From positions 170,857 to 234,856 of the forward strand of contig NZ_JAKNHJ010000001.1 in the NCBI RefSeq assembly GCF_022133705.1: a stretch of 64,000 nt of DNA, read 5' to 3'. Both the position numbers and the translations under genes were made by a program. Positions 1-64,000 of the stretch are shown here, piece by piece (within the stretch, counting starts at the first letter, position 1; each line of letters starts with the position of its first letter). Under the pieces are notes generated by a model. The model worked only from the letters and a program-made list of their open reading frames with translations. It searched no databases and was not told the DNA's origin. Source of the stretch: Varibaculum cambriense. Lineage in GTDB: Bacteria > Actinomycetota > Actinomycetes > Actinomycetales > Actinomycetaceae.

Positions 1-304
1 CGGCCGCCGATGGCGCCAGGGAAACCAGCCAGATTTCTAGTGAGCTAACGGCAGAAACTAGCCAAGCTTCCTCGGCGGATCTGCTGTTAGGGCGGTAATC
101 CTAACGGCAGCGAGCGCAATGCAAGGACGGGTCTGCCTTTCCAAAGAAGTGGCTAAATCGGTCGCTACCGCTTTTCGTTGTGTGGAAAAATCCTAGCTAT
201 GACTGGGGATTCTGGCTATGGATCCCATTCTTTCTTCCGGTTTGATTCTCTTTGAGGGCGTTGATGCAAGAGTGTCAAATGTTGCGATAAGCTAGACCTT
301 CAGG
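1..304. other. Left-edge non-coding stretch with a possible gene tail
   Basis: One frame stays open from the left edge to a TAA at 96-98 and would encode about 31 residues rich in Ser, Thr and Ala ending in DLLLGR. This may be the 3' end of an upstream + strand gene, but no family is recognisable. The ten bases CTAACGGCAG occur twice (about 46-55 and 101-110). From about 100 to nrdR no gene, RNA or clear promoter is visible. Confidence 0.3.
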
Positions 305-802
305 ATGCTTATTGATGGGGGAAAGTTGCACTGTCCGTTTTGCCATAATGATGATTCGCGGGTAATCGATTCTCGGACTGCCGAAGAAGGAAATGCTATC
401 CGTCGGCGACGCGAATGCACCAAATGCAATAAGCGTTTTACCACTATTGAAACTGCAGCTTTATCCGTGAAAAAACGCTCCGGTATTTTGGAGCCGTTTT
501 CACGGGAAAAAGTGATTAGTGGGGTTCGAAAAGCCTGCCAGGGGCGTCCCGTCAGTAGTGATGACCTTGCACAATTGGCACAACAGGTAGAAGAAAATCT
601 ACGGGCGAGCGGAAAATCGCAAATTGACTCCCAACGCATTGGGCGGGCTATCCTGGAGCCGCTCCGAGAACTAGATGTGGTCGCTTACCTGCGATTTGCG
701 TCCGTGTATTCCAGTTTTGACGATCTAGAAGACTTCCAAACTGCCATCGACGAGATTAGATCGCAACAAAAAGCTAACGCAGCTGCAATACTCGCAGACT
801 AA
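305..802 (+). CDS. nrdR: Transcriptional repressor NrdR
   Basis: NrdR is a small zinc-finger plus ATP-cone repressor of ribonucleotide reductase genes that senses the dATP/ATP balance. The translation (165 aa) shows the four zinc-binding cysteines C10, C13, C38 and C41 (HCPFC and ECTKC). An ATP-cone follows from about residue 55, beginning [16 protein letters not shown], and the length is normal for the family (about 150-160 aa). NrdR proteins usually begin directly at M-HCPFC, which corresponds here to a TTG at 326. The upstream ATG at 305 adds seven residues. Neither start has an ideally spaced ribosome-binding site, so the start is uncertain. The 3' end overlaps the convergent serA end by 29 bases. 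Confidence 0.93.
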
Positions 803-1982
803 TAGTTTCGGGCATTGAACGGATTTCGGCAACTGCCGATACTGGAAGCTCCGAAGCAATATCAGTTAGGGCATACCCTACCTGGCCTTCGGTACCTAAA
901 ATCTGACCGTTAATGTTCACATTTTGGTTGGCGAAAACCTGGTTGATGCGCCCCAGCACCCCTGGAGTATTGGTGTGCATGAATGCTAGTCGGTACCAAG
1001 AATCCGGATGAGAATTGAGTTTCAAGTTTGGCATATTAACGCTCATCTCGGTACTACCTCGGTGCCAGTAGTCCGCAATTTTATGCGCTACAAACTGACC
1101 GATATCAAATTGTGCCTCCAAAGTTGAGCCGCCGATGTGCGGAGTCAAAATCGTGTTCGGCAGTCCTAGTAGCGGGGAATGGAACTCGTTCCCGTTCTTT
1201 TGCGGTTCCTCGGGATACACATCTACCGCAGCGCCAGAGATTTTTCCGGAACGAATGTTTTCAGCTAAAGCATCGACATCTACTACTATGCCGCGCGAGA
1301 GGTTAATGAAAATCGCGCCCTCTTTCATCTGTTCGAACTCGCGTTTGCCGATCAAGCCCTCATTCGATTTGCGCCCGTCCACGTGCAGGGAAATAAAGTC
1401 GGCAGTTTTTAGCACTTCATCCATGGAGGGCAAAGCGCGGGCATTACCCATTGCGAGGCGCTGGGCGGAGTCATAGAAGACGACATTCATTCCCAAGGCT
1501 TCAGCTAAGACCGAAAGCTGGGTACCAATATTTCCATAGCCAATAATCCCCAGAGTTTTTCCGCGAACCTCGTGAGACCCTGAAGCACTTTTATTCCAAA
1601 TTCCGCGTTGTAAATCCTGGTTGCGGGTTTCCACGTGACGCGCCAGGTTGATAATGTGCCCGACGGCCAGCTCTACTACCGAGCGAGTGTTGGAGTAGGG
1701 GGCATTAAAGACCGTTACTCCCGCTTGGGTGGCGGCTGACAAATCTACCTGGTTAGTGCCAATACAAAAACAACCGACCACTTTTAGGCGAGGGCAAGCA
1801 GAAATCACTCGGGAAGTTACCTGGGTTTTTGAACGAATCCCCACGATATCGGCATCCTGGAGGCGTTCGATCAGCGCGTCGTCTTCCAGGGCGCCTTTTA
1901 CTCGCTCTACTTCAATGTCGTAACCGGTAAAAACTTCATCCGCTACCTGGTGCGGATCCTCAAGTAAAACTGCCTTCGTCAT
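774..1982 (-). CDS. serA: D-3-phosphoglycerate dehydrogenase (ACT-domain type)
   Basis: This enzyme catalyses NAD-dependent oxidation of 3-phosphoglycerate to 3-phosphohydroxypyruvate, the first step of serine synthesis. The 402-aa product has the D-isomer-specific 2-hydroxyacid dehydrogenase layout. It has a substrate domain, a Rossmann domain with GIIGYGNIG (about residues 145-153), the catalytic Arg in INLSRG, Glu in YPEEP and His in PHIGGS. It ends with a short ACT domain (about 330-402, beginning [12 protein letters not shown]) that in E. coli SerA binds L-serine. It therefore resembles the compact E. coli-type enzyme rather than the longer mycobacterial type with an inserted domain. The ATG at 1982 is preceded by a good GGAGG. 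Serine feedback inhibition is expected from the family, not shown here. Confidence 0.92.
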
Positions 1983-2056
1983 GCCTCCATCTTTTCAGCG
2001 CTAACCACGCTTGGCAAAACCGTCCGTTCTCCGGTATTTAAACCCGGTATTCCCCG

Positions 2057-4339
2057 TTACTTCCACCCTGCTGGCAGCTGCTGGGTGTAGAGAGTAACTA
2101 GCCGACGGGTGGGGCGAGTCATGGACACAAAGAGATTACCAACGCTTTGGGCAGATATATTAACCGGTTCTAGCAAAATTACGCTATCGAACTCTAAGCC
2201 CTTCGAAGTGACCGCATCTATTACACACACCCGATCACTAATCGGATCGCTCCCCACCGGGACGGGGAGCTTGCTGGCAAGCTGCAAAACCGTAGAATAA
2301 TCACGCTGCGCGCAAATCAGGGCAATGCGTCCTCGTCCCGCTCCTAAAACACTTTCTAAATAGCTGATCTCGTTGGAAACTGTTTCCTGCAAAGCAGAGA
2401 TGTCAAGGACGGCTACCTGGCGGGTTATCAGCGAGTTCGGATCTTGTCTAACCGCTTGAACCGGATAAGGGGAGGGGCGCCCAGCGGCAGTGGTAACCGC
2501 CTCCGCTAAATCCATGATTTCTTTCGGGGTGCGATAACAAACCGTTAAATAGGCTTCTTCCTCCAGAGCATCTCCGGCAGGCCCTAGCAGCTGGCGCCAA
2601 GAAGATCCCCCAGCGGAAATCCGCTGGGCTAAGTCACCCACTACGGTAAAAGAACGCGAAGGGCAGCGCCGCAACAGGCAGCGCCAATCCATCGGGGACA
2701 GTTCCTGAGCTTCATCCACCACTACGTGTCCATAGGTCCAGGTGCGATCCTTATAGGCTTTCTCTGCTAGGGAGGACTGTTCAATGTTTCCAGCGGCGCT
2801 TGTGGCCAGCATGTTAGCGGAGACAATTCCGTCTCCCAGTCCTTGTCCCTCGATCGCGGCTTGAGCCCGTGATAGCTCTCGCTCGCGGGCAGCAGATCGG
2901 GAGCGACGAGAAGTAGGAGAGGTAGTATTTGGTGCCTCTCCCAGCAGTTCCGCGAGCTCATCGAGTAACGGCACGTCAGCAGGGGTAAATGACTCCTGCT
3001 TGGGGCGATAAAGTATCTCTTGCTCTTCGGAGCTGAATTCACTGGCAAAACGGGCAAGAAATGCTGGGTAAGCGTAAAGACGCCGTAATAGATCCTGCGC
3101 CGAATAAGGCATCCAGCAAAGGTTGATTGCGCGACGCACATTAAGGTTGGAACGCAGATCTTCGCGCACTAGGGCGCGTTCAGAAATTGCGTCGCGACTA
3201 GTTTCTATTTCCCCTAAGCCGGCCTGCCGAGCGGCGGCAGTTAATTCTGCTTGTTCTCGGCGGGTTTCGCTATCCAAATATTGGTCAGTTAAAGAATCTA
3301 AAACGTGGGCAACGAAGAGTTCCCGTGCCTGGTTATGCGGCTTGCCACTAAGACGGGCGCTGCGAATCGCCTCTTTTACTATTCGCGGTCGCAGGAGCAG
3401 TTTAGTAGCGCCTACCGTTAGCGGCTGATCAGAATCGGGAACCCGTTGCAGCGATCGTACTGCCTGCTTAATTAGGTTTGCCCAACGTAAATCTCCCTTT
3501 AAAGCCGAGACTTTCGGATGTTCTTTACCCGGGGCTCTAGTTCCGGGCAATAGATTACCCATGGTGGTGGAAACCACCCCGGTTTCTCCTAGCGCAGGTA
3601 GTACTTGCTCAATGTAGCGTAAGAAAGCGGGGGAGGGACCTACTATTAGCACCCCGGATTTTTCTAAGCGTTCGGCCTGTTCATATAGTAAATAGGCCGC
3701 GCGGTGCAGTGCCACAGCGGTTTTACCAGTGCCCGGTCCGCCCTGGATTACCAGGATTTGAGAAGTGTTCGCACGGATTATTCGATCCTGCTCACCTTGG
3801 ATGGTGGCCACAATATCGCCCATATGGCCAGAGCGTTCTGCTCGGAGCGCTGCCAATAGTGCGCCCTCCCCCTGGAGCTGGATCCCTTCTTCACTGCTGT
3901 GAGATAAATCGAAGGCTTCGTCCTCTAGCGAAATTACCTCCCGGCGATGCAGACCTATATGGCGCCGCCTAGCCATTCCCAGAGGGTGGCGGGCAGTGGC
4001 TTGGTAAAAGGCAGTAGCGGCGTTAGCCCTCCAATCCATTAACACCTGAGCGTGATCGCTATCTTGCAGTCCTACTCGCCCGATATAGAAATCTTTCCCA
4101 GTCAGGGGAGTCAGTTTTCCAAATACTAAGCGTTCTTCTACCCGTTCCAAGCGGGCGGCTTGGTCTCCCAAATGAGCTGCCATTACGTCGCGTTCCGAGC
4201 GGTTTTGGGGAGAACCGGTGGCGCCAAGGGCTTGAACCTGGCGCTGGCGCTGGCGGTAACGAGTGCGGGCATCATCTAAAACCTGGTAAATGTGGTCTAC
4301 GGCCTGCTGCTCCGCCTCTAGCTGCTCGGGATCATTCAA
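2057..4339 (-). CDS. helD: HelD-like RNA polymerase-associated ATPase (UvrD/Rep superfamily)
   Basis: The 760-aa protein has an N-terminal coiled-coil (EQLEAEQQAVDHIYQ..., about residues 1-85). Walker A is GGPGTGKT (about 205-212), Walker B is VVVDEAQE (about 540-547), and later superfamily 1 motifs follow (GDLAQRISAGG, CYRTPKEI). The overall size and the coiled-coil ahead of the ATPase match the HelD family, which in Gram-positives removes and recycles stalled RNA polymerase and can affect rifamycin tolerance. A repair helicase of the UvrD group is the alternative, but the N-terminal coiled-coil favours HelD. The start codon is a TTG at 4337-4339 preceded by an AAGGAAGGGG ribosome-binding site. 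It is divergent from the downstream PAC2 gene. Confidence 0.85.
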   Translation of the reverse strand: MNDPEQLEAEQQAVDHIYQVLDDARTRYRQRQRQVQALGATGSPQNRSERDVMAAHLGDQAARLERVEERLVFGKLTPLTGKDFYIGRVGLQDSDHAQVLMDWRANAATAFYQATARHPLGMARRRHIGLHRREVISLEDEAFDLSHSSEEGIQLQGEGALLAALRAERSGHMGDIVATIQGEQDRIIRANTSQILVIQGGPGTGKTAVALHRAAYLLYEQAERLEKSGVLIVGPSPAFLRYIEQVLPALGETGVVSTTMGNLLPGTRAPGKEHPKVSALKGDLRWANLIKQAVRSLQRVPDSDQPLTVGATKLLLRPRIVKEAIRSARLSGKPHNQARELFVAHVLDSLTDQYLDSETRREQAELTAAARQAGLGEIETSRDAISERALVREDLRSNLNVRRAINLCWMPYSAQDLLRRLYAYPAFLARFASEFSSEEQEILYRPKQESFTPADVPLLDELAELLGEAPNTTSPTSRRSRSAARERELSRAQAAIEGQGLGDGIVSANMLATSAAGNIEQSSLAEKAYKDRTWTYGHVVVDEAQELSPMDWRCLLRRCPSRSFTVVGDLAQRISAGGSSWRQLLGPAGDALEEEAYLTVCYRTPKEIMDLAEAVTTAAGRPSPYPVQAVRQDPNSLITRQVAVLDISALQETVSNEISYLESVLGAGRGRIALICAQRDYSTVLQLASKLPVPVGSDPISDRVCVIDAVTSKGLEFDSVILLEPVNISAQSVGNLFVSMTRPTRRLVTLYTQQLPAGWK

Positions 4340-4470
4340 GAAGAGCCCCTTCCTTTAAGAAAAAGTAGGCATCTATTCTACCCGCTATCGCTGAAAAGCG
4401 CATAGCTCGGGCGAGGGGCGATGCATGCGTGGCATTTGCCGGGTAGGCTGGACTAAAGAATGGAGGGTAG

Positions 4471-5808
4471 ATGACAGATAGCAGCCGTTTTATAATCCCC
4501 GGTCCTGCCTACGAGGATACCCAGGCAGAGGTGCTGCTCTACGCCTTTTCGGGGGCAATCGATTCCGGTGATATTGGCGGAATGATTATTGAGCAGCTAT
4601 TGCATGCCCTTCCGCATGAAGAAGTTGCGCGTTTTTCCCTAGAGACGGTACTGGATTACCGGGCGCGGCGTCCTCGAATAACCATTGAAAACTGGATGAT
4701 GACCGATATGCGTTACCCCAGTTGCACCCTGGAGCGGATTACTGATTATTCCGGACGTCAGATTTTGTTACTGCGCGGACTAGAACCTGACATTAACTGG
4801 GAAGATTTTTCCCTGGCTATTTTCGAGGTTTGTCAAAAGATGGGGGTAAAACAGGCAGTTGATCTGATGGGGATAGCTGCCAATATTCCCCACACCCGGA
4901 TCCCCTTCATTAACCAGACTTCTCCCAATCCGGATATTTTGCCTCCGCAAACTGAGATGCCAGGTACTTTCATTATCACTGCCTCTTTTGGGCAGTACCT
5001 GCAGATGCTATTCCAGATGATTTCCGTGCAAGCACGAGGAATCGTAGTGGGGGTTCCTTATTACTTGGCAGACGGGCAATATCCGCCGGGGGCAGTTAGC
5101 GCGATCCAATATCTTTCTGAGACTCTCAATCTGGATTTACCGATGGGAGATTTGGAAGCAGCCAGTACCCAAATGATCAAAGAGATCAGTGCGCAGCTCG
5201 AAGAAAACCCCGAAGCTAAAGAACTGATTGAAAAAATGGAGCAGCACTACGACGAGGCGCTAACCCAACCCTGGGGAGAGCTGCATCCGAAGTCTTTAGC
5301 CGAATCAGTGGATTCCCGGTCGGGAGAGGCGATTGCAGAGCGCATTGAAAAGTTCTTGGCGCAAGTAAATCCTCAGGACGCCCCCGAAGAAGCCGCGGAG
5401 GGACTCTTGGCGGGAAGGGATGATTTGCTGGCGCACCTGGCACGAAAAGTTGCCTCCCGCCAGCTGGGAAATACTAATATGCAGCCCCCGGAACAGGTAT
5501 TTAAGGCCGTTGGAGGCCGATCCGGACAGTCCTTTTCGCCCACGAAGGAATCTCAGCCTGGGAATGCAGGAGAAGTTAAATCCCCCACGGCGGGCGTTAA
5601 AGGCAAGACGGTTGCACCAGGTAGTGCCCCGCAGGGTAGGCATTTTCCGCCGCGCCGCTCCCATTTGCAGCGTAAACAAGCTGAAAACAAGTCCGGTGGC
5701 TCCGGTCCAGCTACCCCAGCTCCGCCACCTCCTCCCCGTAGTCAGGAAGAATCTCTAACAGACCAGCATCGCAGCTTAGAAGATAACGGGGATAGCGGGA
5801 AGAACTGA
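4471..5808 (+). CDS. PAC2 family protein with long disordered C-terminal tail
   Basis: The product has 445 aa. Residues about 1-290 match the actinobacterial PAC2 family (proteasome-assembly-chaperone-like fold), with the typical N-terminus FIIPGPAYED and the internal GIVVGVPYYLADGQYPPGA segment. From about residue 300 the protein is Pro/Ser/Gly/Lys-rich and ends in a stretch with PAPPPPPRS, which looks disordered. That makes it longer than the roughly 300-aa relatives I know. The cellular function of the actinobacterial family is not established. A GGAGG ribosome-binding site lies just before the ATG. The stop is only three bases from the dinB start, so the two are probably co-translated. 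Confidence 0.85.
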   Translation: MTDSSRFIIPGPAYEDTQAEVLLYAFSGAIDSGDIGGMIIEQLLHALPHEEVARFSLETVLDYRARRPRITIENWMMTDMRYPSCTLERITDYSGRQILLLRGLEPDINWEDFSLAIFEVCQKMGVKQAVDLMGIAANIPHTRIPFINQTSPNPDILPPQTEMPGTFIITASFGQYLQMLFQMISVQARGIVVGVPYYLADGQYPPGAVSAIQYLSETLNLDLPMGDLEAASTQMIKEISAQLEENPEAKELIEKMEQHYDEALTQPWGELHPKSLAESVDSRSGEAIAERIEKFLAQVNPQDAPEEAAEGLLAGRDDLLAHLARKVASRQLGNTNMQPPEQVFKAVGGRSGQSFSPTKESQPGNAGEVKSPTAGVKGKTVAPGSAPQGRHFPPRRSHLQRKQAENKSGGSGPATPAPPPPPRSQEESLTDQHRSLEDNGDSGKN

Positions 5809-5811
5809 CCG

Positions 5812-7065
5812 GTGAGTAAAGCTCCACAGTCTGCCGCCGCCAAAAAAGATTGGGGCAGCGATGATAGCGGAACCAATATTCTGCATGTCGACATGGATGC
5901 TTTTTTCGTGGAAGCCGAGATTCTGCGCGACCCTACCTTACGGGGCAAACCGGTAATCGTAGGAGGCAAAAGCAATCGCGGAGTGGTTTCTTCGGCTTCC
6001 TATGAAGCCAGGGCACACGGTGTACACGCGGCGATGCCAGTTTCTCAGGCCAAGCGAATGTGTCCCCAAGCGATAGTGGTCGCCTCCGGGCATGGCTACT
6101 ACTCGCAGCTGTCTAAGAAAGTCATGAGAATTCTAGGGGAAATCACCCCGGTGATGGAACAAATATCGATTGACGAGGCTTTCTTAGAGGTCTCCGGAGC
6201 GCGCCGGAGACTGGGAACCCCTTTAGAGATAGCTCACCTGCTACGTAAACGGATCCGAGAAGAACTTTCTTTACCGGCCTCGATAGGAATCGGGGCCAAT
6301 AAATTAGTCGCTAAAATCGCCTCTGCCCATGCCAAACCAGACGGGGTGCTACTGATACCCGCGGACAAAACCAGGGATTTTTTGCAGATTTTGCCAGTGG
6401 GTGCCATCCCGGGGATCGGAGCCGCAGCAGGCGCCAAACTTGAGCGCAAGGGAATTGAAACCGTCGGGCAAATGACCACTTTAAGCATTTCCCAATTGAA
6501 TTCCCTATTTGGGAAAGCCTTGGGAGTGCGCCTTTATCAATTATGTCGGGGGCAAGATTCGCGCCGAGTAGGCGCCGGGAGCAAAGAAAAATCCATCGGA
6601 ACCGAGATTACTTTCACGCTCGATGTCCATTCGCGAGAAACTATTGCGGCAACTTTACTGGATCAAGCGCACCAATGCGCGGCACGGCTACGCGCCAATG
6701 ATCTTTTAGCTGGCAATGTCACTATTAAAATACGAGCCGCCGATTTTCGTACCTGGACTCGTTCCCACACTCTGAGCCAGCCCACCGACGTTGCGCGCGA
6801 GATTGCGCGTCAAGCTTTGGAGTTGTTTGCGAAAGAGCATATGCCAAAGGGAGGAATTCGTCTGGTAGGAGTCACTACCAAAGAATTAATCTCTGCCACT
6901 TCGGGGGTGCAGCTAGCGTGGGGGAGTGATAGTCGCGGACGCGCCACGGAAATAGCGATGGATAGGATTCACCAGAAATTTGGTACTACTTCCCTGCGTC
7001 CGGCTACGCTAGTTACGCCCGGGAAGAACTCTGGGGCGCCAAGTTATGAAACTGAATCTGACTGA
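5812..7065 (+). CDS. dinB: DNA polymerase IV (Y-family translesion polymerase)
   Basis: This is an error-prone, non-processive polymerase that bypasses damaged templates. The 417-aa product contains the Y-family metal-binding motifs ILHVDMDAFF (about residues 23-32) and SIDEAFLEV (about 118-126). The helix-hairpin-helix thumb (ILPVGAIPGIGAAAGAKL) and the little-finger domain with TLRPATL-like ending follow. The start is a GTG at 5812, three bases after the PAC2 stop. Many actinobacterial DinB proteins carry a QLxLF beta-clamp-binding motif near the position where this one reads VQLAWG, so the clamp contact may be diverged (inference). A DUF3040 gene follows after about 56 bases. Confidence 0.92.
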   Translation: MSKAPQSAAAKKDWGSDDSGTNILHVDMDAFFVEAEILRDPTLRGKPVIVGGKSNRGVVSSASYEARAHGVHAAMPVSQAKRMCPQAIVVASGHGYYSQLSKKVMRILGEITPVMEQISIDEAFLEVSGARRRLGTPLEIAHLLRKRIREELSLPASIGIGANKLVAKIASAHAKPDGVLLIPADKTRDFLQILPVGAIPGIGAAAGAKLERKGIETVGQMTTLSISQLNSLFGKALGVRLYQLCRGQDSRRVGAGSKEKSIGTEITFTLDVHSRETIAATLLDQAHQCAARLRANDLLAGNVTIKIRAADFRTWTRSHTLSQPTDVAREIARQALELFAKEHMPKGGIRLVGVTTKELISATSGVQLAWGSDSRGRATEIAMDRIHQKFGTTSLRPATLVTPGKNSGAPSYETESD

Positions 7066-7121
7066 ACTAGGTTTTTGTTTTATGCTGGAAGAAGCATTTA
7101 CGCGGAAAGGAGAGAACTACC

Positions 7122-7544
7122 GTGGGACTATCTGAACAAGAAAAACAGATTCTCGCAGATATGGAACGCCAATTCTCTGATGTCCGCGTGGCTGAAGCTC
7201 CGGTTGCTAAAAGCGCTGGGTCAGAAAAGTCGCAAAAATTGAACTTTTCGCCCAAGCTGGTCGCCACGATGACGCTACTAGTCCTGATGGGGATTGCGCT
7301 GCTGGTCGTGGGGATTTCAGTATGGACAATCTCTAAGTTTTTAGCGATAGTCGTAGCGGTCGCCGGGTTCATAGTGGTGCTTTTTGCTGTGACCTTACCG
7401 ATGAATTCGCGGTTTTCAAGCTTCGGAGTAAATCCCAATAAAACTGCAACTAATAACCGGTCTGCGGCAAATATCCCGGGCTCGAAGCGCTCTTTTAAGC
7501 AGCGTCAGGAAGAGAAATGGGATCGCCGCAATGGTGAACGTTAG
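7122..7544 (+). CDS. DUF3040 membrane protein
   Basis: The 140-aa protein begins with the conserved GLSEQEKQILADMERQF motif of the actinobacterial DUF3040 family. Two hydrophobic segments follow (about residues 48-67 and 70-90) that should form a membrane hairpin, and then a basic tail rich in Arg and Lys. Members are commonly found just upstream of mraZ and the division cluster in Actinobacteria, as here, but their function is unknown. The start is GTG, preceded by AAAGGAGA with good spacing. Confidence 0.85.
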   Translation: MGLSEQEKQILADMERQFSDVRVAEAPVAKSAGSEKSQKLNFSPKLVATMTLLVLMGIALLVVGISVWTISKFLAIVVAVAGFIVVLFAVTLPMNSRFSSFGVNPNKTATNNRSAANIPGSKRSFKQRQEEKWDRRNGER

Positions 7545-7788
7545 TTAGCTAAGCTTTCACTCTTATTTAAATCTTGCAATTATTTTGTTTAAAAACTTCT
7601 GGGACGCTTATTGATATTTCCGCGCCCCTTTGGGCAATGGACGGTTGCCGCCCTTGCTGCGACCGATAGGTTTTCTCTTTTCTGATATTTAAGTATCAGC
7701 TCTCGTACTTCCGGTTACAAAAACCAGAATTAGATTTTTTACTCCACTTTGATTTGGCAGTAATCCGCGCAGGTAAAACTGGAAATTG
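7545..7788. other. AT-rich intergenic stretch upstream of the mraZ promoter
   Basis: No gene is visible between the DUF3040 stop and the mraZ control region. An imperfect inverted repeat (GGGCAA near 7633 with TTGCC-GCCC near 7646) lacks a T-run and could be a weak hairpin only. Confidence 0.4.
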
Positions 7789-7818
7789 TTGCCATTATGT
7801 TTCTAGAAACACCACTAT
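7789..7818 (+). promoter_or_regulatory. Candidate mraZ promoter
   Basis: TTGCCA (7789-7794) and CACTAT (7813-7818) are separated by 18 bases. This is a modest match to a housekeeping sigma promoter, placed directly upstream of the MraZ-type repeats. It is an assignment by eye only. Confidence 0.3.
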
Positions 7819-7826
7819 TGCGCGCC

Positions 7827-7866
7827 AAAGTGGAGAAAAATGGGGTAAAGTGGAGCTATCTGGTTG
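7827..7866 (+). promoter_or_regulatory. MraZ operator repeats
   Basis: Three head-to-tail 10-base units, AAAGTGGAGA, AAAATGGGGT and AAAGTGGAGC (7827-7856), are followed by a weaker fourth, TATCTGGTTG. Each carries a TGG core at a 10-bp period. MraZ is known to bind tandem TGG-containing repeats of this spacing ahead of its own gene and to repress the cluster. The array ends 17 bases before the mraZ ATG and lies after the candidate promoter. Confidence 0.75.
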
Positions 7867-7883
7867 GAAAGGAGGTAGCGCCC

Positions 7884-8315
7884 ATGTTTTTAGGTTCCTA
7901 TGAACCCAAAATGGACGATAAAGGACGCTTGATTCTTCCAGCCAAATTCCGGGATCAATTAGCGGGTGGATTAGTAATCACTCGAGGTCAAGATCGTTGT
8001 CTCTATGTTTTTCCGGTAGCCGAGTTTGAACGGATGTACCAGGAACTACGCCGGGCTCCACTTTCCTCCCGTCAAGGTCGCGACTACGTTAGGGTCATGC
8101 TTTCCGGTGCTTCTGATGAAATCCCGGATAAACAAGGCCGGATCGTGATTCCACCCCAATTGCGCGCCTATGCAGATCTAGGTAAGCAGCTAGCGGTAAT
8201 CGGCGCCGGATCGCGAGTGGAAATCTGGAACGGCCAAGCTTGGAACCAATATTTAACCGAGCAGGAAGAAGCCTTCGCCCAAACCGGAGAGGAAGTGATT
8301 CCTGGAATGTTCTAA
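7884..8315 (+). CDS. mraZ: Transcriptional regulator MraZ
   Basis: MraZ is a DNA-binding protein of the AbrB-like swapped-hairpin fold that forms rings and autoregulates the division/cell-wall cluster. The start at 7884 gives 143 aa, the usual family length, beginning [23 protein letters not shown]. It has a strong GGAAAGGAGG ribosome-binding site. An in-frame extension to 7797 exists but would translate straight through the operator repeats, so I reject it. Two copies of the D-x-K-G-R-x-x-(I/L)-P motif (DDKGRLILP and DKQGRIVIP) mark the two MraZ half-domains. Confidence 0.95.
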
Positions 8316-8436
8316 CTTGGAGAACCCGGCCTCTTCCCGAATGCTCTGATGCCTCTTCCCCGGTAGCAGATCGTCGGGGAGAGCCCTGGTTTTCCAAAAT
8401 TTTTTTCCCACCTGTCCCAACTTCCAAAAGGAAACC

Positions 8437-9432
8437 ATGTTCCCAAACACTGTTTTTACTCATCAGCCGGTGCTAGCTGCACGCTGCATCGAGCTTTTGG
8501 GGCAGGGGATTGAGCGAGCGGGAAAACAAGGACGCGCCCTGGTAATCGATGGCACTTTGGGGCTAGGAGGGCATAGCGAGCTTATTTTGCAGACCTACCC
8601 ACAGGTGCATTTGATCGGGATTGACCGGGACAAACAGGCGCTCGCGAGAGCCAGTAGGCGGCTGGGTGAATACTCTTGCCGGTTTACAGCGGTACATGCA
8701 ACCTACGATGCGATTGGGCAAGTGGCGGCGGCATATCATGACGAAGATTATCCCTTAGGTGGCATATTGATGGATCTAGGAGTTTCTTCGCTGCAGCTCG
8801 ATGACACGGCGCGTGGTTTTAGCTACGCCCGAGATACCGATCTTGATATGCGCATGGATCAAAGCAGCGGTAAAACTGCGGCCGACTTGTTGGCAGAGCT
8901 CTCCGACGTGGAGCTTACAAAAATTTTGCGCGAGGCCGGAGAAGAAAAGTTCGCTGCTCGCATTGCCCGGGAAATAGTAAAGACCCGAGAGAAAACTCCC
9001 GTTACTTCCTCTGCGCAGTTAGTAGAGATAGTTCGGGACGCTATTCCCGCTCCGGCGCGTCGCACCGGGGGTAACCCTGCCAAGAGAACCTTCCAGGCAT
9101 TGCGGATAGCAGTAAATCAAGAGTTAAGTATCCTCAAACGAACGATCCCTGCCGCTCTGGAAAGCCTGGCACCCGGTGGGGTGATGGTGGTGGAAGCTTA
9201 CCAATCCCTAGAAGACCGGATAGTTAAACAGGCATTTTCGCAGGTATCGAAAGCAGCGACCCCAGAGGGGATTCCGGTAGCAGAGCCAATAGCTTTCCAG
9301 TTGCTCATTAATGGAGCCGAAAAAGCCGGAGAAACCGAAATATCCAATAATCCTCGTGCCGCATCGGTGCGGTTACGGGCGATTACCAAGTTAAGTGAGC
9401 CCGCAGAAAGGACCCGAGAGTACCATGTCTAA
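8437..9432 (+). CDS. rsmH: 16S rRNA (cytosine-1402 N4) methyltransferase RsmH
   Basis: RsmH (MraW) transfers a methyl group from S-adenosylmethionine to N4 of C1402 in 16S rRNA near the P site. The 331-aa product shows the SAM-binding loop DGTLGLGGHSE (about residues 39-49). It also has the family block MDLGVSSLQLDDTARGFSY with LDMRMD, and GGNPAKRTFQALRIAVN. It lies 121 bases after mraZ, and its last eight bases overlap the ftsL start, so it belongs to the same transcription unit. Confidence 0.95.
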   Translation: MFPNTVFTHQPVLAARCIELLGQGIERAGKQGRALVIDGTLGLGGHSELILQTYPQVHLIGIDRDKQALARASRRLGEYSCRFTAVHATYDAIGQVAAAYHDEDYPLGGILMDLGVSSLQLDDTARGFSYARDTDLDMRMDQSSGKTAADLLAELSDVELTKILREAGEEKFAARIAREIVKTREKTPVTSSAQLVEIVRDAIPAPARRTGGNPAKRTFQALRIAVNQELSILKRTIPAALESLAPGGVMVVEAYQSLEDRIVKQAFSQVSKAATPEGIPVAEPIAFQLLINGAEKAGETEISNNPRAASVRLRAITKLSEPAERTREYHV

Positions 9433-9847
9433 TTCCGCCGCCCTCAGACAGACATCGCCCACTCGGCGTCGGCCGGTTCGCGCCGGAAATACGACTCGCT
9501 TACGAGTCGTCGGCGAGGAGCAGACACTTAAAAAACGCTCCCCCCTGATGGCAAAAATTGTGGCTGCTGCACTAGTTTTAGTCGCCCTAATTGTTTCCCC
9601 AATGCTAATCAATACCCAATTGGCGGTTATTTCTTACCAGATTCATGACGACCAGGTGGAACTAGCGCAAATACAAGAAGATAACCAACGGGTTCAGTCC
9701 CAGGTCAATTTAAAGTCTAGTCCCGAGAAAGTGCGTAAAGCTGCCCTGGATGCCGGGTATGTCCCGGCAGGAGAGACCGGATACGTTACCCTAAAAACAA
9801 GCAAGATCGAAGGAGGAACTCCTCCAGTTCCGGTAGCTAAGGAATAA
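9425..9847 (+). CDS. ftsL: FtsL-like septum membrane protein
   Basis: The 140-aa protein has a basic cytoplasmic N-terminus and one transmembrane helix (about residues 40-62, around MAKIVAAALVLVALIVSPML). A short extracytoplasmic coiled coil follows (VELAQIQEDNQRVQSQV) with a conserved-looking end, SPEKVRKAALDAGYVPAGE. This architecture and the place between rsmH and ftsI identify it as the actinobacterial FtsL equivalent, a scaffold for FtsQ/FtsW/FtsI in the divisome. The sequence itself is weakly conserved. The ATG at 9425 overlaps the rsmH end and has AGGA upstream. A longer GTG start at 9395 would lie well inside rsmH and is less likely. Confidence 0.75.
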   Translation: MSNSAALRQTSPTRRRPVRAGNTTRLRVVGEEQTLKKRSPLMAKIVAAALVLVALIVSPMLINTQLAVISYQIHDDQVELAQIQEDNQRVQSQVNLKSSPEKVRKAALDAGYVPAGETGYVTLKTSKIEGGTPPVPVAKE

Positions 9848-9856
9848 TAGGCATCT

Positions 9857-11803
9857 ATGGTGGGGAAGAAGCGAAGGTATTCGCCGGGAGAAAACGCTTC
9901 TTCGCTAAAACAGGAAACTCTTTCTAACCAGAAAGATTCTCGAAAGCGAGCGGGGAGAGACTTCATTTCTAAGGAGAGCGTAAACAGCCGGGGAGCAAAT
10001 AAGGTAGCCGGCAAGCGCGGGAGGCTGCTACTGGTGGTAGTCGCCTTTCTACTGGTGCTGTGTAGCGCGAGGTTATTCGATCTACAGGTAGTGCAAGCCC
10101 CCGCTCTTGCGGACGAGGCCAGGCAGGCACGCACTGTTTCCGCGGAAATCGTTTCCAAGCGAGGAGACATTGTAGATAGGAAAGGGACGGTGCTCGCTAC
10201 CTCGATAGAGGTTTATAACGTGTCTGTTAACCAGATATTGGTCAAAGATTATGTACATCATGAGATCGTTTCCCCTGACGGCAAGATAGTTACTGATAAG
10301 ACTAAACTTCGCGACCCTCGTAATCAGAAGAAAGTAATAGGCACCGGCGCTGCTGAAGCCGCTCGGCAATTGGCGCCAATTCTGGAGATGAACCCGGCTG
10401 TACTCGGGGGGAAAATGGTGGGAAGCAGAGGCTTCGTCTACCTTGCTAAAAATGTTAGTGCCGAGAAATGGCGGAAGATCCGAAAACTAAAAATCGATGG
10501 TATCGATGGAGAACTGCGTTACCAACGGCAATATCCCAATGGCGCCACTGCCTCCTCGATTTTAGGTTTTACCGATTTTGAACAAGTTGGGCAAGCCGGT
10601 ATTGAGGCCACACAAAATAAACAGCTGGCAGGAGTTCCGGGCAAGCGGGTGGCAGAGATATCTCCTTCCGGGCAAGTAATCCCGGGGGGAGCCGATGTTA
10701 TAAAGGCAGCTACACCAGGCAAAACTGTCCGCTTAACGATTGATGCGGATCTGCAGAACACTGCGGAAAGTTTGGTAAATAAACAGGTTGCAGATTTTGG
10801 GGCAGCTTGGGGAACCGCGATCGTGCAGCGGGTAGGCACCGGTCAGATTTTAGCTTTGGCAGACTCTGGTAACGAACCCCCCGAGCAAGTCCGCAAGCGA
10901 ACCTCGGGAACCACGGGATCGCGGGCGGTGCAATACACTTACGAACCGGGATCTAGCGGCAAACTGGTAACTTTTGCTACTGCCTTGGAACAAAAGAAAA
11001 TCACCCCATTAACCCCGGTGAACTCGTCAGATAAGATTACTATCGCCGGTCAGTCGTTTAGAGATTCCCATTCCCACTCCACCAAGAGATTAACTGCCTC
11101 CGGGGTATTGGCCGAATCTTCTAACACCGGAACAGTTCAAATTGGACAAATGGTTACTGATCAGCAGCGATATCAAATGATGAAAGCGTTGGGATTGGGG
11201 CAAAAAACGGGCATTGAAATGCCGGGTGAGTCAGCAGGAATAATTGGTAGCCCGAAGAGTTGGGATGCCCGTCAGCGGATGACCACTATGTTTGGTCAGG
11301 GGATGGCTTGTACGCCGCTACAAATGTCGGCGCTGATTTCTACTATCGCTAACCATGGGGTGTATGTTGCCCCGCGGATGATTTCCGAATATGAAGATTC
11401 CCAGGGAATTCCCGAAAAGGCAAAAGTTCCGGCAGCTGCGCAAAAGTTAGATCAGAACGCAGCAGCCACTTTGGTGCGGATGATGGAGTCGGTAACCAGT
11501 GATGAAGGAACTGCAAAGAAAGCACAGATTCCTGGTTATCGAAGCGCTGGTAAAACTGGTACCAGTGAAATTATTTCTGGCGGGGGAGGTTCGCGGGGGG
11601 TAGTTGCCTCTTTTATTGGTTTAGCACCCGCGGAGAATCCGGAGATCGCAGTGTCAGTAATTATCTACCAGCCAAAATCAGGAATTTATGGCGGGGTAGT
11701 AGCCGGACCAGTATTTTCGCAGGTAGCGGCGCAGGCGTTAACCTTGCTGGATGTTCCGCCTTCCAGCACCAAGCCGCAGCTTTATCCGATTGAAGCTCAC
11801 TAG
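9857..11803 (+). CDS. ftsI: Septal peptidoglycan transpeptidase FtsI (class B PBP)
   Basis: This is a D,D-transpeptidase that cross-links septal peptidoglycan with FtsW. The 648-aa protein has a basic N-terminal tail and a membrane anchor (about residues 54-74, RLLLVVVAFLLVLCSARLF). A dimerisation domain follows, then a transpeptidase domain with SxxK at S366-K369 (EPGSSGK), SxN at S421-N423 (AESSNTG) and KTG at K566-G568 (AGKTGTS). No PASTA repeats are present. It starts nine bases after ftsL. In most actinobacteria murE follows, but here murF comes next. Confidence 0.95.
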   Translation: MVGKKRRYSPGENASSLKQETLSNQKDSRKRAGRDFISKESVNSRGANKVAGKRGRLLLVVVAFLLVLCSARLFDLQVVQAPALADEARQARTVSAEIVSKRGDIVDRKGTVLATSIEVYNVSVNQILVKDYVHHEIVSPDGKIVTDKTKLRDPRNQKKVIGTGAAEAARQLAPILEMNPAVLGGKMVGSRGFVYLAKNVSAEKWRKIRKLKIDGIDGELRYQRQYPNGATASSILGFTDFEQVGQAGIEATQNKQLAGVPGKRVAEISPSGQVIPGGADVIKAATPGKTVRLTIDADLQNTAESLVNKQVADFGAAWGTAIVQRVGTGQILALADSGNEPPEQVRKRTSGTTGSRAVQYTYEPGSSGKLVTFATALEQKKITPLTPVNSSDKITIAGQSFRDSHSHSTKRLTASGVLAESSNTGTVQIGQMVTDQQRYQMMKALGLGQKTGIEMPGESAGIIGSPKSWDARQRMTTMFGQGMACTPLQMSALISTIANHGVYVAPRMISEYEDSQGIPEKAKVPAAAQKLDQNAAATLVRMMESVTSDEGTAKKAQIPGYRSAGKTGTSEIISGGGGSRGVVASFIGLAPAENPEIAVSVIIYQPKSGIYGGVVAGPVFSQVAAQALTLLDVPPSSTKPQLYPIEAH

Positions 11804-11842
11804 CTATCCTTAGAAAGAGAACTTTTTAATAGGAGCGGACAA

Positions 11843-13372
11843 ATGTGGACACTAGGTTGGATTGCTGAAGCCCTCAACCGGACGTGCAAAAATTCAGACA
11901 CTATTATCGCCGGGCGGGTAGTTACTGATTCTCGTGAGGTTACGCCAGGAGATTTATATGTAGCCCGCGTCGGGGAAAACTCTGATGGACATAACTACCT
12001 GGAAAACGCCTGGCGGGCAGGGGCAGCTGCTGCCTTAGTAGAACGGCAAGAACCTGCTGAGCAGGTAGGTATTCCCTATGTACAAGTTACGGAAGCCACC
12101 CGCGCCCTCGGATGGTTAGCTCACTGCCATTTAGCGGCTTTACGGCGCAAAGGCCACGGAAAAAGACCAGTTTGTATCGGGATCACCGGGTCAGCCGGTA
12201 AAACTACCACCAAAGATTTATTAGCCAGCCTGCTGCAGCTACAAGGTCAGGTAATAGCACCTGAGAAGTCCTACAACAATGAGGTCGGGGTGCCCTTAAC
12301 CATTTTGCGCGCTGATGAAACTACAGATTTTTTGGTTCTGGAAATGGGAGCTTCCGGACCGGGACATCTGGCGCTGCTAACTGAAATTGCCCCTTTGGAT
12401 ATGGCGATTGAGCTGATGGTAGGCCATGCGCATTTGGGCGGATTCGGCAGCATTGAGGGACTTGCGCAAGCCAAAGCAGAACTTCTTTGGGGCTTAAGAA
12501 ACTATGAAGGCAAGCGCTATTGGCCATTAAGTGCGCCAGCGCAGCAAGCCCGGCAAGTTTTTCAGCAAGATGGTTATCGCGAGGAGGAATCCGCGCAAAA
12601 GGCTACTCCCTCACTAGCCATCTTGAACTGCGGGGATGAAAAGGTACGTCAAATGGCTTCCGGAGCGCAGATTCGCTACTTCGGAGAACTTAAACCAGAG
12701 GGAACCAGGCAAGAAACTGAGGTCAAGGGAGTTTACGCCTCCCAAGTCACAGTAGGTGGTGATGGCCGACCCACATTCTGGATGACCCGCGGGTCAGAAA
12801 CTCTCAAAGTGAAGTTAGGACTGGTAGGACGGCATAACGTGGCTAACGCCTTGGCGGCAGTTACCGCTGCCACCGAGTTGGGGGTAAGCCTTGCCCAGGC
12901 TGCGCGCGTCCTCGAGAATGCCCGTCCCTTGTCGCAGCACCGCCTAGACGTGCGGGAAATCGAATCTGAGATTACGGTGATCGATGATTCCTATAACGCT
13001 AACTTGGATTCGATGCGTTCGGGGATCACCACCTTAAAGACCCTGGCGCAAGCTAAAGGAAGAGGGCGAGCAGTGGCCGTCCTGGGAGAAATGTTGGAGC
13101 TGGGAGCAGATTCCGAGACTCACCACCGCCTGGTGGGTAAGGCCTGTATCGAAGCGGGAATAGAGGTAGTTGTTACGGTGGGGCAACAAGCCACCCCGAT
13201 TTACCAGACTGTTTTAGACCACGCCGAAGCTCAACACTGTGAAAACGCCGAGGAGGCACTTAGAGTGGTTAGGCAGGTTCTAGCTCCCGGCGATACGGTA
13301 TTAGTTAAGGGCTCAAACGGATCTGGGGTCTGGAGAATTGCAGAAGCCTTAACAGGAGGTAGCGACAGCTAA
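11843..13372 (+). CDS. murF: UDP-MurNAc-pentapeptide synthetase MurF
   Basis: This ATP-dependent ligase adds D-Ala-D-Ala to the UDP-MurNAc-tripeptide in the cytoplasm. The 509-aa product has the Mur ligase P-loop GITGSAGKTTTKD (about residues 112-124), the central-domain motifs EKSYNNEVGVP and EMGASGPGHL, and the C-terminal domain with DDSYNANLDSMRSG. TAGGAGCGG provides the ribosome-binding site. The stop TAA shares its last A with the mraY ATG, a translational coupling arrangement. Confidence 0.95.
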   Translation: MWTLGWIAEALNRTCKNSDTIIAGRVVTDSREVTPGDLYVARVGENSDGHNYLENAWRAGAAAALVERQEPAEQVGIPYVQVTEATRALGWLAHCHLAALRRKGHGKRPVCIGITGSAGKTTTKDLLASLLQLQGQVIAPEKSYNNEVGVPLTILRADETTDFLVLEMGASGPGHLALLTEIAPLDMAIELMVGHAHLGGFGSIEGLAQAKAELLWGLRNYEGKRYWPLSAPAQQARQVFQQDGYREEESAQKATPSLAILNCGDEKVRQMASGAQIRYFGELKPEGTRQETEVKGVYASQVTVGGDGRPTFWMTRGSETLKVKLGLVGRHNVANALAAVTAATELGVSLAQAARVLENARPLSQHRLDVREIESEITVIDDSYNANLDSMRSGITTLKTLAQAKGRGRAVAVLGEMLELGADSETHHRLVGKACIEAGIEVVVTVGQQATPIYQTVLDHAEAQHCENAEEALRVVRQVLAPGDTVLVKGSNGSGVWRIAEALTGGSDS

Positions 13373-14484
13373 TGGTGCCTTTAGGAATAGCGCTATTAAC
13401 CTCCCTAGTAATATCACTGGCAGGAACGCCGGTACTGATTCGGGTATTGCGCAAACACCAGTATGGCCAGTTCATTCGCAAAGATGGTCCTACGGCGCAT
13501 TACACTAAGCGCGGTACTCCCACTATGGGGGGAGTGGTCATCATTTTGGCGACTGTTTGCGGTTGGATAGTAGCGCACATTGCTTCGTGGACATTTCCCT
13601 CGCCTTCGGGCTGGCTGTTGATGTTGCTGATAGTGGGACTAGGGCTCATCGGGTTCTTAGATGACTACATTAAAATCTCGCGTCAACGCTCCTTAGGGCT
13701 AACTCCCTGGGCAAAGATTGTTGGGCAACTGACAGTGGGAACCACTTTCGGGGTCTTGGCGCTCATGTTTCCCCGCAGAGATGAAACCGGGATTGCTATC
13801 ACCCCGGCCTCTACCAAGATTTCAGTGGTACGCGACGTTAGTGGATTAGATTTAGCGTTCGCCGGAACTGTAGTGGCGTTTATTCTTTTTGCGCTGTGGT
13901 CTAACTTCTTGATTGCGGCCTGGTCAAACGGGGTAAATCTCACCGATGGCTTAGATGGTTTAGCCGCAGGGGCTTGCCTATTTGCTTTCGGAGCCTATAC
14001 CGGGGTGGCTACTTGGCAGTATTATCAACGCTGCCCGCTGGTGGATGTGGCTCCCAGGGTTGCTTCCGCCTGTTATGAGGTGCGGGATCCGGCAGATTTG
14101 GCAATAATCTCGCTGGCGATTGTAGGTGCCTGCTTTGGGTTCCTTTGGTGGAACACTTCCCCCGCTCAAATTTTCATGGGGGATACCGGGTCTCTTGCTT
14201 TAGGCGGTGCCTTCGCGGGGCTATCAATTCTGACTCGCACCGAGTTTCTGGCAGTCATCATCGGCGGATTATTTGTTCTAATCGTGATGTCAGATGTGAT
14301 CCAGGTGGGGGTATTTAAACTTACTCGAAAACGGGTCTTTAAAATGGCGCCCTTGCATCACCACTTCGAGTTAAAAGGGTGGAAAGAAGTAACGATTGTG
14401 GTTAGGTTCTGGATTATTGCCGGCCTGTTTGCGATTGTCGGAGTTGCCTTGTTCTACGCAGAATGGGTGGTTGCAATCAAGTGA
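13372..14484 (+). CDS. mraY: Phospho-MurNAc-pentapeptide transferase MraY
   Basis: This integral membrane enzyme makes lipid I from UDP-MurNAc-pentapeptide and undecaprenyl phosphate. The 370-aa product has about ten hydrophobic segments and the family signatures TMGGVVI, GFLDDYIK with the paired aspartates, NLTDGLDGLAAG and FMGDTGSLALGG. The C-terminal APLHHHFELKGW contains the HHH motif. Its length and order in the cluster are normal. Confidence 0.96.
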   Translation: MVPLGIALLTSLVISLAGTPVLIRVLRKHQYGQFIRKDGPTAHYTKRGTPTMGGVVIILATVCGWIVAHIASWTFPSPSGWLLMLLIVGLGLIGFLDDYIKISRQRSLGLTPWAKIVGQLTVGTTFGVLALMFPRRDETGIAITPASTKISVVRDVSGLDLAFAGTVVAFILFALWSNFLIAAWSNGVNLTDGLDGLAAGACLFAFGAYTGVATWQYYQRCPLVDVAPRVASACYEVRDPADLAIISLAIVGACFGFLWWNTSPAQIFMGDTGSLALGGAFAGLSILTRTEFLAVIIGGLFVLIVMSDVIQVGVFKLTRKRVFKMAPLHHHFELKGWKEVTIVVRFWIIAGLFAIVGVALFYAEWVVAIK

Positions 14485-15920
14485 CAAACCAAAACTGGGC
14501 AGGCCGTTCTATCTGCATTATCGGTTTGGGCTCATCGGGGAGAGCCTGTTGCGAAGTGCTCTCTACCCTGGGTGCCAAAGTATCCGGGATAGATGGCCAC
14601 GAGGAAGCAGTTGCCGCCTGCTCTAAGGACTACCCGCATGCGCAGTTCTATCAGGGACAGGGGAACAACTGGGAAGATCTGCTAGATAAGATAGCTCCTG
14701 CGTTGCTAGTGGTTAGCCCCGGGGTGCCTCCGCGCCATAGCGCGTTCACTTGGGCTAAAAAACACCAGGTGGAACTGTGGGGAGAGGTCGAACTAGCTTG
14801 GCAGATCCAAAAAACCGCTACCGCCTGCCCAGATACCCCCTGGCTCACCATTACCGGTACGAACGGTAAAACCACCACGGTCGGCATGACCCAGTCTATT
14901 TTGCAGGCTGCCGGTTATCAGGCACTAGCGGTCGGGAACGTAGGTTCCCCGGTGGTATTAGCCGCTGCCCAGGCTAAGGCGCAAGTGCTAGCGGTAGAGC
15001 TTTCCAGCTTCCAGCTTTACACCACTAAAACAGTATCGCCACTGGCTGCAGTCTGTTTAAATATCGATGCCGATCATCTGGATTGGCATGGGAGCGAAGC
15101 AGCATATGTTGCGGCGAAAGCGCGGGTTTATGAACGGGCTCAAAAGGCCGTCCTCTACAATCAGCAAGATTCCCGCACCTTAGATTTAGCTTTAGCTGCC
15201 GAGGTAACCGAGGGCTGCCGGGCGATCGGTTTTACTACTGGTACCCCCGATATTTACCAACTGGGCATAGTAGAAAATATGCTGATCGATCGCGCCTATA
15301 GCGAAAATCCCTATAAAGAAGCAGTAGCACTGGTAGGCATGGGCGATTTTCACTATTACCACGGTGAACCCGGTATTACGGTGCTGCAAGATGCATTAGC
15401 CGCAGCTGGCCTCACCAGAGCCTTAGGGGTTGATCCCGAGGCCGTGCGGGACGGGATCCGCAGCTTCGTCCCACAAGCGCATCGACGAGCCATTGTAGGT
15501 CAGGCAGCGCAGGTCACTTGGATTGATGATTCCAAAGCCACCAACACTCATGCCGCGGCTGCTTCTTTGTCGGGATTGCCTCCTGCCTCAGTGGTTTGGA
15601 TAGCTGGCGGGGATGCCAAGGGACAATCTTTTGATCAGTTAGTTACCGACATCGCGGCTACTTTACGTGGGGTAGTGCTGATCGGGGAAGATCGCTCCGC
15701 TTTGCGTCAGGCATTGGCACAGCACGCGCCTAATGTTCCAGTAGTCGAAGTTACCGCCCATGACGACATGATGTTCTCGGTGGTAAACGAGGCAGTCGCG
15801 CTTTCCCGGCCGGGAGACAAAGTGATTTTGGCGCCTGCCTGTGCCTCCTGGGATCAGTTCGCAAACTATTCTCAGCGTGGGGAGGCTTTCGCCAATGCCG
15901 TGTCCCGTTTGGAGGGATAA
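14481..15920 (+). CDS. murD: UDP-MurNAc-L-alanine:D-glutamate ligase MurD
   Basis: MurD adds D-glutamate to UDP-MurNAc-L-Ala. With the GTG start at 14481 (a GTGA overlap with the mraY stop) the product has 479 aa. An ATG at 14463 would add six residues and cannot be excluded. Visible motifs are CIIGLGSSGRA near the N-terminus (Rossmann-like domain), the P-loop ITGTNGKTTTVGM (about residues 123-135), the NIDADHLDWHGS block, and DDSKATNTHAA of the C-terminal ligase domain. Confidence 0.94.
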   Translation: MTNQNWAGRSICIIGLGSSGRACCEVLSTLGAKVSGIDGHEEAVAACSKDYPHAQFYQGQGNNWEDLLDKIAPALLVVSPGVPPRHSAFTWAKKHQVELWGEVELAWQIQKTATACPDTPWLTITGTNGKTTTVGMTQSILQAAGYQALAVGNVGSPVVLAAAQAKAQVLAVELSSFQLYTTKTVSPLAAVCLNIDADHLDWHGSEAAYVAAKARVYERAQKAVLYNQQDSRTLDLALAAEVTEGCRAIGFTTGTPDIYQLGIVENMLIDRAYSENPYKEAVALVGMGDFHYYHGEPGITVLQDALAAAGLTRALGVDPEAVRDGIRSFVPQAHRRAIVGQAAQVTWIDDSKATNTHAAAASLSGLPPASVVWIAGGDAKGQSFDQLVTDIAATLRGVVLIGEDRSALRQALAQHAPNVPVVEVTAHDDMMFSVVNEAVALSRPGDKVILAPACASWDQFANYSQRGEAFANAVSRLEG

Positions 15921-15922
15921 GC

Positions 15923-17272
15923 ATGGCGACGCGGGCATCGACTGGAAATAAGAATAATTCTTCTGAGCGCACGGCAGCTAAAATCAGGAAAAAAATTCCG
16001 CGAATCGAAGTAAAACGCGCAGAGTCTTTCCGTTCGGATAACCCGGAAGGCAAACGTAAACTACTTAACCTGTGGCGTTCTGTCACCCATACCCCGTTAT
16101 TTAACTACCAAATGCTGTGGTTCTTGATCATCGCCTTAGCGGTGATCGGTTTAATGATGCAGTTTTCTGCCTCAGTAATCCTGGAGCTTTCTGCCGGTAC
16201 CAATCCCTATTGGGGAGTGGCGCGTCCCCTGCTGATTATGGCGGTGGGTTTTGCAGCCATGGTTTTCATATCGCGGCTCCCTGCAGATATCTTTGAAAAA
16301 GTAGCCTTACCGGTAGTATTCCCACTGGCTATCGCCGCTCAGCTAGCGGTTTTTACCCCGCTTGGCCGCGGTCAAGGCGGCAATCGCAACTGGGTTTATA
16401 TTCCCGGTATCAACCAGGTATTACAGCCATCCGAGTTCCTAAAAGTCGCCTTTATTCTGCTGTTAGTCACGGTATTTAGTACCGGCAAATGCCGCATAGA
16501 CTCCTTTGGCGACCTGTTCAAATGGGTGGGGCTGCCATTCATAATTATCGTGGCTACGGTGATGGCAGGTCACGATATGGGAACCTTGCTGGTTTTCGTT
16601 TCTATTTTGCTGTGTGTATTGCTAATCGCCGGGATTTCTCTACGCTGGTTAGGGATCGGGATAGGTCTGCTTTCCGTAGCCGCAGTCGGGGCGGTACTTA
16701 GTTCTGCTTCCCGCAGGAACCGGGTGCTTTCTTTTTTGCATCCCTCCCAGGCGAATCCTACCGGTTCTGGTCTGCAGCCCCTGCGCGCAAAATGGGGATT
16801 AGGCACCGGGGGACTTACCGGGGTGGGGCCGGGTGCCTCTCGCCAGAAATGGAACTATTTGCCGGAGGCTCATACTGACTTTATCTATGCAATTTTAGGT
16901 GAGGAATTCGGGCTTTTTGGCACCCTTTTAGTGCTGGTGATTTTCGGGCTGCTGGCCTGGGTGCTGTGCCGGTTAATCATTAATGCCACTCATCCGACTA
17001 CCCGCTTGTGTGCTGCGGGAACTCTAGGGTGGCTAGTGGTACAGGCGCTGATGAACATCATGGTAGTGATTGGATTCCTACCGGTAGTAGGGGTGCCACT
17101 CCCGCTGGTTTCTTCGGGAGGTTCCACGGCGCTAGCTACCTTGTTACAAATGGGGGTGCTGCTAAGTTATTTGCGAGCAGAACCGGGAGTGGCTACCGCG
17201 GTAGCTCATCGACCAAAGTATTTGCGTACCAGTAGAGCCGTCAGATTGGAAAAACGCGATGGAAAAAAATAG
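15923..17272 (+). CDS. ftsW: Septal peptidoglycan glycosyltransferase FtsW (SEDS family)
   Basis: This polytopic SEDS glycan polymerase works with FtsI at the septum. The 449-aa protein has a basic cytoplasmic extension of about 60 residues, then roughly ten transmembrane segments. It shows the typical blocks QPSEFLKVAF, AHDMGT-like GHDMGTLLVF, YLPEAHTDFIYAILGEEFG, and the C-terminal GVPLPLVSSGGSTALATL. The start is two bases after murD. Its final 14 bases overlap murG, so coupling is likely. Confidence 0.94.
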   Translation: MATRASTGNKNNSSERTAAKIRKKIPRIEVKRAESFRSDNPEGKRKLLNLWRSVTHTPLFNYQMLWFLIIALAVIGLMMQFSASVILELSAGTNPYWGVARPLLIMAVGFAAMVFISRLPADIFEKVALPVVFPLAIAAQLAVFTPLGRGQGGNRNWVYIPGINQVLQPSEFLKVAFILLLVTVFSTGKCRIDSFGDLFKWVGLPFIIIVATVMAGHDMGTLLVFVSILLCVLLIAGISLRWLGIGIGLLSVAAVGAVLSSASRRNRVLSFLHPSQANPTGSGLQPLRAKWGLGTGGLTGVGPGASRQKWNYLPEAHTDFIYAILGEEFGLFGTLLVLVIFGLLAWVLCRLIINATHPTTRLCAAGTLGWLVVQALMNIMVVIGFLPVVGVPLPLVSSGGSTALATLLQMGVLLSYLRAEPGVATAVAHRPKYLRTSRAVRLEKRDGKK

Positions 17273-18380
17273 ATCGGTACTTTTAGCCGGAGGAGGAACC
17301 GCCGGTCATGTCAACCCACTGCTGGCTGCGGCTCGCTGTTTGCGAGATGAAGGCTGGGAGGTCACGATTATTGGTACTAGGGAAGGCAAAGAGAGTGAGC
17401 TAGTACCCGCTGCCGGCTTCGACTTGCACTATATTCCCCGGATCCCCTTGCCGCGACGCCCCTCTTTACAGCTGTTCACCATTCCCAGCCGGATGCGGGC
17501 GACGGTGCGGAAAATAGAGACCCTGATCCGTCAGAAACAAGTGGGGGTAGTCATCGGGTTCGGGGGATATGTTTCCACTCCCGCCTATTTTGCGGCGCGG
17601 CGCGCGCAGATTCCGCTGGTAATCCATGAACAAAATGCGCGGCCTGGTTTGGCCAATCGGCTAGGGGCACGGTGGGCGAAAGCAGTTGCTTTAACTTTTC
17701 CCTCCACCAAACTTGCGGCGAAGAAGGGGCGAACCACTTGTATTGGTTTGCCCCTGCGCCCCGAAATAGCGCAGTTAGCGCAAAAACGTCAGCATCCGCA
17801 GGATCAAAAACGCCAGCGGGAGGAGGCGCTTAAGTCTTTTGATCTGGATGCACAGCTGCCAACTTTACTGGTTACCGGGGGATCTTTGGGGGCGCTTTCC
17901 CTTAACGAAGCCCTGCAGGAGGCAGCGGTAAAGCTACCGGAAAATATGCAGGTAATTCACTTAACCGGTAAAGATAAAGATCAGCCGGTGCTCCGCGCTC
18001 TTCCCGAATCTTTAAAATCGCGTTACCGGGTTATTGATTACCTGGTGGACATGGAAAGGGCGCTAGCTGCCGCCGACTTGGTGGTTTGTCGTTCCGGTGC
18101 CGGTACCGTGGCAGAGATGACTGCCTTAGCGCTTCCGGCGGTCTATGTGCCCTTGCCGATTGGCAACGGCGAGCAGCGTCTTAACGCCGAAGACGCGGTA
18201 AAAAGTGGCGGCGCCCTGATAGTTGATAACGCCCGCTTTAATGCAGAGTTCGTGACCGGTCAGGTAGTGCCTTTGCTCTTGTCGCCCGAACGCTTGCAAC
18301 AAATGTCGCAGGCACTGCCGGAAGAGGGAGTCGACGCCGCGAAGAAACTGGCGCAAATTGCTGAGGAAGTATGTCGATGA
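17259..18380 (+). CDS. murG: Lipid II synthase MurG (UDP-GlcNAc transferase)
   Basis: MurG adds GlcNAc to lipid I to give lipid II on the inner face of the membrane. The 373-aa GT-B glycosyltransferase shows the N-terminal glycine loop LAGGGTAGHVNPLLA, the second glycine loop GFGGYVSTPA, HEQNARPGLANR, and TGGSLGALSLNE. It also has the UDP-GlcNAc-binding segment CRSGAGTVAEMTALALPAVYVPLP. It starts inside the ftsW end and overlaps murC by 10 bases. Confidence 0.95.
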   Translation: MEKNRSVLLAGGGTAGHVNPLLAAARCLRDEGWEVTIIGTREGKESELVPAAGFDLHYIPRIPLPRRPSLQLFTIPSRMRATVRKIETLIRQKQVGVVIGFGGYVSTPAYFAARRAQIPLVIHEQNARPGLANRLGARWAKAVALTFPSTKLAAKKGRTTCIGLPLRPEIAQLAQKRQHPQDQKRQREEALKSFDLDAQLPTLLVTGGSLGALSLNEALQEAAVKLPENMQVIHLTGKDKDQPVLRALPESLKSRYRVIDYLVDMERALAAADLVVCRSGAGTVAEMTALALPAVYVPLPIGNGEQRLNAEDAVKSGGALIVDNARFNAEFVTGQVVPLLLSPERLQQMSQALPEEGVDAAKKLAQIAEEVCR

Positions 18381-19783
18381 GCGAGGCAAAATATCATTTT
18401 ATCGGGGTCGGGGGAGCCGGAATGTCAGTGGTGGCGCAGCTTTTTGTGGCGCGTGGCTGGGAACTGACCGGTTCGGATCAAAACGAATCCGATAACTTAG
18501 ACAAACTTCGGAATCTGGGAGTCAAATGTTGGGTAGGTACCCAGCCGCAGCTGATTACTTCCGATATGACTATTGTTTATTCCAGTGCGATTCGCCCTAG
18601 CAATCCCGAATTTGCAGCCAGTAAAGCCGCTGGTTGCAGGTTTATGCATCGATCCCAGGCTCTGGCGCTCGCGGCAGCTGACCGCAAGTTCGTGGCCGTG
18701 GCGGGGGCGCATGGTAAAACCACTACTTCTGGCATGTTGGCACAAACTCTGTCCCAACTTGGGGCAGATCCCTCTTTTGCTGTTGGAGGGATAGTCCGTC
18801 ACTACCAAACCGGAGCCCATCTGGGGAAAGGTGAGTATTTTATAGCCGAAGCCGATGAATCTGATGGTTCTTTCCTGAACTACCGCCCCCAGGTGGCGAT
18901 TATTACCAATATCGAGCCTGATCATCTTGATAACTATGGATCGCCAGAAAGGTTTGCGGAGGCATTTTTTGATTTCAGCAACTGTATTAAACCAGGTGGA
19001 ACCCTGATTGTTTGTACCGATGATCCCGGCTGTCGCCAACTGGTTGAGCGGTGGGAATCCTCGCGCAGCGACTGCGCGGCTCCTGGGATCCGAATCCTCG
19101 GATACGGGGTGGAAGAACCCGCCCTCAACTTGGATGAGTTTTGCCTGATTAAACCGCTGGCGGAAGATCCTACCTCAGTATCTGCACAGTTCATAGTGGC
19201 GGGGAAAGCTACTACCGTGCGCCTGCCGATGCCGGGGCAACATAACTTATTGAATGCGGCAGCAGTATTCCTCGGGGCTCAAATTGCCGGTTTTTCTGCG
19301 CCAGAAATCGCGGGGGCTCTAGGGGATTTTGAGGGAACCGCGCGCCGGTTTGAAACCAAAGGTGAGGCCGGGCAGATCCGGGTAATCGATGACTATGCTC
19401 ATCACCCCACCGAAGTGGAAGCCCTCATGTACCAGGCGCGCGAGGCCGCCGGGGGAGGGCGCGTGTTGGTGCTCTTCCAGCCGCACCTGTATTCGCGTAC
19501 CCGCAATTTTGCTTCCCGCTTTGCCCAGGCGCTTGATTTGGCTGATCAAGTGGTGGTGTGTGATATTTTCCGGGCACGGGAAGATCCAATCGCGGGGGTG
19601 ACTTCCCACTTAATCACCGATAAGATGCAGCGGGGCTCCTACCTGGGGGATAGGGATGAGGCGGCGCGCGTCCTCGCTAATACGGCTGAGCCCGGGGATT
19701 TGATCTTAACCGTGGGAGCGGGAGACGTGACCGCGGCCGGCGGGTTGATTTTAGAGATTTTAGCCTCGAGGTTCGCGCAGTGA
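18371..19783 (+). CDS. murC: UDP-MurNAc:L-alanine ligase MurC
   Basis: MurC performs the first peptide-adding step, joining L-alanine to UDP-MurNAc. The 470-aa product has the N-terminal GVGGAGMSVVAQL loop, the P-loop VAGAHGKTTTSGM (about residues 110-122), EADESDGSFLNYRP, and the C-terminal DDYAHHPTEVEA and FQPHLYSRT motifs of MurC. A second ATG six bases downstream would give an ATGA overlap with murG and is an equally good start. The GTGA at the end overlaps the ftsQ start. Confidence 0.95.
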   Translation: MSMSEAKYHFIGVGGAGMSVVAQLFVARGWELTGSDQNESDNLDKLRNLGVKCWVGTQPQLITSDMTIVYSSAIRPSNPEFAASKAAGCRFMHRSQALALAAADRKFVAVAGAHGKTTTSGMLAQTLSQLGADPSFAVGGIVRHYQTGAHLGKGEYFIAEADESDGSFLNYRPQVAIITNIEPDHLDNYGSPERFAEAFFDFSNCIKPGGTLIVCTDDPGCRQLVERWESSRSDCAAPGIRILGYGVEEPALNLDEFCLIKPLAEDPTSVSAQFIVAGKATTVRLPMPGQHNLLNAAAVFLGAQIAGFSAPEIAGALGDFEGTARRFETKGEAGQIRVIDDYAHHPTEVEALMYQAREAAGGGRVLVLFQPHLYSRTRNFASRFAQALDLADQVVVCDIFRAREDPIAGVTSHLITDKMQRGSYLGDRDEAARVLANTAEPGDLILTVGAGDVTAAGGLILEILASRFAQ

Positions 19784-20667
19784 CTTCTCGCAAATCTTCT
19801 TTTTCGCGCCGCTCTAAAGCCACCGAAGTATCTAAAAATACTCGGGTACGCACTAATCGCTCCTCGGCAGGCGTAGGAGAAAAAGCGGTTTCCCGGTCGC
19901 GATCTTCGCAAGTGACTTTAGCTTCCAAAGATCGGGCAGTGGTATCTAGCGGACTGGAGCAGCGACGCGCAGAAATCGCGCAGATCAAGCGGCGTAAGCG
20001 ACTGCGCCGGGGCGGTGTCGGGGCGCTAATCGTGGTAATCATAGTGGCCTTAGGCTACCTGTTCTGGTTTTCCCCGGTTTTTGCCTATGATCCGGGTAAG
20101 ACGCGAGTTGTGGGCGCTAGCGAACAAGTTTCCGCGGGACAGGTTAAAGAAGAACTGTTGACCTATGCGGGAAGACCTTTAATGCGGGTACCTACGGGTC
20201 AGGTGGCCGCAACGCTTAAAAAAGAAAATCCGTGGATCAAACAAATAGAGGTTAGCCGGGAGTTTCCCCGGGGGATGGTAGTACATTTGACGCTGCGAAA
20301 ACCGGTGGCTAAAACCACGCAGGGAGCAGTGGTTGATCTAGAGGGGAAAGTATTTCCAGCTAAGGGATTCGCTGTAGCCAATCTGGTGACGGTAGTTAGT
20401 TCTTGCCACGCCAGCGATAATCGGGATTGTTTGAAATCGGCAGCCAGCGTGGTGGAATCATTGCCACCGGAAATCAAAAAGAAAACTAGACAGGCGCAAG
20501 CGGTACGTCCAGAAAATATAGAGCTGCAATTGGTATCGGGACAAAAGGTTATTTGGGGCGCCAGTAAAGATAATCAAAAAAAAGCGCAGGTGCTGTCGGT
20601 GCTTATGCAACGCGGAGGCAGTGTCTATAACGTGACCGATTACGCTCACCCTACGATTATCGGATAA
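19780..20667 (+). CDS. ftsQ: Cell division protein FtsQ
   Basis: FtsQ is a bitopic divisome protein linking early and late components. The 295-aa protein has a long, basic, Ser-rich cytoplasmic part of about 85 residues and one transmembrane helix (about 86-106, GALIVVIIVALGYLFWF). A POTRA domain starts around YDPGKTRVVGASEQVS and is followed by the FtsQ beta domain. It starts with GTG in a 4-base overlap with murC. It is the last gene of the cluster; ftsZ, which often follows in actinobacteria, is not here. Confidence 0.9.
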   Translation: MTSRKSSFSRRSKATEVSKNTRVRTNRSSAGVGEKAVSRSRSSQVTLASKDRAVVSSGLEQRRAEIAQIKRRKRLRRGGVGALIVVIIVALGYLFWFSPVFAYDPGKTRVVGASEQVSAGQVKEELLTYAGRPLMRVPTGQVAATLKKENPWIKQIEVSREFPRGMVVHLTLRKPVAKTTQGAVVDLEGKVFPAKGFAVANLVTVVSSCHASDNRDCLKSAASVVESLPPEIKKKTRQAQAVRPENIELQLVSGQKVIWGASKDNQKKAQVLSVLMQRGGSVYNVTDYAHPTIIG

Positions 20668-20809
20668 GGATCGCTGCGCAGTAACGGGAAAGCAAGTTCA
20701 CCAGTGTTAAATAGAGTTCTTCTACAGATTCCATGGTCTTAGCGTCAAAATCGGTCAGCGCCCACTATGGGGTAGGCTTTGAGGGAGAACTGAAGGGAGA
20801 AAATAGTCC

Positions 20810-23707
20810 ATGAGCAAGAGCGCTAGCGATATACCGGCATATCGATACACCGCCCAGATGGCAGGTCAAATCGAGGAAAAATGGCAAAAATACTGGTTAG
20901 ACAAAGGTACTTTCAATGCCGATAACCCAGTGGGTTCCCTAGCCGGTTCCCTGGCAGATAAGGCTCCGTTCTTTGTAATGGATATGTTCCCTTATCCCTC
21001 TGGCAAAGGCCTGCATGTGGGACATCCGCTGGGCTATATCTCCACCGATGTCACGGGACGATTCCAGCGGATGCAAGGGAAAAACGTCCTCTACACCATG
21101 GGATATGACGCTTTTGGCTTGCCCGCGGAACAGTACGCGGTAACTACCGGGCAGCATCCGCGTAAGACTACCCGCGAAAATATCGCTAATATGCATCGCC
21201 AGTTGGCGCGCATTGGCCTCTCCCATGATCAGCGGCGCTCTTTCGCTACTATCGATCAGGACTATTATCGCTGGACACAGTGGATTTTCTTGCAGATTTT
21301 CAACTCTTGGTACGACGTGGAGGCTACTCGCCCAGATGGAGGGAGCGGAGCTGCTCGCCCTATTAGCGAACTAATCGAAAAGTTTGCCAGCGGGGAAAAA
21401 CCGCTGCCTGAGGGGGCTAAGTGGAGTGAACTTAGCGCCAAGCAGCGTGAAGATATTCTCGAGGATTACCGCCTGGCATATCTTTCCTATGCCCCGGTGA
21501 ACTGGTGTCCAGGTTTGGGAACGGTGTTAGCGGACGAGGAAGTAACCTCCGAGGGCCGCTCTGAACGCGGTAACTTCCCAGTATTCCGCTCGCATCTGCG
21601 GCAGTGGATGATGCGGATTACTGCCTACGGTGACCGCCTGATTCAAGATCTGGCCACTTTGGATTGGCCAGAAAAAGTGCGCACGATGCAGGAAAACTGG
21701 ATTGGTCGCTCCCGGGGCGCGACAGTAACTTTCCAGGTAGACACGGAAAACCTGCAGGTCTATACCACCCGTCCCGATACCTTGTTTGGAGCCACCTTCA
21801 TGGTGGTAGCACCCGAGCATCCAATTCTTTCCGGTTTGGGACAAAGTGAACTTCCCGCTGGCGCACTGCCAATTCCTGCCCAGTGGCCTGAAGGCACTCG
21901 CGATGCCTGGACGGGAGGATATGAGAATCCGCAGCAGGCAGTGCGTGCCTACCAACAACAGGCAGCTGCCCGCAGCGAGCGCGAACGCGGCGAAGATGCC
22001 CACGAGAAAACTGGGGTATTTACCGGTTTGTTTGCTACTAACCCGGTCAATAATCGTCCGATTCCGATTTTCACTGCCGATTACGTGATGATGGGCTACG
22101 GTACTGGCGCGATTATGGCGGTTCCCGCTCATGATCAACGTGACTGGGACTTTGCGAAGAAGTTTGATCTGGACATTATTTACACGATTACTCCCGCGCC
22201 GGATGCCGATAAAGATGCTGCCTGGATCGGGGATGGAGTGATCCAGAATTCGGCTAATGACCAGATTTCTCTTAACGGCTTGGGTAAAGTCGAGGCCATT
22301 AAGAAAATAACTTCCTGGCTAGAAACTGCCGGATTGGGGGAAGCTACCACCACTTATCGCCTGCGTGATTGGCTGTTTTCCCGCCAGCGTTACTGGGGAG
22401 AGCCTTTCCCCGTGGTCTATGACGAGGACGGCGTAGTGCACGCCCTCCCGGAATCTATGCTGCCTCTGGATTTGCCGGAGGTAGATAATTTCTCTCCGCG
22501 CACCTTTGCGGCTGATGATGCAGATTCGCAGCCGGAAGCTCCGCTGGGGCGCGCCACCGAGTGGGTAAAAGTGGAACTAGACCTGGGGCAGGGTAAACAA
22601 ACCTATTACCGCGACACTAATGTGATGCCTAACTGGGCGGGTTCTTGCTGTTACGAGCTACGCTACCTCGATCCAGGGGAGAAGGATTTCCTGGCTAACC
22701 CCGAAAACGAGCGTTACTGGATGGGGCCGCGCGAGGGCGCCTCCTCGGGAGGTACCGATCTATATGTAGGCGGGGTCGAACACGCGGTTCTGCACCTGCT
22801 TTATGCGCGTTTTTGGCACAAAGTACTCTATGACCTGGGGCATCTTTCTAGCAGTGAACCTTTCCATAAGCTGTTTAACCAAGGATATATCCAGGCCTAT
22901 GCCTATACGGACGAGCGGGGAGCCTACGTGCCCGCCGCCGAAGTAGCAGGTGATGAGGCCGGTGGTTTCAGCTACGAGGGACAGCCGGTTAAACGCGAAT
23001 ACGGCAAGATGGGTAAATCCTTGAAGAATATCGTTACTCCCGACGATATTTGCGATGAATACGGGGCGGACACTTTCCGGGTCTATGAAATGTCGATGGG
23101 GCCGCTGGATATGTCGCGGCCTTGGGAAACTCGGGCAGTGGTCGGTTCCCAGCGTTTCTTACAGCGCCTATGGCGCAATGTGGTTGATGAGAACACTGGG
23201 GAGGTAACCGTTAGCGAGGACGCACCCGATTTGGAAACTCAGCGCGCCTTAGCGAAAGCAATCGCGCAGGTAACCGAAGACTACCGCGAAATGCGTCTTA
23301 ACCTGGTGGTTTCGGATCTGATCGTGCTCAATAATCACTTGACTGGGCTAAAAGCGGTTCCTCGGGAAGCCGCGGAGGCGCTGGTATTAATGATTTCTCC
23401 GCTGGCTCCCCATATTGCCGAGGAGCTTTGGAATAGGCTGGGGCATTCTTCCTCGTTGGCACGCGAGCCTTTCCCGGTAGTAACCGATGAATCTCTACTG
23501 GTAGAAGAAGAAATCACGGCGGTGGTACAGATTAACGGCAAGGTTAAGTACCGCTTGCAGGTGCCGCAATCTATTTCAGCCGAGGAGCTAGAAAAACAGG
23601 CACTGGAAACTGAAGTAGTGCAGCGCACCCTTGCGGGAAGCGAACCTTTGAAGGTGATAGTGCGAGAACCAAAATTGGTGAACGTAGTAATAAGGAAAAA
23701 GAAATAA
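20810..23707 (+). CDS. leuS: Leucyl-tRNA synthetase
   Basis: This class I aminoacyl-tRNA synthetase charges tRNA-Leu. The 965-aa product carries the HIGH-region [17 protein letters not shown] (about residues 63-80), the editing domain with [14 protein letters not shown], and [13 protein letters not shown]. The KMSKS loop reads KMGKS (about 733-737). The C-terminal domain ends with [18 protein letters not shown]-like sequence. A GAAGGGAG ribosome-binding site lies upstream. The 142-base gap from ftsQ has no convincing terminator, riboswitch or T-box. Confidence 0.96.
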
Positions 23708-23800
23708 ATAGGAATAAGTGCCCTGAACCATCGGCGTGAGCTATAGACTAATGGATAAGGGCTCTTTGGTATTACCTTGATTTATTGTTAAGGAGCAAAC

Positions 23801-24808
23801 TTGAGTTTCGAAACCTGGACGCTGAAAGCGGGCGAAGACTCGGTATCGATCGCCAAAATCGGGGCAACTGTCCTGGATTGGCAGGTCGAAGACCATTTTC
23901 AAGACATTTCCGATTTTCCTTTGCCTCCCGATGGTGCCTACCCTCTAAAGCAGCGTAAGATCCATGTGCTTGACGGGTATCGTGACGCGCAAGAGGCTCG
24001 GGAAATGAATGGTTTCCGGAATGCGGTTATGGCGCCTTGGTCGAATCGTTTACGTGATGGCAAATATAGTTTTCAAGGTCGCACGTATGATTTTGCAGGG
24101 AAAACCGTGGGCGGCCCGCTGGCGTTACATGGCTTGGTAGCAGACCAACCTTTTGAGCTAGTTGAGGCGGGGGAAGACTTTCTGCGAGCAAAGATTCAGG
24201 TGCCAAAGCTCGAAGCCTATCCCTTTGAAGTGGAAGTGGAAGTTACCTATCGGCTGTGCGCTGATCCTCATCGACTATCCCTAGATATAGTGGCCAGAAA
24301 TAATGGTGAGGCCGACGCGCCGATTACCTTGGGGTGGCATCCCTACCTGGTGTGTCAGGCAGGCAGCGCGGAAACTACTAAAATCACGGTGCCTTCTCAA
24401 GTTCGGATCCAAACTGATAAGAATCTGATTCCTAAACCAGGAATAAAAGGTTTTTCCACCCAAGCTTATCCGGTTACTTTGGTGCATCGCCGCGATATTG
24501 ACTGGGGGATGACTTCGTTAGTTGCTGAAGATGGGGTGGCTACCGCCTTAGTTGACCATGTGGATGGTTCTCAAACTGCCGTAGAGTTGATTGGGGCTCG
24601 CCAGGGGCTGGGGTTAGGATCTTTCCAAATCTATACCGGCCAGGATTTGGCCTATCGCCGCGGCATCGCGGTAGCGGTAGAGCCTTTGCTGGCGATGACG
24701 GATGCTTTTAATCGTCCAGAATGCGAAGACCTAATTACGGTGGCACCGGGGCAGGTACAAGAGTTTCACGCTGCGCTGGAGCATCGCAGTCCGCTTAACC
24801 GGCAGTAG
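23801..24808 (+). CDS. Aldose 1-epimerase family protein (GalM-like)
   Basis: The family interconverts alpha and beta anomers of sugars such as galactose in the cytoplasm. The 335-aa product shows a mutarotase layout: NAVMAPWSNRLRDGKYSF, the histidine in LALHGLV, the second histidine in LGWHPYL, and the catalytic-type glutamate in VAVEPLLAM. There is no signal peptide. The start is TTG at 23801 with AAGGAG seven bases upstream. Placed just ahead of a mucin-glycan locus that frees galactose, a role in galactose metabolism is plausible, but the exact sugar cannot be read from the sequence. Confidence 0.85.
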   Translation: MSFETWTLKAGEDSVSIAKIGATVLDWQVEDHFQDISDFPLPPDGAYPLKQRKIHVLDGYRDAQEAREMNGFRNAVMAPWSNRLRDGKYSFQGRTYDFAGKTVGGPLALHGLVADQPFELVEAGEDFLRAKIQVPKLEAYPFEVEVEVTYRLCADPHRLSLDIVARNNGEADAPITLGWHPYLVCQAGSAETTKITVPSQVRIQTDKNLIPKPGIKGFSTQAYPVTLVHRRDIDWGMTSLVAEDGVATALVDHVDGSQTAVELIGARQGLGLGSFQIYTGQDLAYRRGIAVAVEPLLAMTDAFNRPECEDLITVAPGQVQEFHAALEHRSPLNRQ

Positions 24809-24835
24809 ACTCTCGCTTAAGTAGTTTTCTTGGTG

Positions 24836-24892
24836 GCGAATCCTTAGCCCGGATTTAGCCCTCGGTGTCGCTGACCTCGGTAAGGATTGCGC
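24836..24892. other. Inverted repeat between epimerase and fucosidase genes
   Basis: AATCCTTA (24839-24846) and TAAGGATT (24881-24888), with outer GCG/CGC extensions, can pair across a 34-base loop. There is no T-run. It may be a weak termination structure after the epimerase gene. The rest of the 244-base gap shows no clear promoter. Confidence 0.3.
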
Positions 24893-25052
24893 AAACCTAG
24901 CCCCGCTGAAAGCTTAGTCTCATTTTCACAGAAAGATTCGTTCCTGAGTATTTCCTTTTGTTAAACTGACAGCACCCTTGGAACTAAAAGGGTACGTCCC
25001 CCGGGCAGTAATGACGCTGTCCTTTGATCAGTACTCAGAAAGACACGAAGAA

Positions 25053-28000
25053 GTGAAGAAAAGTTTAAAACGTTTGCTGCGTTCTTGTGCCGTTTTCCTA
25101 TTTTCTGCCTCGTTATCTATAGGGGCGCTAGGGAGTATTTCCCTAGCTCATGCGGCGGACACGGATTTATTAAATGTTGCATTCGGGGGATCTTTAGAGA
25201 GCGGAGGGTTGACCACCCAGGCGGATGAAATCCTCAAAGGAGCAGTGACCCGCAAAGATGGGGGAGAAACTCAAGAAACCGGCAAGATTGTTTTAGCTGG
25301 AGGTAACCAGGGTCTTTTCTATACCAGTGCTCGCACTTCGGGCACGGGTACGGTGTTTTTTACTCTAGGCGAGGGGGTTGCTACTAACGGCTTTACAGCT
25401 GAGGTGAAATATATTCCGCAGGCGAACCAGAATAATCTTGCTACTATTTTTTCTGCCGGCGGCAACCTTTTTGTGCGGTATGTTGATGCCGGACACTTGG
25501 AATACGGTCTGTCTTATCAACAAGGAGGACGTTGGGCAGACACCAAACAAACTATTTTGGCTCCACCAGCTGGGAAAGAACATGCGCTATCGGTGACTGT
25601 TTGGCCTAAAAACGGGGGCACCGCGGTAAGGGTTGCCGTAGACGGAAACGAGTATCCAGAGATTGTAAGCCCTGCGCCGGCGGCGGTTTCAAACGGTTTA
25701 GAGTCAAAGTTCGGGTTCGGGGCGGAAGTGCATACGGCTCCCAATGCCCAAAATAGAGGGCTGAAAGGTAGTTTGCAGGCGTTACGTTTTACCCCAGCAA
25801 ATAGTTACAATTACCAGGACGGATTTGAATTTCAGCCCGCCGAAAGTCAGGAGGGAAATCCCGATGACGTTCCCTGTGCCGCCTGGGAAGAAATCGAACC
25901 AGCAACTCAAATTGCGGTAAGTCCCGCTGACTGTCGCGAACATATTTTGAAAAAAGCATCCTTAGCCAGGCCTACTAGGGAGCAGTTACGCTGGCAAGAA
26001 CAAGAATTAACGGCGTTTATTCATTACGGGGTTAACACTTTCTACAATCAAGGTTGGGGGCATGGTACGGAAGATCCTCAGCGTTTCGCGCCCACGGATT
26101 TAGATGTTGACCAATGGGTAAAGAATCTGGCAGAGGCCGGTTTTGGGACAGTCATTTTAACTGTCAAGCACCATGATGGATTCTTGCTATACGATTCGCG
26201 CTACACTGATCACGATATCGGCTCTTCGGCAGTACCAAACGCCGATATTCCCCGAGATGTAGCCAAGGCCGCGAAAAAATATGGGATGCGGGTAGGATTC
26301 TATCTGTCACCTGCTGATTCGAGTGCAGAAATTAAGGGGCTCTTTGGAAACGGATCGGCAAAAACCGAGCGTACGATTCCCACCCTAATAGACGGAGATG
26401 ACCGTTCTGGAAAAATCGATAAGTTCTATAAATATCCGGCAACTGATTATGGGGAGTATTTCCTGAATCAACTCTACGAAGTGTTGACTCAATATGGCGA
26501 CGTTGACGAAGTTTGGTTTGATGGGGCTGCCGGTAACACCGATAAATATGAGCTTTTTGATTATTCTGCCTACTACGATTTGATTCGCCAATTGCAGCCG
26601 AATGCGGTTATCGCAGTGGGCGGCCCCGACGTACGTTGGATCGGTAATGAGGAGGGCCGAGGACGCGCAAATGAGCCCTCAGTTATTCCGGTCAAACAGC
26701 TTGAGTCCGGGAAAATTGATATTAGCGGACAAGCGGGGCACTTTAACCAAAACTTGGGCAGCGATGATCAAATAGTTAATGCGGTTCGCAGCGGGGGAGC
26801 GCAATATCTACGCTGGTGGCCCGCAGAAGCAGATATGAAGCTTACCAGGGATTGGTTCTGGCAGATTGATGCGGATGAAGATAATTCAACCGTTAAATCA
26901 GGCACAGCGTTATGGAACAAATACCTAGAAAATGTGGCTCGTAACTCGGTAATGCTTTTGAATGTACCTCCGAATAAGACTGGGAAATTTTCCGCTAACG
27001 AGATAAAAGCTTTACAAGATTTTGCGGTTGAACGGCGAAAGGCTTTCGCACTCGACCATGCTTTAGGGCGACCTGTTAATGTAGGCGGGGAAAACACTAG
27101 GGTTTACACCGATAATAATCTGCGCACGGGAGGACAAGCTTTCACTGGGGAAACCAGCTTTGAGGTTGATTTAGGAGCAGAAAAAACTGTTAACTATGTT
27201 TCCTTGGCGGAAGATACTTTAAAGAACGGCCAAAACATTCAAAGTTTTGTGATTGAGAAAGAAACTGCAGACGGATGGCAGCCGGTGAAGATCAACCGTA
27301 ATTCCGCTACCGGGACTGTGGGGGTTCGCCGGATTGTGCAACTGGCTGCGCCAGAGACGGCACAAAAAATCCGGGTTCGGGTAACGGACAATCGCGGACC
27401 ATTTGCTCTTTCAGATTTGCGGCTTTTTGGAAGTGCAAATCAAGATCCGGAAGTGCAACTGGATTATTATGTTGATTCTGCCGCTAAGGAAGCCGGACTA
27501 GGTACTTTAGCTAGTCCCTTTAACTCCTTAGAACAGTTAAGAGGATTGCGTTTACCTAAAGGCGCGAAAATTCATTTGAAGTCAGGTGCCGTCTTCCCTC
27601 AATCAGATCTACGCTACTACGGTTTTGGCACTGACGAGCAGCCCATAATAGTGGATGTTTACGGCGGTGATCAGCTTCCTAAAGTAGGTGAAGGCACCGC
27701 TTGGGACGAGTTCGCTCCGAAGATGGCAGCTGGCTGGCAGCTTAATCTACCTAAACCACAGAAACCGGATGCAAAAATCGCGGCTAGTGAGTGGCAAGAC
27801 GTTCCGGGTAGCAGCGATTGTGGGCAAGGAAAAGTCAGTCAGTCCCGCGCCGTCACCACCACTGATTACCGTTGGGATACCACGAGATGGATTCTCGATG
27901 ACGCAAATGCTGTGGAAAAGACCGAGACCAGATTACGGGAAATGACCGCAGCCGAAAAGAGCGCCTGCCCCGGAAATAAACCGGGAGAAAGCGGCGGGGA

Positions 28001-28268
28001 ATCAGAAAAACCGGGAACGAATGCTCCTGGAGAAAAACCAGGGACAGCTGGCAAACCTGGGACAACCGCCCCATCTGGGGGGATGAATACGTCCAATAGC
28101 AAACGAATATCCAATGCTCAGCAAAATGACGCGGATCGGCAGGTACGGAATCCAGATTTGGTAAATACCGGGACTTCCGCGGGCGAATTATTGCTATTAA
28201 CTCTGCTAGGGATGCCTTTGGGGCTAACTTTGGTTCTGGTGAACAACTATCGCTCTAAGCAGCGTTGA
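25053..28268 (+). CDS. Secreted wall-anchored GH29 alpha-L-fucosidase
   Basis: This enzyme is predicted to remove terminal alpha-L-fucose from host glycans outside the cell. Starting at the GTG at 25053 gives 1071 aa with a clean signal peptide (about residues 1-35, cleavage near AHA-AD). Starts at 25011 (ATG) and 24978 (TTG) add acidic residues before it and are less convincing. The order is a laminin/concanavalin-like lectin domain (about 36-245) and the GH29 catalytic domain (about 300-665, with LTAFIHYGVNTF, VKHHDGFLLY and the nucleophile D490 in VWFDGAAG). Next come an F5/8-type carbohydrate-binding domain (about 666-800), a short beta-helix-like piece (801-900) and a Cys-containing module (913-972) shared with the next protein. 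It ends with a Gly/Pro linker and sorting signal LVNTG (1036) followed by a membrane helix and basic tail. Confidence 0.9.
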   Translation: MKKSLKRLLRSCAVFLFSASLSIGALGSISLAHAADTDLLNVAFGGSLESGGLTTQADEILKGAVTRKDGGETQETGKIVLAGGNQGLFYTSARTSGTGTVFFTLGEGVATNGFTAEVKYIPQANQNNLATIFSAGGNLFVRYVDAGHLEYGLSYQQGGRWADTKQTILAPPAGKEHALSVTVWPKNGGTAVRVAVDGNEYPEIVSPAPAAVSNGLESKFGFGAEVHTAPNAQNRGLKGSLQALRFTPANSYNYQDGFEFQPAESQEGNPDDVPCAAWEEIEPATQIAVSPADCREHILKKASLARPTREQLRWQEQELTAFIHYGVNTFYNQGWGHGTEDPQRFAPTDLDVDQWVKNLAEAGFGTVILTVKHHDGFLLYDSRYTDHDIGSSAVPNADIPRDVAKAAKKYGMRVGFYLSPADSSAEIKGLFGNGSAKTERTIPTLIDGDDRSGKIDKFYKYPATDYGEYFLNQLYEVLTQYGDVDEVWFDGAAGNTDKYELFDYSAYYDLIRQLQPNAVIAVGGPDVRWIGNEEGRGRANEPSVIPVKQLESGKIDISGQAGHFNQNLGSDDQIVNAVRSGGAQYLRWWPAEADMKLTRDWFWQIDADEDNSTVKSGTALWNKYLENVARNSVMLLNVPPNKTGKFSANEIKALQDFAVERRKAFALDHALGRPVNVGGENTRVYTDNNLRTGGQAFTGETSFEVDLGAEKTVNYVSLAEDTLKNGQNIQSFVIEKETADGWQPVKINRNSATGTVGVRRIVQLAAPETAQKIRVRVTDNRGPFALSDLRLFGSANQDPEVQLDYYVDSAAKEAGLGTLASPFNSLEQLRGLRLPKGAKIHLKSGAVFPQSDLRYYGFGTDEQPIIVDVYGGDQLPKVGEGTAWDEFAPKMAAGWQLNLPKPQKPDAKIAASEWQDVPGSSDCGQGKVSQSRAVTTTDYRWDTTRWILDDANAVEKTETRLREMTAAEKSACPGNKPGESGGESEKPGTNAPGEKPGTAGKPGTTAPSGGMNTSNSKRISNAQQNDADRQVRNPDLVNTGTSAGELLLLTLLGMPLGLTLVLVNNYRSKQR

Positions 28269-28293
28269 TGGTGCCTAGAGCGGCAAAAATAAC

Positions 28294-28328
28294 AGGTACT
28301 TTGGGGAGACACTTCCCTTAAAGTACCT
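28294..28328 (+). terminator. Hairpin between fucosidase and hexosaminidase genes
   Basis: AGGTACTTT (28294-28302) pairs perfectly with AAAGTACCT (28320-28328), with an inner GGGA/TCCC pairing in the loop. No T-run follows, so it may be a partial terminator or an RNA-processing stem rather than a full stop. Confidence 0.45.
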
Positions 28329-28393
28329 CCTTAAATAGGTTTGATTGGGCAGCAACAGCAATCGCGGGATTGTGAAACAGGAAGGTGCAGGAA

Positions 28394-31300
28394 ATGTTCA
28401 ACCGGTCTAAAAAGGTTTTTAGCCTTTTAGGGGCAGGCGCTCTGGCGCTAGCGGCATTATTGCCAGCTGGCATCGGGACAGCAGAGGCTGCAGAGCCGAC
28501 TAATCACGCATTAGCAGCAAAAGGAGGCAGCGTTAGTGCTTCCGGGAATGAAGTTGCTGACAAATGGCAGGCGCAGGCCGCTATTGATGGTAACGACAGT
28601 GGTGATTCTCGCTGGTCGTCCAATCACAGTGACCAGGCTTGGATTGCGGTACACCTAAAAGAAGCCATTAAAATTGACCACGTAACTATTAAATGGGAAG
28701 CCGCCTGTGCCGCCTCCTATCATTTAGAGGTTTCAAATGACGGAACCACTTGGGAAAAAGCTAGCGACACTATCCGTCCTCAGTGTTCTACCGCAGATAC
28801 CCAAAAACTCAATGCTGCTACCGCTAATGGAACTTGGAAATACGTGAAAATGCAGGCCGAGAGCCGCACACCTTTCCAAGGTATTAAATACGGGGTTTCC
28901 CTATTTGAATTTGAAGTATGGGACGCGGCGGAACCGGTAGCTCCTGCCCAGCCTAATTTGATTCCACTGCCTGCTGAAATGACTCCCGGACAAGGCAGTT
29001 TTGAATTAGGTACAGATACTAAAATCAAAACTGATTCCGCTTCTAAAGCGGTAGCGGAGATGACCGCCAAAACTATGCGTGCCTCCACCGGATTTCCCCT
29101 GCCAGTGGGTAAAGAGGGACAGATCAGTTTACGGGTAGACACCAGCCTAAATACAACCGGTTTAACCAGTGGAAATATCGAGGAAGCCTATAGCTTAAAG
29201 GTCAGTGAAAGCGGGGTAGAGATTGTCGGAAAATCTGCACAAGGGGTTTGGAACGCTACCCGTACCCTGCTGCAACTATTCCCCGCCTTTATCTATTCTC
29301 CCCATCAGGTAAATACCCAGTGGCTAGCCCCCGCGATTACAGTCAAGGATGCGCCCCGGTTTGCACACCGCGCGATACAAGCCGATGTCGCCCGCTCGTT
29401 CCTCACAATCGCTGACTTAAAACAAATGATTGACACCTTTGCCAATGTGAAAGGCTCCCGTTTACATCTACACCTTTCAGATGACCAGGGTTGGCGGCTA
29501 CAAATGACCAATGAGGGACGCGAAGCTGGGGACACTATCGACTACACCAAGCTCACCGAGGTTTCCGGCAAAACCGCAATGAACTGGAACTCGGAAGCCT
29601 ATTCCTTAAAGGATTTAACCGACTCTAGTCAGCAGGCAGACGATAATGTAGTCGAATTGGGTCATCATGGTTTCTACACTCAGGAAGAATATAAAGAACT
29701 GGTCAAATATGCGGCCGACCGTTTCGTAACGATTCAGCCCGAGTTTGATATGCCCGGACACACCAATGCGGCGCTATCCGCCATCCCGCAATTAAACTCT
29801 GCCAACTCCTCTCACAATGGCACTGTAGATGCCGAGGGCAACGCCATCACTGATCCGGCTAAATGGCAGGTTGCCCCCGCTAATGGAACGGGAGATGTGG
29901 GTTATTCCTACCTGGATCCGGACTCAAAGCACACCCAGTATTTTGTTCGCCACGTATTTAAACAGCTGGCTGCGCTTACCCCCGGTAAAACTATTCATAT
30001 CGGAGGGGACGAATCCCACGATATGGTTAAAAAACTTGGGAAAGACAAATTCAATGAATTTCTGAATATGTCCGCGAAAGCAGTTCGCGATCAAGGCAAA
30101 TCTCCCATCGGATGGAATGAAATAGCCTCAAACACGCTACAGCCTGGGGACTTGGTACAGTATTGGACCGGTAGTACCGCTAACACGAAACGAGCAATCC
30201 AAAACGAGGGCGTTAAAGTCGCGGTATCGAATGCCTCGACCGCCTATATCGATATGAAATATGGAGTTCCCGGTGGCAACAGTATCGGTTTAACCTGGAG
30301 CGGAACTGGAGATTTCGATAAATACTATAACTGGGATCCGGCACAAGTAATCAAAGGGATTCCCGAAAGCAGCATTGTAGGGACAGTAGCCGTGCAATGG
30401 TCAGAAACTATTCGCGGGGGATACCAGGCAGAATGGTTAATGTGGCCGCGTTCAATCTCTCACGCGGAAGTAGCCTGGACTCCACAAGTGAAGAGAAACG
30501 TAAACCAGTTCAAACAGCGCATGGCGGCTATGGGAGATAGACTCACCGTTTCGGCAGTGAATTTCTTTGATGGTCCGAAAGCCAATTGGCAAACCGCGTT
30601 AGCCGGGGTAGACCAAAAAGTTGCACCCAACCGCTCCGTGAATCTTACGGTTGGCGAGTTTGCGGCTCCCGGCACTGTGAAGAACTCTGAGGGAACGCAA
30701 ATCACGAAAGCAGGTAACGCCGCTTCCGCCCTCGGGGATACTCCCTTTAGTGCCACTATCGATTGGGGTGACGGCTCCGCGCCCTCGCCGGCAATATTTA
30801 CCCAAAGTCATTCCCGAGATGCTTTACATTCCAGCCCTCTATATAAAGTGACTGGAAAACACCCCTATGCGAATCCCGGAACCTATACCGGTACTATTAC
30901 GGGCTCAAACGGACAGAAAGCCACCTTTACGGTAAATGTGGCAAATGGCGCCCCCGATCCCAGTGAAAATAGCTCCTGGGATGCAAGTAAAAAACCGACT
31001 ATCACCATTGAAAAGAATCTCATCCGCCCCTATGAACGGGTGAAAGTAAAGCTCAGCGGATTTGAACCCGGCAAATATGTAAAACTCGCCTGGAACGACA
31101 AAGACCAGTTCTTGGCAATGCCCGGGGCGGATGGAAGCGCCGAATATTATCTGCCATTCTTTGACAAGGCAGAAAAAGTGTTACGACCACAAGACACCGG
31201 CACGCATCAGCTTCGTGCCACCCAGATTGGGGCTAATAGAAGTGCCGAAGTCACTGCCACCATTGTGTCTGATCGCGAGGAACTGCTAAACCCAGTTGCG

Positions 31301-32572
31301 CAATGCCCCACGATGAATGACCCGAATTGCGGATATGAAAGCATTACTGCCTCCTCTCAGGCAGACAATGAACCAAAACCCTCCGGGCCGGTGAGCGCCG
31401 CATTTGACGGCAATCCCAATACCTATTGGCACACCCGCTGGGCTGCTCCGGCCGGTACTTTCCCGCACACCGTTACCGCGCAGCTCAAAGCCGCGCCAGA
31501 GCAAAAATGCCAGATTACCGGGTTTGAATATACGGCACGCAGCGGGCAAGAAAACTCGCGGGTTAAAGATTTCCGGATTGAAGTATCCGAAAACGGCAAC
31601 GACTGGAAGAGTGCCATTAGTGGTTCTTTGAAGAATCATGCCGACCCACAAGTATTTAACTTTGCAGCTGACAAACAGCTAAGCGGCAAATACGTGCGGA
31701 TGGTTCAGCTAAATTCCCAGGCAGGAAATGATTTTGGGGGCGCAGCTGAGATTCGTTTCGGAGCTTTGTGCGCTCGAAACGGAACGGAAGTAACCCCGGT
31801 TGCTCCCGTAGCTGAAAAGCAACCCCTAACGGAGCAAGGAAAAGAATATCCCGGATATTTCCTAGTGCCGGCCGTTACGGGGGTTAATTATTACTTGGGT
31901 GATGAGCTGCTAACCCCGCAGCAGGCGGTTCCGCTGCCCTATGGAAAAACCAAGATTGTAGCTCGGCCCGCGAGCGACCTATTTAGGTTTAAAGAGGGCG
32001 CAAAGAGCGAATGGACCCTAGATATGGGCGAAGACCCAGGGCAAGTTGATCCGCCGCAGCCGGAAAAACCCGAAAAACCGGCTCCGCAGGTGGTAAAAGG
32101 CGATTGGACTGACTCCCCAGGGCAAGAAGCCAGCAATTGTAAGACCTTCAAAGTTATGCAGACCCGCAGCGTTACCACTACTGAATATATTTGGGATGCA
32201 GCTGGGGCTAAATGGGTGCTTGATACTGCTAATGCCCAGGTGACTACCGAGAAGGGCGCTCGCGATATGAGCGCAGCTGAAAAAGAAAAATGCGCGCTCT
32301 CGCCGGAGGAGCCCAGCCCCGATAACCCAAACCCTGATAAACCTGGAAAGCCCGACGTGAAACCAGGGACTAAACCAGGAACGGGTACAGATAACGGGGC
32401 GGTAAAACCGGGTAACACCGAGTCAAAGCCGGGTACTAAACCCCGCCAGCAAAACACTACTTCTGCGATGCCCTCCACCGGTGCTTCCAGCGAGCTATCG
32501 CTGCTATTAGCAGCGCTAAGTATCGGATTTGGGGGAGTGTTGCTGCTGAGCCGAAACCGAATTCGCAATTAA
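28394..32572 (+). CDS. Secreted wall-anchored GH20 beta-N-acetylhexosaminidase
   Basis: GH20 enzymes release terminal beta-GlcNAc/GalNAc, and some release lacto-N-biose; the exact specificity is not readable here. The ATG at 28394 is chosen because AGGAAGG lies eight bases upstream; a GTG at 28385 is too close to it. The 1392-aa protein has a signal peptide (1-32), an F5/8-type binding domain (about 36-180) and a GH20 N-terminal domain. The GH20 barrel (about 315-710) carries the catalytic D539-E540 pair in HIGGDESHD. A PKD domain follows (about 780-855, WGDG), then an Ig-like segment, a second F5/8-type domain (about 980-1126), a stalk module (1137-1215) and the Cys-containing shared module (1238-1301). 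It ends with Pro/Gly repeats and sorting signal MPSTG (1359). Confidence 0.9.
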   Translation: MFNRSKKVFSLLGAGALALAALLPAGIGTAEAAEPTNHALAAKGGSVSASGNEVADKWQAQAAIDGNDSGDSRWSSNHSDQAWIAVHLKEAIKIDHVTIKWEAACAASYHLEVSNDGTTWEKASDTIRPQCSTADTQKLNAATANGTWKYVKMQAESRTPFQGIKYGVSLFEFEVWDAAEPVAPAQPNLIPLPAEMTPGQGSFELGTDTKIKTDSASKAVAEMTAKTMRASTGFPLPVGKEGQISLRVDTSLNTTGLTSGNIEEAYSLKVSESGVEIVGKSAQGVWNATRTLLQLFPAFIYSPHQVNTQWLAPAITVKDAPRFAHRAIQADVARSFLTIADLKQMIDTFANVKGSRLHLHLSDDQGWRLQMTNEGREAGDTIDYTKLTEVSGKTAMNWNSEAYSLKDLTDSSQQADDNVVELGHHGFYTQEEYKELVKYAADRFVTIQPEFDMPGHTNAALSAIPQLNSANSSHNGTVDAEGNAITDPAKWQVAPANGTGDVGYSYLDPDSKHTQYFVRHVFKQLAALTPGKTIHIGGDESHDMVKKLGKDKFNEFLNMSAKAVRDQGKSPIGWNEIASNTLQPGDLVQYWTGSTANTKRAIQNEGVKVAVSNASTAYIDMKYGVPGGNSIGLTWSGTGDFDKYYNWDPAQVIKGIPESSIVGTVAVQWSETIRGGYQAEWLMWPRSISHAEVAWTPQVKRNVNQFKQRMAAMGDRLTVSAVNFFDGPKANWQTALAGVDQKVAPNRSVNLTVGEFAAPGTVKNSEGTQITKAGNAASALGDTPFSATIDWGDGSAPSPAIFTQSHSRDALHSSPLYKVTGKHPYANPGTYTGTITGSNGQKATFTVNVANGAPDPSENSSWDASKKPTITIEKNLIRPYERVKVKLSGFEPGKYVKLAWNDKDQFLAMPGADGSAEYYLPFFDKAEKVLRPQDTGTHQLRATQIGANRSAEVTATIVSDREELLNPVAQCPTMNDPNCGYESITASSQADNEPKPSGPVSAAFDGNPNTYWHTRWAAPAGTFPHTVTAQLKAAPEQKCQITGFEYTARSGQENSRVKDFRIEVSENGNDWKSAISGSLKNHADPQVFNFAADKQLSGKYVRMVQLNSQAGNDFGGAAEIRFGALCARNGTEVTPVAPVAEKQPLTEQGKEYPGYFLVPAVTGVNYYLGDELLTPQQAVPLPYGKTKIVARPASDLFRFKEGAKSEWTLDMGEDPGQVDPPQPEKPEKPAPQVVKGDWTDSPGQEASNCKTFKVMQTRSVTTTEYIWDAAGAKWVLDTANAQVTTEKGARDMSAAEKEKCALSPEEPSPDNPNPDKPGKPDVKPGTKPGTGTDNGAVKPGNTESKPGTKPRQQNTTSAMPSTGASSELSLLLAALSIGFGGVLLLSRNRIRN

Positions 32573-32647
32573 AAGTGGAACGGCGCGGCAAGACACTTCC
32601 GAAAGACATATAAGAATCTGAGCAAAGAGGCTGGGAAAGGTAAATAA

Positions 32648-35600
32648 ATGAGTAAGGTTAGTTGGAAACGCCGGGCAAATGCCACTGTGGTTACAGCGGC
32701 AGTCGCTTTAATGTCGGTGCTAATCCCAGCGAGCAGTGCCCAAGCGCTCGCGCCAGCCGATAGCGCTCTGTGCGCAGACAATTTGGCAGTCGGGAAAACA
32801 GTAAACGCCACCAGCCGGGAAGTAGCTGGCGAAAAAGGGCCAGAGCTGGCAGTCGATGGCAATATCGGCCCCGATGATAAAGCTACTCCGACAGTACACA
32901 ACGTAAAATCTGCCAGTCGCTGGTCAGCCGCCGGAAGCGACAATAACGCTGCCCTGACCATCGATTTTGCCGGAACCGCTACTATTAACAAAGTACAGCT
33001 TTATTGGGGAAACACTTTCGGTAAACCCTACAAGTTGCAAGCCAGCAACGATGGCAACACCTGGCGAGATTTAGTAACCAACCAGAACGGTAAAAAAGCT
33101 GGAACCACCGAGCACACCTTTAACGGCAGCGAAAAAATGCGCTACCTGAAAATGCAGATTTCTGGCAAATCACAGCAGTGGGGACTATCCCTGTGGGAAA
33201 TAGCCGCTTGTGGGACTCTAACTTCAGATCCCACCCCGACAGATAACGAAAATCTGGCTCAGCTGAATCAATTGATTCCCTACCCGCAAAAAGCTGAGCT
33301 TGCCGGAAATAACTCCCGGTTCATCCTCACCAAAGATAGCGAGATTACGGCCAGTGGCTTAGCGGGGGAGCCCGCCAAATATCTTGCCGAGACGCTAGCT
33401 AAATCCACCGGATACAAACTACCGGTATCCGCCACTTCTAGTGCTAAAACCCAGATTAATTACGTTATCAATCCGAACTTAACCGTCAGTGGGGTAGGCA
33501 AAGAGCAAATGAATGAAGCCTACACCTTACAGATTGCGCCAAACCGGGTAACCATCACCGCGCGCACTGCCAGCGGGGCGCTATGGGCAACCCAATCGCT
33601 GCTGCAATTGTTAGGGCCGTGGGCAGTATTTCCTCAAGTTACTGTGGGATCTTTAATGCCGATACCGGCGATGACTATTCAAGACGGTCCTCGCTATTCC
33701 TGGCGCGGACTAATGCTTGACCCGGCGCGCTCCTTCATTCCCAAGAATGAAGTCATTAAGCTGATGCATTCTATGAGCCGCTTCAAGATGAACACTTTGC
33801 ATCTGCATCTAAGTGATGAGGGCTGGCGGATTGATATCCCGAATGAGGGCAAAGACGCTGCTGACCCGATTGACTATAGCCAGCTGGCTAAACGCGGAGG
33901 CAGTGCCGGTTTACGAGCCGGAGATATTGGCCGCGCACCCCAGGCGGGACGAACTGGCTACTACACCTTAGATGATTACCGCGAAATGGTGGTCACTGCC
34001 AATAAATTAGGGATAGCGATTGTTCCCGAGATTGATACTCCCGGTCACACAGAGGCAGCACTATATTCCATACCCCAGCTGAACTCGGAAAACTCTAATC
34101 CCAAGCCAGAGGCCGGTCAAGACACGATTGGGCAGCCAAATTACTCGAAAAACAATATGAAAGTGAATCTGGATGCTTTAAATCCTTACACTTACACCTT
34201 TATGCAGCATGTTTTGAAGATTTTGGCGCAAAACTCTAACAACACTTATCTGCATATTGGCGGCGATGAAGCTAACAGTATGAATCACCAGCATTACCTG
34301 CAATATATGCAGCAGATTCTGCCCAAAGTAAAAGCCATGAAGCAAACCCCCATCGTTTGGGATGAAGCTTTAAAGAGTGTGGGCTCGGTCGGGATTGCCG
34401 ACAATGGTGGGGTAGTCCAGTGGTGGAATACCGATTCCGCGGCTGGTAATCGTTCCCAGCTGCGCAATGATTTCGTAGCTAAAGGTGGCAAATTCATTGT
34501 CTCTAACGCCAGCTACTTCTATTATCCGCAACGGGAAGACCGCTCCCATGTGGCTCCCAGTTGGGCGTGCCCCGGCGGGGAATGCACTTTGAAACACGCC
34601 TATGATGCCCAGCCCCAACAGGTCATGGGGCTCAGTGACGATAAAGGAATCCTGGGGGTCGAGGGCGCAGTATGGAGTGAGGGCGTGCGCAACCTGGCAG
34701 ATATCGAGTATATTGCGTTCCCGCGGTTACTAGCTCACGCTGAGATGGGTTGGACAAACCAGGATAATAAGAACTGGGAACGCTTCCGAGGTGGGGTTGC
34801 CCAACAAGCAACTGCCCTAAACGCTGCGGACACCAGTTTCTTTAACGGCTCTCAGGTCACCTGGCGGATTTTCCCCGCATTATCTCCGCTAGCCACCGAT
34901 TCCCAAGGAAAGGGAATCGGTAAAGCTAATCGGCAGTTAATCGGATATGTTTCGGCTCCCGGCAAAGGTAACGATGACCTGGATTTGTCTTTGACCCTGA
35001 CGCCGAAAGAATCCCAAAATGCGATAAATGTGCCGGTAAGTACCACTTTGGATAAAGAGTACATACCGGTAAACGGTTCCTATCAAACCGGCAGGCAGAT
35101 GAACTCGGTTTTTAAGGTTTATGCCGACCTGACAAAAGTTCCCCAAGGTAGCTACCAGGCGCAGCTAAGCGCTAAAGCCAACGGATTAAAGTCTCTAGAC
35201 GGTAAGAGTGATACCGGTCTGGCCAGCGCGGTTATTCAGGTGCCAGCCCTTAGCGGTCAAACGCCCCCCGGGCCGGGAACTCAAACCAGCCAAAGCGATA
35301 CCACCTGGGAAAGCACTGAGCGTTCTTACCCTAAAAGCAGCTATAGTTTCCCCGGAAATGACGGTAAACCTCATAAAGTAACCTGGGATAATCATTCTTT
35401 GAAAATAGATGGCGAGCGTCTACAAGTTTGGGCTGGTGAGTTCCATCCTTGGCGAATCCCGTCCCCCCAGGCCTGGCGCGACGTCCTCCAAAAGATAAAA
35501 GCCGCCGGATTTAATGCGGTATCTTTCTATTTCTTCTGGGGCGATCATCAAAGTGAAGAGGGAGGCGCTTTCAATTTCGATAAAGGAACTCGCCGCGATA

Positions 35601-38600
35601 TTGACCTTTTGCTGACGATGGCAAAGGAAGAGGGGCTATATGTGATTGCTCGTCCCGGCCCCTACGTCAATGCCGAGATTTCAATGGGAGGTCTGCCCGC
35701 ATATATGACTAACTATGCGGCGTCCTCTTTGCGTTCGACTGACCCGAAAGCCTTGGCAGCCTCTAAGAGCTGGTTGAAAGCCTTCAACAGTATCGCGAAG
35801 AAACACCTGATTACCACGGGAGGCGGCTCTATCATTATGTATCAGGTGGAAAATGAGCTGCTGGCAGAAAATCCCAGCACGACCGCATTCCTAAAAGAGC
35901 TGAGCAACTTTGTGCGCGGTGATGGGATAAATGTTCCCCTGTTTGAAAATGACTGGGGCTTGGCAGGACGTTTTGCTCCGAATAAAGCCGGAAATCCAGC
36001 CGGTAAATATGGCAGCACTGATTTTTACACCTATGATCGTTATCCGCTGGGCTTCAATTGCGGGGCAGGACGCGGAAACCTCGATGATGTTGAACAGACT
36101 TTCCGCAATTATGAACCGAAAGGTCCGCATTTTATTGCCGAAGGTCAAGGGGGTGCTTTCACTCCTTGGGGAGCAAACTTTACTCCCGAAAAATGCGCCA
36201 GTTTCACCGATGGAAACTTTGTGCGCCAGTGGGGGACAGTCCTGGCCGGTAACGGGGTGAAAGCCTATACCTACTACATGATTTTTGGCGGCACTAACTG
36301 GGGTTATACCGGTTCTCCTTCCTCTGGTTTTACCAGTTATGACTATGGGGCTGGCATAGACGAAGATCGAACGATTCGGAAAGACAAATTTGGGGCGCAA
36401 AAAGAGATTGCCTACTATTTGCAAGCCAATCCCCAATATGTAACCTCTAATCCGGTAGCTAAACCCGATATTAAGAGGGTTAGCGGTAACGCCCAGATTA
36501 GAGGGTATCAGCGGATTTCTTCCGAGGGCGCAGCCGAGCTTTCAGCTACCGGAAACGGCGGGCGCACCCTGGGATTTGTTTTGAACAACACCAACGACAC
36601 CAGTACCAATAAGTTTACTTTTGCTTTGGATTTAGCCAACACCTCCGGTGTGGGGGCAAGGTTTAATCACGATGATAGTGACAGCGAACTAAAGTATTCG
36701 ACGGGTTGGAAGTCAGTTAAGGACGATTCGGCTTGGAAAGGAAGTATCCACGAGGCTAGTAAAGCGGGCGAGGAAGTCGCATTCGAGTTTACCGGCACGG
36801 GAATCGAGATTGCGGTAGCCACCGGAACCGATCATGGGAAATTCGCGGTAAAGCTCGATGACCAGGCGGAACAGGTAGTAACCGGTTGGGTGGGAACCGA
36901 ACAGAATAAACCTACCCAAAAAGTCGTGTTCTCTAAGAGTGATCTTCCTGCCGGTAAACATACCCTGAAGGTGCGGGTGCTGGGGCAAAGCGCCGAGGGA
37001 TCAACTACTGGAGGCACGAAAGTCCAGCTAGATGCGCTTAATGTTCTGGGAGCTAGCGGCACGCCCTGGATAGTGGTGAACAATAATGACCCGGCGATTA
37101 AATATAATCCCGCGGTTGGGACTGCCTCGTCTTGGGAATATGCTACCGGGCAAAACTGGACTAGCGGGGATTATCAAGGAGACGAAACCTATTCTGCCCG
37201 TAATGGTGATTCTTATACCTATGACTTCAACGGGATAGGAATCGATATTATTGGGGCTTTCTCTGGTAATCACGGCATAGCCGATGTGTTTATTGACGGG
37301 AAGAAAGTGGGGCAAACCGAAGAGGAAGTCACTAATACCGCCCGCCCCCAGCAGGTTTTATATAGTGTGCGGGGGTTAAATGCCGGTAAGCACACCTTAA
37401 AAGTCCAAGTTACCGGTAAGCCTTTTGCGGGCTCTAAGGGTGCTTTCGTATCGCTAGATGCTTTGCGAGTATTCCCCGATAAAGATGCCATAGATCAGTT
37501 CAATACCGGAACCAACGTCAAAGATGGAGAGAACTCTTGGTCGCGGATTCCACAAAAATCGGGAACTGCCCTAACGTTGCATGGTCGGGATGCCTTGCTG
37601 ATGAGCGCGGATATGAAAATCGCGGGGCAAAAACTGCTGTACACCACCTCGCAGCTATTCGGTTCCCCGATTGCTACCGATAACGCCCAGGTACAGTACC
37701 TGCTCGGGGTAGCGGGAGACGATGGGGAAACTCTGCTACGTTACGCGGCTAAACCGCAGGTGAAATCTGGTAAAGAGGTAGAGGTTACCTGGAATGAACA
37801 GTATAAGACGCTGCGTTTGAACTATAAGTATTCGGCAGAACCTAGCGATATCACTATCACCCCGGCTGCCTCAGATAGAGCAGCAAGTGCGGGAGATACG
37901 CTGCGCTTGCGGATTATTGACCGCACCTACGCGCAAACTACCTGGTTACTAAATACCGGTGAAGGAGGCAGCGGCAAACGTTTAGCGGTCGAGGGGGTAG
38001 AGCTAGCTCGCAACTGGAGTTTAAATGGCTCGAATGCCGAGGTTAATGGCACTACTGATTCTAAGAGTCAAACTCCCTATGTGCTGCTTCCTAAAGGCGC
38101 AAAGAGCGCGAGTTGGAATGGTGGCAAAGCGGGAATAAGCGAAACCGAGGGTGTCTATGCCGGTTTCACCAAATTTATTCCGCAGATGCTAACCTATGAG
38201 CCACCCCAGCTAAAGTGGGTGAAACAGGAAGGCGCTCCGGAAAAGGAAATCAATTTTGACGATAGCGCCTGGCAGGTAGCTAACGGTAAACAGCGTAACC
38301 AAAAATGGCAAGCCCCCAGCGGGAATGGACTGGTGCTTGACTCCAATTATTACGGTTTCTATGAAGGCTCCGTATGGTATCGCGCTACCTTTGTGGCCAG
38401 CAGTGATTCCCCAGTTATCACTCTGAACGCTAACGGGGGATCCGGCGTGCCCGGGCATGGCAAGAATCCCGCCTTTATGCAAGTGTGGGCAAATGGGAAA
38501 TCGCTGGGCGCGGCCAGCGCCGCTGGCGCCGACCAGTCTTTTACCGCTAAAGGGATTAAATCCGGCGATAAAGTAGTTTTAGCGGTGCTAGTAAATAACC

Positions 38601-39508
38601 TGGGGCAAAACCTGGACTGGTCAGATAATGGCTTATCACGCCAAAACCGGGGATTGTATTCAGCTACTATTCCCGCTCAGGACGGGAAAGTTACCTGGAA
38701 GATTCAAGGCGCTGCCGATAAGAGCGGCACTAAAGATAAAGCGCGTGGTCTTTACAATAACGGTGGTTTATATGGCGAGCGGCAAGGCTGGCATCTGCCA
38801 GGTTTAGATGACTCTAAGTGGACCGCGGCCTCAGATATGCACGCGGACGAGGCCGGGGTTACCTGGTATCGATCCACTTTCGATCTGAACGTTCCTAAAG
38901 ATGCCGATGTAGCTTTCCGCCTGGAGGTGCTCTCGCGGCGCTTCGGCAATACCCAGCAGACCCGAACCGACCATTCTCAGGCGTTACTGTTTGTCAATGG
39001 CTGGAATACCGGTATCTATATCGGTGATATCGGGCCGCAGGATTCCTTCACTATCCCGGCGGCTTTCCTCAATCTAAACGGCAAGAACACAGCGGCAATT
39101 GCGGTTATTGGTAAAGAAGCTGATGCGGGGCCAGAAAACGTAGTACTGCGCGCAGTCCATCTTTCCCAGATGAATGCCTTAGCGCCAGTAACTGCACAAA
39201 CGGATAACCCGGGGAAAGTTGAACCGGAAACCCCGGACAAACCAGATAACCCGGATAAACCAGATAACCCGGATCAGCCAGAAAAGCCGAATCCTTCCCA
39301 GCCGGATAATCCGCAAAATCCAGCTACTCCCTCTAAAGAGGCGGCTCCTTCTGAAAATGCGAAAACCCCCTCCTCAAAAGGAAAGACCGTTAAAGAAGGA
39401 CTGGGGCATACCGGTACCGAGGGTATTTCCGCTTTATTAATCGCGCTATTGGCATTGGGGATAGGGATCGGGGTGCGTTATCGCCAGCGATGGCTGGAAG
39501 ACAAATAA
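32648..39508 (+). CDS. Secreted wall-anchored GH20-GH35 fusion (hexosaminidase + beta-galactosidase)
   Basis: This single 2286-aa polypeptide carries two complete exo-glycosidases. It begins with a signal peptide (about 1-36) and an F5/8-type binding domain (45-195). The GH20 N-domain and barrel span about 205-730, with D540-E541 in LHIGGDEAN. A linker domain comes next, then a GH35 barrel (about 899-1270) with acid/base E1070 (QVENELL) and nucleophile E1165 in AEGQGGAF, resembling the EFQGG site of fungal-type GH35 enzymes. Two tandem beta-sandwich modules (1334-1473 and 1474-1610) and the beta-galactosidase jelly-roll domains (about 1900-2160) follow. It ends with a Pro-Asp-Asn-Lys stalk and sorting signal LGHTG (2252), helix and charged tail. 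It should trim beta-HexNAc and beta-Gal in turn from mucin or milk-type glycans (inference). A strong terminator follows. Confidence 0.9.
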   Translation: MSKVSWKRRANATVVTAAVALMSVLIPASSAQALAPADSALCADNLAVGKTVNATSREVAGEKGPELAVDGNIGPDDKATPTVHNVKSASRWSAAGSDNNAALTIDFAGTATINKVQLYWGNTFGKPYKLQASNDGNTWRDLVTNQNGKKAGTTEHTFNGSEKMRYLKMQISGKSQQWGLSLWEIAACGTLTSDPTPTDNENLAQLNQLIPYPQKAELAGNNSRFILTKDSEITASGLAGEPAKYLAETLAKSTGYKLPVSATSSAKTQINYVINPNLTVSGVGKEQMNEAYTLQIAPNRVTITARTASGALWATQSLLQLLGPWAVFPQVTVGSLMPIPAMTIQDGPRYSWRGLMLDPARSFIPKNEVIKLMHSMSRFKMNTLHLHLSDEGWRIDIPNEGKDAADPIDYSQLAKRGGSAGLRAGDIGRAPQAGRTGYYTLDDYREMVVTANKLGIAIVPEIDTPGHTEAALYSIPQLNSENSNPKPEAGQDTIGQPNYSKNNMKVNLDALNPYTYTFMQHVLKILAQNSNNTYLHIGGDEANSMNHQHYLQYMQQILPKVKAMKQTPIVWDEALKSVGSVGIADNGGVVQWWNTDSAAGNRSQLRNDFVAKGGKFIVSNASYFYYPQREDRSHVAPSWACPGGECTLKHAYDAQPQQVMGLSDDKGILGVEGAVWSEGVRNLADIEYIAFPRLLAHAEMGWTNQDNKNWERFRGGVAQQATALNAADTSFFNGSQVTWRIFPALSPLATDSQGKGIGKANRQLIGYVSAPGKGNDDLDLSLTLTPKESQNAINVPVSTTLDKEYIPVNGSYQTGRQMNSVFKVYADLTKVPQGSYQAQLSAKANGLKSLDGKSDTGLASAVIQVPALSGQTPPGPGTQTSQSDTTWESTERSYPKSSYSFPGNDGKPHKVTWDNHSLKIDGERLQVWAGEFHPWRIPSPQAWRDVLQKIKAAGFNAVSFYFFWGDHQSEEGGAFNFDKGTRRDIDLLLTMAKEEGLYVIARPGPYVNAEISMGGLPAYMTNYAASSLRSTDPKALAASKSWLKAFNSIAKKHLITTGGGSIIMYQVENELLAENPSTTAFLKELSNFVRGDGINVPLFENDWGLAGRFAPNKAGNPAGKYGSTDFYTYDRYPLGFNCGAGRGNLDDVEQTFRNYEPKGPHFIAEGQGGAFTPWGANFTPEKCASFTDGNFVRQWGTVLAGNGVKAYTYYMIFGGTNWGYTGSPSSGFTSYDYGAGIDEDRTIRKDKFGAQKEIAYYLQANPQYVTSNPVAKPDIKRVSGNAQIRGYQRISSEGAAELSATGNGGRTLGFVLNNTNDTSTNKFTFALDLANTSGVGARFNHDDSDSELKYSTGWKSVKDDSAWKGSIHEASKAGEEVAFEFTGTGIEIAVATGTDHGKFAVKLDDQAEQVVTGWVGTEQNKPTQKVVFSKSDLPAGKHTLKVRVLGQSAEGSTTGGTKVQLDALNVLGASGTPWIVVNNNDPAIKYNPAVGTASSWEYATGQNWTSGDYQGDETYSARNGDSYTYDFNGIGIDIIGAFSGNHGIADVFIDGKKVGQTEEEVTNTARPQQVLYSVRGLNAGKHTLKVQVTGKPFAGSKGAFVSLDALRVFPDKDAIDQFNTGTNVKDGENSWSRIPQKSGTALTLHGRDALLMSADMKIAGQKLLYTTSQLFGSPIATDNAQVQYLLGVAGDDGETLLRYAAKPQVKSGKEVEVTWNEQYKTLRLNYKYSAEPSDITITPAASDRAASAGDTLRLRIIDRTYAQTTWLLNTGEGGSGKRLAVEGVELARNWSLNGSNAEVNGTTDSKSQTPYVLLPKGAKSASWNGGKAGISETEGVYAGFTKFIPQMLTYEPPQLKWVKQEGAPEKEINFDDSAWQVANGKQRNQKWQAPSGNGLVLDSNYYGFYEGSVWYRATFVASSDSPVITLNANGGSGVPGHGKNPAFMQVWANGKSLGAASAAGADQSFTAKGIKSGDKVVLAVLVNNLGQNLDWSDNGLSRQNRGLYSATIPAQDGKVTWKIQGAADKSGTKDKARGLYNNGGLYGERQGWHLPGLDDSKWTAASDMHADEAGVTWYRSTFDLNVPKDADVAFRLEVLSRRFGNTQQTRTDHSQALLFVNGWNTGIYIGDIGPQDSFTIPAAFLNLNGKNTAAIAVIGKEADAGPENVVLRAVHLSQMNALAPVTAQTDNPGKVEPETPDKPDNPDKPDNPDQPEKPNPSQPDNPQNPATPSKEAAPSENAKTPSSKGKTVKEGLGHTGTEGISALLIALLALGIGIGVRYRQRWLEDK

Positions 39509-39515
39509 CCAGATT

Positions 39516-39552
39516 GGTGGGGTGAAAACCCAATTGAGGTTTTCACCCCACC
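39516..39552 (+). terminator. Rho-independent terminator-like hairpin after the GH20-GH35 gene
   Basis: A perfect 15-bp stem (39516-39530 with 39538-39552, arm GGTGGGGTGAAAACC) encloses a 7-base loop and is followed by CTTTAT. It separates the fucosidase/hexosaminidase genes from the sialidase/GH101 pair, implying two transcription units. Confidence 0.7.
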
Positions 39553-39689
39553 GCTTTATAGCTTGAGTAAATACCTAGGGTTAGGGCTTGCTCATCTGGG
39601 TAAAAATCGAAAAGATTAAGAGAAATAGTCGCTTTCAGGGTGTGCTTGCCGGGGTCGGTAAATTCCACGGAAAGTGAGTACTTAAGACA

Positions 39690-42600
39690 ATGAGGTTTGA
39701 AATGGTGTTATCGGTGACCAAAGGACGTTTTAAGGCTTTAGTAGCCGGTTTTTCGGTGGCTTTGACTTCAATGACCCTCATGCCGCTGGCAACCGCTCTT
39801 CCCGCCGAGGCCGCTTCTGGCCAGTTTAGCTATAACACCGTAGTTAAATACGGTGACGATGGGGTTACCAACTACCGGATTCCCGCAGTAATCAAACTGA
39901 GTAATGGTGATTTATTAACCGCCTATGATGCTCGCCCCGCAAATGGTGATGCCCCGGCGCCCAACTCGATAATGCAAAAACGCTCTACCGATGGGGGAGC
40001 GACCTGGCAAGGGCAAACTGTTATTGCCCAAGGTAAGGGCACTACTCTGGGGGATCCTGAGAAAGAGGGATTCTCGGACCCGGCCTACATTTACGATAAA
40101 CAAACTGGTCACCTATTTAACTTCCATGTGCATTCCTATGACGTAGGGTGTGACCCTAACGGAACCCTAGAAACTGACGAGTTTAGCAACCGCAAAGTTC
40201 AAGGGGTGAGCCTGTCAGTTTCTACCGATAATGGGGTGAGCTGGACGGAGCGTTACGGAAACTCTCCCGATGCAACGCGGGGACTTACTGCCGCGGTTAA
40301 ACAGCCCGGATATCCCTGCGGGTTTGCGGCTTCTGGACACGGTATCCAGCTGCAGCATCAAAGCGGTGCTAATGCGGCAAAGAATGGACGCCTAATCACC
40401 CAGTTTATTGCCGGTAAGCCCGGTACTTGGGCAGCCTACTCGGTGTATTCCGATGACCACGGTAAAACCTGGAAACGCGGCTCCACCATCGGCACAGATA
40501 TGAACGAAAACAAATTGGTGGAACTGTCCGATGGCACGCTCTTATTGAACTCCCGGATGAGTAACAAGGCGGGATATCGCTATATCGCCAAGAGCACCGA
40601 TGGTGGGGAAACCTGGACTGATCTGCAGATAGAACGATCCCTAGTGGATTCCAAGACCCCGGGGCGCAATGCCTCGATTATCCGCAGGTACCCGGATGCT
40701 CCCTCCTCAGACCCCAAATCTAAAGAGCTTTTGTATTCCGGGATGGCTGATAGCGGTAAAACTCTCGCAGTGAGCTATTCCTATGATGACGGTAAAACTT
40801 GGCCGATTCGTAAACTTTATTGGAATGACAAGGCCGCTTACTCTGATCTAGCCGCGATTGATACCCAAAGCGGTAAATACGGGGTAGCTTTCGAAGAAGA
40901 TCACCAGATTGGTGGTAACTATTTTGAAACTATTCATTTTGGCACTTTTGACACCAATTGGTTGAATCCAGTAAAGATTTCTCTAGCTGATGCAAAAGTA
41001 GCGGCGGAAGCGGGTAAAACTGTCGAGATTCCAGTTAAGGTTACCAATGATGACGCGAAAGAGGTCGTTCCCCTAGCTACCGCGGTAAAGCTGGCATTGC
41101 CAAGCGGGTGGAAAATGGAAGAAAGCGTCTTGGCGCAAGAACTTCATCCCGGAAACTCCGAAACTGTAACTTTACGGGTTAGCGTTCCGGCTAATGCCGC
41201 CCAAAAAACCTATTATCTCGACTCTAGTCTGGAATACCGCAATATTAAGCTGCGCGGGGACGTAGAAATCAAGGTTACCAACCGCAATCTAAATACTGAC
41301 CCTACCGGTTCGGTTGGCGTTGACTTTGAGCTTACCAATCCCAAAGCCGATGGAACTTGGGCTGTGGGCGACAAAATGAATTTCACTGTTAATGTAACAA
41401 ACCTGCTTGCTCAAGATAAGTCCTTCACTGCCACTGCCTCCAATTTGGATACCGGATGGGCAGGCTGTAGGTGGAGAAGTATCTCGGCGGGAGCTACCTT
41501 GCCGTGTGCAAACCGCACCCACACGGTCACCCAGGAAGATGTCGACGCCGGATTCTTTACTCCCTCCATCACTTACAAATACCAAAATCCTGGTTATTCT
41601 GGCGCTGCTACCCAGTTAAAACCGGTTAAGGGAAACATAATTCCTATCTTTGCCAGTCACGTTCAGGTAACAGATTTGGCAGTAGCGGGAACTAAAGACA
41701 AATATGACGTGGGCGATAAACTGGTGTTTACCCCGAAAGTGCAAAACGTGGGACAAATCCCGGTAGATGTCCGGCTGAACGGGGAAAACTTTACGCTATC
41801 TTGCCATAACAAGGACGGAAAGCTGGATAAGGGAAGTACTTTCTCTTGTACCGCCAGTGACTATGTAATAACCAAAGAAGATATTATTCGCGGCAGCTTT
41901 ACTCCCAAGTTCAAAGTTAAAGTAACTGATGGGACTAAAGTGCTCCAAGAGTTCACCTATAGCGGGAAAGAACTTCCGCTTCCCTCTGATAATCCGATTG
42001 CTACTAAACTTCCCCAAACGATTCCCTCTTTGGATTCTTGGAAAACCAATACCAATGCAAATGACGTGTTCAAACTAAGCCCGGACACGGTAGTTTACTA
42101 TCCGGCCGGTTTTGAAGATCAAGCTCAGATTGTGGTGCAAGAGCTAAACGCCTACCTGAAAGCGGCGGGGCAGGCGCAAACTGTGCGGGCACAAGCCGCC
42201 GGTGGGACAACTCCGAAAGCCCACGATGTGGTCATCACCCTAGATGCTACGCAGCAAAACAAACTAGCAGAGGAAGGGTATAGCCTCCAGATTGGTGCCC
42301 AAGGGGTAAATATTACTGCCGCGCAAAAACGGGGAGCATTCTGGGGTACGCGCACTCTGTCGCAAATGCTGCGCCAGCAGCTAACCCTGCCCTATGGCAG
42401 CGCCCTTGATCAACCTCAGCAGCGTGAGCGTGCCGTCACTCTATGTGCTTGCCGGATTAAGAATCAACCAGATTATATTCACCGGATGCTCACCGATATG
42501 GCTGACCTGAAGATGAATCAGGTAGTTTTAACTGCCAAGATGGAGTCAGCGAAAGAACCGGTCACCAATAACTACTCCTATTACACTAAGGAAGAGTTAA

Positions 42601-45212
42601 AAGGAATTGTTGCCTACGCCGACAAATTGGGTATTGAAGTAGTTCCCCAAATGGGAGCCCCGGGACATATGGATCCCAAGATTCATAACCTGCCTCAGTA
42701 TCAGCTTAAGAAAACCGATGGCACTTTGGATAATGACCGTCTAGATATCACTAACCCGGAAGCCGTCGCTTTTTATAAGCGCCAAATTGATGATTACCTG
42801 GATGTATTCCCCTCCAAGTATTGGCATATGGCAGGGGACGAGTATATGTACCGTTCCGCATACAAGAATTACCCGGTATTTGGACCTGATGGAGTAAACG
42901 GTCCCAAACTGTTCGTAGATTTCATTAACGATATTAATAAGCACGTGAAATCTAAGGGTAAGACTTTGCGAGTTTGGAATGACGGACTAAAACAAGAAAA
43001 TATTGATTCCCTGGATAAAGATATCGTGATCGATATGTGGCAGGGGGGTCTCAGTCCGCAAACCCTGATTGATAAAGGACATAAAGTCAATAACACCAAT
43101 TACGATCTCTATTTCTCCCGAGAAATGGGCTGGCGGATTCAAAACAGTGGCGCAGCCGCTATCTACAATGACAAAGGGTTCACTGCTGGTACTTTTAAGA
43201 GCGGAAAAGTAGCTGATGACAATCCTGGAAACCTGGGGATTAAACTCTCGATATGGCCAGATACTTCCATATATCAAACCGAAAATGAAGTAGAGATGGA
43301 AACCTTTGAGGCTTTCCGCTTAGTGTCCCAGCTAGGCTGGCAAGGCTCGCGTCCCTGGAAAGACGGCAAGACTTTTGTAGACTTTGCAAAGGCGCTAGGA
43401 CATGCACCTAACTGGGAAAATGTTAATCGGCGTCCCTTAGAGAACGGGGTGTATGCCTTCACTAGCTCCGGGTTACGCTTAGATGCTTCTGAGAATCGCG
43501 AACCAGACGCAATTAGTTATTCATCCGATCAATGGCAGATATCCCACACCTATGACCACTACTACCAGTTGAAGTCGGTAAAGAGTGGTAAATGCCTCAG
43601 CATGGATGTGGGCAAACAGCGTTTCAATGGCAGTGGGCGGCAATACGCCACTGCAGATTTGAATGTAGTTAATGAAGTTGGTGCCCGCCCCGCCTTGGTC
43701 GAGTGCGTAAACGATATTAACCAGAAGTATCACACTGGAAAATGGAAGAATAACTCTTCAACCAGTAAACGCAATAACCAGAAATGGCAGATTATTGACG
43801 ACGGAAACGGCAAATATATTGTGCGCCACGCCCTGACCAATATGGATTTGGCTATTTCTACCGGCGAAGAAAAGCACGTTGATTTAGGGAACGTGGGAGA
43901 TTTGGATGACAACACCAAGTCTAGGCCGATGGAAACAGATTTAGTACAGCTACCTAGCGATATGACCGCTACTCGCTGGACAATTACCCAAGCCGACCAG
44001 TCCGCCCCGGCTCAAATGCGCGCTCCCCACGGAACTGTTCCCGTAGCCAATTTGGACTGGTATCCCGGTAGCAGTATCGGTTGGGCAGATGACGGTCTGA
44101 TTCGGGTAAACCGCACTTTGAAGGGCAGTCCTCTCTTGATTGAGGGAGAAAAATATCGCGGCGGTATTGGAACCCACGCGTCCTCGAAAATAACCGTGCA
44201 TTTAGGAAAACAATGCTCAGTATTCAGCGCGAAAGTTGGCATAGATGACACCCAAGAAGCTGGGAAATCATCTTCGGTGACTTTCAGAGTATTGGGGGCT
44301 GACGGGAAAGAACTGGGCGCGTCCAGTAAAGCATTGACAGCTGCCGATAAAGCTGAAGCCATGAAAGTGGACATAAGTGGGCAAGAAAAAATTACCTTGT
44401 TTGCCGATGCTGGCGAATCTAGTGCCAATGACCACGCTGACTGGGCAGATGCCGTGGTTGCCTGTGAACAGATGGATGCCGATAAGTATCAGCCTTCCTA
44501 TCAGGACACCGAAGCTAAAGCCGGTAAAACCGCTAGCGCAGCCGCTCCCAGTTTTGCCCCGGCAGCTGGAAAGGAAAAGGCTCAAAAGTTCGAGCTGGTA
44601 GAAGCGGTTCCTGCGGGGATGAGCATTGAGGCTGCTACCGGGGTGATAACTTGGCAAGTGCCCGCAAATCAGCAAAGCGGAACGGTAAGTGTAGACGTTA
44701 AAGTTACTTACGAGGACGCCTCTAGTGAGATAGTGCCTGCCAAGTTTAAGGTAAGTGCCAGCGTTCCGCAGCCACTTCCACAGGTAGCTCCGCAAGCACC
44801 GATCTTTAACGATAAAGACAACACCTATACGATTCCGCAGGTTCCGGGAGTGGTATATCTGCTTGATAACCAGGTAGTAAAACCCGGGACTTACCCAGTT
44901 AAGGGCGCGAGGAAAGTATTGATTACATCCCAGCCGGACAGTGGTTATCACTTTAAAGCGGGGGTTACCACCCAGTGGGAGCACCAGTTCAAAGTAGAGA
45001 CCAAGCCGAGCAAGCCAACGACTAAGCCGGGTGGAACCCAGAAGCCTCAGGATGGTCGTTCTGGGAAAGCCCAAGCTAAGCCGCAAAAACCCTCCGCAGG
45101 GCTGGTACCTACGGGTGCTGCCGGGACAGTGGGGCTACTGGCGCTGGTAGTCATGGGAAGTGGACTAGCGATCCATCGCTTTTCCAGAAGACAGAACGTT
45201 ATTAGTGAATGA
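39690..45212 (+). CDS. Secreted wall-anchored GH33 sialidase-GH20 hexosaminidase fusion
   Basis: The 1840-aa protein has a signal peptide (about 1-41) and an N-terminal exo-alpha-sialidase (about 45-425). The sialidase has R63 of the YRIP motif and five Asp-box-like repeats (STDGGATW, STDNGVSW, SDDHGKTW, STDGGETW, SYDDGKTW). An alpha-galactosidase-associated/NEW3-like domain and two related repeats follow (about 430-765). Next is a second catalytic unit, GH20 (about 778-1250), with D1050-E1051 in HMAGDEYM. After it come a ricin-type beta-trefoil-like region (1285-1430), an NPCBM-type domain (1445-1597), an Ig-like domain, the shared stalk module (1695-1770) and sorting signal LVPTG (1805). 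It would cap-remove sialic acid and the beta-HexNAc beneath (inference). The start at 39690 versus a second ATG at 39702 is undecided. The GH101 gene follows after 36 bases. Confidence 0.9.
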   Translation: MRFEMVLSVTKGRFKALVAGFSVALTSMTLMPLATALPAEAASGQFSYNTVVKYGDDGVTNYRIPAVIKLSNGDLLTAYDARPANGDAPAPNSIMQKRSTDGGATWQGQTVIAQGKGTTLGDPEKEGFSDPAYIYDKQTGHLFNFHVHSYDVGCDPNGTLETDEFSNRKVQGVSLSVSTDNGVSWTERYGNSPDATRGLTAAVKQPGYPCGFAASGHGIQLQHQSGANAAKNGRLITQFIAGKPGTWAAYSVYSDDHGKTWKRGSTIGTDMNENKLVELSDGTLLLNSRMSNKAGYRYIAKSTDGGETWTDLQIERSLVDSKTPGRNASIIRRYPDAPSSDPKSKELLYSGMADSGKTLAVSYSYDDGKTWPIRKLYWNDKAAYSDLAAIDTQSGKYGVAFEEDHQIGGNYFETIHFGTFDTNWLNPVKISLADAKVAAEAGKTVEIPVKVTNDDAKEVVPLATAVKLALPSGWKMEESVLAQELHPGNSETVTLRVSVPANAAQKTYYLDSSLEYRNIKLRGDVEIKVTNRNLNTDPTGSVGVDFELTNPKADGTWAVGDKMNFTVNVTNLLAQDKSFTATASNLDTGWAGCRWRSISAGATLPCANRTHTVTQEDVDAGFFTPSITYKYQNPGYSGAATQLKPVKGNIIPIFASHVQVTDLAVAGTKDKYDVGDKLVFTPKVQNVGQIPVDVRLNGENFTLSCHNKDGKLDKGSTFSCTASDYVITKEDIIRGSFTPKFKVKVTDGTKVLQEFTYSGKELPLPSDNPIATKLPQTIPSLDSWKTNTNANDVFKLSPDTVVYYPAGFEDQAQIVVQELNAYLKAAGQAQTVRAQAAGGTTPKAHDVVITLDATQQNKLAEEGYSLQIGAQGVNITAAQKRGAFWGTRTLSQMLRQQLTLPYGSALDQPQQRERAVTLCACRIKNQPDYIHRMLTDMADLKMNQVVLTAKMESAKEPVTNNYSYYTKEELKGIVAYADKLGIEVVPQMGAPGHMDPKIHNLPQYQLKKTDGTLDNDRLDITNPEAVAFYKRQIDDYLDVFPSKYWHMAGDEYMYRSAYKNYPVFGPDGVNGPKLFVDFINDINKHVKSKGKTLRVWNDGLKQENIDSLDKDIVIDMWQGGLSPQTLIDKGHKVNNTNYDLYFSREMGWRIQNSGAAAIYNDKGFTAGTFKSGKVADDNPGNLGIKLSIWPDTSIYQTENEVEMETFEAFRLVSQLGWQGSRPWKDGKTFVDFAKALGHAPNWENVNRRPLENGVYAFTSSGLRLDASENREPDAISYSSDQWQISHTYDHYYQLKSVKSGKCLSMDVGKQRFNGSGRQYATADLNVVNEVGARPALVECVNDINQKYHTGKWKNNSSTSKRNNQKWQIIDDGNGKYIVRHALTNMDLAISTGEEKHVDLGNVGDLDDNTKSRPMETDLVQLPSDMTATRWTITQADQSAPAQMRAPHGTVPVANLDWYPGSSIGWADDGLIRVNRTLKGSPLLIEGEKYRGGIGTHASSKITVHLGKQCSVFSAKVGIDDTQEAGKSSSVTFRVLGADGKELGASSKALTAADKAEAMKVDISGQEKITLFADAGESSANDHADWADAVVACEQMDADKYQPSYQDTEAKAGKTASAAAPSFAPAAGKEKAQKFELVEAVPAGMSIEAATGVITWQVPANQQSGTVSVDVKVTYEDASSEIVPAKFKVSASVPQPLPQVAPQAPIFNDKDNTYTIPQVPGVVYLLDNQVVKPGTYPVKGARKVLITSQPDSGYHFKAGVTTQWEHQFKVETKPSKPTTKPGGTQKPQDGRSGKAQAKPQKPSAGLVPTGAAGTVGLLALVVMGSGLAIHRFSRRQNVISE

Positions 45213-45248
45213 TGATGGTTTTTTATTAAAGAAAAAAGGTAAGAAGCA

Positions 45249-48200
45249 ATGTCGCTTAAACATAAAACTATCTTGACGGTTAGTGCCGCGCTGTCTCTGA
45301 CTTTCGGGGGACTGGCTACAGCTCCGATTGCGGCCGCGGAAACGGTGTTTACCCCGATACCGCAAGCACAGATGAAAGCCGTGTGGACTGACTCAGTAGA
45401 AACTGGTGGTGAAGGAGCCAACGGTCCGCTAGAAAAAGTGCTTGATGGGGATACCAAATCCTACTGGCATACCGTTTGGTATCAAGGCACTGGCAATAAT
45501 GAAATGCCGCATAGATTCATTATTGATTTAGGTAAAGAAGTCCCAGATTTAGGGCGAGTAACTTTAACCCCGCGGCAAAGTTCCAATGGCTCGGGAAGGG
45601 CACGCGAATATCAGATTGTCAGCTACACCGATGCCAACTGCGCCGATAAATCCAAAGCAAAGGATTTAGTCCCGGCTAAAACTTTAGCGACTGGTGAGTT
45701 TGAAGAAAATCATGGGGATTTAAGCGTCAAGAATATAGATTTTGCTCCGGCGGCTGCCCGCTGTGTAGGGGTAATTTATAAGAGTGCCTGGGGCGGTCAA
45801 GCCGGAAGCAGCGAAACCGTGGGTTCTTTAGCAGAGTTCAATGCCGCTACCGTCAGCGGATATCAACCGCCAGCTCCCCCCGCAGCTGAACCAGAAGTTA
45901 AAATTCCTAACCCTGCCGATAAAATCACCATTACCGATGGCTCTTTATCAGCCGACTTACAGGCAGGATTTCCCCAAGTTATCGCGTATCACCTGCAGGG
46001 AAAAACCCTACCGGCAAATGTGGGACCTGCTCTGAAACAAGTACGCATTAATGAACAGATGCGAACAGTCTCCCTGGTTTCTGCCGCGACAAAGACCGCT
46101 GATAGTGCCACCTATAAGCTAAAAGTGGGCGGCTTAGATGTTACTTTGACAGTAAAGATTTCCCTGGCTAAAGGTAATCTTCGCTGGGAAGTAACCGCGA
46201 TTGATGATCCTAAAAATCAAGTAGATCGCCTGGCAGTGCCAGGGCTGAATTTGGTCAGCGTTGCCGGTGCTAAAGATGGAGCCGTAACAGTTGCCGGCGA
46301 TGGCACTAATCGATTGGAAAACCCCGACACTACCTGGAAAATCGCTAAGCAAAAGATTGGAATGCGGGAAGGTGGATATATGGCGGCGCTTAGCAACAGT
46401 GAACTGGCTGCCGGGCTGGTCTCGAATGCGGTCAGCGACGACTATGCCACCAGTGTTCAAGATGGACGTGGAGCAACGCGCTGGGTAGCAACTACCGCCC
46501 AAGAGGATGCGGCTACCGCGGGTAAAACTACGATGGTAGGCTCGCTTACTCCCGCGTCCTGGGTTATATGGGGGACTAATACCCGCAGCGGGAAAATCGG
46601 TAAAGATCCCAATCCGTTTGCCCAGATACGTATTGTAAGTGACGTAAACGGTGACAGCGCGGTAGACTGGCAAGACTCTGCCACCGCTACCCGCGCCCTC
46701 ATAGTGGAAAATAAACTACCTAATGGTTACGGTGATACCAAGAACCGGGTGATTACCCGGATTCCTTTCAATATTGTTTCCCAAGCTACCCATCCATTCT
46801 TGCGCACTCTAGACGATACTAAACGCATCAGTTTAGAGACCGATAACCTGGGACAACACGTGTTGCTAAAAGGGTATCAAGCAGAGGGGCATGACTCTGC
46901 CCAAGGAGACTATGCCGGACATTACAACGAGCGGGCCGGCGGTTTCACCGATTTGGTTGCTATGACTAAAGGGGCGAAGGACTATAACGCCGACTTTGGG
47001 GTTCATATCAACGACACCGAATCCTACTCGGAAGCTAAGTGTTTCAATGATGGTACCAACGCCGCTACCGTAACCGATGAATCTTGCGTTATTAAAATGC
47101 CTCCCCAGGCGGCTTGGGGCTGGATGAATCAGGCATACTATATGGATGACAATGCTGACCTAGCGCAGGGACGGGTAATTAAGCGCTTCCAGAAGTTCCG
47201 GGACGAACTAACTGCAGCTGGGATTGCTGACCGTTTCGATTGGCTCTATTTTGACGTATTTTACGGCAAAGGATGGCGTCCTCAGCGTCTGGGAGCAGAG
47301 CTGCAAAAACAAGGCTGGGAAATCGGCTCCGAATGGGCTTGGGCATTCCCGGATACTTCTTTATGGTCCCACTGGGCAAACGATGAAAAATATGGGGGAG
47401 AAAAACAAAAAGGTTTGAACTCAACCTTAATTCGTTTCGTGGAAAACAGTTGGCGAGATTCCTGGAATCCAAATCCGCTACTAGGTAATGCTAATGTCGT
47501 GGAATTTGAAGGCTGGACTGGTCACACCGATTATGGCAAGTTTATTAATAATGTGTGGCAACGCAACCTGCCTACCAAATTCCTGCAACAATCAGACATT
47601 AAAACCTACCAGCTTAGGCAAAAAGCCACTTTCACCAACGGAACCGAGGTTACCTCTAATCGTGCCAGTATCAGCGGTACTGATTTAGGTACCGACCGGG
47701 TAATAACCTATGACGGCGCTACCGTATATACCGGCGGAAAATACCTGTTGCCGTGGGGGGAAAAAGACGGAATCGGGGCAGCTAAATCTGCCGGAGACAA
47801 ACTGTACCATTACAACCCGGCTGGGGGCACTAGCACCTGGACACTGCCGGGTCGCTTTAAGAGCATAGGCTCCTTCCATTTGTATGAGCTCACTGCTACC
47901 GGAAGGGTAGATAAAGGCACCGTGAATGCAAGTGGGGGCAGTATTTCCCTCTCGGCTAAGGCAAATACCGCCTACGTCCTCTATCCGCAAAGCGCGCCTA
48001 ATCAAGCAGACCCCAACTGGGGGCAGGGTAGCGGTATTAAAGATCCCGGGTTCTTCTCCGGTACCTTAAAATCCTATGACACCAGTGGAAACGTTAGTGT
48101 TGAAACCAGTAATCGCGCTAACTTCCAGGCTCTAATAGGCGAGGGAGCGTCCTCCCTATCCCAAACCCTCACCTTACCTAAAGGCGACTATTCCATGTGG

Positions 48201-50756
48201 GCGTGGGTAGAGGTACAACCCGGTCAAGAGCGGCAAGTAGACGTGAGCATCAGCGGTAACGGCGTTAAAGCTGTCGGTAACCAGAAAACCATTGCTGGGA
48301 AAGTTGCCACCAGAATCACTAAATCTACTGCCCCTAACAAGACGGCTTCGGATGAAAAGTTCCAAACCTACTTCCAGCGGGTACGGGTAACTTTCCACAG
48401 TGAAGGCGACCCGGTTACTTTCCAGGTGGCAGCAGGGGACGGAGCCGCAAAAGTACGTGTCGATGATTTGCGAGTAGTTAAATATAGCGCTCCGGTAGAT
48501 AACGACAAAACCGAGCAAACCGTCTTCTTTGATGATTTTGAGGACGTAGACACTGGTTATTGGCCTTTCATTACCGGCGCTACTCAGGGAGGAGACGCTC
48601 GCACCCAGTTAGCAGAGCGTCACTCTCCTTATTCCGATGCGGGCTGGTGGGGAAAGAATAAGCAAGGTCAAGTTGTTGCCCATGGTAAACAAAGCGACAA
48701 TGTGCTCGCCGGGAAATGGTCACTGCTGGCGCATGAAGAAAATGCGGGGCAAATTCTGCGCACTATCCCAGCTGCAATAAAGTTTGAACCAGGGCATAAA
48801 TACCGGGTTTCTTTTGCCTATCAGCAGGCCTATGCGGGTGAGTATCAGTTTAGTTTAGGTCGGGACTGGCTGGTCGACTCACAGGTAAAGAGCTCTACGG
48901 TGCAAACTAAAGATATTCCCGAAGCGAAAGGAAAAGGAGTAGGGGGCAAAGGAACCCAAATCTTTTCCACCGAATTTGTTACCTCCACCGTAGGGGACTA
49001 CTGGATTGGTATTAATAAAGTCGGCGGGCTTCCCGGGTCTGATTTGACCCTAGATAATATCCGGGTTGAAGACCTAGGGAAAGCTGAGGTGTTGCCCGGT
49101 AATGCCGATCCGGCAATCCAAGCAGCCCAGACCGTATCTGAAGAGCAAACCTTTACAGTACAAACCAATACCGACTTCTTCGAACCGGGTAATCCTGGAA
49201 AAATAACAGACCTGAAAACTACTCTCAGCGCTCCAGATGGCTGGAAAGTCACTAAGAAGAGCGAACCTAGTGGGGATAATATCGCCCAAAATTGGGAGGT
49301 TAAGACTCCCCAAGGGGCTACAGATGGAGTATTGACCTATAAAGTCTCCTATCAGGTTGATTCCGATGGCACGACTAGGGAAGTAAGCATAGCCAGGAAA
49401 GTTAAAGTTCTCCGCTCGGTTCGCGACGGGGAAAACTACCTCTCTGATTTGCCTTGGAGTGATGAAGAGAACGGTTGGGGTCCGGTCGAAAGAGACCAAG
49501 AAAATGGAGAACAAGGACGAGGCGACGGTACCCCAATCAAGGTGGGAGGCAAAGAATATCCCAAAGGTATCGGTGCCCATGCACCAAGTAGTATTACCTT
49601 TGATTTGGCGGGTAAATGTACCCGGATGAACGCAATCGCCGGGGTGGATGACACTCAACCAAATGGTTCCGTGAAATTCATGGTTATCGGAGACGGGAAG
49701 ACCTTATTTGAATCCCCGCAGGTAGTTACCAAAACGGGAGGAGCAAATAAAATTGACCTTGATATTACCGGGGTGAAAACCCTGATTCTAAAGGTAACTG
49801 ACGGCGGTAACGGCAACGGTAATGATCACGCCGACTGGGCAGATGCCAAAGTTACCTGTAAGGTTGAGACTCCCGCAGTGCAGCCTCCCAGCTTAAAAGA
49901 CGTAGTAGCAGAGGCTAAACCGGATACGGTTGCCACTTCGGATGCGCCAACTTTCGTTGATGAGGATGGGGACACCGTTACCCCGCCGGCGGGCGTGAAA
50001 TTCAGCTTCGCGAATCTGGACAGTCAGCGACACTTGGTGCAATCGCGTGAGGCGGTAAAAGCTAGTGGTGATATCTATATTGATAGCGCCACTGGGCAAG
50101 TAACCTATCTTCCTTTGGGTTCCGAAGCCGGAAAGTCGGTGAAGATTCCGATTCAAGCCAGTTATGTTCAGGGAGATGAAACCGTAACTATCCCGGGAAC
50201 CGTAACCTTTAACGTGGCGGCAAACGAAGAAACACCCGGTAAAATCACCGAGGTGACTCCGATAGCACCGGTGGCAACCGATCCGGGTAGCTGCGAGAAG
50301 AAACCATTCGTGGAGATTCCCGTAACCAAAGGAGTCCAATACCTGCTTGACGGCAAAGAAATGGCAGCCGGTAAACACGAATACGCCTACGGAAAGCAAA
50401 TAACAGTTACCGCCAAGGTTTCTGATACCAGCAGCTATCGTTTCGCTGCGGGGGCAGTAACTAAATGGACTTTCCAGACTATGGCTCCGCAAGGATGCGA
50501 GGCTACACCGGGCAATCCGGATAAAGATAAGCCGGGTACCGGAAAGCCGGGAGGTACCGACAGACCGATAGCGCCTCCTACAGGTAACCCCGCGAAACCA
50601 GGTAATTCTGATAAAGCGGGGACAGGAAATAAGACCGCTAACTCGCGCGGTGGGAATCTAACTAGCACCGGCGCTTACGGCGGAGCATTCGCACTAGCTG
50701 CATTAATACTGATAGTTGCCGGCAGCAGGATTCGTAACCGTCGCTTAGAGTCTTAA
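45249..50756 (+). CDS. Secreted wall-anchored GH101 endo-alpha-N-acetylgalactosaminidase
   Basis: GH101 enzymes cut the Gal-beta-1,3-GalNAc disaccharide from serine/threonine of mucin-type O-glycoproteins. The 1835-aa protein has a signal peptide (about 1-30), an F5/8-type domain (40-195), and the GH101 N-terminal and barrel domains (about 210-860). The probable nucleophile is D669 (DWLYFDVFYG) and the acid/base is E695 (EIGSEWAW), placed by remembered comparison with EngBF and the pneumococcal enzyme. Galactose-binding-like domains (about 930-1280), an NPCBM-type domain (1393-1540), an Ig-like domain, the shared stalk module (1668-1745), a Gly/Pro linker and sorting signal LTSTG (1804) with helix and RIRNRRLES tail complete it. 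It is probably co-transcribed with the sialidase fusion and followed by a terminator. Confidence 0.92.
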   Translation: MSLKHKTILTVSAALSLTFGGLATAPIAAAETVFTPIPQAQMKAVWTDSVETGGEGANGPLEKVLDGDTKSYWHTVWYQGTGNNEMPHRFIIDLGKEVPDLGRVTLTPRQSSNGSGRAREYQIVSYTDANCADKSKAKDLVPAKTLATGEFEENHGDLSVKNIDFAPAAARCVGVIYKSAWGGQAGSSETVGSLAEFNAATVSGYQPPAPPAAEPEVKIPNPADKITITDGSLSADLQAGFPQVIAYHLQGKTLPANVGPALKQVRINEQMRTVSLVSAATKTADSATYKLKVGGLDVTLTVKISLAKGNLRWEVTAIDDPKNQVDRLAVPGLNLVSVAGAKDGAVTVAGDGTNRLENPDTTWKIAKQKIGMREGGYMAALSNSELAAGLVSNAVSDDYATSVQDGRGATRWVATTAQEDAATAGKTTMVGSLTPASWVIWGTNTRSGKIGKDPNPFAQIRIVSDVNGDSAVDWQDSATATRALIVENKLPNGYGDTKNRVITRIPFNIVSQATHPFLRTLDDTKRISLETDNLGQHVLLKGYQAEGHDSAQGDYAGHYNERAGGFTDLVAMTKGAKDYNADFGVHINDTESYSEAKCFNDGTNAATVTDESCVIKMPPQAAWGWMNQAYYMDDNADLAQGRVIKRFQKFRDELTAAGIADRFDWLYFDVFYGKGWRPQRLGAELQKQGWEIGSEWAWAFPDTSLWSHWANDEKYGGEKQKGLNSTLIRFVENSWRDSWNPNPLLGNANVVEFEGWTGHTDYGKFINNVWQRNLPTKFLQQSDIKTYQLRQKATFTNGTEVTSNRASISGTDLGTDRVITYDGATVYTGGKYLLPWGEKDGIGAAKSAGDKLYHYNPAGGTSTWTLPGRFKSIGSFHLYELTATGRVDKGTVNASGGSISLSAKANTAYVLYPQSAPNQADPNWGQGSGIKDPGFFSGTLKSYDTSGNVSVETSNRANFQALIGEGASSLSQTLTLPKGDYSMWAWVEVQPGQERQVDVSISGNGVKAVGNQKTIAGKVATRITKSTAPNKTASDEKFQTYFQRVRVTFHSEGDPVTFQVAAGDGAAKVRVDDLRVVKYSAPVDNDKTEQTVFFDDFEDVDTGYWPFITGATQGGDARTQLAERHSPYSDAGWWGKNKQGQVVAHGKQSDNVLAGKWSLLAHEENAGQILRTIPAAIKFEPGHKYRVSFAYQQAYAGEYQFSLGRDWLVDSQVKSSTVQTKDIPEAKGKGVGGKGTQIFSTEFVTSTVGDYWIGINKVGGLPGSDLTLDNIRVEDLGKAEVLPGNADPAIQAAQTVSEEQTFTVQTNTDFFEPGNPGKITDLKTTLSAPDGWKVTKKSEPSGDNIAQNWEVKTPQGATDGVLTYKVSYQVDSDGTTREVSIARKVKVLRSVRDGENYLSDLPWSDEENGWGPVERDQENGEQGRGDGTPIKVGGKEYPKGIGAHAPSSITFDLAGKCTRMNAIAGVDDTQPNGSVKFMVIGDGKTLFESPQVVTKTGGANKIDLDITGVKTLILKVTDGGNGNGNDHADWADAKVTCKVETPAVQPPSLKDVVAEAKPDTVATSDAPTFVDEDGDTVTPPAGVKFSFANLDSQRHLVQSREAVKASGDIYIDSATGQVTYLPLGSEAGKSVKIPIQASYVQGDETVTIPGTVTFNVAANEETPGKITEVTPIAPVATDPGSCEKKPFVEIPVTKGVQYLLDGKEMAAGKHEYAYGKQITVTAKVSDTSSYRFAAGAVTKWTFQTMAPQGCEATPGNPDKDKPGTGKPGGTDRPIAPPTGNPAKPGNSDKAGTGNKTANSRGGNLTSTGAYGGAFALAALILIVAGSRIRNRRLES

Positions 50757-50789
50757 GACTAAAGTGTCTACCCGATTCTCCTAGTAGCA

Positions 50790-50838
50790 GCGGCGGCGTG
50801 GAATCGATGCGAAAGCATAGAAGAAACCACGCCGCCGC
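50790..50838. repeat. GC-rich 12-bp inverted repeat with nested GAAA hairpin
   Basis: GCGGCGGCGTGG (50790-50801) pairs perfectly with CCACGCCGCCGC (50827-50838). The loop contains ATGC-GAAA-GCAT, a small hairpin with a GNRA-type tetraloop. No T-run follows. It may be a stabilising 3' structure for the GH101 mRNA. Confidence 0.55.
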
Positions 50839-50876
50839 GCATAGCTAATAAGGGCTAATAACCGCAGATGCAAATA

Positions 50877-50916
50877 GTTTGGGGGTCTGGATTAATCCAG
50901 CGCCCCCAAACTTTTC
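50877..50916 (+). terminator. Terminator after GH101
   Basis: GTTTGGGGG (50877-50885) and CCCCCAAAC (50903-50911) flank an inner CTGGAT/ATCCAG stem, and TTTTCTC follows on the + strand. It lies between the convergent GH101 and nan genes and may act in both directions, but the T-run favours the + strand. Confidence 0.75.
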
Positions 50917-50969
50917 TCTTGTCTTATAAAGTCCCCGTTCCCAACTGCAAATAAACAGACGTACAGGTT

Positions 50970-51644
50970 CTAACCCTTGATAGCGGCATTGAACCAGCTA
51001 GTAATACTGGTGGGATGGGTAATCGCGGTGCCGACTACTACTGCCCAGGCGCCTGCCTCCATGACTTGGCGTGCCTGCTGTGGGGTGTGAACACGTCCTT
51101 CACATAGCACCGGAAACTCTGGGAATTCCGCAGTCATTTGGGCTAGTAGCTCAAAATCTGGTCCGGCAGTCTTGGGTCTATCTCCCGTATATCCCGCTAG
51201 CGTAGTAGATAAAATATCGGTTCCCGCCTCCGCTGCTTGCCGGGCGTCCTCGATACTTCCGCAATCGGCCATCACCACGATGCCCTCATCATGCAAGGCA
51301 GCAACAGTTTCACTATAAGTTAGACCATCGGGACGAGGACGGCGGGTAGCATCTAGCGCCACAATATCGGCTCCTGCCATTGAGCAGGCGCGAGCGTGAC
51401 GCAAAGTTGGAGTGATAAACACGCCCTCGTGCCCCTCTTTCCAAATCCCCAAAACCGGGATTTCAACCTGTCCTTTAATCGCAGAAATATCCGATAAGCC
51501 CTGACAGCGAATCCCAACGGCGCCACCTTGCTCAGCGGCTAAAGCTATCTGAGCCATAGTTTCACTGTGGCGCATCGGTTCGCCCACATAGGCTTGTACG
51601 CTAACAATTAATCCCCCTTTAAGGGACTGGATTATTTGATTCAT
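50970..51644 (-). CDS. nanE: N-acetylmannosamine-6-phosphate 2-epimerase NanE
   Basis: NanE converts ManNAc-6-phosphate to GlcNAc-6-phosphate, the third cytoplasmic step of sialic acid catabolism. The start at 51644 (MNQIIQSLKGGLIVSVQAY) gives 224 aa, the family length. An open frame further upstream would run inside nanK and is not used. Recognisable NanE segments are GAVGIRCQG, PVLGIWKEGHEGVFITPT, DIVALDATRRPRPDG, VMADCGSIEDARQAAEAGTD and a C-terminal WAVVVGTAITHP. It starts two bases after the nanK stop, with GGATAATC as a modest ribosome-binding site, as the last gene of nanA-nanK-nanE. Confidence 0.93.
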   Translation of the reverse strand: MNQIIQSLKGGLIVSVQAYVGEPMRHSETMAQIALAAEQGGAVGIRCQGLSDISAIKGQVEIPVLGIWKEGHEGVFITPTLRHARACSMAGADIVALDATRRPRPDGLTYSETVAALHDEGIVVMADCGSIEDARQAAEAGTDILSTTLAGYTGDRPKTAGPDFELLAQMTAEFPEFPVLCEGRVHTPQQARQVMEAGAWAVVVGTAITHPTSITSWFNAAIKG

Positions 51645-51646
51645 GA

Positions 51647-52585
51647 TTATCCTAGATTCGTATTTGCCCAAATCGCTGCACCTACTAGGGGGGCATTTCC
51701 TCCCAGAGTGCCACTGATTAGGGGAGTGTTCTTTACGGGGGTGAGAGCATCGGCTTGGAAGCCAGCTGTTACTGCTTGCCACCATGGCTTACCGGAACGG
51801 GTAACCGATCCGGAAACTATGATGGCCTCGGGATCCACCAAGTTGCAGATGCCGGCCAGGGTTTGTCCAAGCGCATATCCAGAGTCATAAATAACCTGGG
51901 TTGCCCATACTTCTCCTTTTAGAGCGCGCTCGGTGATTTCGCGTCCGCTTTGCGCCCTCGGGAGATTAGCCAGTTTATCCCGGTTATACAGTTCTACTTG
52001 ACCACTGCCGGAAGCCACGGTTTCGATATGACCTTTGGCGCCACAAGAACAGGTTAAACCGGAAGCTAACGGGTGGGGCAGATGCCCAATATGACCGGCG
52101 GCGCAGTGGGCGCCAAACTGGACATGACCATCGATAACTAGCCCGCCTCCCATGCCGGTTCCCACCGCCGCGGCCAGGATAGAGGAATAGTCTTTACCGG
52201 CTCCCAGGGTTGCTTCCCCGAGGGCGTGGGCGTGAACATCATTGAGGACGAAAACTTCCGTGTTGAAAGCTGCCTTTACCTGTTTCGCTAGTTCGGTTCC
52301 GGCCCAGCCTTTAATTAAATCGGTAGCAGAAATAACCGTTCCCCGCTTGGGGTCAATCACGCCCGCAGAGGAAATCCCGATAGCCTGAATTTGGGTTATA
52401 CCTTCGGCTTCAGCTGCGTCTTTAGCGTGACTTAACGCTTCGATAATGGCGGCTACTACTGCCGCGCTACCCTCACTGGCGGGGGTAGGACGCGAATAGT
52501 TCGCCGCTACTGTCCCTTCGGCAGTATTAACTACCGCGGATGCAATCTTCGTTCCGCCCAAATCGGCGACGAGGATATAGCTCAT
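51647..52585 (-). CDS. nanK: ROK-family N-acetylmannosamine kinase NanK
   Basis: NanK phosphorylates ManNAc to ManNAc-6-phosphate. The 312-aa ROK kinase shows the N-terminal ATP loop VADLGGTKIASAVVN, the AVGTGMGGGLVIDG segment, and the zinc-site region AAGHIGHLPH...CSCGAKGHIETVASG. In most ROK sugar kinases that zinc motif is CxCGxxGC; here the last cysteine is replaced by His, which may still bind metal. A glucokinase or other ROK kinase is possible from sequence alone, but its position between nanA and nanE makes ManNAc the best substrate. ATGA overlap with the nanA stop indicates coupling. Confidence 0.88.
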   Translation of the reverse strand: MSYILVADLGGTKIASAVVNTAEGTVAANYSRPTPASEGSAAVVAAIIEALSHAKDAAEAEGITQIQAIGISSAGVIDPKRGTVISATDLIKGWAGTELAKQVKAAFNTEVFVLNDVHAHALGEATLGAGKDYSSILAAAVGTGMGGGLVIDGHVQFGAHCAAGHIGHLPHPLASGLTCSCGAKGHIETVASGSGQVELYNRDKLANLPRAQSGREITERALKGEVWATQVIYDSGYALGQTLAGICNLVDPEAIIVSGSVTRSGKPWWQAVTAGFQADALTPVKNTPLISGTLGGNAPLVGAAIWANTNLG

Positions 52586-53499
52586 TTTAAGAGCCCTACC
52601 TGCTCAAGTACGGTGCGTACTCGTTCAACATTTTCCCCTTCCAGGGCTTTAACCGGTTCGGTAACCTGATTGGTGTTGAAAACTCCCAACAGTTGCAAGG
52701 CAGTTTTGAAGCCACCTACTCCCGCTCCGTAGCCTTGAATACCGCTTGGTACTGCGGTAATACGCATTAGGCGAGCTAAATAGTCTTGTTCTTTCCGTAC
52801 GGTTTCCCAATCCCCGTTCTGGTAGGCACGCCATTGGCGGACATAACCCTCGGGGTCTACATTTCCCAGGCCGGGGACGCATCCGTCCGCCCCGGACATA
52901 TAGGCGCCATCAACCACGACTTCGTGCCCAGTTAGCAGGGTTAAGGGGTGACCGCAATCGCGATTTTCCTGGCAGAGGAAACGGAAAGAAACATCGTCAC
53001 CGGAAGAGTCTTTCACGCCGGATAACACCCCGTCTTTACCGAGGCGAATAATCAAATCTACCGGCAGTTTAACGTGTACACATACGGGAATATCGTAAGC
53101 GAATAGGGGCAGGTCGATAGCTTCATGAATCAGGCGGAAGTGGCGTTCGATTTCCGCGAGTCCCCCTAGAGCATAGAACGGAGCGGTAGCCACAATCGCA
53201 TCTACCCCGAGTTCTTTTGCTTCTTTGGCGTGTTCAATAACCCGCATAGTTTCGGTATCAATACAACCGCCCAGTACTGGAACCCGATGACCTACGATTT
53301 CAACCGCTGTTTTCAGGACTTCCCGGCGCATTTGGTCGGTTAGGAAGGCGACTTCTGAGGAGGAGCCGAGGACGAATAAGCCGTCTACTCCGGCTGCAAT
53401 CATCCGTTCTAGGTGGCGCTTATAGGATTCTTTATCGAGTTTGCCGTCCTTGGTTAGCGGGGTAACTACCGGGGGGACAATACCGGAGAAATCAGTCAT
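52582..53499 (-). CDS. nanA: N-acetylneuraminate lyase NanA (DapA/NAL superfamily)
   Basis: NanA cleaves N-acetylneuraminate to pyruvate and N-acetylmannosamine. The 305-aa (beta/alpha)8 aldolase shows the superfamily features PPVVTPLTKDGKLD, VLGSSSEVAFLT, the active-site Tyr in FAYDIPV and the Schiff-base Lys in GVKDSSGDD. Sequence alone does not firmly separate a lyase from dihydrodipicolinate synthase or related aldolases; the linked nanK and nanE decide for NanA. AAAGGAAAAG precedes the ATG. Its promoter and an overlapping palindrome lie about 150 bases upstream. Confidence 0.88.
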   Translation of the reverse strand: MTDFSGIVPPVVTPLTKDGKLDKESYKRHLERMIAAGVDGLFVLGSSSEVAFLTDQMRREVLKTAVEIVGHRVPVLGGCIDTETMRVIEHAKEAKELGVDAIVATAPFYALGGLAEIERHFRLIHEAIDLPLFAYDIPVCVHVKLPVDLIIRLGKDGVLSGVKDSSGDDVSFRFLCQENRDCGHPLTLLTGHEVVVDGAYMSGADGCVPGLGNVDPEGYVRQWRAYQNGDWETVRKEQDYLARLMRITAVPSGIQGYGAGVGGFKTALQLLGVFNTNQVTEPVKALEGENVERVRTVLEQVGLLK

Positions 53500-53639
53500 T
53501 TCTTTTCCTTTTACTTAGTGGATTTATTTGTTTTTAGGGTACTCGACTGGGAAGGATGCTTAAGTAAGATAGTCACAGTAGAAACATCATTGCCTCTTTG
53601 TGGGTGGTAGGTTCTTCCGCAGCTCAAATCCATCGTTAG

Positions 53640-53650
53640 TTGTCTGACAC
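53640..53650. promoter_or_regulatory. GntR/FadR-type operator at the nanA start point
   Basis: TTGTCTGACAC contains TGTC-T-GACA, fitting the TGT-NNN-ACA pattern of FadR-subfamily GntR operators. It lies four bases beyond the -10 of the nanA promoter on the minus strand, where binding would block transcription. The same half-site TTGTCTGA occurs near 53770 and 55661. Confidence 0.65.
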
Positions 53651-53654
53651 TTCG

Positions 53655-53683
53655 AGCATAATCTATTGATTTAGTCGGTGCAA
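53655..53683 (-). promoter_or_regulatory. nanA-nanK-nanE promoter
   Basis: On the minus strand TTGCAC (53683-53678) and TATGCT (53660-53655) are separated by exactly 17 bases. The predicted start falls within the palindrome at 53640-53650. Confidence 0.6.
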
Positions 53684-53769
53684 GGTTTTTTTGGAAGTTT
53701 CTTAAAAACCTAGTTTATTTAGTATTTGGCTGTTTATTGAGGTAGATAAGTTGATTAAGGGAGCGAGAA

Positions 53770-53780
53770 TTGTCTGACAA
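53770..53780. promoter_or_regulatory. Second GntR/FadR-type operator (perfect palindrome)
   Basis: TTGTCTGACAA is a perfect inverted repeat, TTGTC-T-GACAA. It lies about 120 bases from the nanA operator and 190 bases upstream of the hydrolase gene, and could serve either direction or allow looping between sites. Confidence 0.6.
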
Positions 53781-53969
53781 CTTTTTGGGGTAGCGGGAAG
53801 GAATCGAAGTCAGGGTTTTAGCGATTCGTGCTCTCGCCCGCAATGAGTACGTCCTCGATATACGCCGTAGGTTCGCGGAAAAATCCGGGTAACTTGAGAG
53901 GTGAAAGTACCTCCCTGAGGTATCATAAATGCCAAGTTAAGCAGTGGCAGGCGTTAAAAGGGAGCAAAA

Positions 53970-54776
53970 ATGCTTAGTTATCTGGTAGCGGGAAATCCTG
54001 CTCGTCCTCTAATTATTTTGGTTCATGGAGTAGAAGATTGCGCGATTTCCTGGGCGGATTATATTGACCATTTAAAGTCCCGTTACCTGGTGGTTTCAAT
54101 AGACCACAAAGGACACGGTTTTTCGCCTCGATTTACCGACCAAGAGCTAGAAGATCCTTTCGAGGCTTCATTTTCTGCCTTCGTGGACGCGGTGCAATTT
54201 ATCGAAAAAACCTTTGGTAAAAAAGCTATTTTCGTGGGGCATTCCATGGGGGGCGCCCTCGTTACGAAACTGGCTGCGCGCTACCCTGAACTGGTAGCAG
54301 GGGCGGTAGTAGAAGATCCGGCGTGGCTGTCTAAAACCTACCGTCAAAACTATGTCACTAATATTCCGACTGCTCTTAGCCAACTTGAGTCCTGGCAAGA
54401 CCCAATGGTGGCCTATAGCTGGGGGAGAAAGCGGCGTCCCTGGTGGCCGGGGGACACCATGATCGGTTGGGTTTTTGGAAAGCTCCGGGTGGATTCAGGG
54501 CTGATAGGAACCGGGGTGGTTAGTTTTAAGGAAAACTGGCAAGACTTGATGCAAGAAATTACGGTTCCCCTGGTGGTGGTTTCTTCCGATCAGGAATCAG
54601 ATATTGTGGGGAAGTCCGGGTTAGCGCAAACCGATGCTTTAGCTAATCGGAATGTGGAAACAGTTTTTATTCCCGGCTGTGAACATACGCTAAGGCGTAA
54701 CAAACCGCAAGAATTCAACCGGTTAATAGATCCCTATCTGATGAAATGGGCAACTGCGGAAGAAAACCGTAGTTAG
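53970..54776 (+). CDS. Cytoplasmic alpha/beta hydrolase (paralogue of the 61953 gene)
   Basis: The 268-aa protein has the alpha/beta-hydrolase fold: oxyanion region LVHGVEDCA, DHKGHGFSPRF, nucleophile elbow GHSMGGAL (Ser about residue 93), and the catalytic His in PGCEHTLRR near the end. No signal peptide or membrane segment is present, so it is cytoplasmic. It shares unusual segments with the product of 61953-62765 (GHG-SPRF, EDPAWL/EEPAWL, LPG-x-x-H-x-x-RR), so the two are paralogues. Its substrate is unknown. Placement beside nanA with a shared operator region suggests removal of an ester, for example O-acetyl groups, from imported sialic acids (inference). It starts after AAAGGGAG and converges on the regulator gene. 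Confidence 0.8.
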   Translation: MLSYLVAGNPARPLIILVHGVEDCAISWADYIDHLKSRYLVVSIDHKGHGFSPRFTDQELEDPFEASFSAFVDAVQFIEKTFGKKAIFVGHSMGGALVTKLAARYPELVAGAVVEDPAWLSKTYRQNYVTNIPTALSQLESWQDPMVAYSWGRKRRPWWPGDTMIGWVFGKLRVDSGLIGTGVVSFKENWQDLMQEITVPLVVVSSDQESDIVGKSGLAQTDALANRNVETVFIPGCEHTLRRNKPQEFNRLIDPYLMKWATAEENRS

Positions 54777-54829
54777 GGGAGGGGCTGGTAGCCGAGACTC
54801 GCCCTATTGATAGGAAGTGGAAATCTGGC

Positions 54830-55600
54830 TTAAGCGGGTAGAGCCTCAATGGATTCTATTAGAGGCGAATAGTGGTCTTGTACCGCGGCCATGTATCCCA
54901 GTGCATCTCCCGCTTCAGCGGCTTTAAGCATCGCCCCATGCGCCTTGGCAGTTGCTACCATGTTTTCTTTCCCGGCAGCCGGCAAGACAGGAAGTACCGA
55001 CATGTGCACCAGCCAGAGGGCGTTCATTAGTTCTTCGAGTAAGTTATTGTTCAACTCTGACACTAGACCAGTGTGAAATTCTATGTCCTCTACTAAGAAT
55101 TCCTGACCGTTACGAGCTTTTTCCACCATAGTGTCAACTAGCTGATGTAAGTGAGTTAGCTGTTTTCCAGCCACTTTCATTACTATTTCACGGGCTAACC
55201 CGATATCTAGGGTACGTCGAACTTGTACGACTTCGCTTAAGGAAGTCAGGCTGGTAGATTTTAGCGAAGAGCGCAACACCATCATTTGGGCAAAAGGACG
55301 TAAAGACATTTCTCCCACGTAGGTTCCGCGTCCTTGGTGAACGGTAACAATATCTAAAGCCTGTAATTGTCTTAAGGCTTCGCGCACGGAAGAGCGGGAA
55401 ACCCCTAAGCGTTCACACAGTTCATTCTCCGTAGGTAGCGGGTCTCCGGGTTGTAGACGCTCTTGTAATATGAAACTTTCTATCGCAGCCAGGGCACCTT
55501 TAGAGCGGGAGCTAGGAATCTCTAAGCCCTTTTTGCTATGTAGTAAGCGCCGGTAATCGTCCACTGTGGAGACTGATTCGGGGGTAGCTGTCTTTTTCAT
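54830..55600 (-). CDS. FadR-subfamily GntR transcriptional regulator, probable sialic acid repressor (NanR-like)
   Basis: The 256-aa protein has an N-terminal winged helix-turn-helix (about residues 40-105: LQPGDPLPTENELCERLGVSRSSVREALRQL, then the wing HQGRGTYVG). It also has a C-terminal all-helical FCD ligand domain with acidic/His positions typical of metal-assisted acid binding (DIGLAREIVMKV, EFHTGLV). It lies between nanA and a peptide-family importer. TGTC-centred palindromes occur at its own start point and at that of nanA, so autorepression and control of the nan genes are likely. Corynebacterial NanR is a FadR-type regulator with the same task. The effector (sialic acid or an intermediate) is inferred. 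Confidence 0.85.
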   Translation of the reverse strand: MKKTATPESVSTVDDYRRLLHSKKGLEIPSSRSKGALAAIESFILQERLQPGDPLPTENELCERLGVSRSSVREALRQLQALDIVTVHQGRGTYVGEMSLRPFAQMMVLRSSLKSTSLTSLSEVVQVRRTLDIGLAREIVMKVAGKQLTHLHQLVDTMVEKARNGQEFLVEDIEFHTGLVSELNNNLLEELMNALWLVHMSVLPVLPAAGKENMVATAKAHGAMLKAAEAGDALGYMAAVQDHYSPLIESIEALPA

Positions 55601-55660
55601 GTGATTCCTCTATTGCAATTGCGCTCGTCTAGTAGATTACCATTCCCCATTGAACGGTAG

Positions 55661-55673
55661 TTGTCTGATGACA
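55661..55673. promoter_or_regulatory. GntR/FadR-type operator at the regulator's own promoter
   Basis: TTGTCTGATGACA contains the palindrome TGTC-TGAT-GACA. It lies three bases beyond the -10 of the leftward regulator promoter, the same geometry as at nanA. It is about 120 bases upstream of the importer -35, so direct control of the importer from this site is less certain. Confidence 0.6.
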
Positions 55674-55676
55674 GCT

Positions 55677-55705
55677 ATGCTACAGGGCATAGTAGAGTGA
55701 TGCAA
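55677..55705 (-). promoter_or_regulatory. Promoter of the GntR-family regulator gene
   Basis: On the minus strand TTGCAT (55705-55700) and TAGCAT (55682-55677) are separated by 17 bases. It is closely similar in sequence and layout to the nanA promoter. Confidence 0.55.
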
Positions 55706-55791
55706 TACTCTTTTAATTTGTAAGATTAATAAGCCAAAAACTAGCTTTCTTTGCAGGTCTATAGCAAATAGGTAACCTTTTTGTTAAATGC

Positions 55792-55821
55792 TTGACAGAA
55801 CTTATTCTTTGTTACTACGCT
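55792..55821 (+). promoter_or_regulatory. Promoter of the ABC importer operon
   Basis: A consensus TTGACA (55792-55797) is followed after 18 bases by TACGCT (55816-55821), giving a predicted leader of about 60 bases. The leader contains an imperfect hairpin (CATTTGTATG at 55824-55833 with CATAC...CAAATG at 55852-55864). Confidence 0.6.
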
Positions 55822-55890
55822 GGCATTTGTATGAAGTTGACATTCGTCTCCCATACGGCAAATGGAAATTCTCAAAGGAGAGGACTCAAA

Positions 55891-57486
55891 ATGCGTTCTA
55901 TTAAGCGTTGGGCAAAGGTATCGGCTGTACTTGCCGCTGCTGCACTTGCTCTTTCGGCTTGTGGAGGAGGATCCGCTGATACGAAAGCAGGAGGATCTAC
56001 CGGAACCAAAGCAACTGGCGAACTAAAAGTTTTTGCCGCTTATGACACCACTAACTGGAATCCCTCGAACACGTCTTCAGCTCTGGCGGTGGGCGCTAAC
56101 CTACAGGTAGTTGAAGGGTTGTACGAGTTTGATTTCTCAAAGTTCAAGGCTCACAAGGCACTGGCTGCTGAAGATGAACCTACCAAGGTAAATGACACCA
56201 CCTATGAAGTTAAACTGCGTGATGGAGCCAAGTTTTCTAGTGGAGATGCAGTTAGCTCTAAAGATGTAGTCAGTTCCTATAAACGAATCGTTGATGGGGA
56301 CAAGGACTCAACTGGTGCAGTACAACCCAGTTCCTATGCTGCATTCCTGACTGCTATTTCCGGTATCGAAGCTAAAGATGACAGCACAGTTACCATCAAA
56401 CTGACCCACGCTATTGACAACTTGAAAGAGCGCTTAGCGTTAATTAAAGTCGTTCCCAGCAAAGCCACCTTTGATGAATTGACCAAGATGCCAGTGGGAT
56501 CTGGACCTTACAAATACGACACTATTACTGACACCACTCAGGATTTGTCGGTAAATGAGCACTACAACGGGCCTAACCCGGCAACCGTAGGCAAAATTCA
56601 CTACGACAATTCCCGGGACGCAACCGCTCGTTTAACGGCCGCGGTAGCCGGACAAACTGACGTAGTTGAAGCGCTAGATCCAGCCGGTATTGAAAAGGTT
56701 AAGGCTGCAGGATGGGAAGTTAAAGATGCTACCGCCTACGGTATCGCGATGATGACCTTTAACACCACCAAAGCTCCTTTCAAAGACAAGCGGGTTCGTC
56801 AGGCACTACTGACCGCTATTGATACCCAAACTATGATTAAGACTGCTCTTAATGGCGCGGGTAAAGAGCCTACTTCTTTCCTGCCTGATTACAACGATCA
56901 ATACAAGAAAGCTGCTACCCAGTTCTCCTTTGATGTAGACAAGGCAAAGAAGCTACTGGCGGATGCAGGAGTGGCTGCCGGTACCGAAATTAGCGTGCTC
57001 ACCACTACCGATACTTGGATTGCTGCTATGGGGCCGCAAATCAAGCAGAATTTTGAGGCTCTAGGTCTAAAAGTTAATCTCAACAATGTTGCTTCCGCGG
57101 ATTTATGGAACAACAACGTTGCCCAAGGCAATTTTGATGTAGTGGTTGCCCCCGGTGATGCCTCCGTTTACGGCGCCGATCCGGGAGTGCTGATTAAGGG
57201 CTGGTTCTACTCCGAACTGTGGATGAAAGACCGTTTCCGTCTAACCGAATCTGACCCTGCGGGAGCTAAAGCTCTGGTTGATTTAATGGATAAAGCCGAT
57301 AAAGCTACCGGAGATGAGGCTAAAGCCAAATGGGGTGAAGTGCAAGATATGATTGCTGATCAGGCAGCCCTCTATCCGCTAGCCTTCCACACTCTCTACA
57401 CCGCCTACAATCCCGCTAAAGTATCTGACCTCACTCCGATTGGCGTGACCGGTCTGCAACTAATCGGCACCAAGGTAAGCAAGTAG
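55891..57486 (+). CDS. Solute-binding lipoprotein of a peptide-family ABC importer (candidate sialic acid receptor)
   Basis: The ATG at 55891 has AAAGGAGAGG upstream and yields a typical lipoprotein signal: MRSIKRWAKVSAVLAAAALALSAC with lipobox LSAC, Cys about residue 24. An upstream in-frame extension from 55792 would include the promoter and is rejected. The 531-aa product is a family 5 solute-binding protein (DppA/OppA-like), with the repeated-type blocks YEVKLRDGAKFSSGDAVSSKDVVSSYKR and VRQALLTAIDTQTM. By analogy with the corynebacterial SiaE receptor, which is of the same family, and by its nan context, sialic acid is a reasonable ligand; peptides or released disaccharides are alternatives. 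Confidence 0.85.
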   Translation: MRSIKRWAKVSAVLAAAALALSACGGGSADTKAGGSTGTKATGELKVFAAYDTTNWNPSNTSSALAVGANLQVVEGLYEFDFSKFKAHKALAAEDEPTKVNDTTYEVKLRDGAKFSSGDAVSSKDVVSSYKRIVDGDKDSTGAVQPSSYAAFLTAISGIEAKDDSTVTIKLTHAIDNLKERLALIKVVPSKATFDELTKMPVGSGPYKYDTITDTTQDLSVNEHYNGPNPATVGKIHYDNSRDATARLTAAVAGQTDVVEALDPAGIEKVKAAGWEVKDATAYGIAMMTFNTTKAPFKDKRVRQALLTAIDTQTMIKTALNGAGKEPTSFLPDYNDQYKKAATQFSFDVDKAKKLLADAGVAAGTEISVLTTTDTWIAAMGPQIKQNFEALGLKVNLNNVASADLWNNNVAQGNFDVVVAPGDASVYGADPGVLIKGWFYSELWMKDRFRLTESDPAGAKALVDLMDKADKATGDEAKAKWGEVQDMIADQAALYPLAFHTLYTAYNPAKVSDLTPIGVTGLQLIGTKVSK

Positions 57487-57524
57487 TTATCAAATGATTA
57501 CTTGCTGCTAAGTGAGGCTCCAAC

Positions 57525-57566
57525 TAATGGGCGGGGCGGAAGCTCCAGTTTCCGCCCCGCCCATTA
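57525..57566 (+). terminator. 17-bp perfect hairpin between receptor and permease genes
   Basis: The arms at 57525-57541 and 57550-57566 are perfectly complementary around an 8-base loop (GC-rich core GGGCGGGGCGG). No T-run follows. Such structures often protect the receptor mRNA and reduce read-through, giving more binding protein than permease. Confidence 0.65.
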
Positions 57567-57606
57567 ACTTTAGAGGAAGCTAATACTTGGCTAAAAGGAG
57601 AGATTA

Positions 57607-58599
57607 GTGAACAACTTATTGAGACTCATAGGCAGGCGACTTATCGCTTTGCCAATCATGGCAATCGGGGTCACCATGTTGGTGTTTTTCGTAATGGAGC
57701 TATCGCCTATTGACCCCGCCTGGACAGCGCTCGGCGATAACGCGGCCGATCCTGCGCAAGTAAAAGCCTTTAATATCGCCCATGGATATGTAACCGATGA
57801 TGGTAGCGAGACTGGGAAACCGATTCCCGCAGTGGTTCGGTACTTCAATTATCTAGTTGGTTTATGTCAAGGTGACTTCGGTATTTATGGGGTAGGGACT
57901 GGTCATAAAGTAGTAGATTTAATTGCCCCTGCCCTTCCAGTAACCCTGCAGCTCACTTTCTTTGGGCTATTCATTGCGGTACTTATTTCTTTCCCCTTAG
58001 GGGTAATCGCGGCGCTTTATCGTGACCGCTGGCCAGATCAGGTTTTTCGTGTCCTATCAGTGGTATTTATCGGTACCCCCAGCTTCTGGTTAGCTGCCTT
58101 GTTAGTGCTACTAGGTCTTGCCCTCGGTCATGGTGAACTGGTCGCCGGAGGGTTACCAGGAATCACTGAAGACTTTGGCGGCTGGGTAACCCGAATGATA
58201 CTTCCCGCCCTAGCCCTGGCGACTCCGGTTATTGGGCAAATGACTAGGGTGGTTCGTACTTCAGTAGTAGAAGAACTTGACCGCGATTACGTTCGCACCG
58301 CTTTGGGGGCGGGCATTCCTCGCCCGGTAGTAATCGCCCGTAACGTGCTACGTAACGCGCTGATTACTCCAGTAACCGTCCTCGGTTTACGAGTCGGTTA
58401 CCTTATGGGAGGGGCAGTTGTTATCGAAATTATTTTCGGTCTGCAAGGAATGGGTAAAGTCCTGGTGCAAGGAGTGCAACAAAGCCAAGTAGAAGTTGTT
58501 CAAGCTGCTGCTTTGGTGGTTGCCTTAGCTTTCATTGTGGTTAATATCGTCGTCGATATGCTCTACCTGTTAATAAACCCCCGAATTAGGTCTGTGTGA
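57607..58599 (+). CDS. ABC importer permease (DppB family)
   Basis: The 330-aa inner-membrane permease has an N-terminal helix (RLIALPIMAIGVTMLVFFVM), the signature SPIDPAW, about six transmembrane segments, and the ABC-coupling EAA-type loop around DYVRTALGAGIPRPVVIARNVLRNALIT. Its family is DppB/OppB. The GTG start has AAAAGGAGAG upstream. The stop overlaps the next gene by four bases. Confidence 0.9.
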   Translation: MNNLLRLIGRRLIALPIMAIGVTMLVFFVMELSPIDPAWTALGDNAADPAQVKAFNIAHGYVTDDGSETGKPIPAVVRYFNYLVGLCQGDFGIYGVGTGHKVVDLIAPALPVTLQLTFFGLFIAVLISFPLGVIAALYRDRWPDQVFRVLSVVFIGTPSFWLAALLVLLGLALGHGELVAGGLPGITEDFGGWVTRMILPALALATPVIGQMTRVVRTSVVEELDRDYVRTALGAGIPRPVVIARNVLRNALITPVTVLGLRVGYLMGGAVVIEIIFGLQGMGKVLVQGVQQSQVEVVQAAALVVALAFIVVNIVVDMLYLLINPRIRSV

Positions 58600-60671
58600 T
58601 AATCATGATGAGTCAAACCAAGAAAATTGTTTCCGCAGTTGAAAGCGGTAAAAAAGTACGCTTTAATCGTTGGAAAAATATGAGTATCGGTGCGCGCATT
58701 TCCGTGTGTGTGCTGATTAGCGTGGTACTAATTTCCTTTTTTGCCAAATTTATTACCCCATACTCTCCTGATAGGGTATTCACCGATGCCATCTTGGCTC
58801 ATCCCAGCGGATCGCACCTATTTGGAACCGATTATGCCGGTCGTGATGTGTTATCGCGTTTGCTGATGGGCGGGCGTTTCTCGATAGTCATCGGATTGTG
58901 TTCCGCATTTATTGCCCTGTTCTTTGGGGCAATTATCGGCTCGATTGCGGCAGTGGTACGTCGCAGCCTTTCAGAAGTGATTATGAGAATAATGGACATC
59001 ATTATGGCGGTTCCTGGCATTGCTATGGCAGCAGTAATGGTGTTGGTATTCTCCGGTATCTTCAAAGATGGTAATCGAGTCGGGCTAGTTGCCGTGATTA
59101 TCGTGGCTATCTCATTCGTATATACCCCGCAGTTGGCGCGGATTGTACGGGCAAATGTGATGGCAGCCTACGGTGAAGACTACGTTAGGGCAGTTATTGT
59201 TTCGGGTGCGCGTGCCCCCTGGATTCTGGTAAAACACGTAATCCGTAACACGGCTGCTCCAGTACTGGTGTTTGCCACCGTCCTGGTAGCAGATGCGATT
59301 ATTCTGGAAGCCTCCCTTACCTTTATTGGCTCCGGTCTCCAATCAACAATGGTTCCTACCTGGGGTAACGTACTTTCTGATGCGTCTGCCAACGGGTCTA
59401 TTATTTATGGAGCCTGGTGGACCGCCCTATTCCCCGGTCTGCTAATCATGATCACGGTACTGTGTCTAAACATCTTGTCCGAGGGGATCACCGATGCCAT
59501 GGTGGCTGCGCCGGCTTCTGCTCCCGCAAAGGTTGAACAAAATACCGCCGATCGGGAAGCCGATGCTCTGCTATTGGATCCTCGCCGCGCCTATGTGACT
59601 CAAAAAGACTCCTTACAGGAACGTCTAGACTCCCTCAAACTGGTGGAAAGCCAACGCGATGATCGCTTTGATGATTCACCGTTTGCCGGTCAAAACCCAT
59701 TACTGGAAGTAAAGAACCTATCCATCAAATTCCCGCGTCACGGTGATGTAAACGTAGTGGATCGGGTAAGCTTCACAGTTCGCCCCGGAGAAACCATGGG
59801 GCTGGTTGGGGAATCAGGCTGCGGTAAATCAATCACTGCGCTAACCATTATGGGCTTGATCGATCCGCGTGCCCAGATTGAAGGAGAAATTCTCTACCAA
59901 GGTCAAGACCTCTTGAAAATGTCTCCTAAGCAAAGGCAAGGGCTATTAGGAAACGAAATGGCAATGATTTACCAGGACGCGCTCAGCTCCCTGAATCCTG
60001 CCATGTTGATTAAGGCTCAGATGAAGCAACTAACCTCCAGAGGAGGAACTCGCAGCGCCGAGGAACTTCTAGAACTGGTGGGCTTAGATCCCAAACGAAC
60101 CTTGGAATCCTACCCGCATGAGCTTTCCGGTGGGCAGCGGCAGCGCGTCCTCATCGCCATGGCTCTCACCCGCGATCCGAAACTGGTGATTGCCGATGAG
60201 CCGACTACCGCTCTGGATGTTACCGTCCAAAAGCAAGTTATCGCTCTGCTAAACGAGTTACGGGAAAAACTCGGATTCGCCATGGTGTTCGTTAGCCACG
60301 ACCTTGCCCTAGTTGCCGAAGTGGCTCACAAGATTACCGTAATGTACGCCGGACAAGTAGTAGAACAGTCGCCGACCAGCGAGCTACTGGAACACCCTGT
60401 TCACGAGTACACTCGCGGTTTGTTAGGGGCGGTACTGTCAATCGAATCTGGTTCCGGACGTTTGCATCAGGTTCCCGGCACAGTACCTAGTCCTAAAGAT
60501 TTCCCAGTTGGTGACCGTTTCGCTCCGCGTTCGTCCCATCCAGATTATGGAGCCGATATTCCACTCGAGCTAGAACTGGTGGGTCCAGAACACGTGTATG
60601 CGGCACTACCTGATAAAGAGGGCGTGTATAAGCGTGCTCCCCGATATAGCGCCAGCGGAAAGGAGGAATAA
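58596..60671 (+). CDS. ABC importer permease-ATPase fusion (DppC-DppD)
   Basis: The 691-aa protein joins a DppC-type permease (about residues 1-310; RDVLSRLLMGGRFS, EDYVRAVIVSGARAPWILVKHVIRN) to a complete DppD-type ATPase (about 365-690). The ATPase has Walker A GESGCGKS, signature LSGGQRQR, Walker B LVIADEPTTALD and the C-terminal oligopeptide-transport extension. Such permease-ATPase fusions occur in other actinobacterial peptide-family importers. The GTG at 58596 overlaps the previous stop as GTGA; ATG codons at 58605 and 58608 are alternatives. Confidence 0.9.
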   Translation: MIIMMSQTKKIVSAVESGKKVRFNRWKNMSIGARISVCVLISVVLISFFAKFITPYSPDRVFTDAILAHPSGSHLFGTDYAGRDVLSRLLMGGRFSIVIGLCSAFIALFFGAIIGSIAAVVRRSLSEVIMRIMDIIMAVPGIAMAAVMVLVFSGIFKDGNRVGLVAVIIVAISFVYTPQLARIVRANVMAAYGEDYVRAVIVSGARAPWILVKHVIRNTAAPVLVFATVLVADAIILEASLTFIGSGLQSTMVPTWGNVLSDASANGSIIYGAWWTALFPGLLIMITVLCLNILSEGITDAMVAAPASAPAKVEQNTADREADALLLDPRRAYVTQKDSLQERLDSLKLVESQRDDRFDDSPFAGQNPLLEVKNLSIKFPRHGDVNVVDRVSFTVRPGETMGLVGESGCGKSITALTIMGLIDPRAQIEGEILYQGQDLLKMSPKQRQGLLGNEMAMIYQDALSSLNPAMLIKAQMKQLTSRGGTRSAEELLELVGLDPKRTLESYPHELSGGQRQRVLIAMALTRDPKLVIADEPTTALDVTVQKQVIALLNELREKLGFAMVFVSHDLALVAEVAHKITVMYAGQVVEQSPTSELLEHPVHEYTRGLLGAVLSIESGSGRLHQVPGTVPSPKDFPVGDRFAPRSSHPDYGADIPLELELVGPEHVYAALPDKEGVYKRAPRYSASGKEE

Positions 60672-60673
60672 TC

Positions 60674-61534
60674 ATGGTAGACGATAAAATGGTTTTGCCT
60701 AACAGCGAACCGGTAGACCCGGATGTTCCCATTATTGAACTGCGTAAGGTTGAAGTGATTTTCAAAGCGCGTACCGGTTCAATCTTCAAACCAAACCATG
60801 TGCATGCAGTACGAGGCGTGGATATGAAGATTATGCCGGGAAAAGTGTTGGGAATTGTGGGGGAATCGGGTTGCGGTAAATCTACCACCGCCAACGTGAT
60901 GTGCGGTCTGCAAGTAGCCAGTAAAGGCCAAGTGCTATTTATGGGCAAGGACGTGACCAAACGTTCCGCTAAGGATCGCCGGCTTATCGGACAGGTAGTA
61001 TCGGTAGTTTTCCAAGACCCAGCGACTGCCTTAAATCCGCGCATGACAGTGCAAGACCAACTGGCAGATCCCTTACGGGTTCATAACATCGGTAATGAGT
61101 CTTCGCGTGAAAAAAGGGTAAGAGAGCTGCTAGGGCTGGTAGGGCTACCATTATCTGCTCTCGGGGCGCTGCCTGGTCAGCTTTCCGGTGGGCAGAGGCA
61201 GCGGGTGGCGATTGCTCGTGCCCTATCCCTTAATCCGAAAGCGATTATTGCTGATGAACCTACCTCTGCTTTGGATGTGTCGGTGCGTGCTCAGATTTTG
61301 AACCTACTATCTGATTTACGTGAGGAACTCGGTTTGGCGATGGTGTTTATTTCGCATGATATTCAAACGGTGCGTTACATCTCTGACTATATTGCGGTGA
61401 TGAACGAAGGAAAGGTCGTGGAGCAAGGAACTGCGGAGCAAATCCTGAATTCGCCCAAGGATCCCTACACCGAGAAACTGCTGGGAGCTGCTCCCTCGCT
61501 ATTGCATCCTGCTTGTTTAAACGAATATGCCTAG
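60674..61534 (+). CDS. ABC importer ATPase (DppF family)
   Basis: The 286-aa ATPase completes the importer. It has Walker A GESGCGKSTTA, the Q-loop region VFQDPATALNPRMTVQDQL, signature LSGGQRQRVAIARAL, Walker B AIIADEPTSALDVS and the switch His in FISHDIQTVRYIS. GGAGGAATAATC precedes the ATG, and the gap from the fusion gene is two bases. A strong terminator follows, so the operon is receptor-permease-fusion-ATPase. Confidence 0.92.
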   Translation: MVDDKMVLPNSEPVDPDVPIIELRKVEVIFKARTGSIFKPNHVHAVRGVDMKIMPGKVLGIVGESGCGKSTTANVMCGLQVASKGQVLFMGKDVTKRSAKDRRLIGQVVSVVFQDPATALNPRMTVQDQLADPLRVHNIGNESSREKRVRELLGLVGLPLSALGALPGQLSGGQRQRVAIARALSLNPKAIIADEPTSALDVSVRAQILNLLSDLREELGLAMVFISHDIQTVRYISDYIAVMNEGKVVEQGTAEQILNSPKDPYTEKLLGAAPSLLHPACLNEYA

Positions 61535-61587
61535 CAATCGGTAAATAAGCATTGCGGAAGCGTTTATTAGCGAGTTAATTAATAATC

Positions 61588-61640
61588 AACTGGGGGGTCG
61601 GGTATTAAAGATACCCGACCCCCCCAGTTATTTCTTTGCC
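61588..61640 (+). terminator. Terminator of the ABC importer operon
   Basis: AACTGGGGGG and TCGGGTAT pair with ATACCCGA and CCCCCCCAGTT (one bulged C) around a 5-base loop, followed by ATTTCTTT. It closes the importer operon. Confidence 0.75.
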
Positions 61641-61680
61641 CTCCCTGTTTTAATCGAAGCTGATTGGGGCGCAAATAAGG

Positions 61681-61914
61681 TTGAAGTGTCCTAGGTTTTG
61701 TTCCTACTGGTTTTTGAGAGGATTGGAACATGTCTAAGAGGTATTCTCAGGATTTTAAAGATCGTTTCGGGGTGGAGCCGATTTGCCGCACACTGAGCAC
61801 CTGCACGAGGCACTCGGATACAGAACCCCAGAAACATAATCACCAGCTATAATCAAACCCGGGTCAATGAACAGACCTCGTATAATAAGCAGAACAAAAC
61901 CTGGGACGCTTCAA
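61681..61914. mobile_element. Internally deleted IS3-family element with preserved terminal inverted repeats
   Basis: The 23-base ends (61681-61703 and 61892-61914) are inverted repeats with only two mismatches. Their core TGTCCTAGGTTTTGTTC begins with TG as IS3-family ends do; the far end reads CG instead of CA. Between them are fragments of an IS3 transposase. No flanking target duplication is evident, so the insertion is old or has been rearranged. Non-autonomous mobility with a transposase supplied elsewhere is conceivable. Confidence 0.75.
61730..61852 (+). pseudogene. IS3-family transposase relic
   Basis: An open frame of 40 codons starts MSKRYSQDFKDR, the typical start of an IS3 OrfA. 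It jumps directly to FGVEPICRTL, typical of the start of OrfB. In another frame (61800-61838) the end of OrfB is still readable as LHEALGYRTPET. At least two internal deletions have therefore removed nearly all of the roughly 1.2 kb transposase. No functional product is expected. Confidence 0.75.
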
Positions 61915-61952
61915 ATACGCCAGCTAACGCGCGAAAAGTTAAGGTAAATACT

Positions 61953-62765
61953 ATGGAAAAGACAATTCCAGAAGGTCAGATGCTGGCCTACACCATGGCG
62001 GGAGCTGCAGATAGGTCACTAATTATCGCTACCCACGGGGTTACCGATAATGCGTCCTCGTTAGCTAGCTTGCAAAAATACTGGTCAAACGATTACCGCG
62101 TCGTCTGTATAGACGCGCGCGGGCACGGGCTGTCACCACGTTTTAGCCGCGAAGCCCTGCTCGATCCGCTAGCCACCGAAGTAGCCGATATGATATGCAC
62201 GATTGAGTACCTTAACGCTGGCGAGCCCGCTATATTAATCGGGCACTCAATGGGGGCAGCGGTAATGAGTGCGGTAGCGTGCTGGCGACCAGATTTAGTT
62301 AAGGCCTTGATTTTGGAAGAACCTGCCTGGCTAACACCACAACAAGCTATCCAATACAAAGACGGCGCAGCACAGCTGGCGAAACGAATTAAATGGATGC
62401 GAGCCGAACCGGCAGCGGCGTTATCGGAAAACCGCAGCGACTATTCCAACTGGTCGCTAACAGAGTCTTGCGGATGGTTACAGGGTAAACTGCAAGTCGA
62501 TTTAGATTTTGTTGCCGTCGGCGAAGTTAGCCCGAGGCAGCCTTGGGAACAGATTGCCCGCTCACTCAAGATGTCGACCTTGCTGCTTACCTCCGATGGC
62601 GAGGACGTGTTGATAGGGCCGCAGCGGCTAAAAGAAATCGAAAACCTGGGCAACAATAATTTAAAGACGGTGATTCTTCCGGGAACCCGTCACTGCGTAC
62701 GCCGGGAAAAAGAAGCCGAGTTCTATGCGCTTTGTGACGATTTCTTAGCCGGTATAGATCATTAG
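61953..62765 (+). CDS. Cytoplasmic alpha/beta hydrolase (paralogue of the 53970 gene)
   Basis: The 270-aa protein carries THGVTDNA, DARGHGLSPRF, the nucleophile elbow GHSMGAAV (Ser about residue 95) and the catalytic His in PGTRHCVRR. It closely parallels the product of 53970-54776 and has no export signal. It begins 39 bases after the IS3 relic and is followed 22 bases later by a third, unrelated-subfamily hydrolase, so the two probably form an operon. The substrate is unknown; an esterase acting on acylated sugars is one possibility. Confidence 0.8.
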   Translation: MEKTIPEGQMLAYTMAGAADRSLIIATHGVTDNASSLASLQKYWSNDYRVVCIDARGHGLSPRFSREALLDPLATEVADMICTIEYLNAGEPAILIGHSMGAAVMSAVACWRPDLVKALILEEPAWLTPQQAIQYKDGAAQLAKRIKWMRAEPAAALSENRSDYSNWSLTESCGWLQGKLQVDLDFVAVGEVSPRQPWEQIARSLKMSTLLLTSDGEDVLIGPQRLKEIENLGNNNLKTVILPGTRHCVRREKEAEFYALCDDFLAGIDH

Positions 62766-62787
62766 AGTTTCAACGGAGAAGAGAATA

Positions 62788-63693
62788 ATGGATAGCAAAA
62801 TACTTTTAGATTCCGAGATAGCCGCGGTTCTTGACACAGTTCCACCCCAAATGGCGTGGGATCCGCCGGCAATGCGGGCAGTGGGCGAGAAGATGCTCAG
62901 TGGCGAGATTGCGTTACCTGCCGGTATTACCCGGGAAATAGTGCAGGTGGAAAGTAAAGACGGTTACCAGGTTGAACTGCGAGTATTCCGCCCAAAAAAC
63001 CGCGAACCCCAGGGAATAATTTACAGTATTCACGGTGGGGGAATGATTGCGGGGCAAGCTCGCTATGATGATGGCTGGAACGGACAGCTGGCGGCAGAAA
63101 CTGGTCAGTGCGTTGTTAGCCCCAACTATCGCCTCGCCCCCGAGAATCCCTACCCCTTGCCTTTGCAGGACTGCGTGGCGGGCTGGCAATGGGTGAAAGC
63201 AGAGTTTCCCGCGCTCCCGAGCGTAATTTATGGGGATAGCGCCGGAGGCAATCTGGCGGCAGCCGTAACCTTATTCAGTCGAGACCAAGGGATAGCACTT
63301 GCTGACCGAGTGTTTCTAATTGAACCAGTTTTAGATGATCGGCTGGAAACAGTCTCTATGCAAAGCGGACAAGACACTCCGGTATGGGATTTGCCTAACG
63401 CTAAAGCCAGTTGGAAAGCCTATCTAGGCGGGGGGAAAGCTGATATTTATGCGGCTCCCGGCAGAGCCAGTGACTTATCGGGGTGGCCGGAAACTTTCTT
63501 GGTAGCCAACCAATGCGATCCCTTGCGAGATGAAGATATTAGATTTGCGCAGACCTTAACGGAAAGTAACGTTCCGGTTCATCTAACGCTGCTTCCTGGC
63601 ACCTGTCATGGCGTATTAGGTCTGCAAGGCCCGGCTGTTGCCGACCAGGCACGCGAACTGGTGATTAACGCGCTAAAATCAGCGGGGATTTAG
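62788..63693 (+). CDS. Alpha/beta hydrolase fold-3 esterase (HSL family)
   Basis: The 301-aa protein belongs to the hormone-sensitive-lipase-like esterases. It has the oxyanion motif SIHGGGMIAG, the nucleophile elbow YGDSAGGNLAAA (Ser about residue 151), the acid in NQCDPLRDED and the His in CHGVLGL. These enzymes hydrolyse short acyl esters. No signal peptide is present. CGGAGAAGAG provides the ribosome-binding site. It pairs with the preceding hydrolase gene. The natural substrate cannot be told from the sequence. Confidence 0.85.
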   Translation: MDSKILLDSEIAAVLDTVPPQMAWDPPAMRAVGEKMLSGEIALPAGITREIVQVESKDGYQVELRVFRPKNREPQGIIYSIHGGGMIAGQARYDDGWNGQLAAETGQCVVSPNYRLAPENPYPLPLQDCVAGWQWVKAEFPALPSVIYGDSAGGNLAAAVTLFSRDQGIALADRVFLIEPVLDDRLETVSMQSGQDTPVWDLPNAKASWKAYLGGGKADIYAAPGRASDLSGWPETFLVANQCDPLRDEDIRFAQTLTESNVPVHLTLLPGTCHGVLGLQGPAVADQARELVINALKSAGI

Positions 63694-63831
63694 CCCTAAC
63701 GGCATTTGCTCTGATTCTAAAATCGCTCAAACCTAGCAGCCCTAAAAGTCAGCCACTCTTTCAACGCCATAATGGGAAAAGCGGTGGAAATCAGAACTAT
63801 TGTGGTGTCTCTTACTTTTGCCTAATCTGGT

Positions 63832-63860
63832 TTGACCCGTGGACGTAGGGGCGGTAACTT
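63832..63860 (+). promoter_or_regulatory. Candidate rRNA operon promoter
   Basis: TTGACC (63832-63837) and TAACTT (63855-63860) are separated by 17 bases, preceded by an AT-containing upstream segment. Its position ahead of the pre-16S-like leader suggests it drives an rRNA operon. Confidence 0.55.
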
Positions 63861-63885
63861 TGTATTCGTTGCTGAGCGACGAAGC

Positions 63886-63919
63886 CGGCGGGAAGCGAGT
63901 TTTCCGCCGATTATTTTTT
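63886..63919 (+). terminator. Terminator-like hairpin ahead of the rRNA leader
   Basis: CGGCGGGAA (63886-63894) pairs with TTTCCGCCG (63901-63909, one G-T pair) around GCGAGT, followed by ATTATTTTTT. It lies after the candidate rRNA promoter, so it could terminate the hydrolase operon or attenuate the rRNA transcript. Confidence 0.55.
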
Positions 63920-63965
63920 GCTCGCGACGAATCCTGACCGGCCAGTTTGGTTGGTTTGTGGTTTG

Positions 63966-63993
63966 GTTGTTTGTGTTCTCGATAGTGTGTTTT
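63966..63993 (+). promoter_or_regulatory. Pre-16S rRNA leader element (antitermination-type)
   Basis: The sequence around TTCTCGATAGTGTGTTT closely follows the mycobacterial pre-16S leader GAACTCAATAGTGTGTTT, with matching GTTGTTTG just before it. In mycobacteria this element is part of the rRNA antitermination signal upstream of 16S rRNA. The 16S gene would lie beyond the right edge. Confidence 0.6.
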
Positions 63994-64000
63994 TTTGTTT

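Follow-up and report, generated by a model that had tools for sequence, protein, structure and literature searches.

The GntR/FCD protein encoded on the minus strand of a 64,000-nucleotide stretch of Varibaculum cambriense DNA (the window) is, with good probability, a NanR-type repressor that controls the sialic acid genes nanA-nanK-nanE, controls its own gene more weakly, is released by sialic acid and also acts on a DUF4862 gene outside the window. The initial annotation had based a sialic acid regulon on three matching TGTC palindromes with identical promoter-operator geometry; its core finding is correct, one of the sites was overstated and the spacing rule is wrong. The host genome has a size of 2.23 Mb. 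V. cambriense is reported to encode sialic acid use (PMC4177395), and nan clusters are reported for 33% of Varibaculum species (PMC8754123). The features of the window are the following.

50970..51644, minus strand: nanE, ManNAc-6-phosphate 2-epimerase (Pfam NanE, E 1.1e-57; NCBIfam PRK01130 above its cut-off)
51647..52585, minus strand: nanK-like ROK sugar kinase, named by context (Pfam ROK, E 9e-56)
52582..53499, minus strand: nanA-like lyase of the DHDPS family, first gene of the operon (Pfam DHDPS, E 1.5e-46)
53640..53650: putative operator 1, TTGTCTGACAC, of the form TGTC-N1-GACA, one mismatch to TTGTCNGACAA
53655..53683, minus strand: candidate nanA promoter TTGCAC-17-TATGCT (TTGCAC 53683-53678, TATGCT 53660-53655)
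53770..53780: putative operator 2, TTGTCTGACAA, of the form TGTC-N1-GACA, exact match to TTGTCNGACAA
53970..54776, plus strand: alpha/beta hydrolase (Pfam Abhydrolase_1), a regulon candidate by position only
54830..55600, minus strand: GntR/FCD regulator, NanR-like (Pfam GntR, 3.2e-21; FCD, 8.5e-16)
55661..55674: putative operator 3, weak, TTGTCTGATGACAG, of the form TGTC-N4-GACA, with one intact half-site, at the regulator promoter
55677..55705, minus strand: candidate regulator promoter TTGCAT-17-TAGCAT (TTGCAT 55705-55700, TAGCAT 55682-55677)
55792..55821, plus strand: candidate transporter promoter TTGACA-18-TACGCT, called from sequence, with no operator
55891..57486, plus strand: solute-binding protein of a peptide/nickel-type ABC transporter (Pfam SBP_bac_5), with homologs in nan clusters of relatives
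57607-58599, 58596-60671 and 60674-61534, plus strand: transporter permease, permease-ATPase fusion and second ATPase (reading frames with homologs in relatives)

The genes nanA, nanK and nanE are nearly contiguous on the minus strand from 53499 to 50970, and the nanK-like gene overlaps nanA by 4 bp. The NCBIfam nanK models score below their cut-offs for the kinase, as do the dapA and nanA models for the lyase; the name nanA is based on the cluster context and on homologs inside the nan clusters of relatives. The regulator gene sits between the hydrolase gene and the divergent peptide-type ABC transporter (55891-61534), which is a candidate for sialic acid uptake, its function being assigned by context. 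A block of very large glycosidases, including a GH101 and a sialidase/GH20 fusion, lies upstream. Linkage of the regulator to nanA, nanK or nanE and to the ABC transporter was found both in the window and in the relatives, which by regulator similarity are mostly Actinomycetaceae. The initial annotation mentioned neither the adjacent transporter, which in relatives is the usual divergent neighbour of the regulator, nor the DUF4862 gene on another contig.

The three palindromes are indeed present, starting at 53640, 53770 and 55661, but they are not three equal sites, as their spacings are N1, N1 and N4. In the N1 register operator 3 has 2 mismatches in 10. The promoters are nearly as they had been described, and the geometry called identical is only approximate: operator 1 starts 4 bp past the nanA -10, while past the regulator -10 the 14-mer begins after 2 bp, or the 11-mer register after 5 bp. 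A scan with the sigma-70 consensus detects none of the candidate nanA, regulator and transporter promoters. Nevertheless, the nanA and regulator candidates share the outline TTGC-N19-TA-N3-T that is seen around the operator of relatives, and this supports the earlier promoter calls despite the miss in the consensus scan. At the transporter promoter, whose candidate -35 is about 118 bp from operator 3, no 11-mer site with two or fewer mismatches was found. In this lineage nanA-nanK-nanE lies apart from the transporter operon and carries two operators, whereas none is visible at the transporter promoter. The sister genome G005 has the same sequence at all three sites; with identities of 89% in the nanA-hydrolase region and 96% in the regulator-transporter region, this conservation gives weak support. 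At operator 2 the flanks differ between the two genomes and the site does not. Judged from the sequence, the sites at 53640 and 53770 look like real operators of one type, and 55661 is a weak match.

The choice of motif matters for the statistics. In the window, TGTC-N0..6-GACA gives 4 matches against 3.17 expected, which is not significant. The genome-wide scan for TTGTC-N1..4-GACA, suggested by the initial annotation as a check, returned 14 + 13 strand matches (27) compared with 17 + 12 (29) for the backwards control, and so there is no enrichment. The initial annotation had pooled N1 and N4 spacings, and scans that allow such variation do not exceed their control in either the genome or the window. 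It is the tight form TTGTCNGACAA that carries the signal. This 11-mer was written from the window's own sites and then sought in relatives. Allowing a single mismatch, it occurs twice in the two upstream regions (760 bp), where base shuffles give a mean of 0.025 and none of 2000 shuffles reaches 2; the window test is partly circular because the 11-mer was derived from these sites, but the test on relatives is not. With at most two mismatches there are 3 sites against a shuffle mean of 0.39, and 0.6% of shuffles reach 3.

In the whole genome the 11-mer has 34 places, 4 exact and 30 with one mismatch. Thirty of them are inside reading frames, and the four outside coding, as judged from the longest frames, are 53640, 53770, C16:8060 and C3:51105 (the prefix denotes the contig), with C16:8060 counted as non-coding since it is outside the homologous part of its frame. 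The count of 34 places proves nothing alone because the non-coding share is no higher than the usual non-coding share, and the 11-mer alone does not predict targets. More notable is that two of the 34 places fall within one 470-bp region. Exact copies with A or T at the centre number three: one is within a frame, and the others are operator 2 and C16:8060. The site at C3:51105, with one mismatch, is intergenic between two minus-strand frames and about 67 bp before a 322-aa frame resembling a membrane protein. The exact copies at C65:98663 and C72:93369 are within reading frames and were taken as chance. Sialidases were also considered as regulon members in this genome and rejected, as none of the 4 sialidase-domain genes has a place with at most one mismatch within 10 kb; in the sialidase loci examined, not all of which reach far upstream, no such site was found.

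The recurrence of the 11-mer in relatives is the stronger evidence for an operator. Among the best 80 of 568 confirmed regulator-homolog loci, with an upstream span of 450 nt, the 11-mer is found exactly in 18, with no more than one mismatch in 28 and with no more than two in 48, and in the other 32 the best upstream match has at least three mismatches. For 47 of these best 80 loci, a divergent transporter match lies within 900 nt of the regulator; of the 47 stretches between the two, 15 contain the 11-mer exactly and 24 with at most one mismatch, compared to shuffle means of 0.01 and 0.20 and to 0 and 0 for the backwards motif. In a second set of 18 loci, 4 of whose contigs equal contigs of the 80-locus set, 11 loci carry the 11-mer upstream of the regulator with no more than one mismatch. 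All the loci are related, and therefore these recurrences are not independent events. Around the 24 sites, TTGC is found at -10 to -7 and TA...T at +13, +14 and +18 (20 to 22 of 24 per column in both). The operator of the relatives thus likely fills the 17-bp spacer of a presumed transporter promoter, in contrast to the window, where the operators come after the -10.

We also considered whether these copies are conserved because they encode protein. In 19 of the 24 sites an ATG in the regulator frame directly precedes the site, which could then encode MLSDK or MMSDK, and the shared Gln codon that follows coincides with the TTGC columns; hence that half of the promoter outline shares the coding caveat, and the TA...T half is exempt because it precedes the ATG. 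The downstream pattern MLSDKxxQ is shared as well. On these grounds, the 11-mer in relatives could be mainly the coding sequence for M-L-S-D-K of the regulator, with a coincidental likeness to the window palindromes, but several observations make this quite unlikely. In 23 such N-termini, the codons match the palindrome and are rare in these loci, as TTG is used for Leu in 17 of 17 cases (7% of Leu codons in these loci) and TCA or TCT for Ser in 22 of 22 (17% usage), and GAC is used for Asp in 23 of 23 (66% usage). AT-rich codons are generally favoured at translation starts, which explains part of the bias but neither GAC nor the use of TTG over TTA. The codon counts are not independent, as the loci are related, yet the choice of codons argues for a DNA signal, and the TA...T columns before the ATG are conserved too. 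Coding cannot explain the 5 of 24 sites that have no in-frame ATG before them, nor the copies that precede sialidase genes, which are the one-mismatch site 75 bp before a sialidase-domain gene in locus L162 and, in L070, the first of a pair of exact copies at the 5' end of a further such gene. Nor does it account for operators 1 and 2, located upstream of nanA and away from the regulator start, the window regulator having the different N-terminus MKKTATPES. Coding as the cause of conservation in the relatives is excluded only in part, and in these relatives the operator probably overlaps the start of the regulator gene.

Other positions of the site in relatives are mixed. In L063, L065 and L192 the divergent neighbour of the regulator is nanK or nanA, and the site overlaps a possible start. 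Six nan loci with no close regulator homolog serve as a weak control, owing to the coding overlap at the regulator start; two of them have the site, both at least about 2 kb from the matched nan genes. Twenty places in relatives, a sample among the matches listed and not a census of the regulon, were read individually: 11 are inside frames and 9 between, and of the latter, again among the matches listed, only L162 is before a sialic acid gene, while L154 is before a ROK regulator. Bifidobacterium and Gardnerella loci show another operator variant.

The claim that the regulator represses nanA-nanK-nanE and itself is supported as to the regulator type (FadR/FCD), the operators at nanA and the presence of the 11-mer beside the regulator gene in relatives. 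Autoregulation is the weaker part: the site at 55661 differs in spacing and has two mismatches, even if a strong copy is retained next to the regulator start in relatives. It may be that within the window only nanA is controlled, 55661 being decayed or a chance match and autoregulation absent. Places with at most two mismatches are not rare, with 21 across the window besides the shuffle mean given above for the two upstream regions. However, 55661 is rightly placed past a promoter and is unchanged in the sister species, relatives have the strong copy at that place, and L060 has a similarly half-degraded site. We regard the absence of autoregulation as possible but doubtful.

The role of operator 2, 130 bp from operator 1, is the other point on which readings differ. 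As the only exact site in the window, about 190 bp before the hydrolase start, it might be the operator of the divergent hydrolase gene and not an auxiliary operator of nanA, and hydrolase homologs are indeed near the regulator in 6 loci, of which L056 and L184 are one sister genome. On the other hand, the consensus scan places no plus-strand promoter there, and none of the 4 loci from other genomes has a site with at most one mismatch before the hydrolase (L191 ends short of the upstream region). A hydrolase operator is accordingly a tentative alternative, and the less probable one.

The regulator protein has an N-terminal GntR winged helix and a C-terminal FCD domain. D172, H176, H221 and H243 are invariant in all 19 aligned sequences, and the recognition helix SRS[SN]VREA is conserved in the 19 sequences. 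We take these four residues to be the FCD metal-ligand set (Asp and three His), so that metal binding is predicted. In most FCD members the operator is a palindrome whose GT and AC boxes are separated by 3 nt (PMC4494728); operators 1 and 2 follow this rule and operator 3 does not. NanR is the best-scoring NCBIfam model for the regulator, but with 87.8 bits against a cut-off of 260. Like E. coli NanR, it would be a GntR-type repressor of nan genes, whereas the E. coli operator consists of (GGTATA)3 repeats (PMC8012715), and no exact GGTATA is present in the two upstream regions of the window. With the FCD features present and two features of E. coli NanR absent, we call the regulator NanR-type by role and place it outside the E. 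coli NanR subfamily.

Comparison with other known systems gives partial likenesses. It had already been reported that almost every nan cluster of the class Actinomycetia (226 of 234) has a fadR-type gene (PMC8754123) and that NanR of Bifidobacterium breve UCC2003 is a GntR-type, N-acetylneuraminate-responsive repressor of a nan cluster (PMC4746261). Among the best 80 of 568 loci, 12 Bifidobacterium homologs are 47-51% identical to the window regulator, and 11 of the 12 have nan or transporter matches nearby; unlike the window, many of the Bifidobacterium loci carry the operator variant noted above, and B. breve itself is outside the comparison. NanR of Corynebacterium glutamicum (cg2936) is also of the GntR family, and its deletion derepresses nagAB, cited there as unpublished (PMC4974736). 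LldR of C. glutamicum is similar in its solved FCD structure (2di3, E 1e-13) but is a lactate regulator (PMC4494728) with a different gene context. The FCD protein AlkR of Pseudomonas aeruginosa was footprinted on ATTGTCAGACAAT, which contains the same 11-mer (PMC12042122), but it regulates an alkane monooxygenase and its gene context is unrelated. A literature search, whose reach stopped short of supplements and of the B. breve and C. glutamicum NanR papers, recognised no published operator from Actinomycetaceae.

Palindromes of this kind are generic for FCD proteins and the genome has 4 regulator matches (the second listed, at C34:40095, is 23% identical), so another GntR/FCD regulator of this genome might bind the sites; with the site recurring beside this regulator gene in relatives, the chance of that is slight. 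Activation in place of repression also has a low probability. A reference title describes NanR of S. pneumoniae as an activator, but operators 1 and 3 directly follow the -10, and in relatives the site falls between the -35 and -10 of the probable transporter promoter. An operator in either position is typical of repression.

The mechanism we propose is therefore one of repression by the NanR-type protein. A dimer of the regulator would bind the 11-bp palindrome TTGTCNGACAA. Bound at operator 1, it would cover the start region of nanA-nanK-nanE just past the -10, and the stronger-looking operator 2, 130 bp upstream, may strengthen this repression or serve the divergent hydrolase gene. The weaker site at 55661 probably lets the regulator lower the transcription of its own gene. 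Release from the DNA would follow when the FCD domain binds an acidic sugar of the pathway, for which sialic acid is the most likely candidate. Outside the window, the regulator probably controls a DUF4862 gene.

This last gene (PF16154, E 3.6e-98) has the exact 11-mer at C16:8060-8070, ending 47 bp before its ATG at 8012, with a TATAGT hexamer 4 bp past the operator. A longer frame from further upstream exists, but the shorter start is the one at which homologs begin. That the contig is native to the genus is shown by 93% identity to G005 over the neighbouring 2.8 kb; in G005 itself no DUF4862 gene was found. Among 59 genomes, a regulator homolog (E 1e-20 or better) is present in 13 of 14 with DUF4862 compared with 10 of 45 without (Fisher p 3e-6, uncorrected for kinship). 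Of the best 80 of 568 loci, 13 have a DUF4862 gene close to the regulator; nine of the 13 have nanA, nanK or nanE, one has the transporter only and three have neither. It is directly before nanK in 6 Bifidobacterium loci, directly after nanE in Microbacterium and directly after the regulator in Arcanobacterium, Streptomyces and Kocuria. We give about an even chance to DUF4862 being an unrecognised enzyme of sialic acid catabolism in Actinobacteria, marked by the same regulator, perhaps one of isomerisation, epimerisation or ring-opening, possibly acting on unusual or modified sialic acids. Five of 10 homologs weakly match a xylose-isomerase-like barrel family (best E 0.02); the DUF4862 alignment has no matches in PDB up to E 1, and the protein has none in NCBIfam. 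When the upstream regions of 14 DUF4862 loci, linked and unlinked, were scanned, an exact copy was found only in the own genome and a copy with one mismatch in L140; a further one-mismatch site is before DUF4862 in L215. That few DUF4862 loci have sites weakens the reading as a sialic acid enzyme. A DUF4862 match was obtained in the E. coli control genome as well, and a full-text literature search returned no paper containing the term.

Taken together, the view that this is an ordinary sialic acid repressor regulon, with DUF4862 as its one lead of wider interest, is fairly well supported. The 11-mer is a candidate operator consensus for the FadR-type regulator of Actinomycetia nan clusters, including those of human-flora members, and the analysis suggests that in many relatives the operator may overlap the regulator's own start codon. 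DUF4862 may contribute a new step, or an auxiliary function, to the utilisation of host sialic acids.

In many relatives the predicted operator seems to overlap the start codon of the regulator (the GntR/FCD, NanR-like gene), since an in-frame ATG stands directly before an operator-like 11-mer upstream of this gene in loci L193, L195, L197-L200, L202-L204, L206-L208, L210, L211, L213, L215, L218, L220 and L245, and the ATG together with the 11-mer would be translated as MLSDK or MMSDK. At this would-be N-terminus, the palindrome is preserved by rare codons. Another operator variant, e.g. TTGTCAGATGTCTGATAA or TGATGTCTGATGTCA, is seen in loci of Bifidobacterium and Gardnerella, and its sequence possibly represents overlapping half-sites. 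The variant sites are located as follows:

near 9540-9606: L217, L219, L229, L230, L232, L235 and L236
near 19930: L256, L259 and L262

Exact operators were also found at two other kinds of genes, a sialidase-type gene of a relative (L070) and the DUF4862 gene on contig C16 of the own genome (L104):

L070:12138-12198, a 1796-aa frame that carries, at its 5' end, a pair of exact operators spaced 50 bp apart
L104:7119-8012, DUF4862 gene, preceded by an exact TTGTCAGACAA
L104:8031-8048, short inverted repeat GGAAGC...GCTTCC, in the interval that separates the operator from the DUF4862 start codon

The 1796-aa frame contains two BNR_2 (sialidase-type) stretches, and the second operator lies within the longest frame, yet upstream of the likely start. 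The DUF4862 gene is adjoined by an AbiEii-type gene, and this stretch is unlike the sister genome. A public record matching that sister genome, FQLW01000006.1 (L184), is named Tissierella sp.; as the sister genome is that of an actinomycete, the label looks wrong.

For the nan genes, homologs of nanK and nanE are present in genome G002 of the same genus (L268, contig C1). A close homolog of the window regulator was not found in this genome, so its nan genes probably have another means of control. In L064:337-1455, the nanK homolog was matched as two separate pieces.

The window itself contains the following neighbours:

32648-50756, a stretch encoding very large glycosidases: a GH20/GH35 fusion, a sialidase/GH20 fusion and a GH101 protein that bears NPCBM and F5/8 domains
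53970-54776 and 61953-62765, a pair of alpha/beta hydrolases, one on each side of the regulator-transporter block

In some relatives, homologs of the alpha/beta hydrolases also occur close to the regulator; our guess is that the flanking pair could be sialic-acid esterases.
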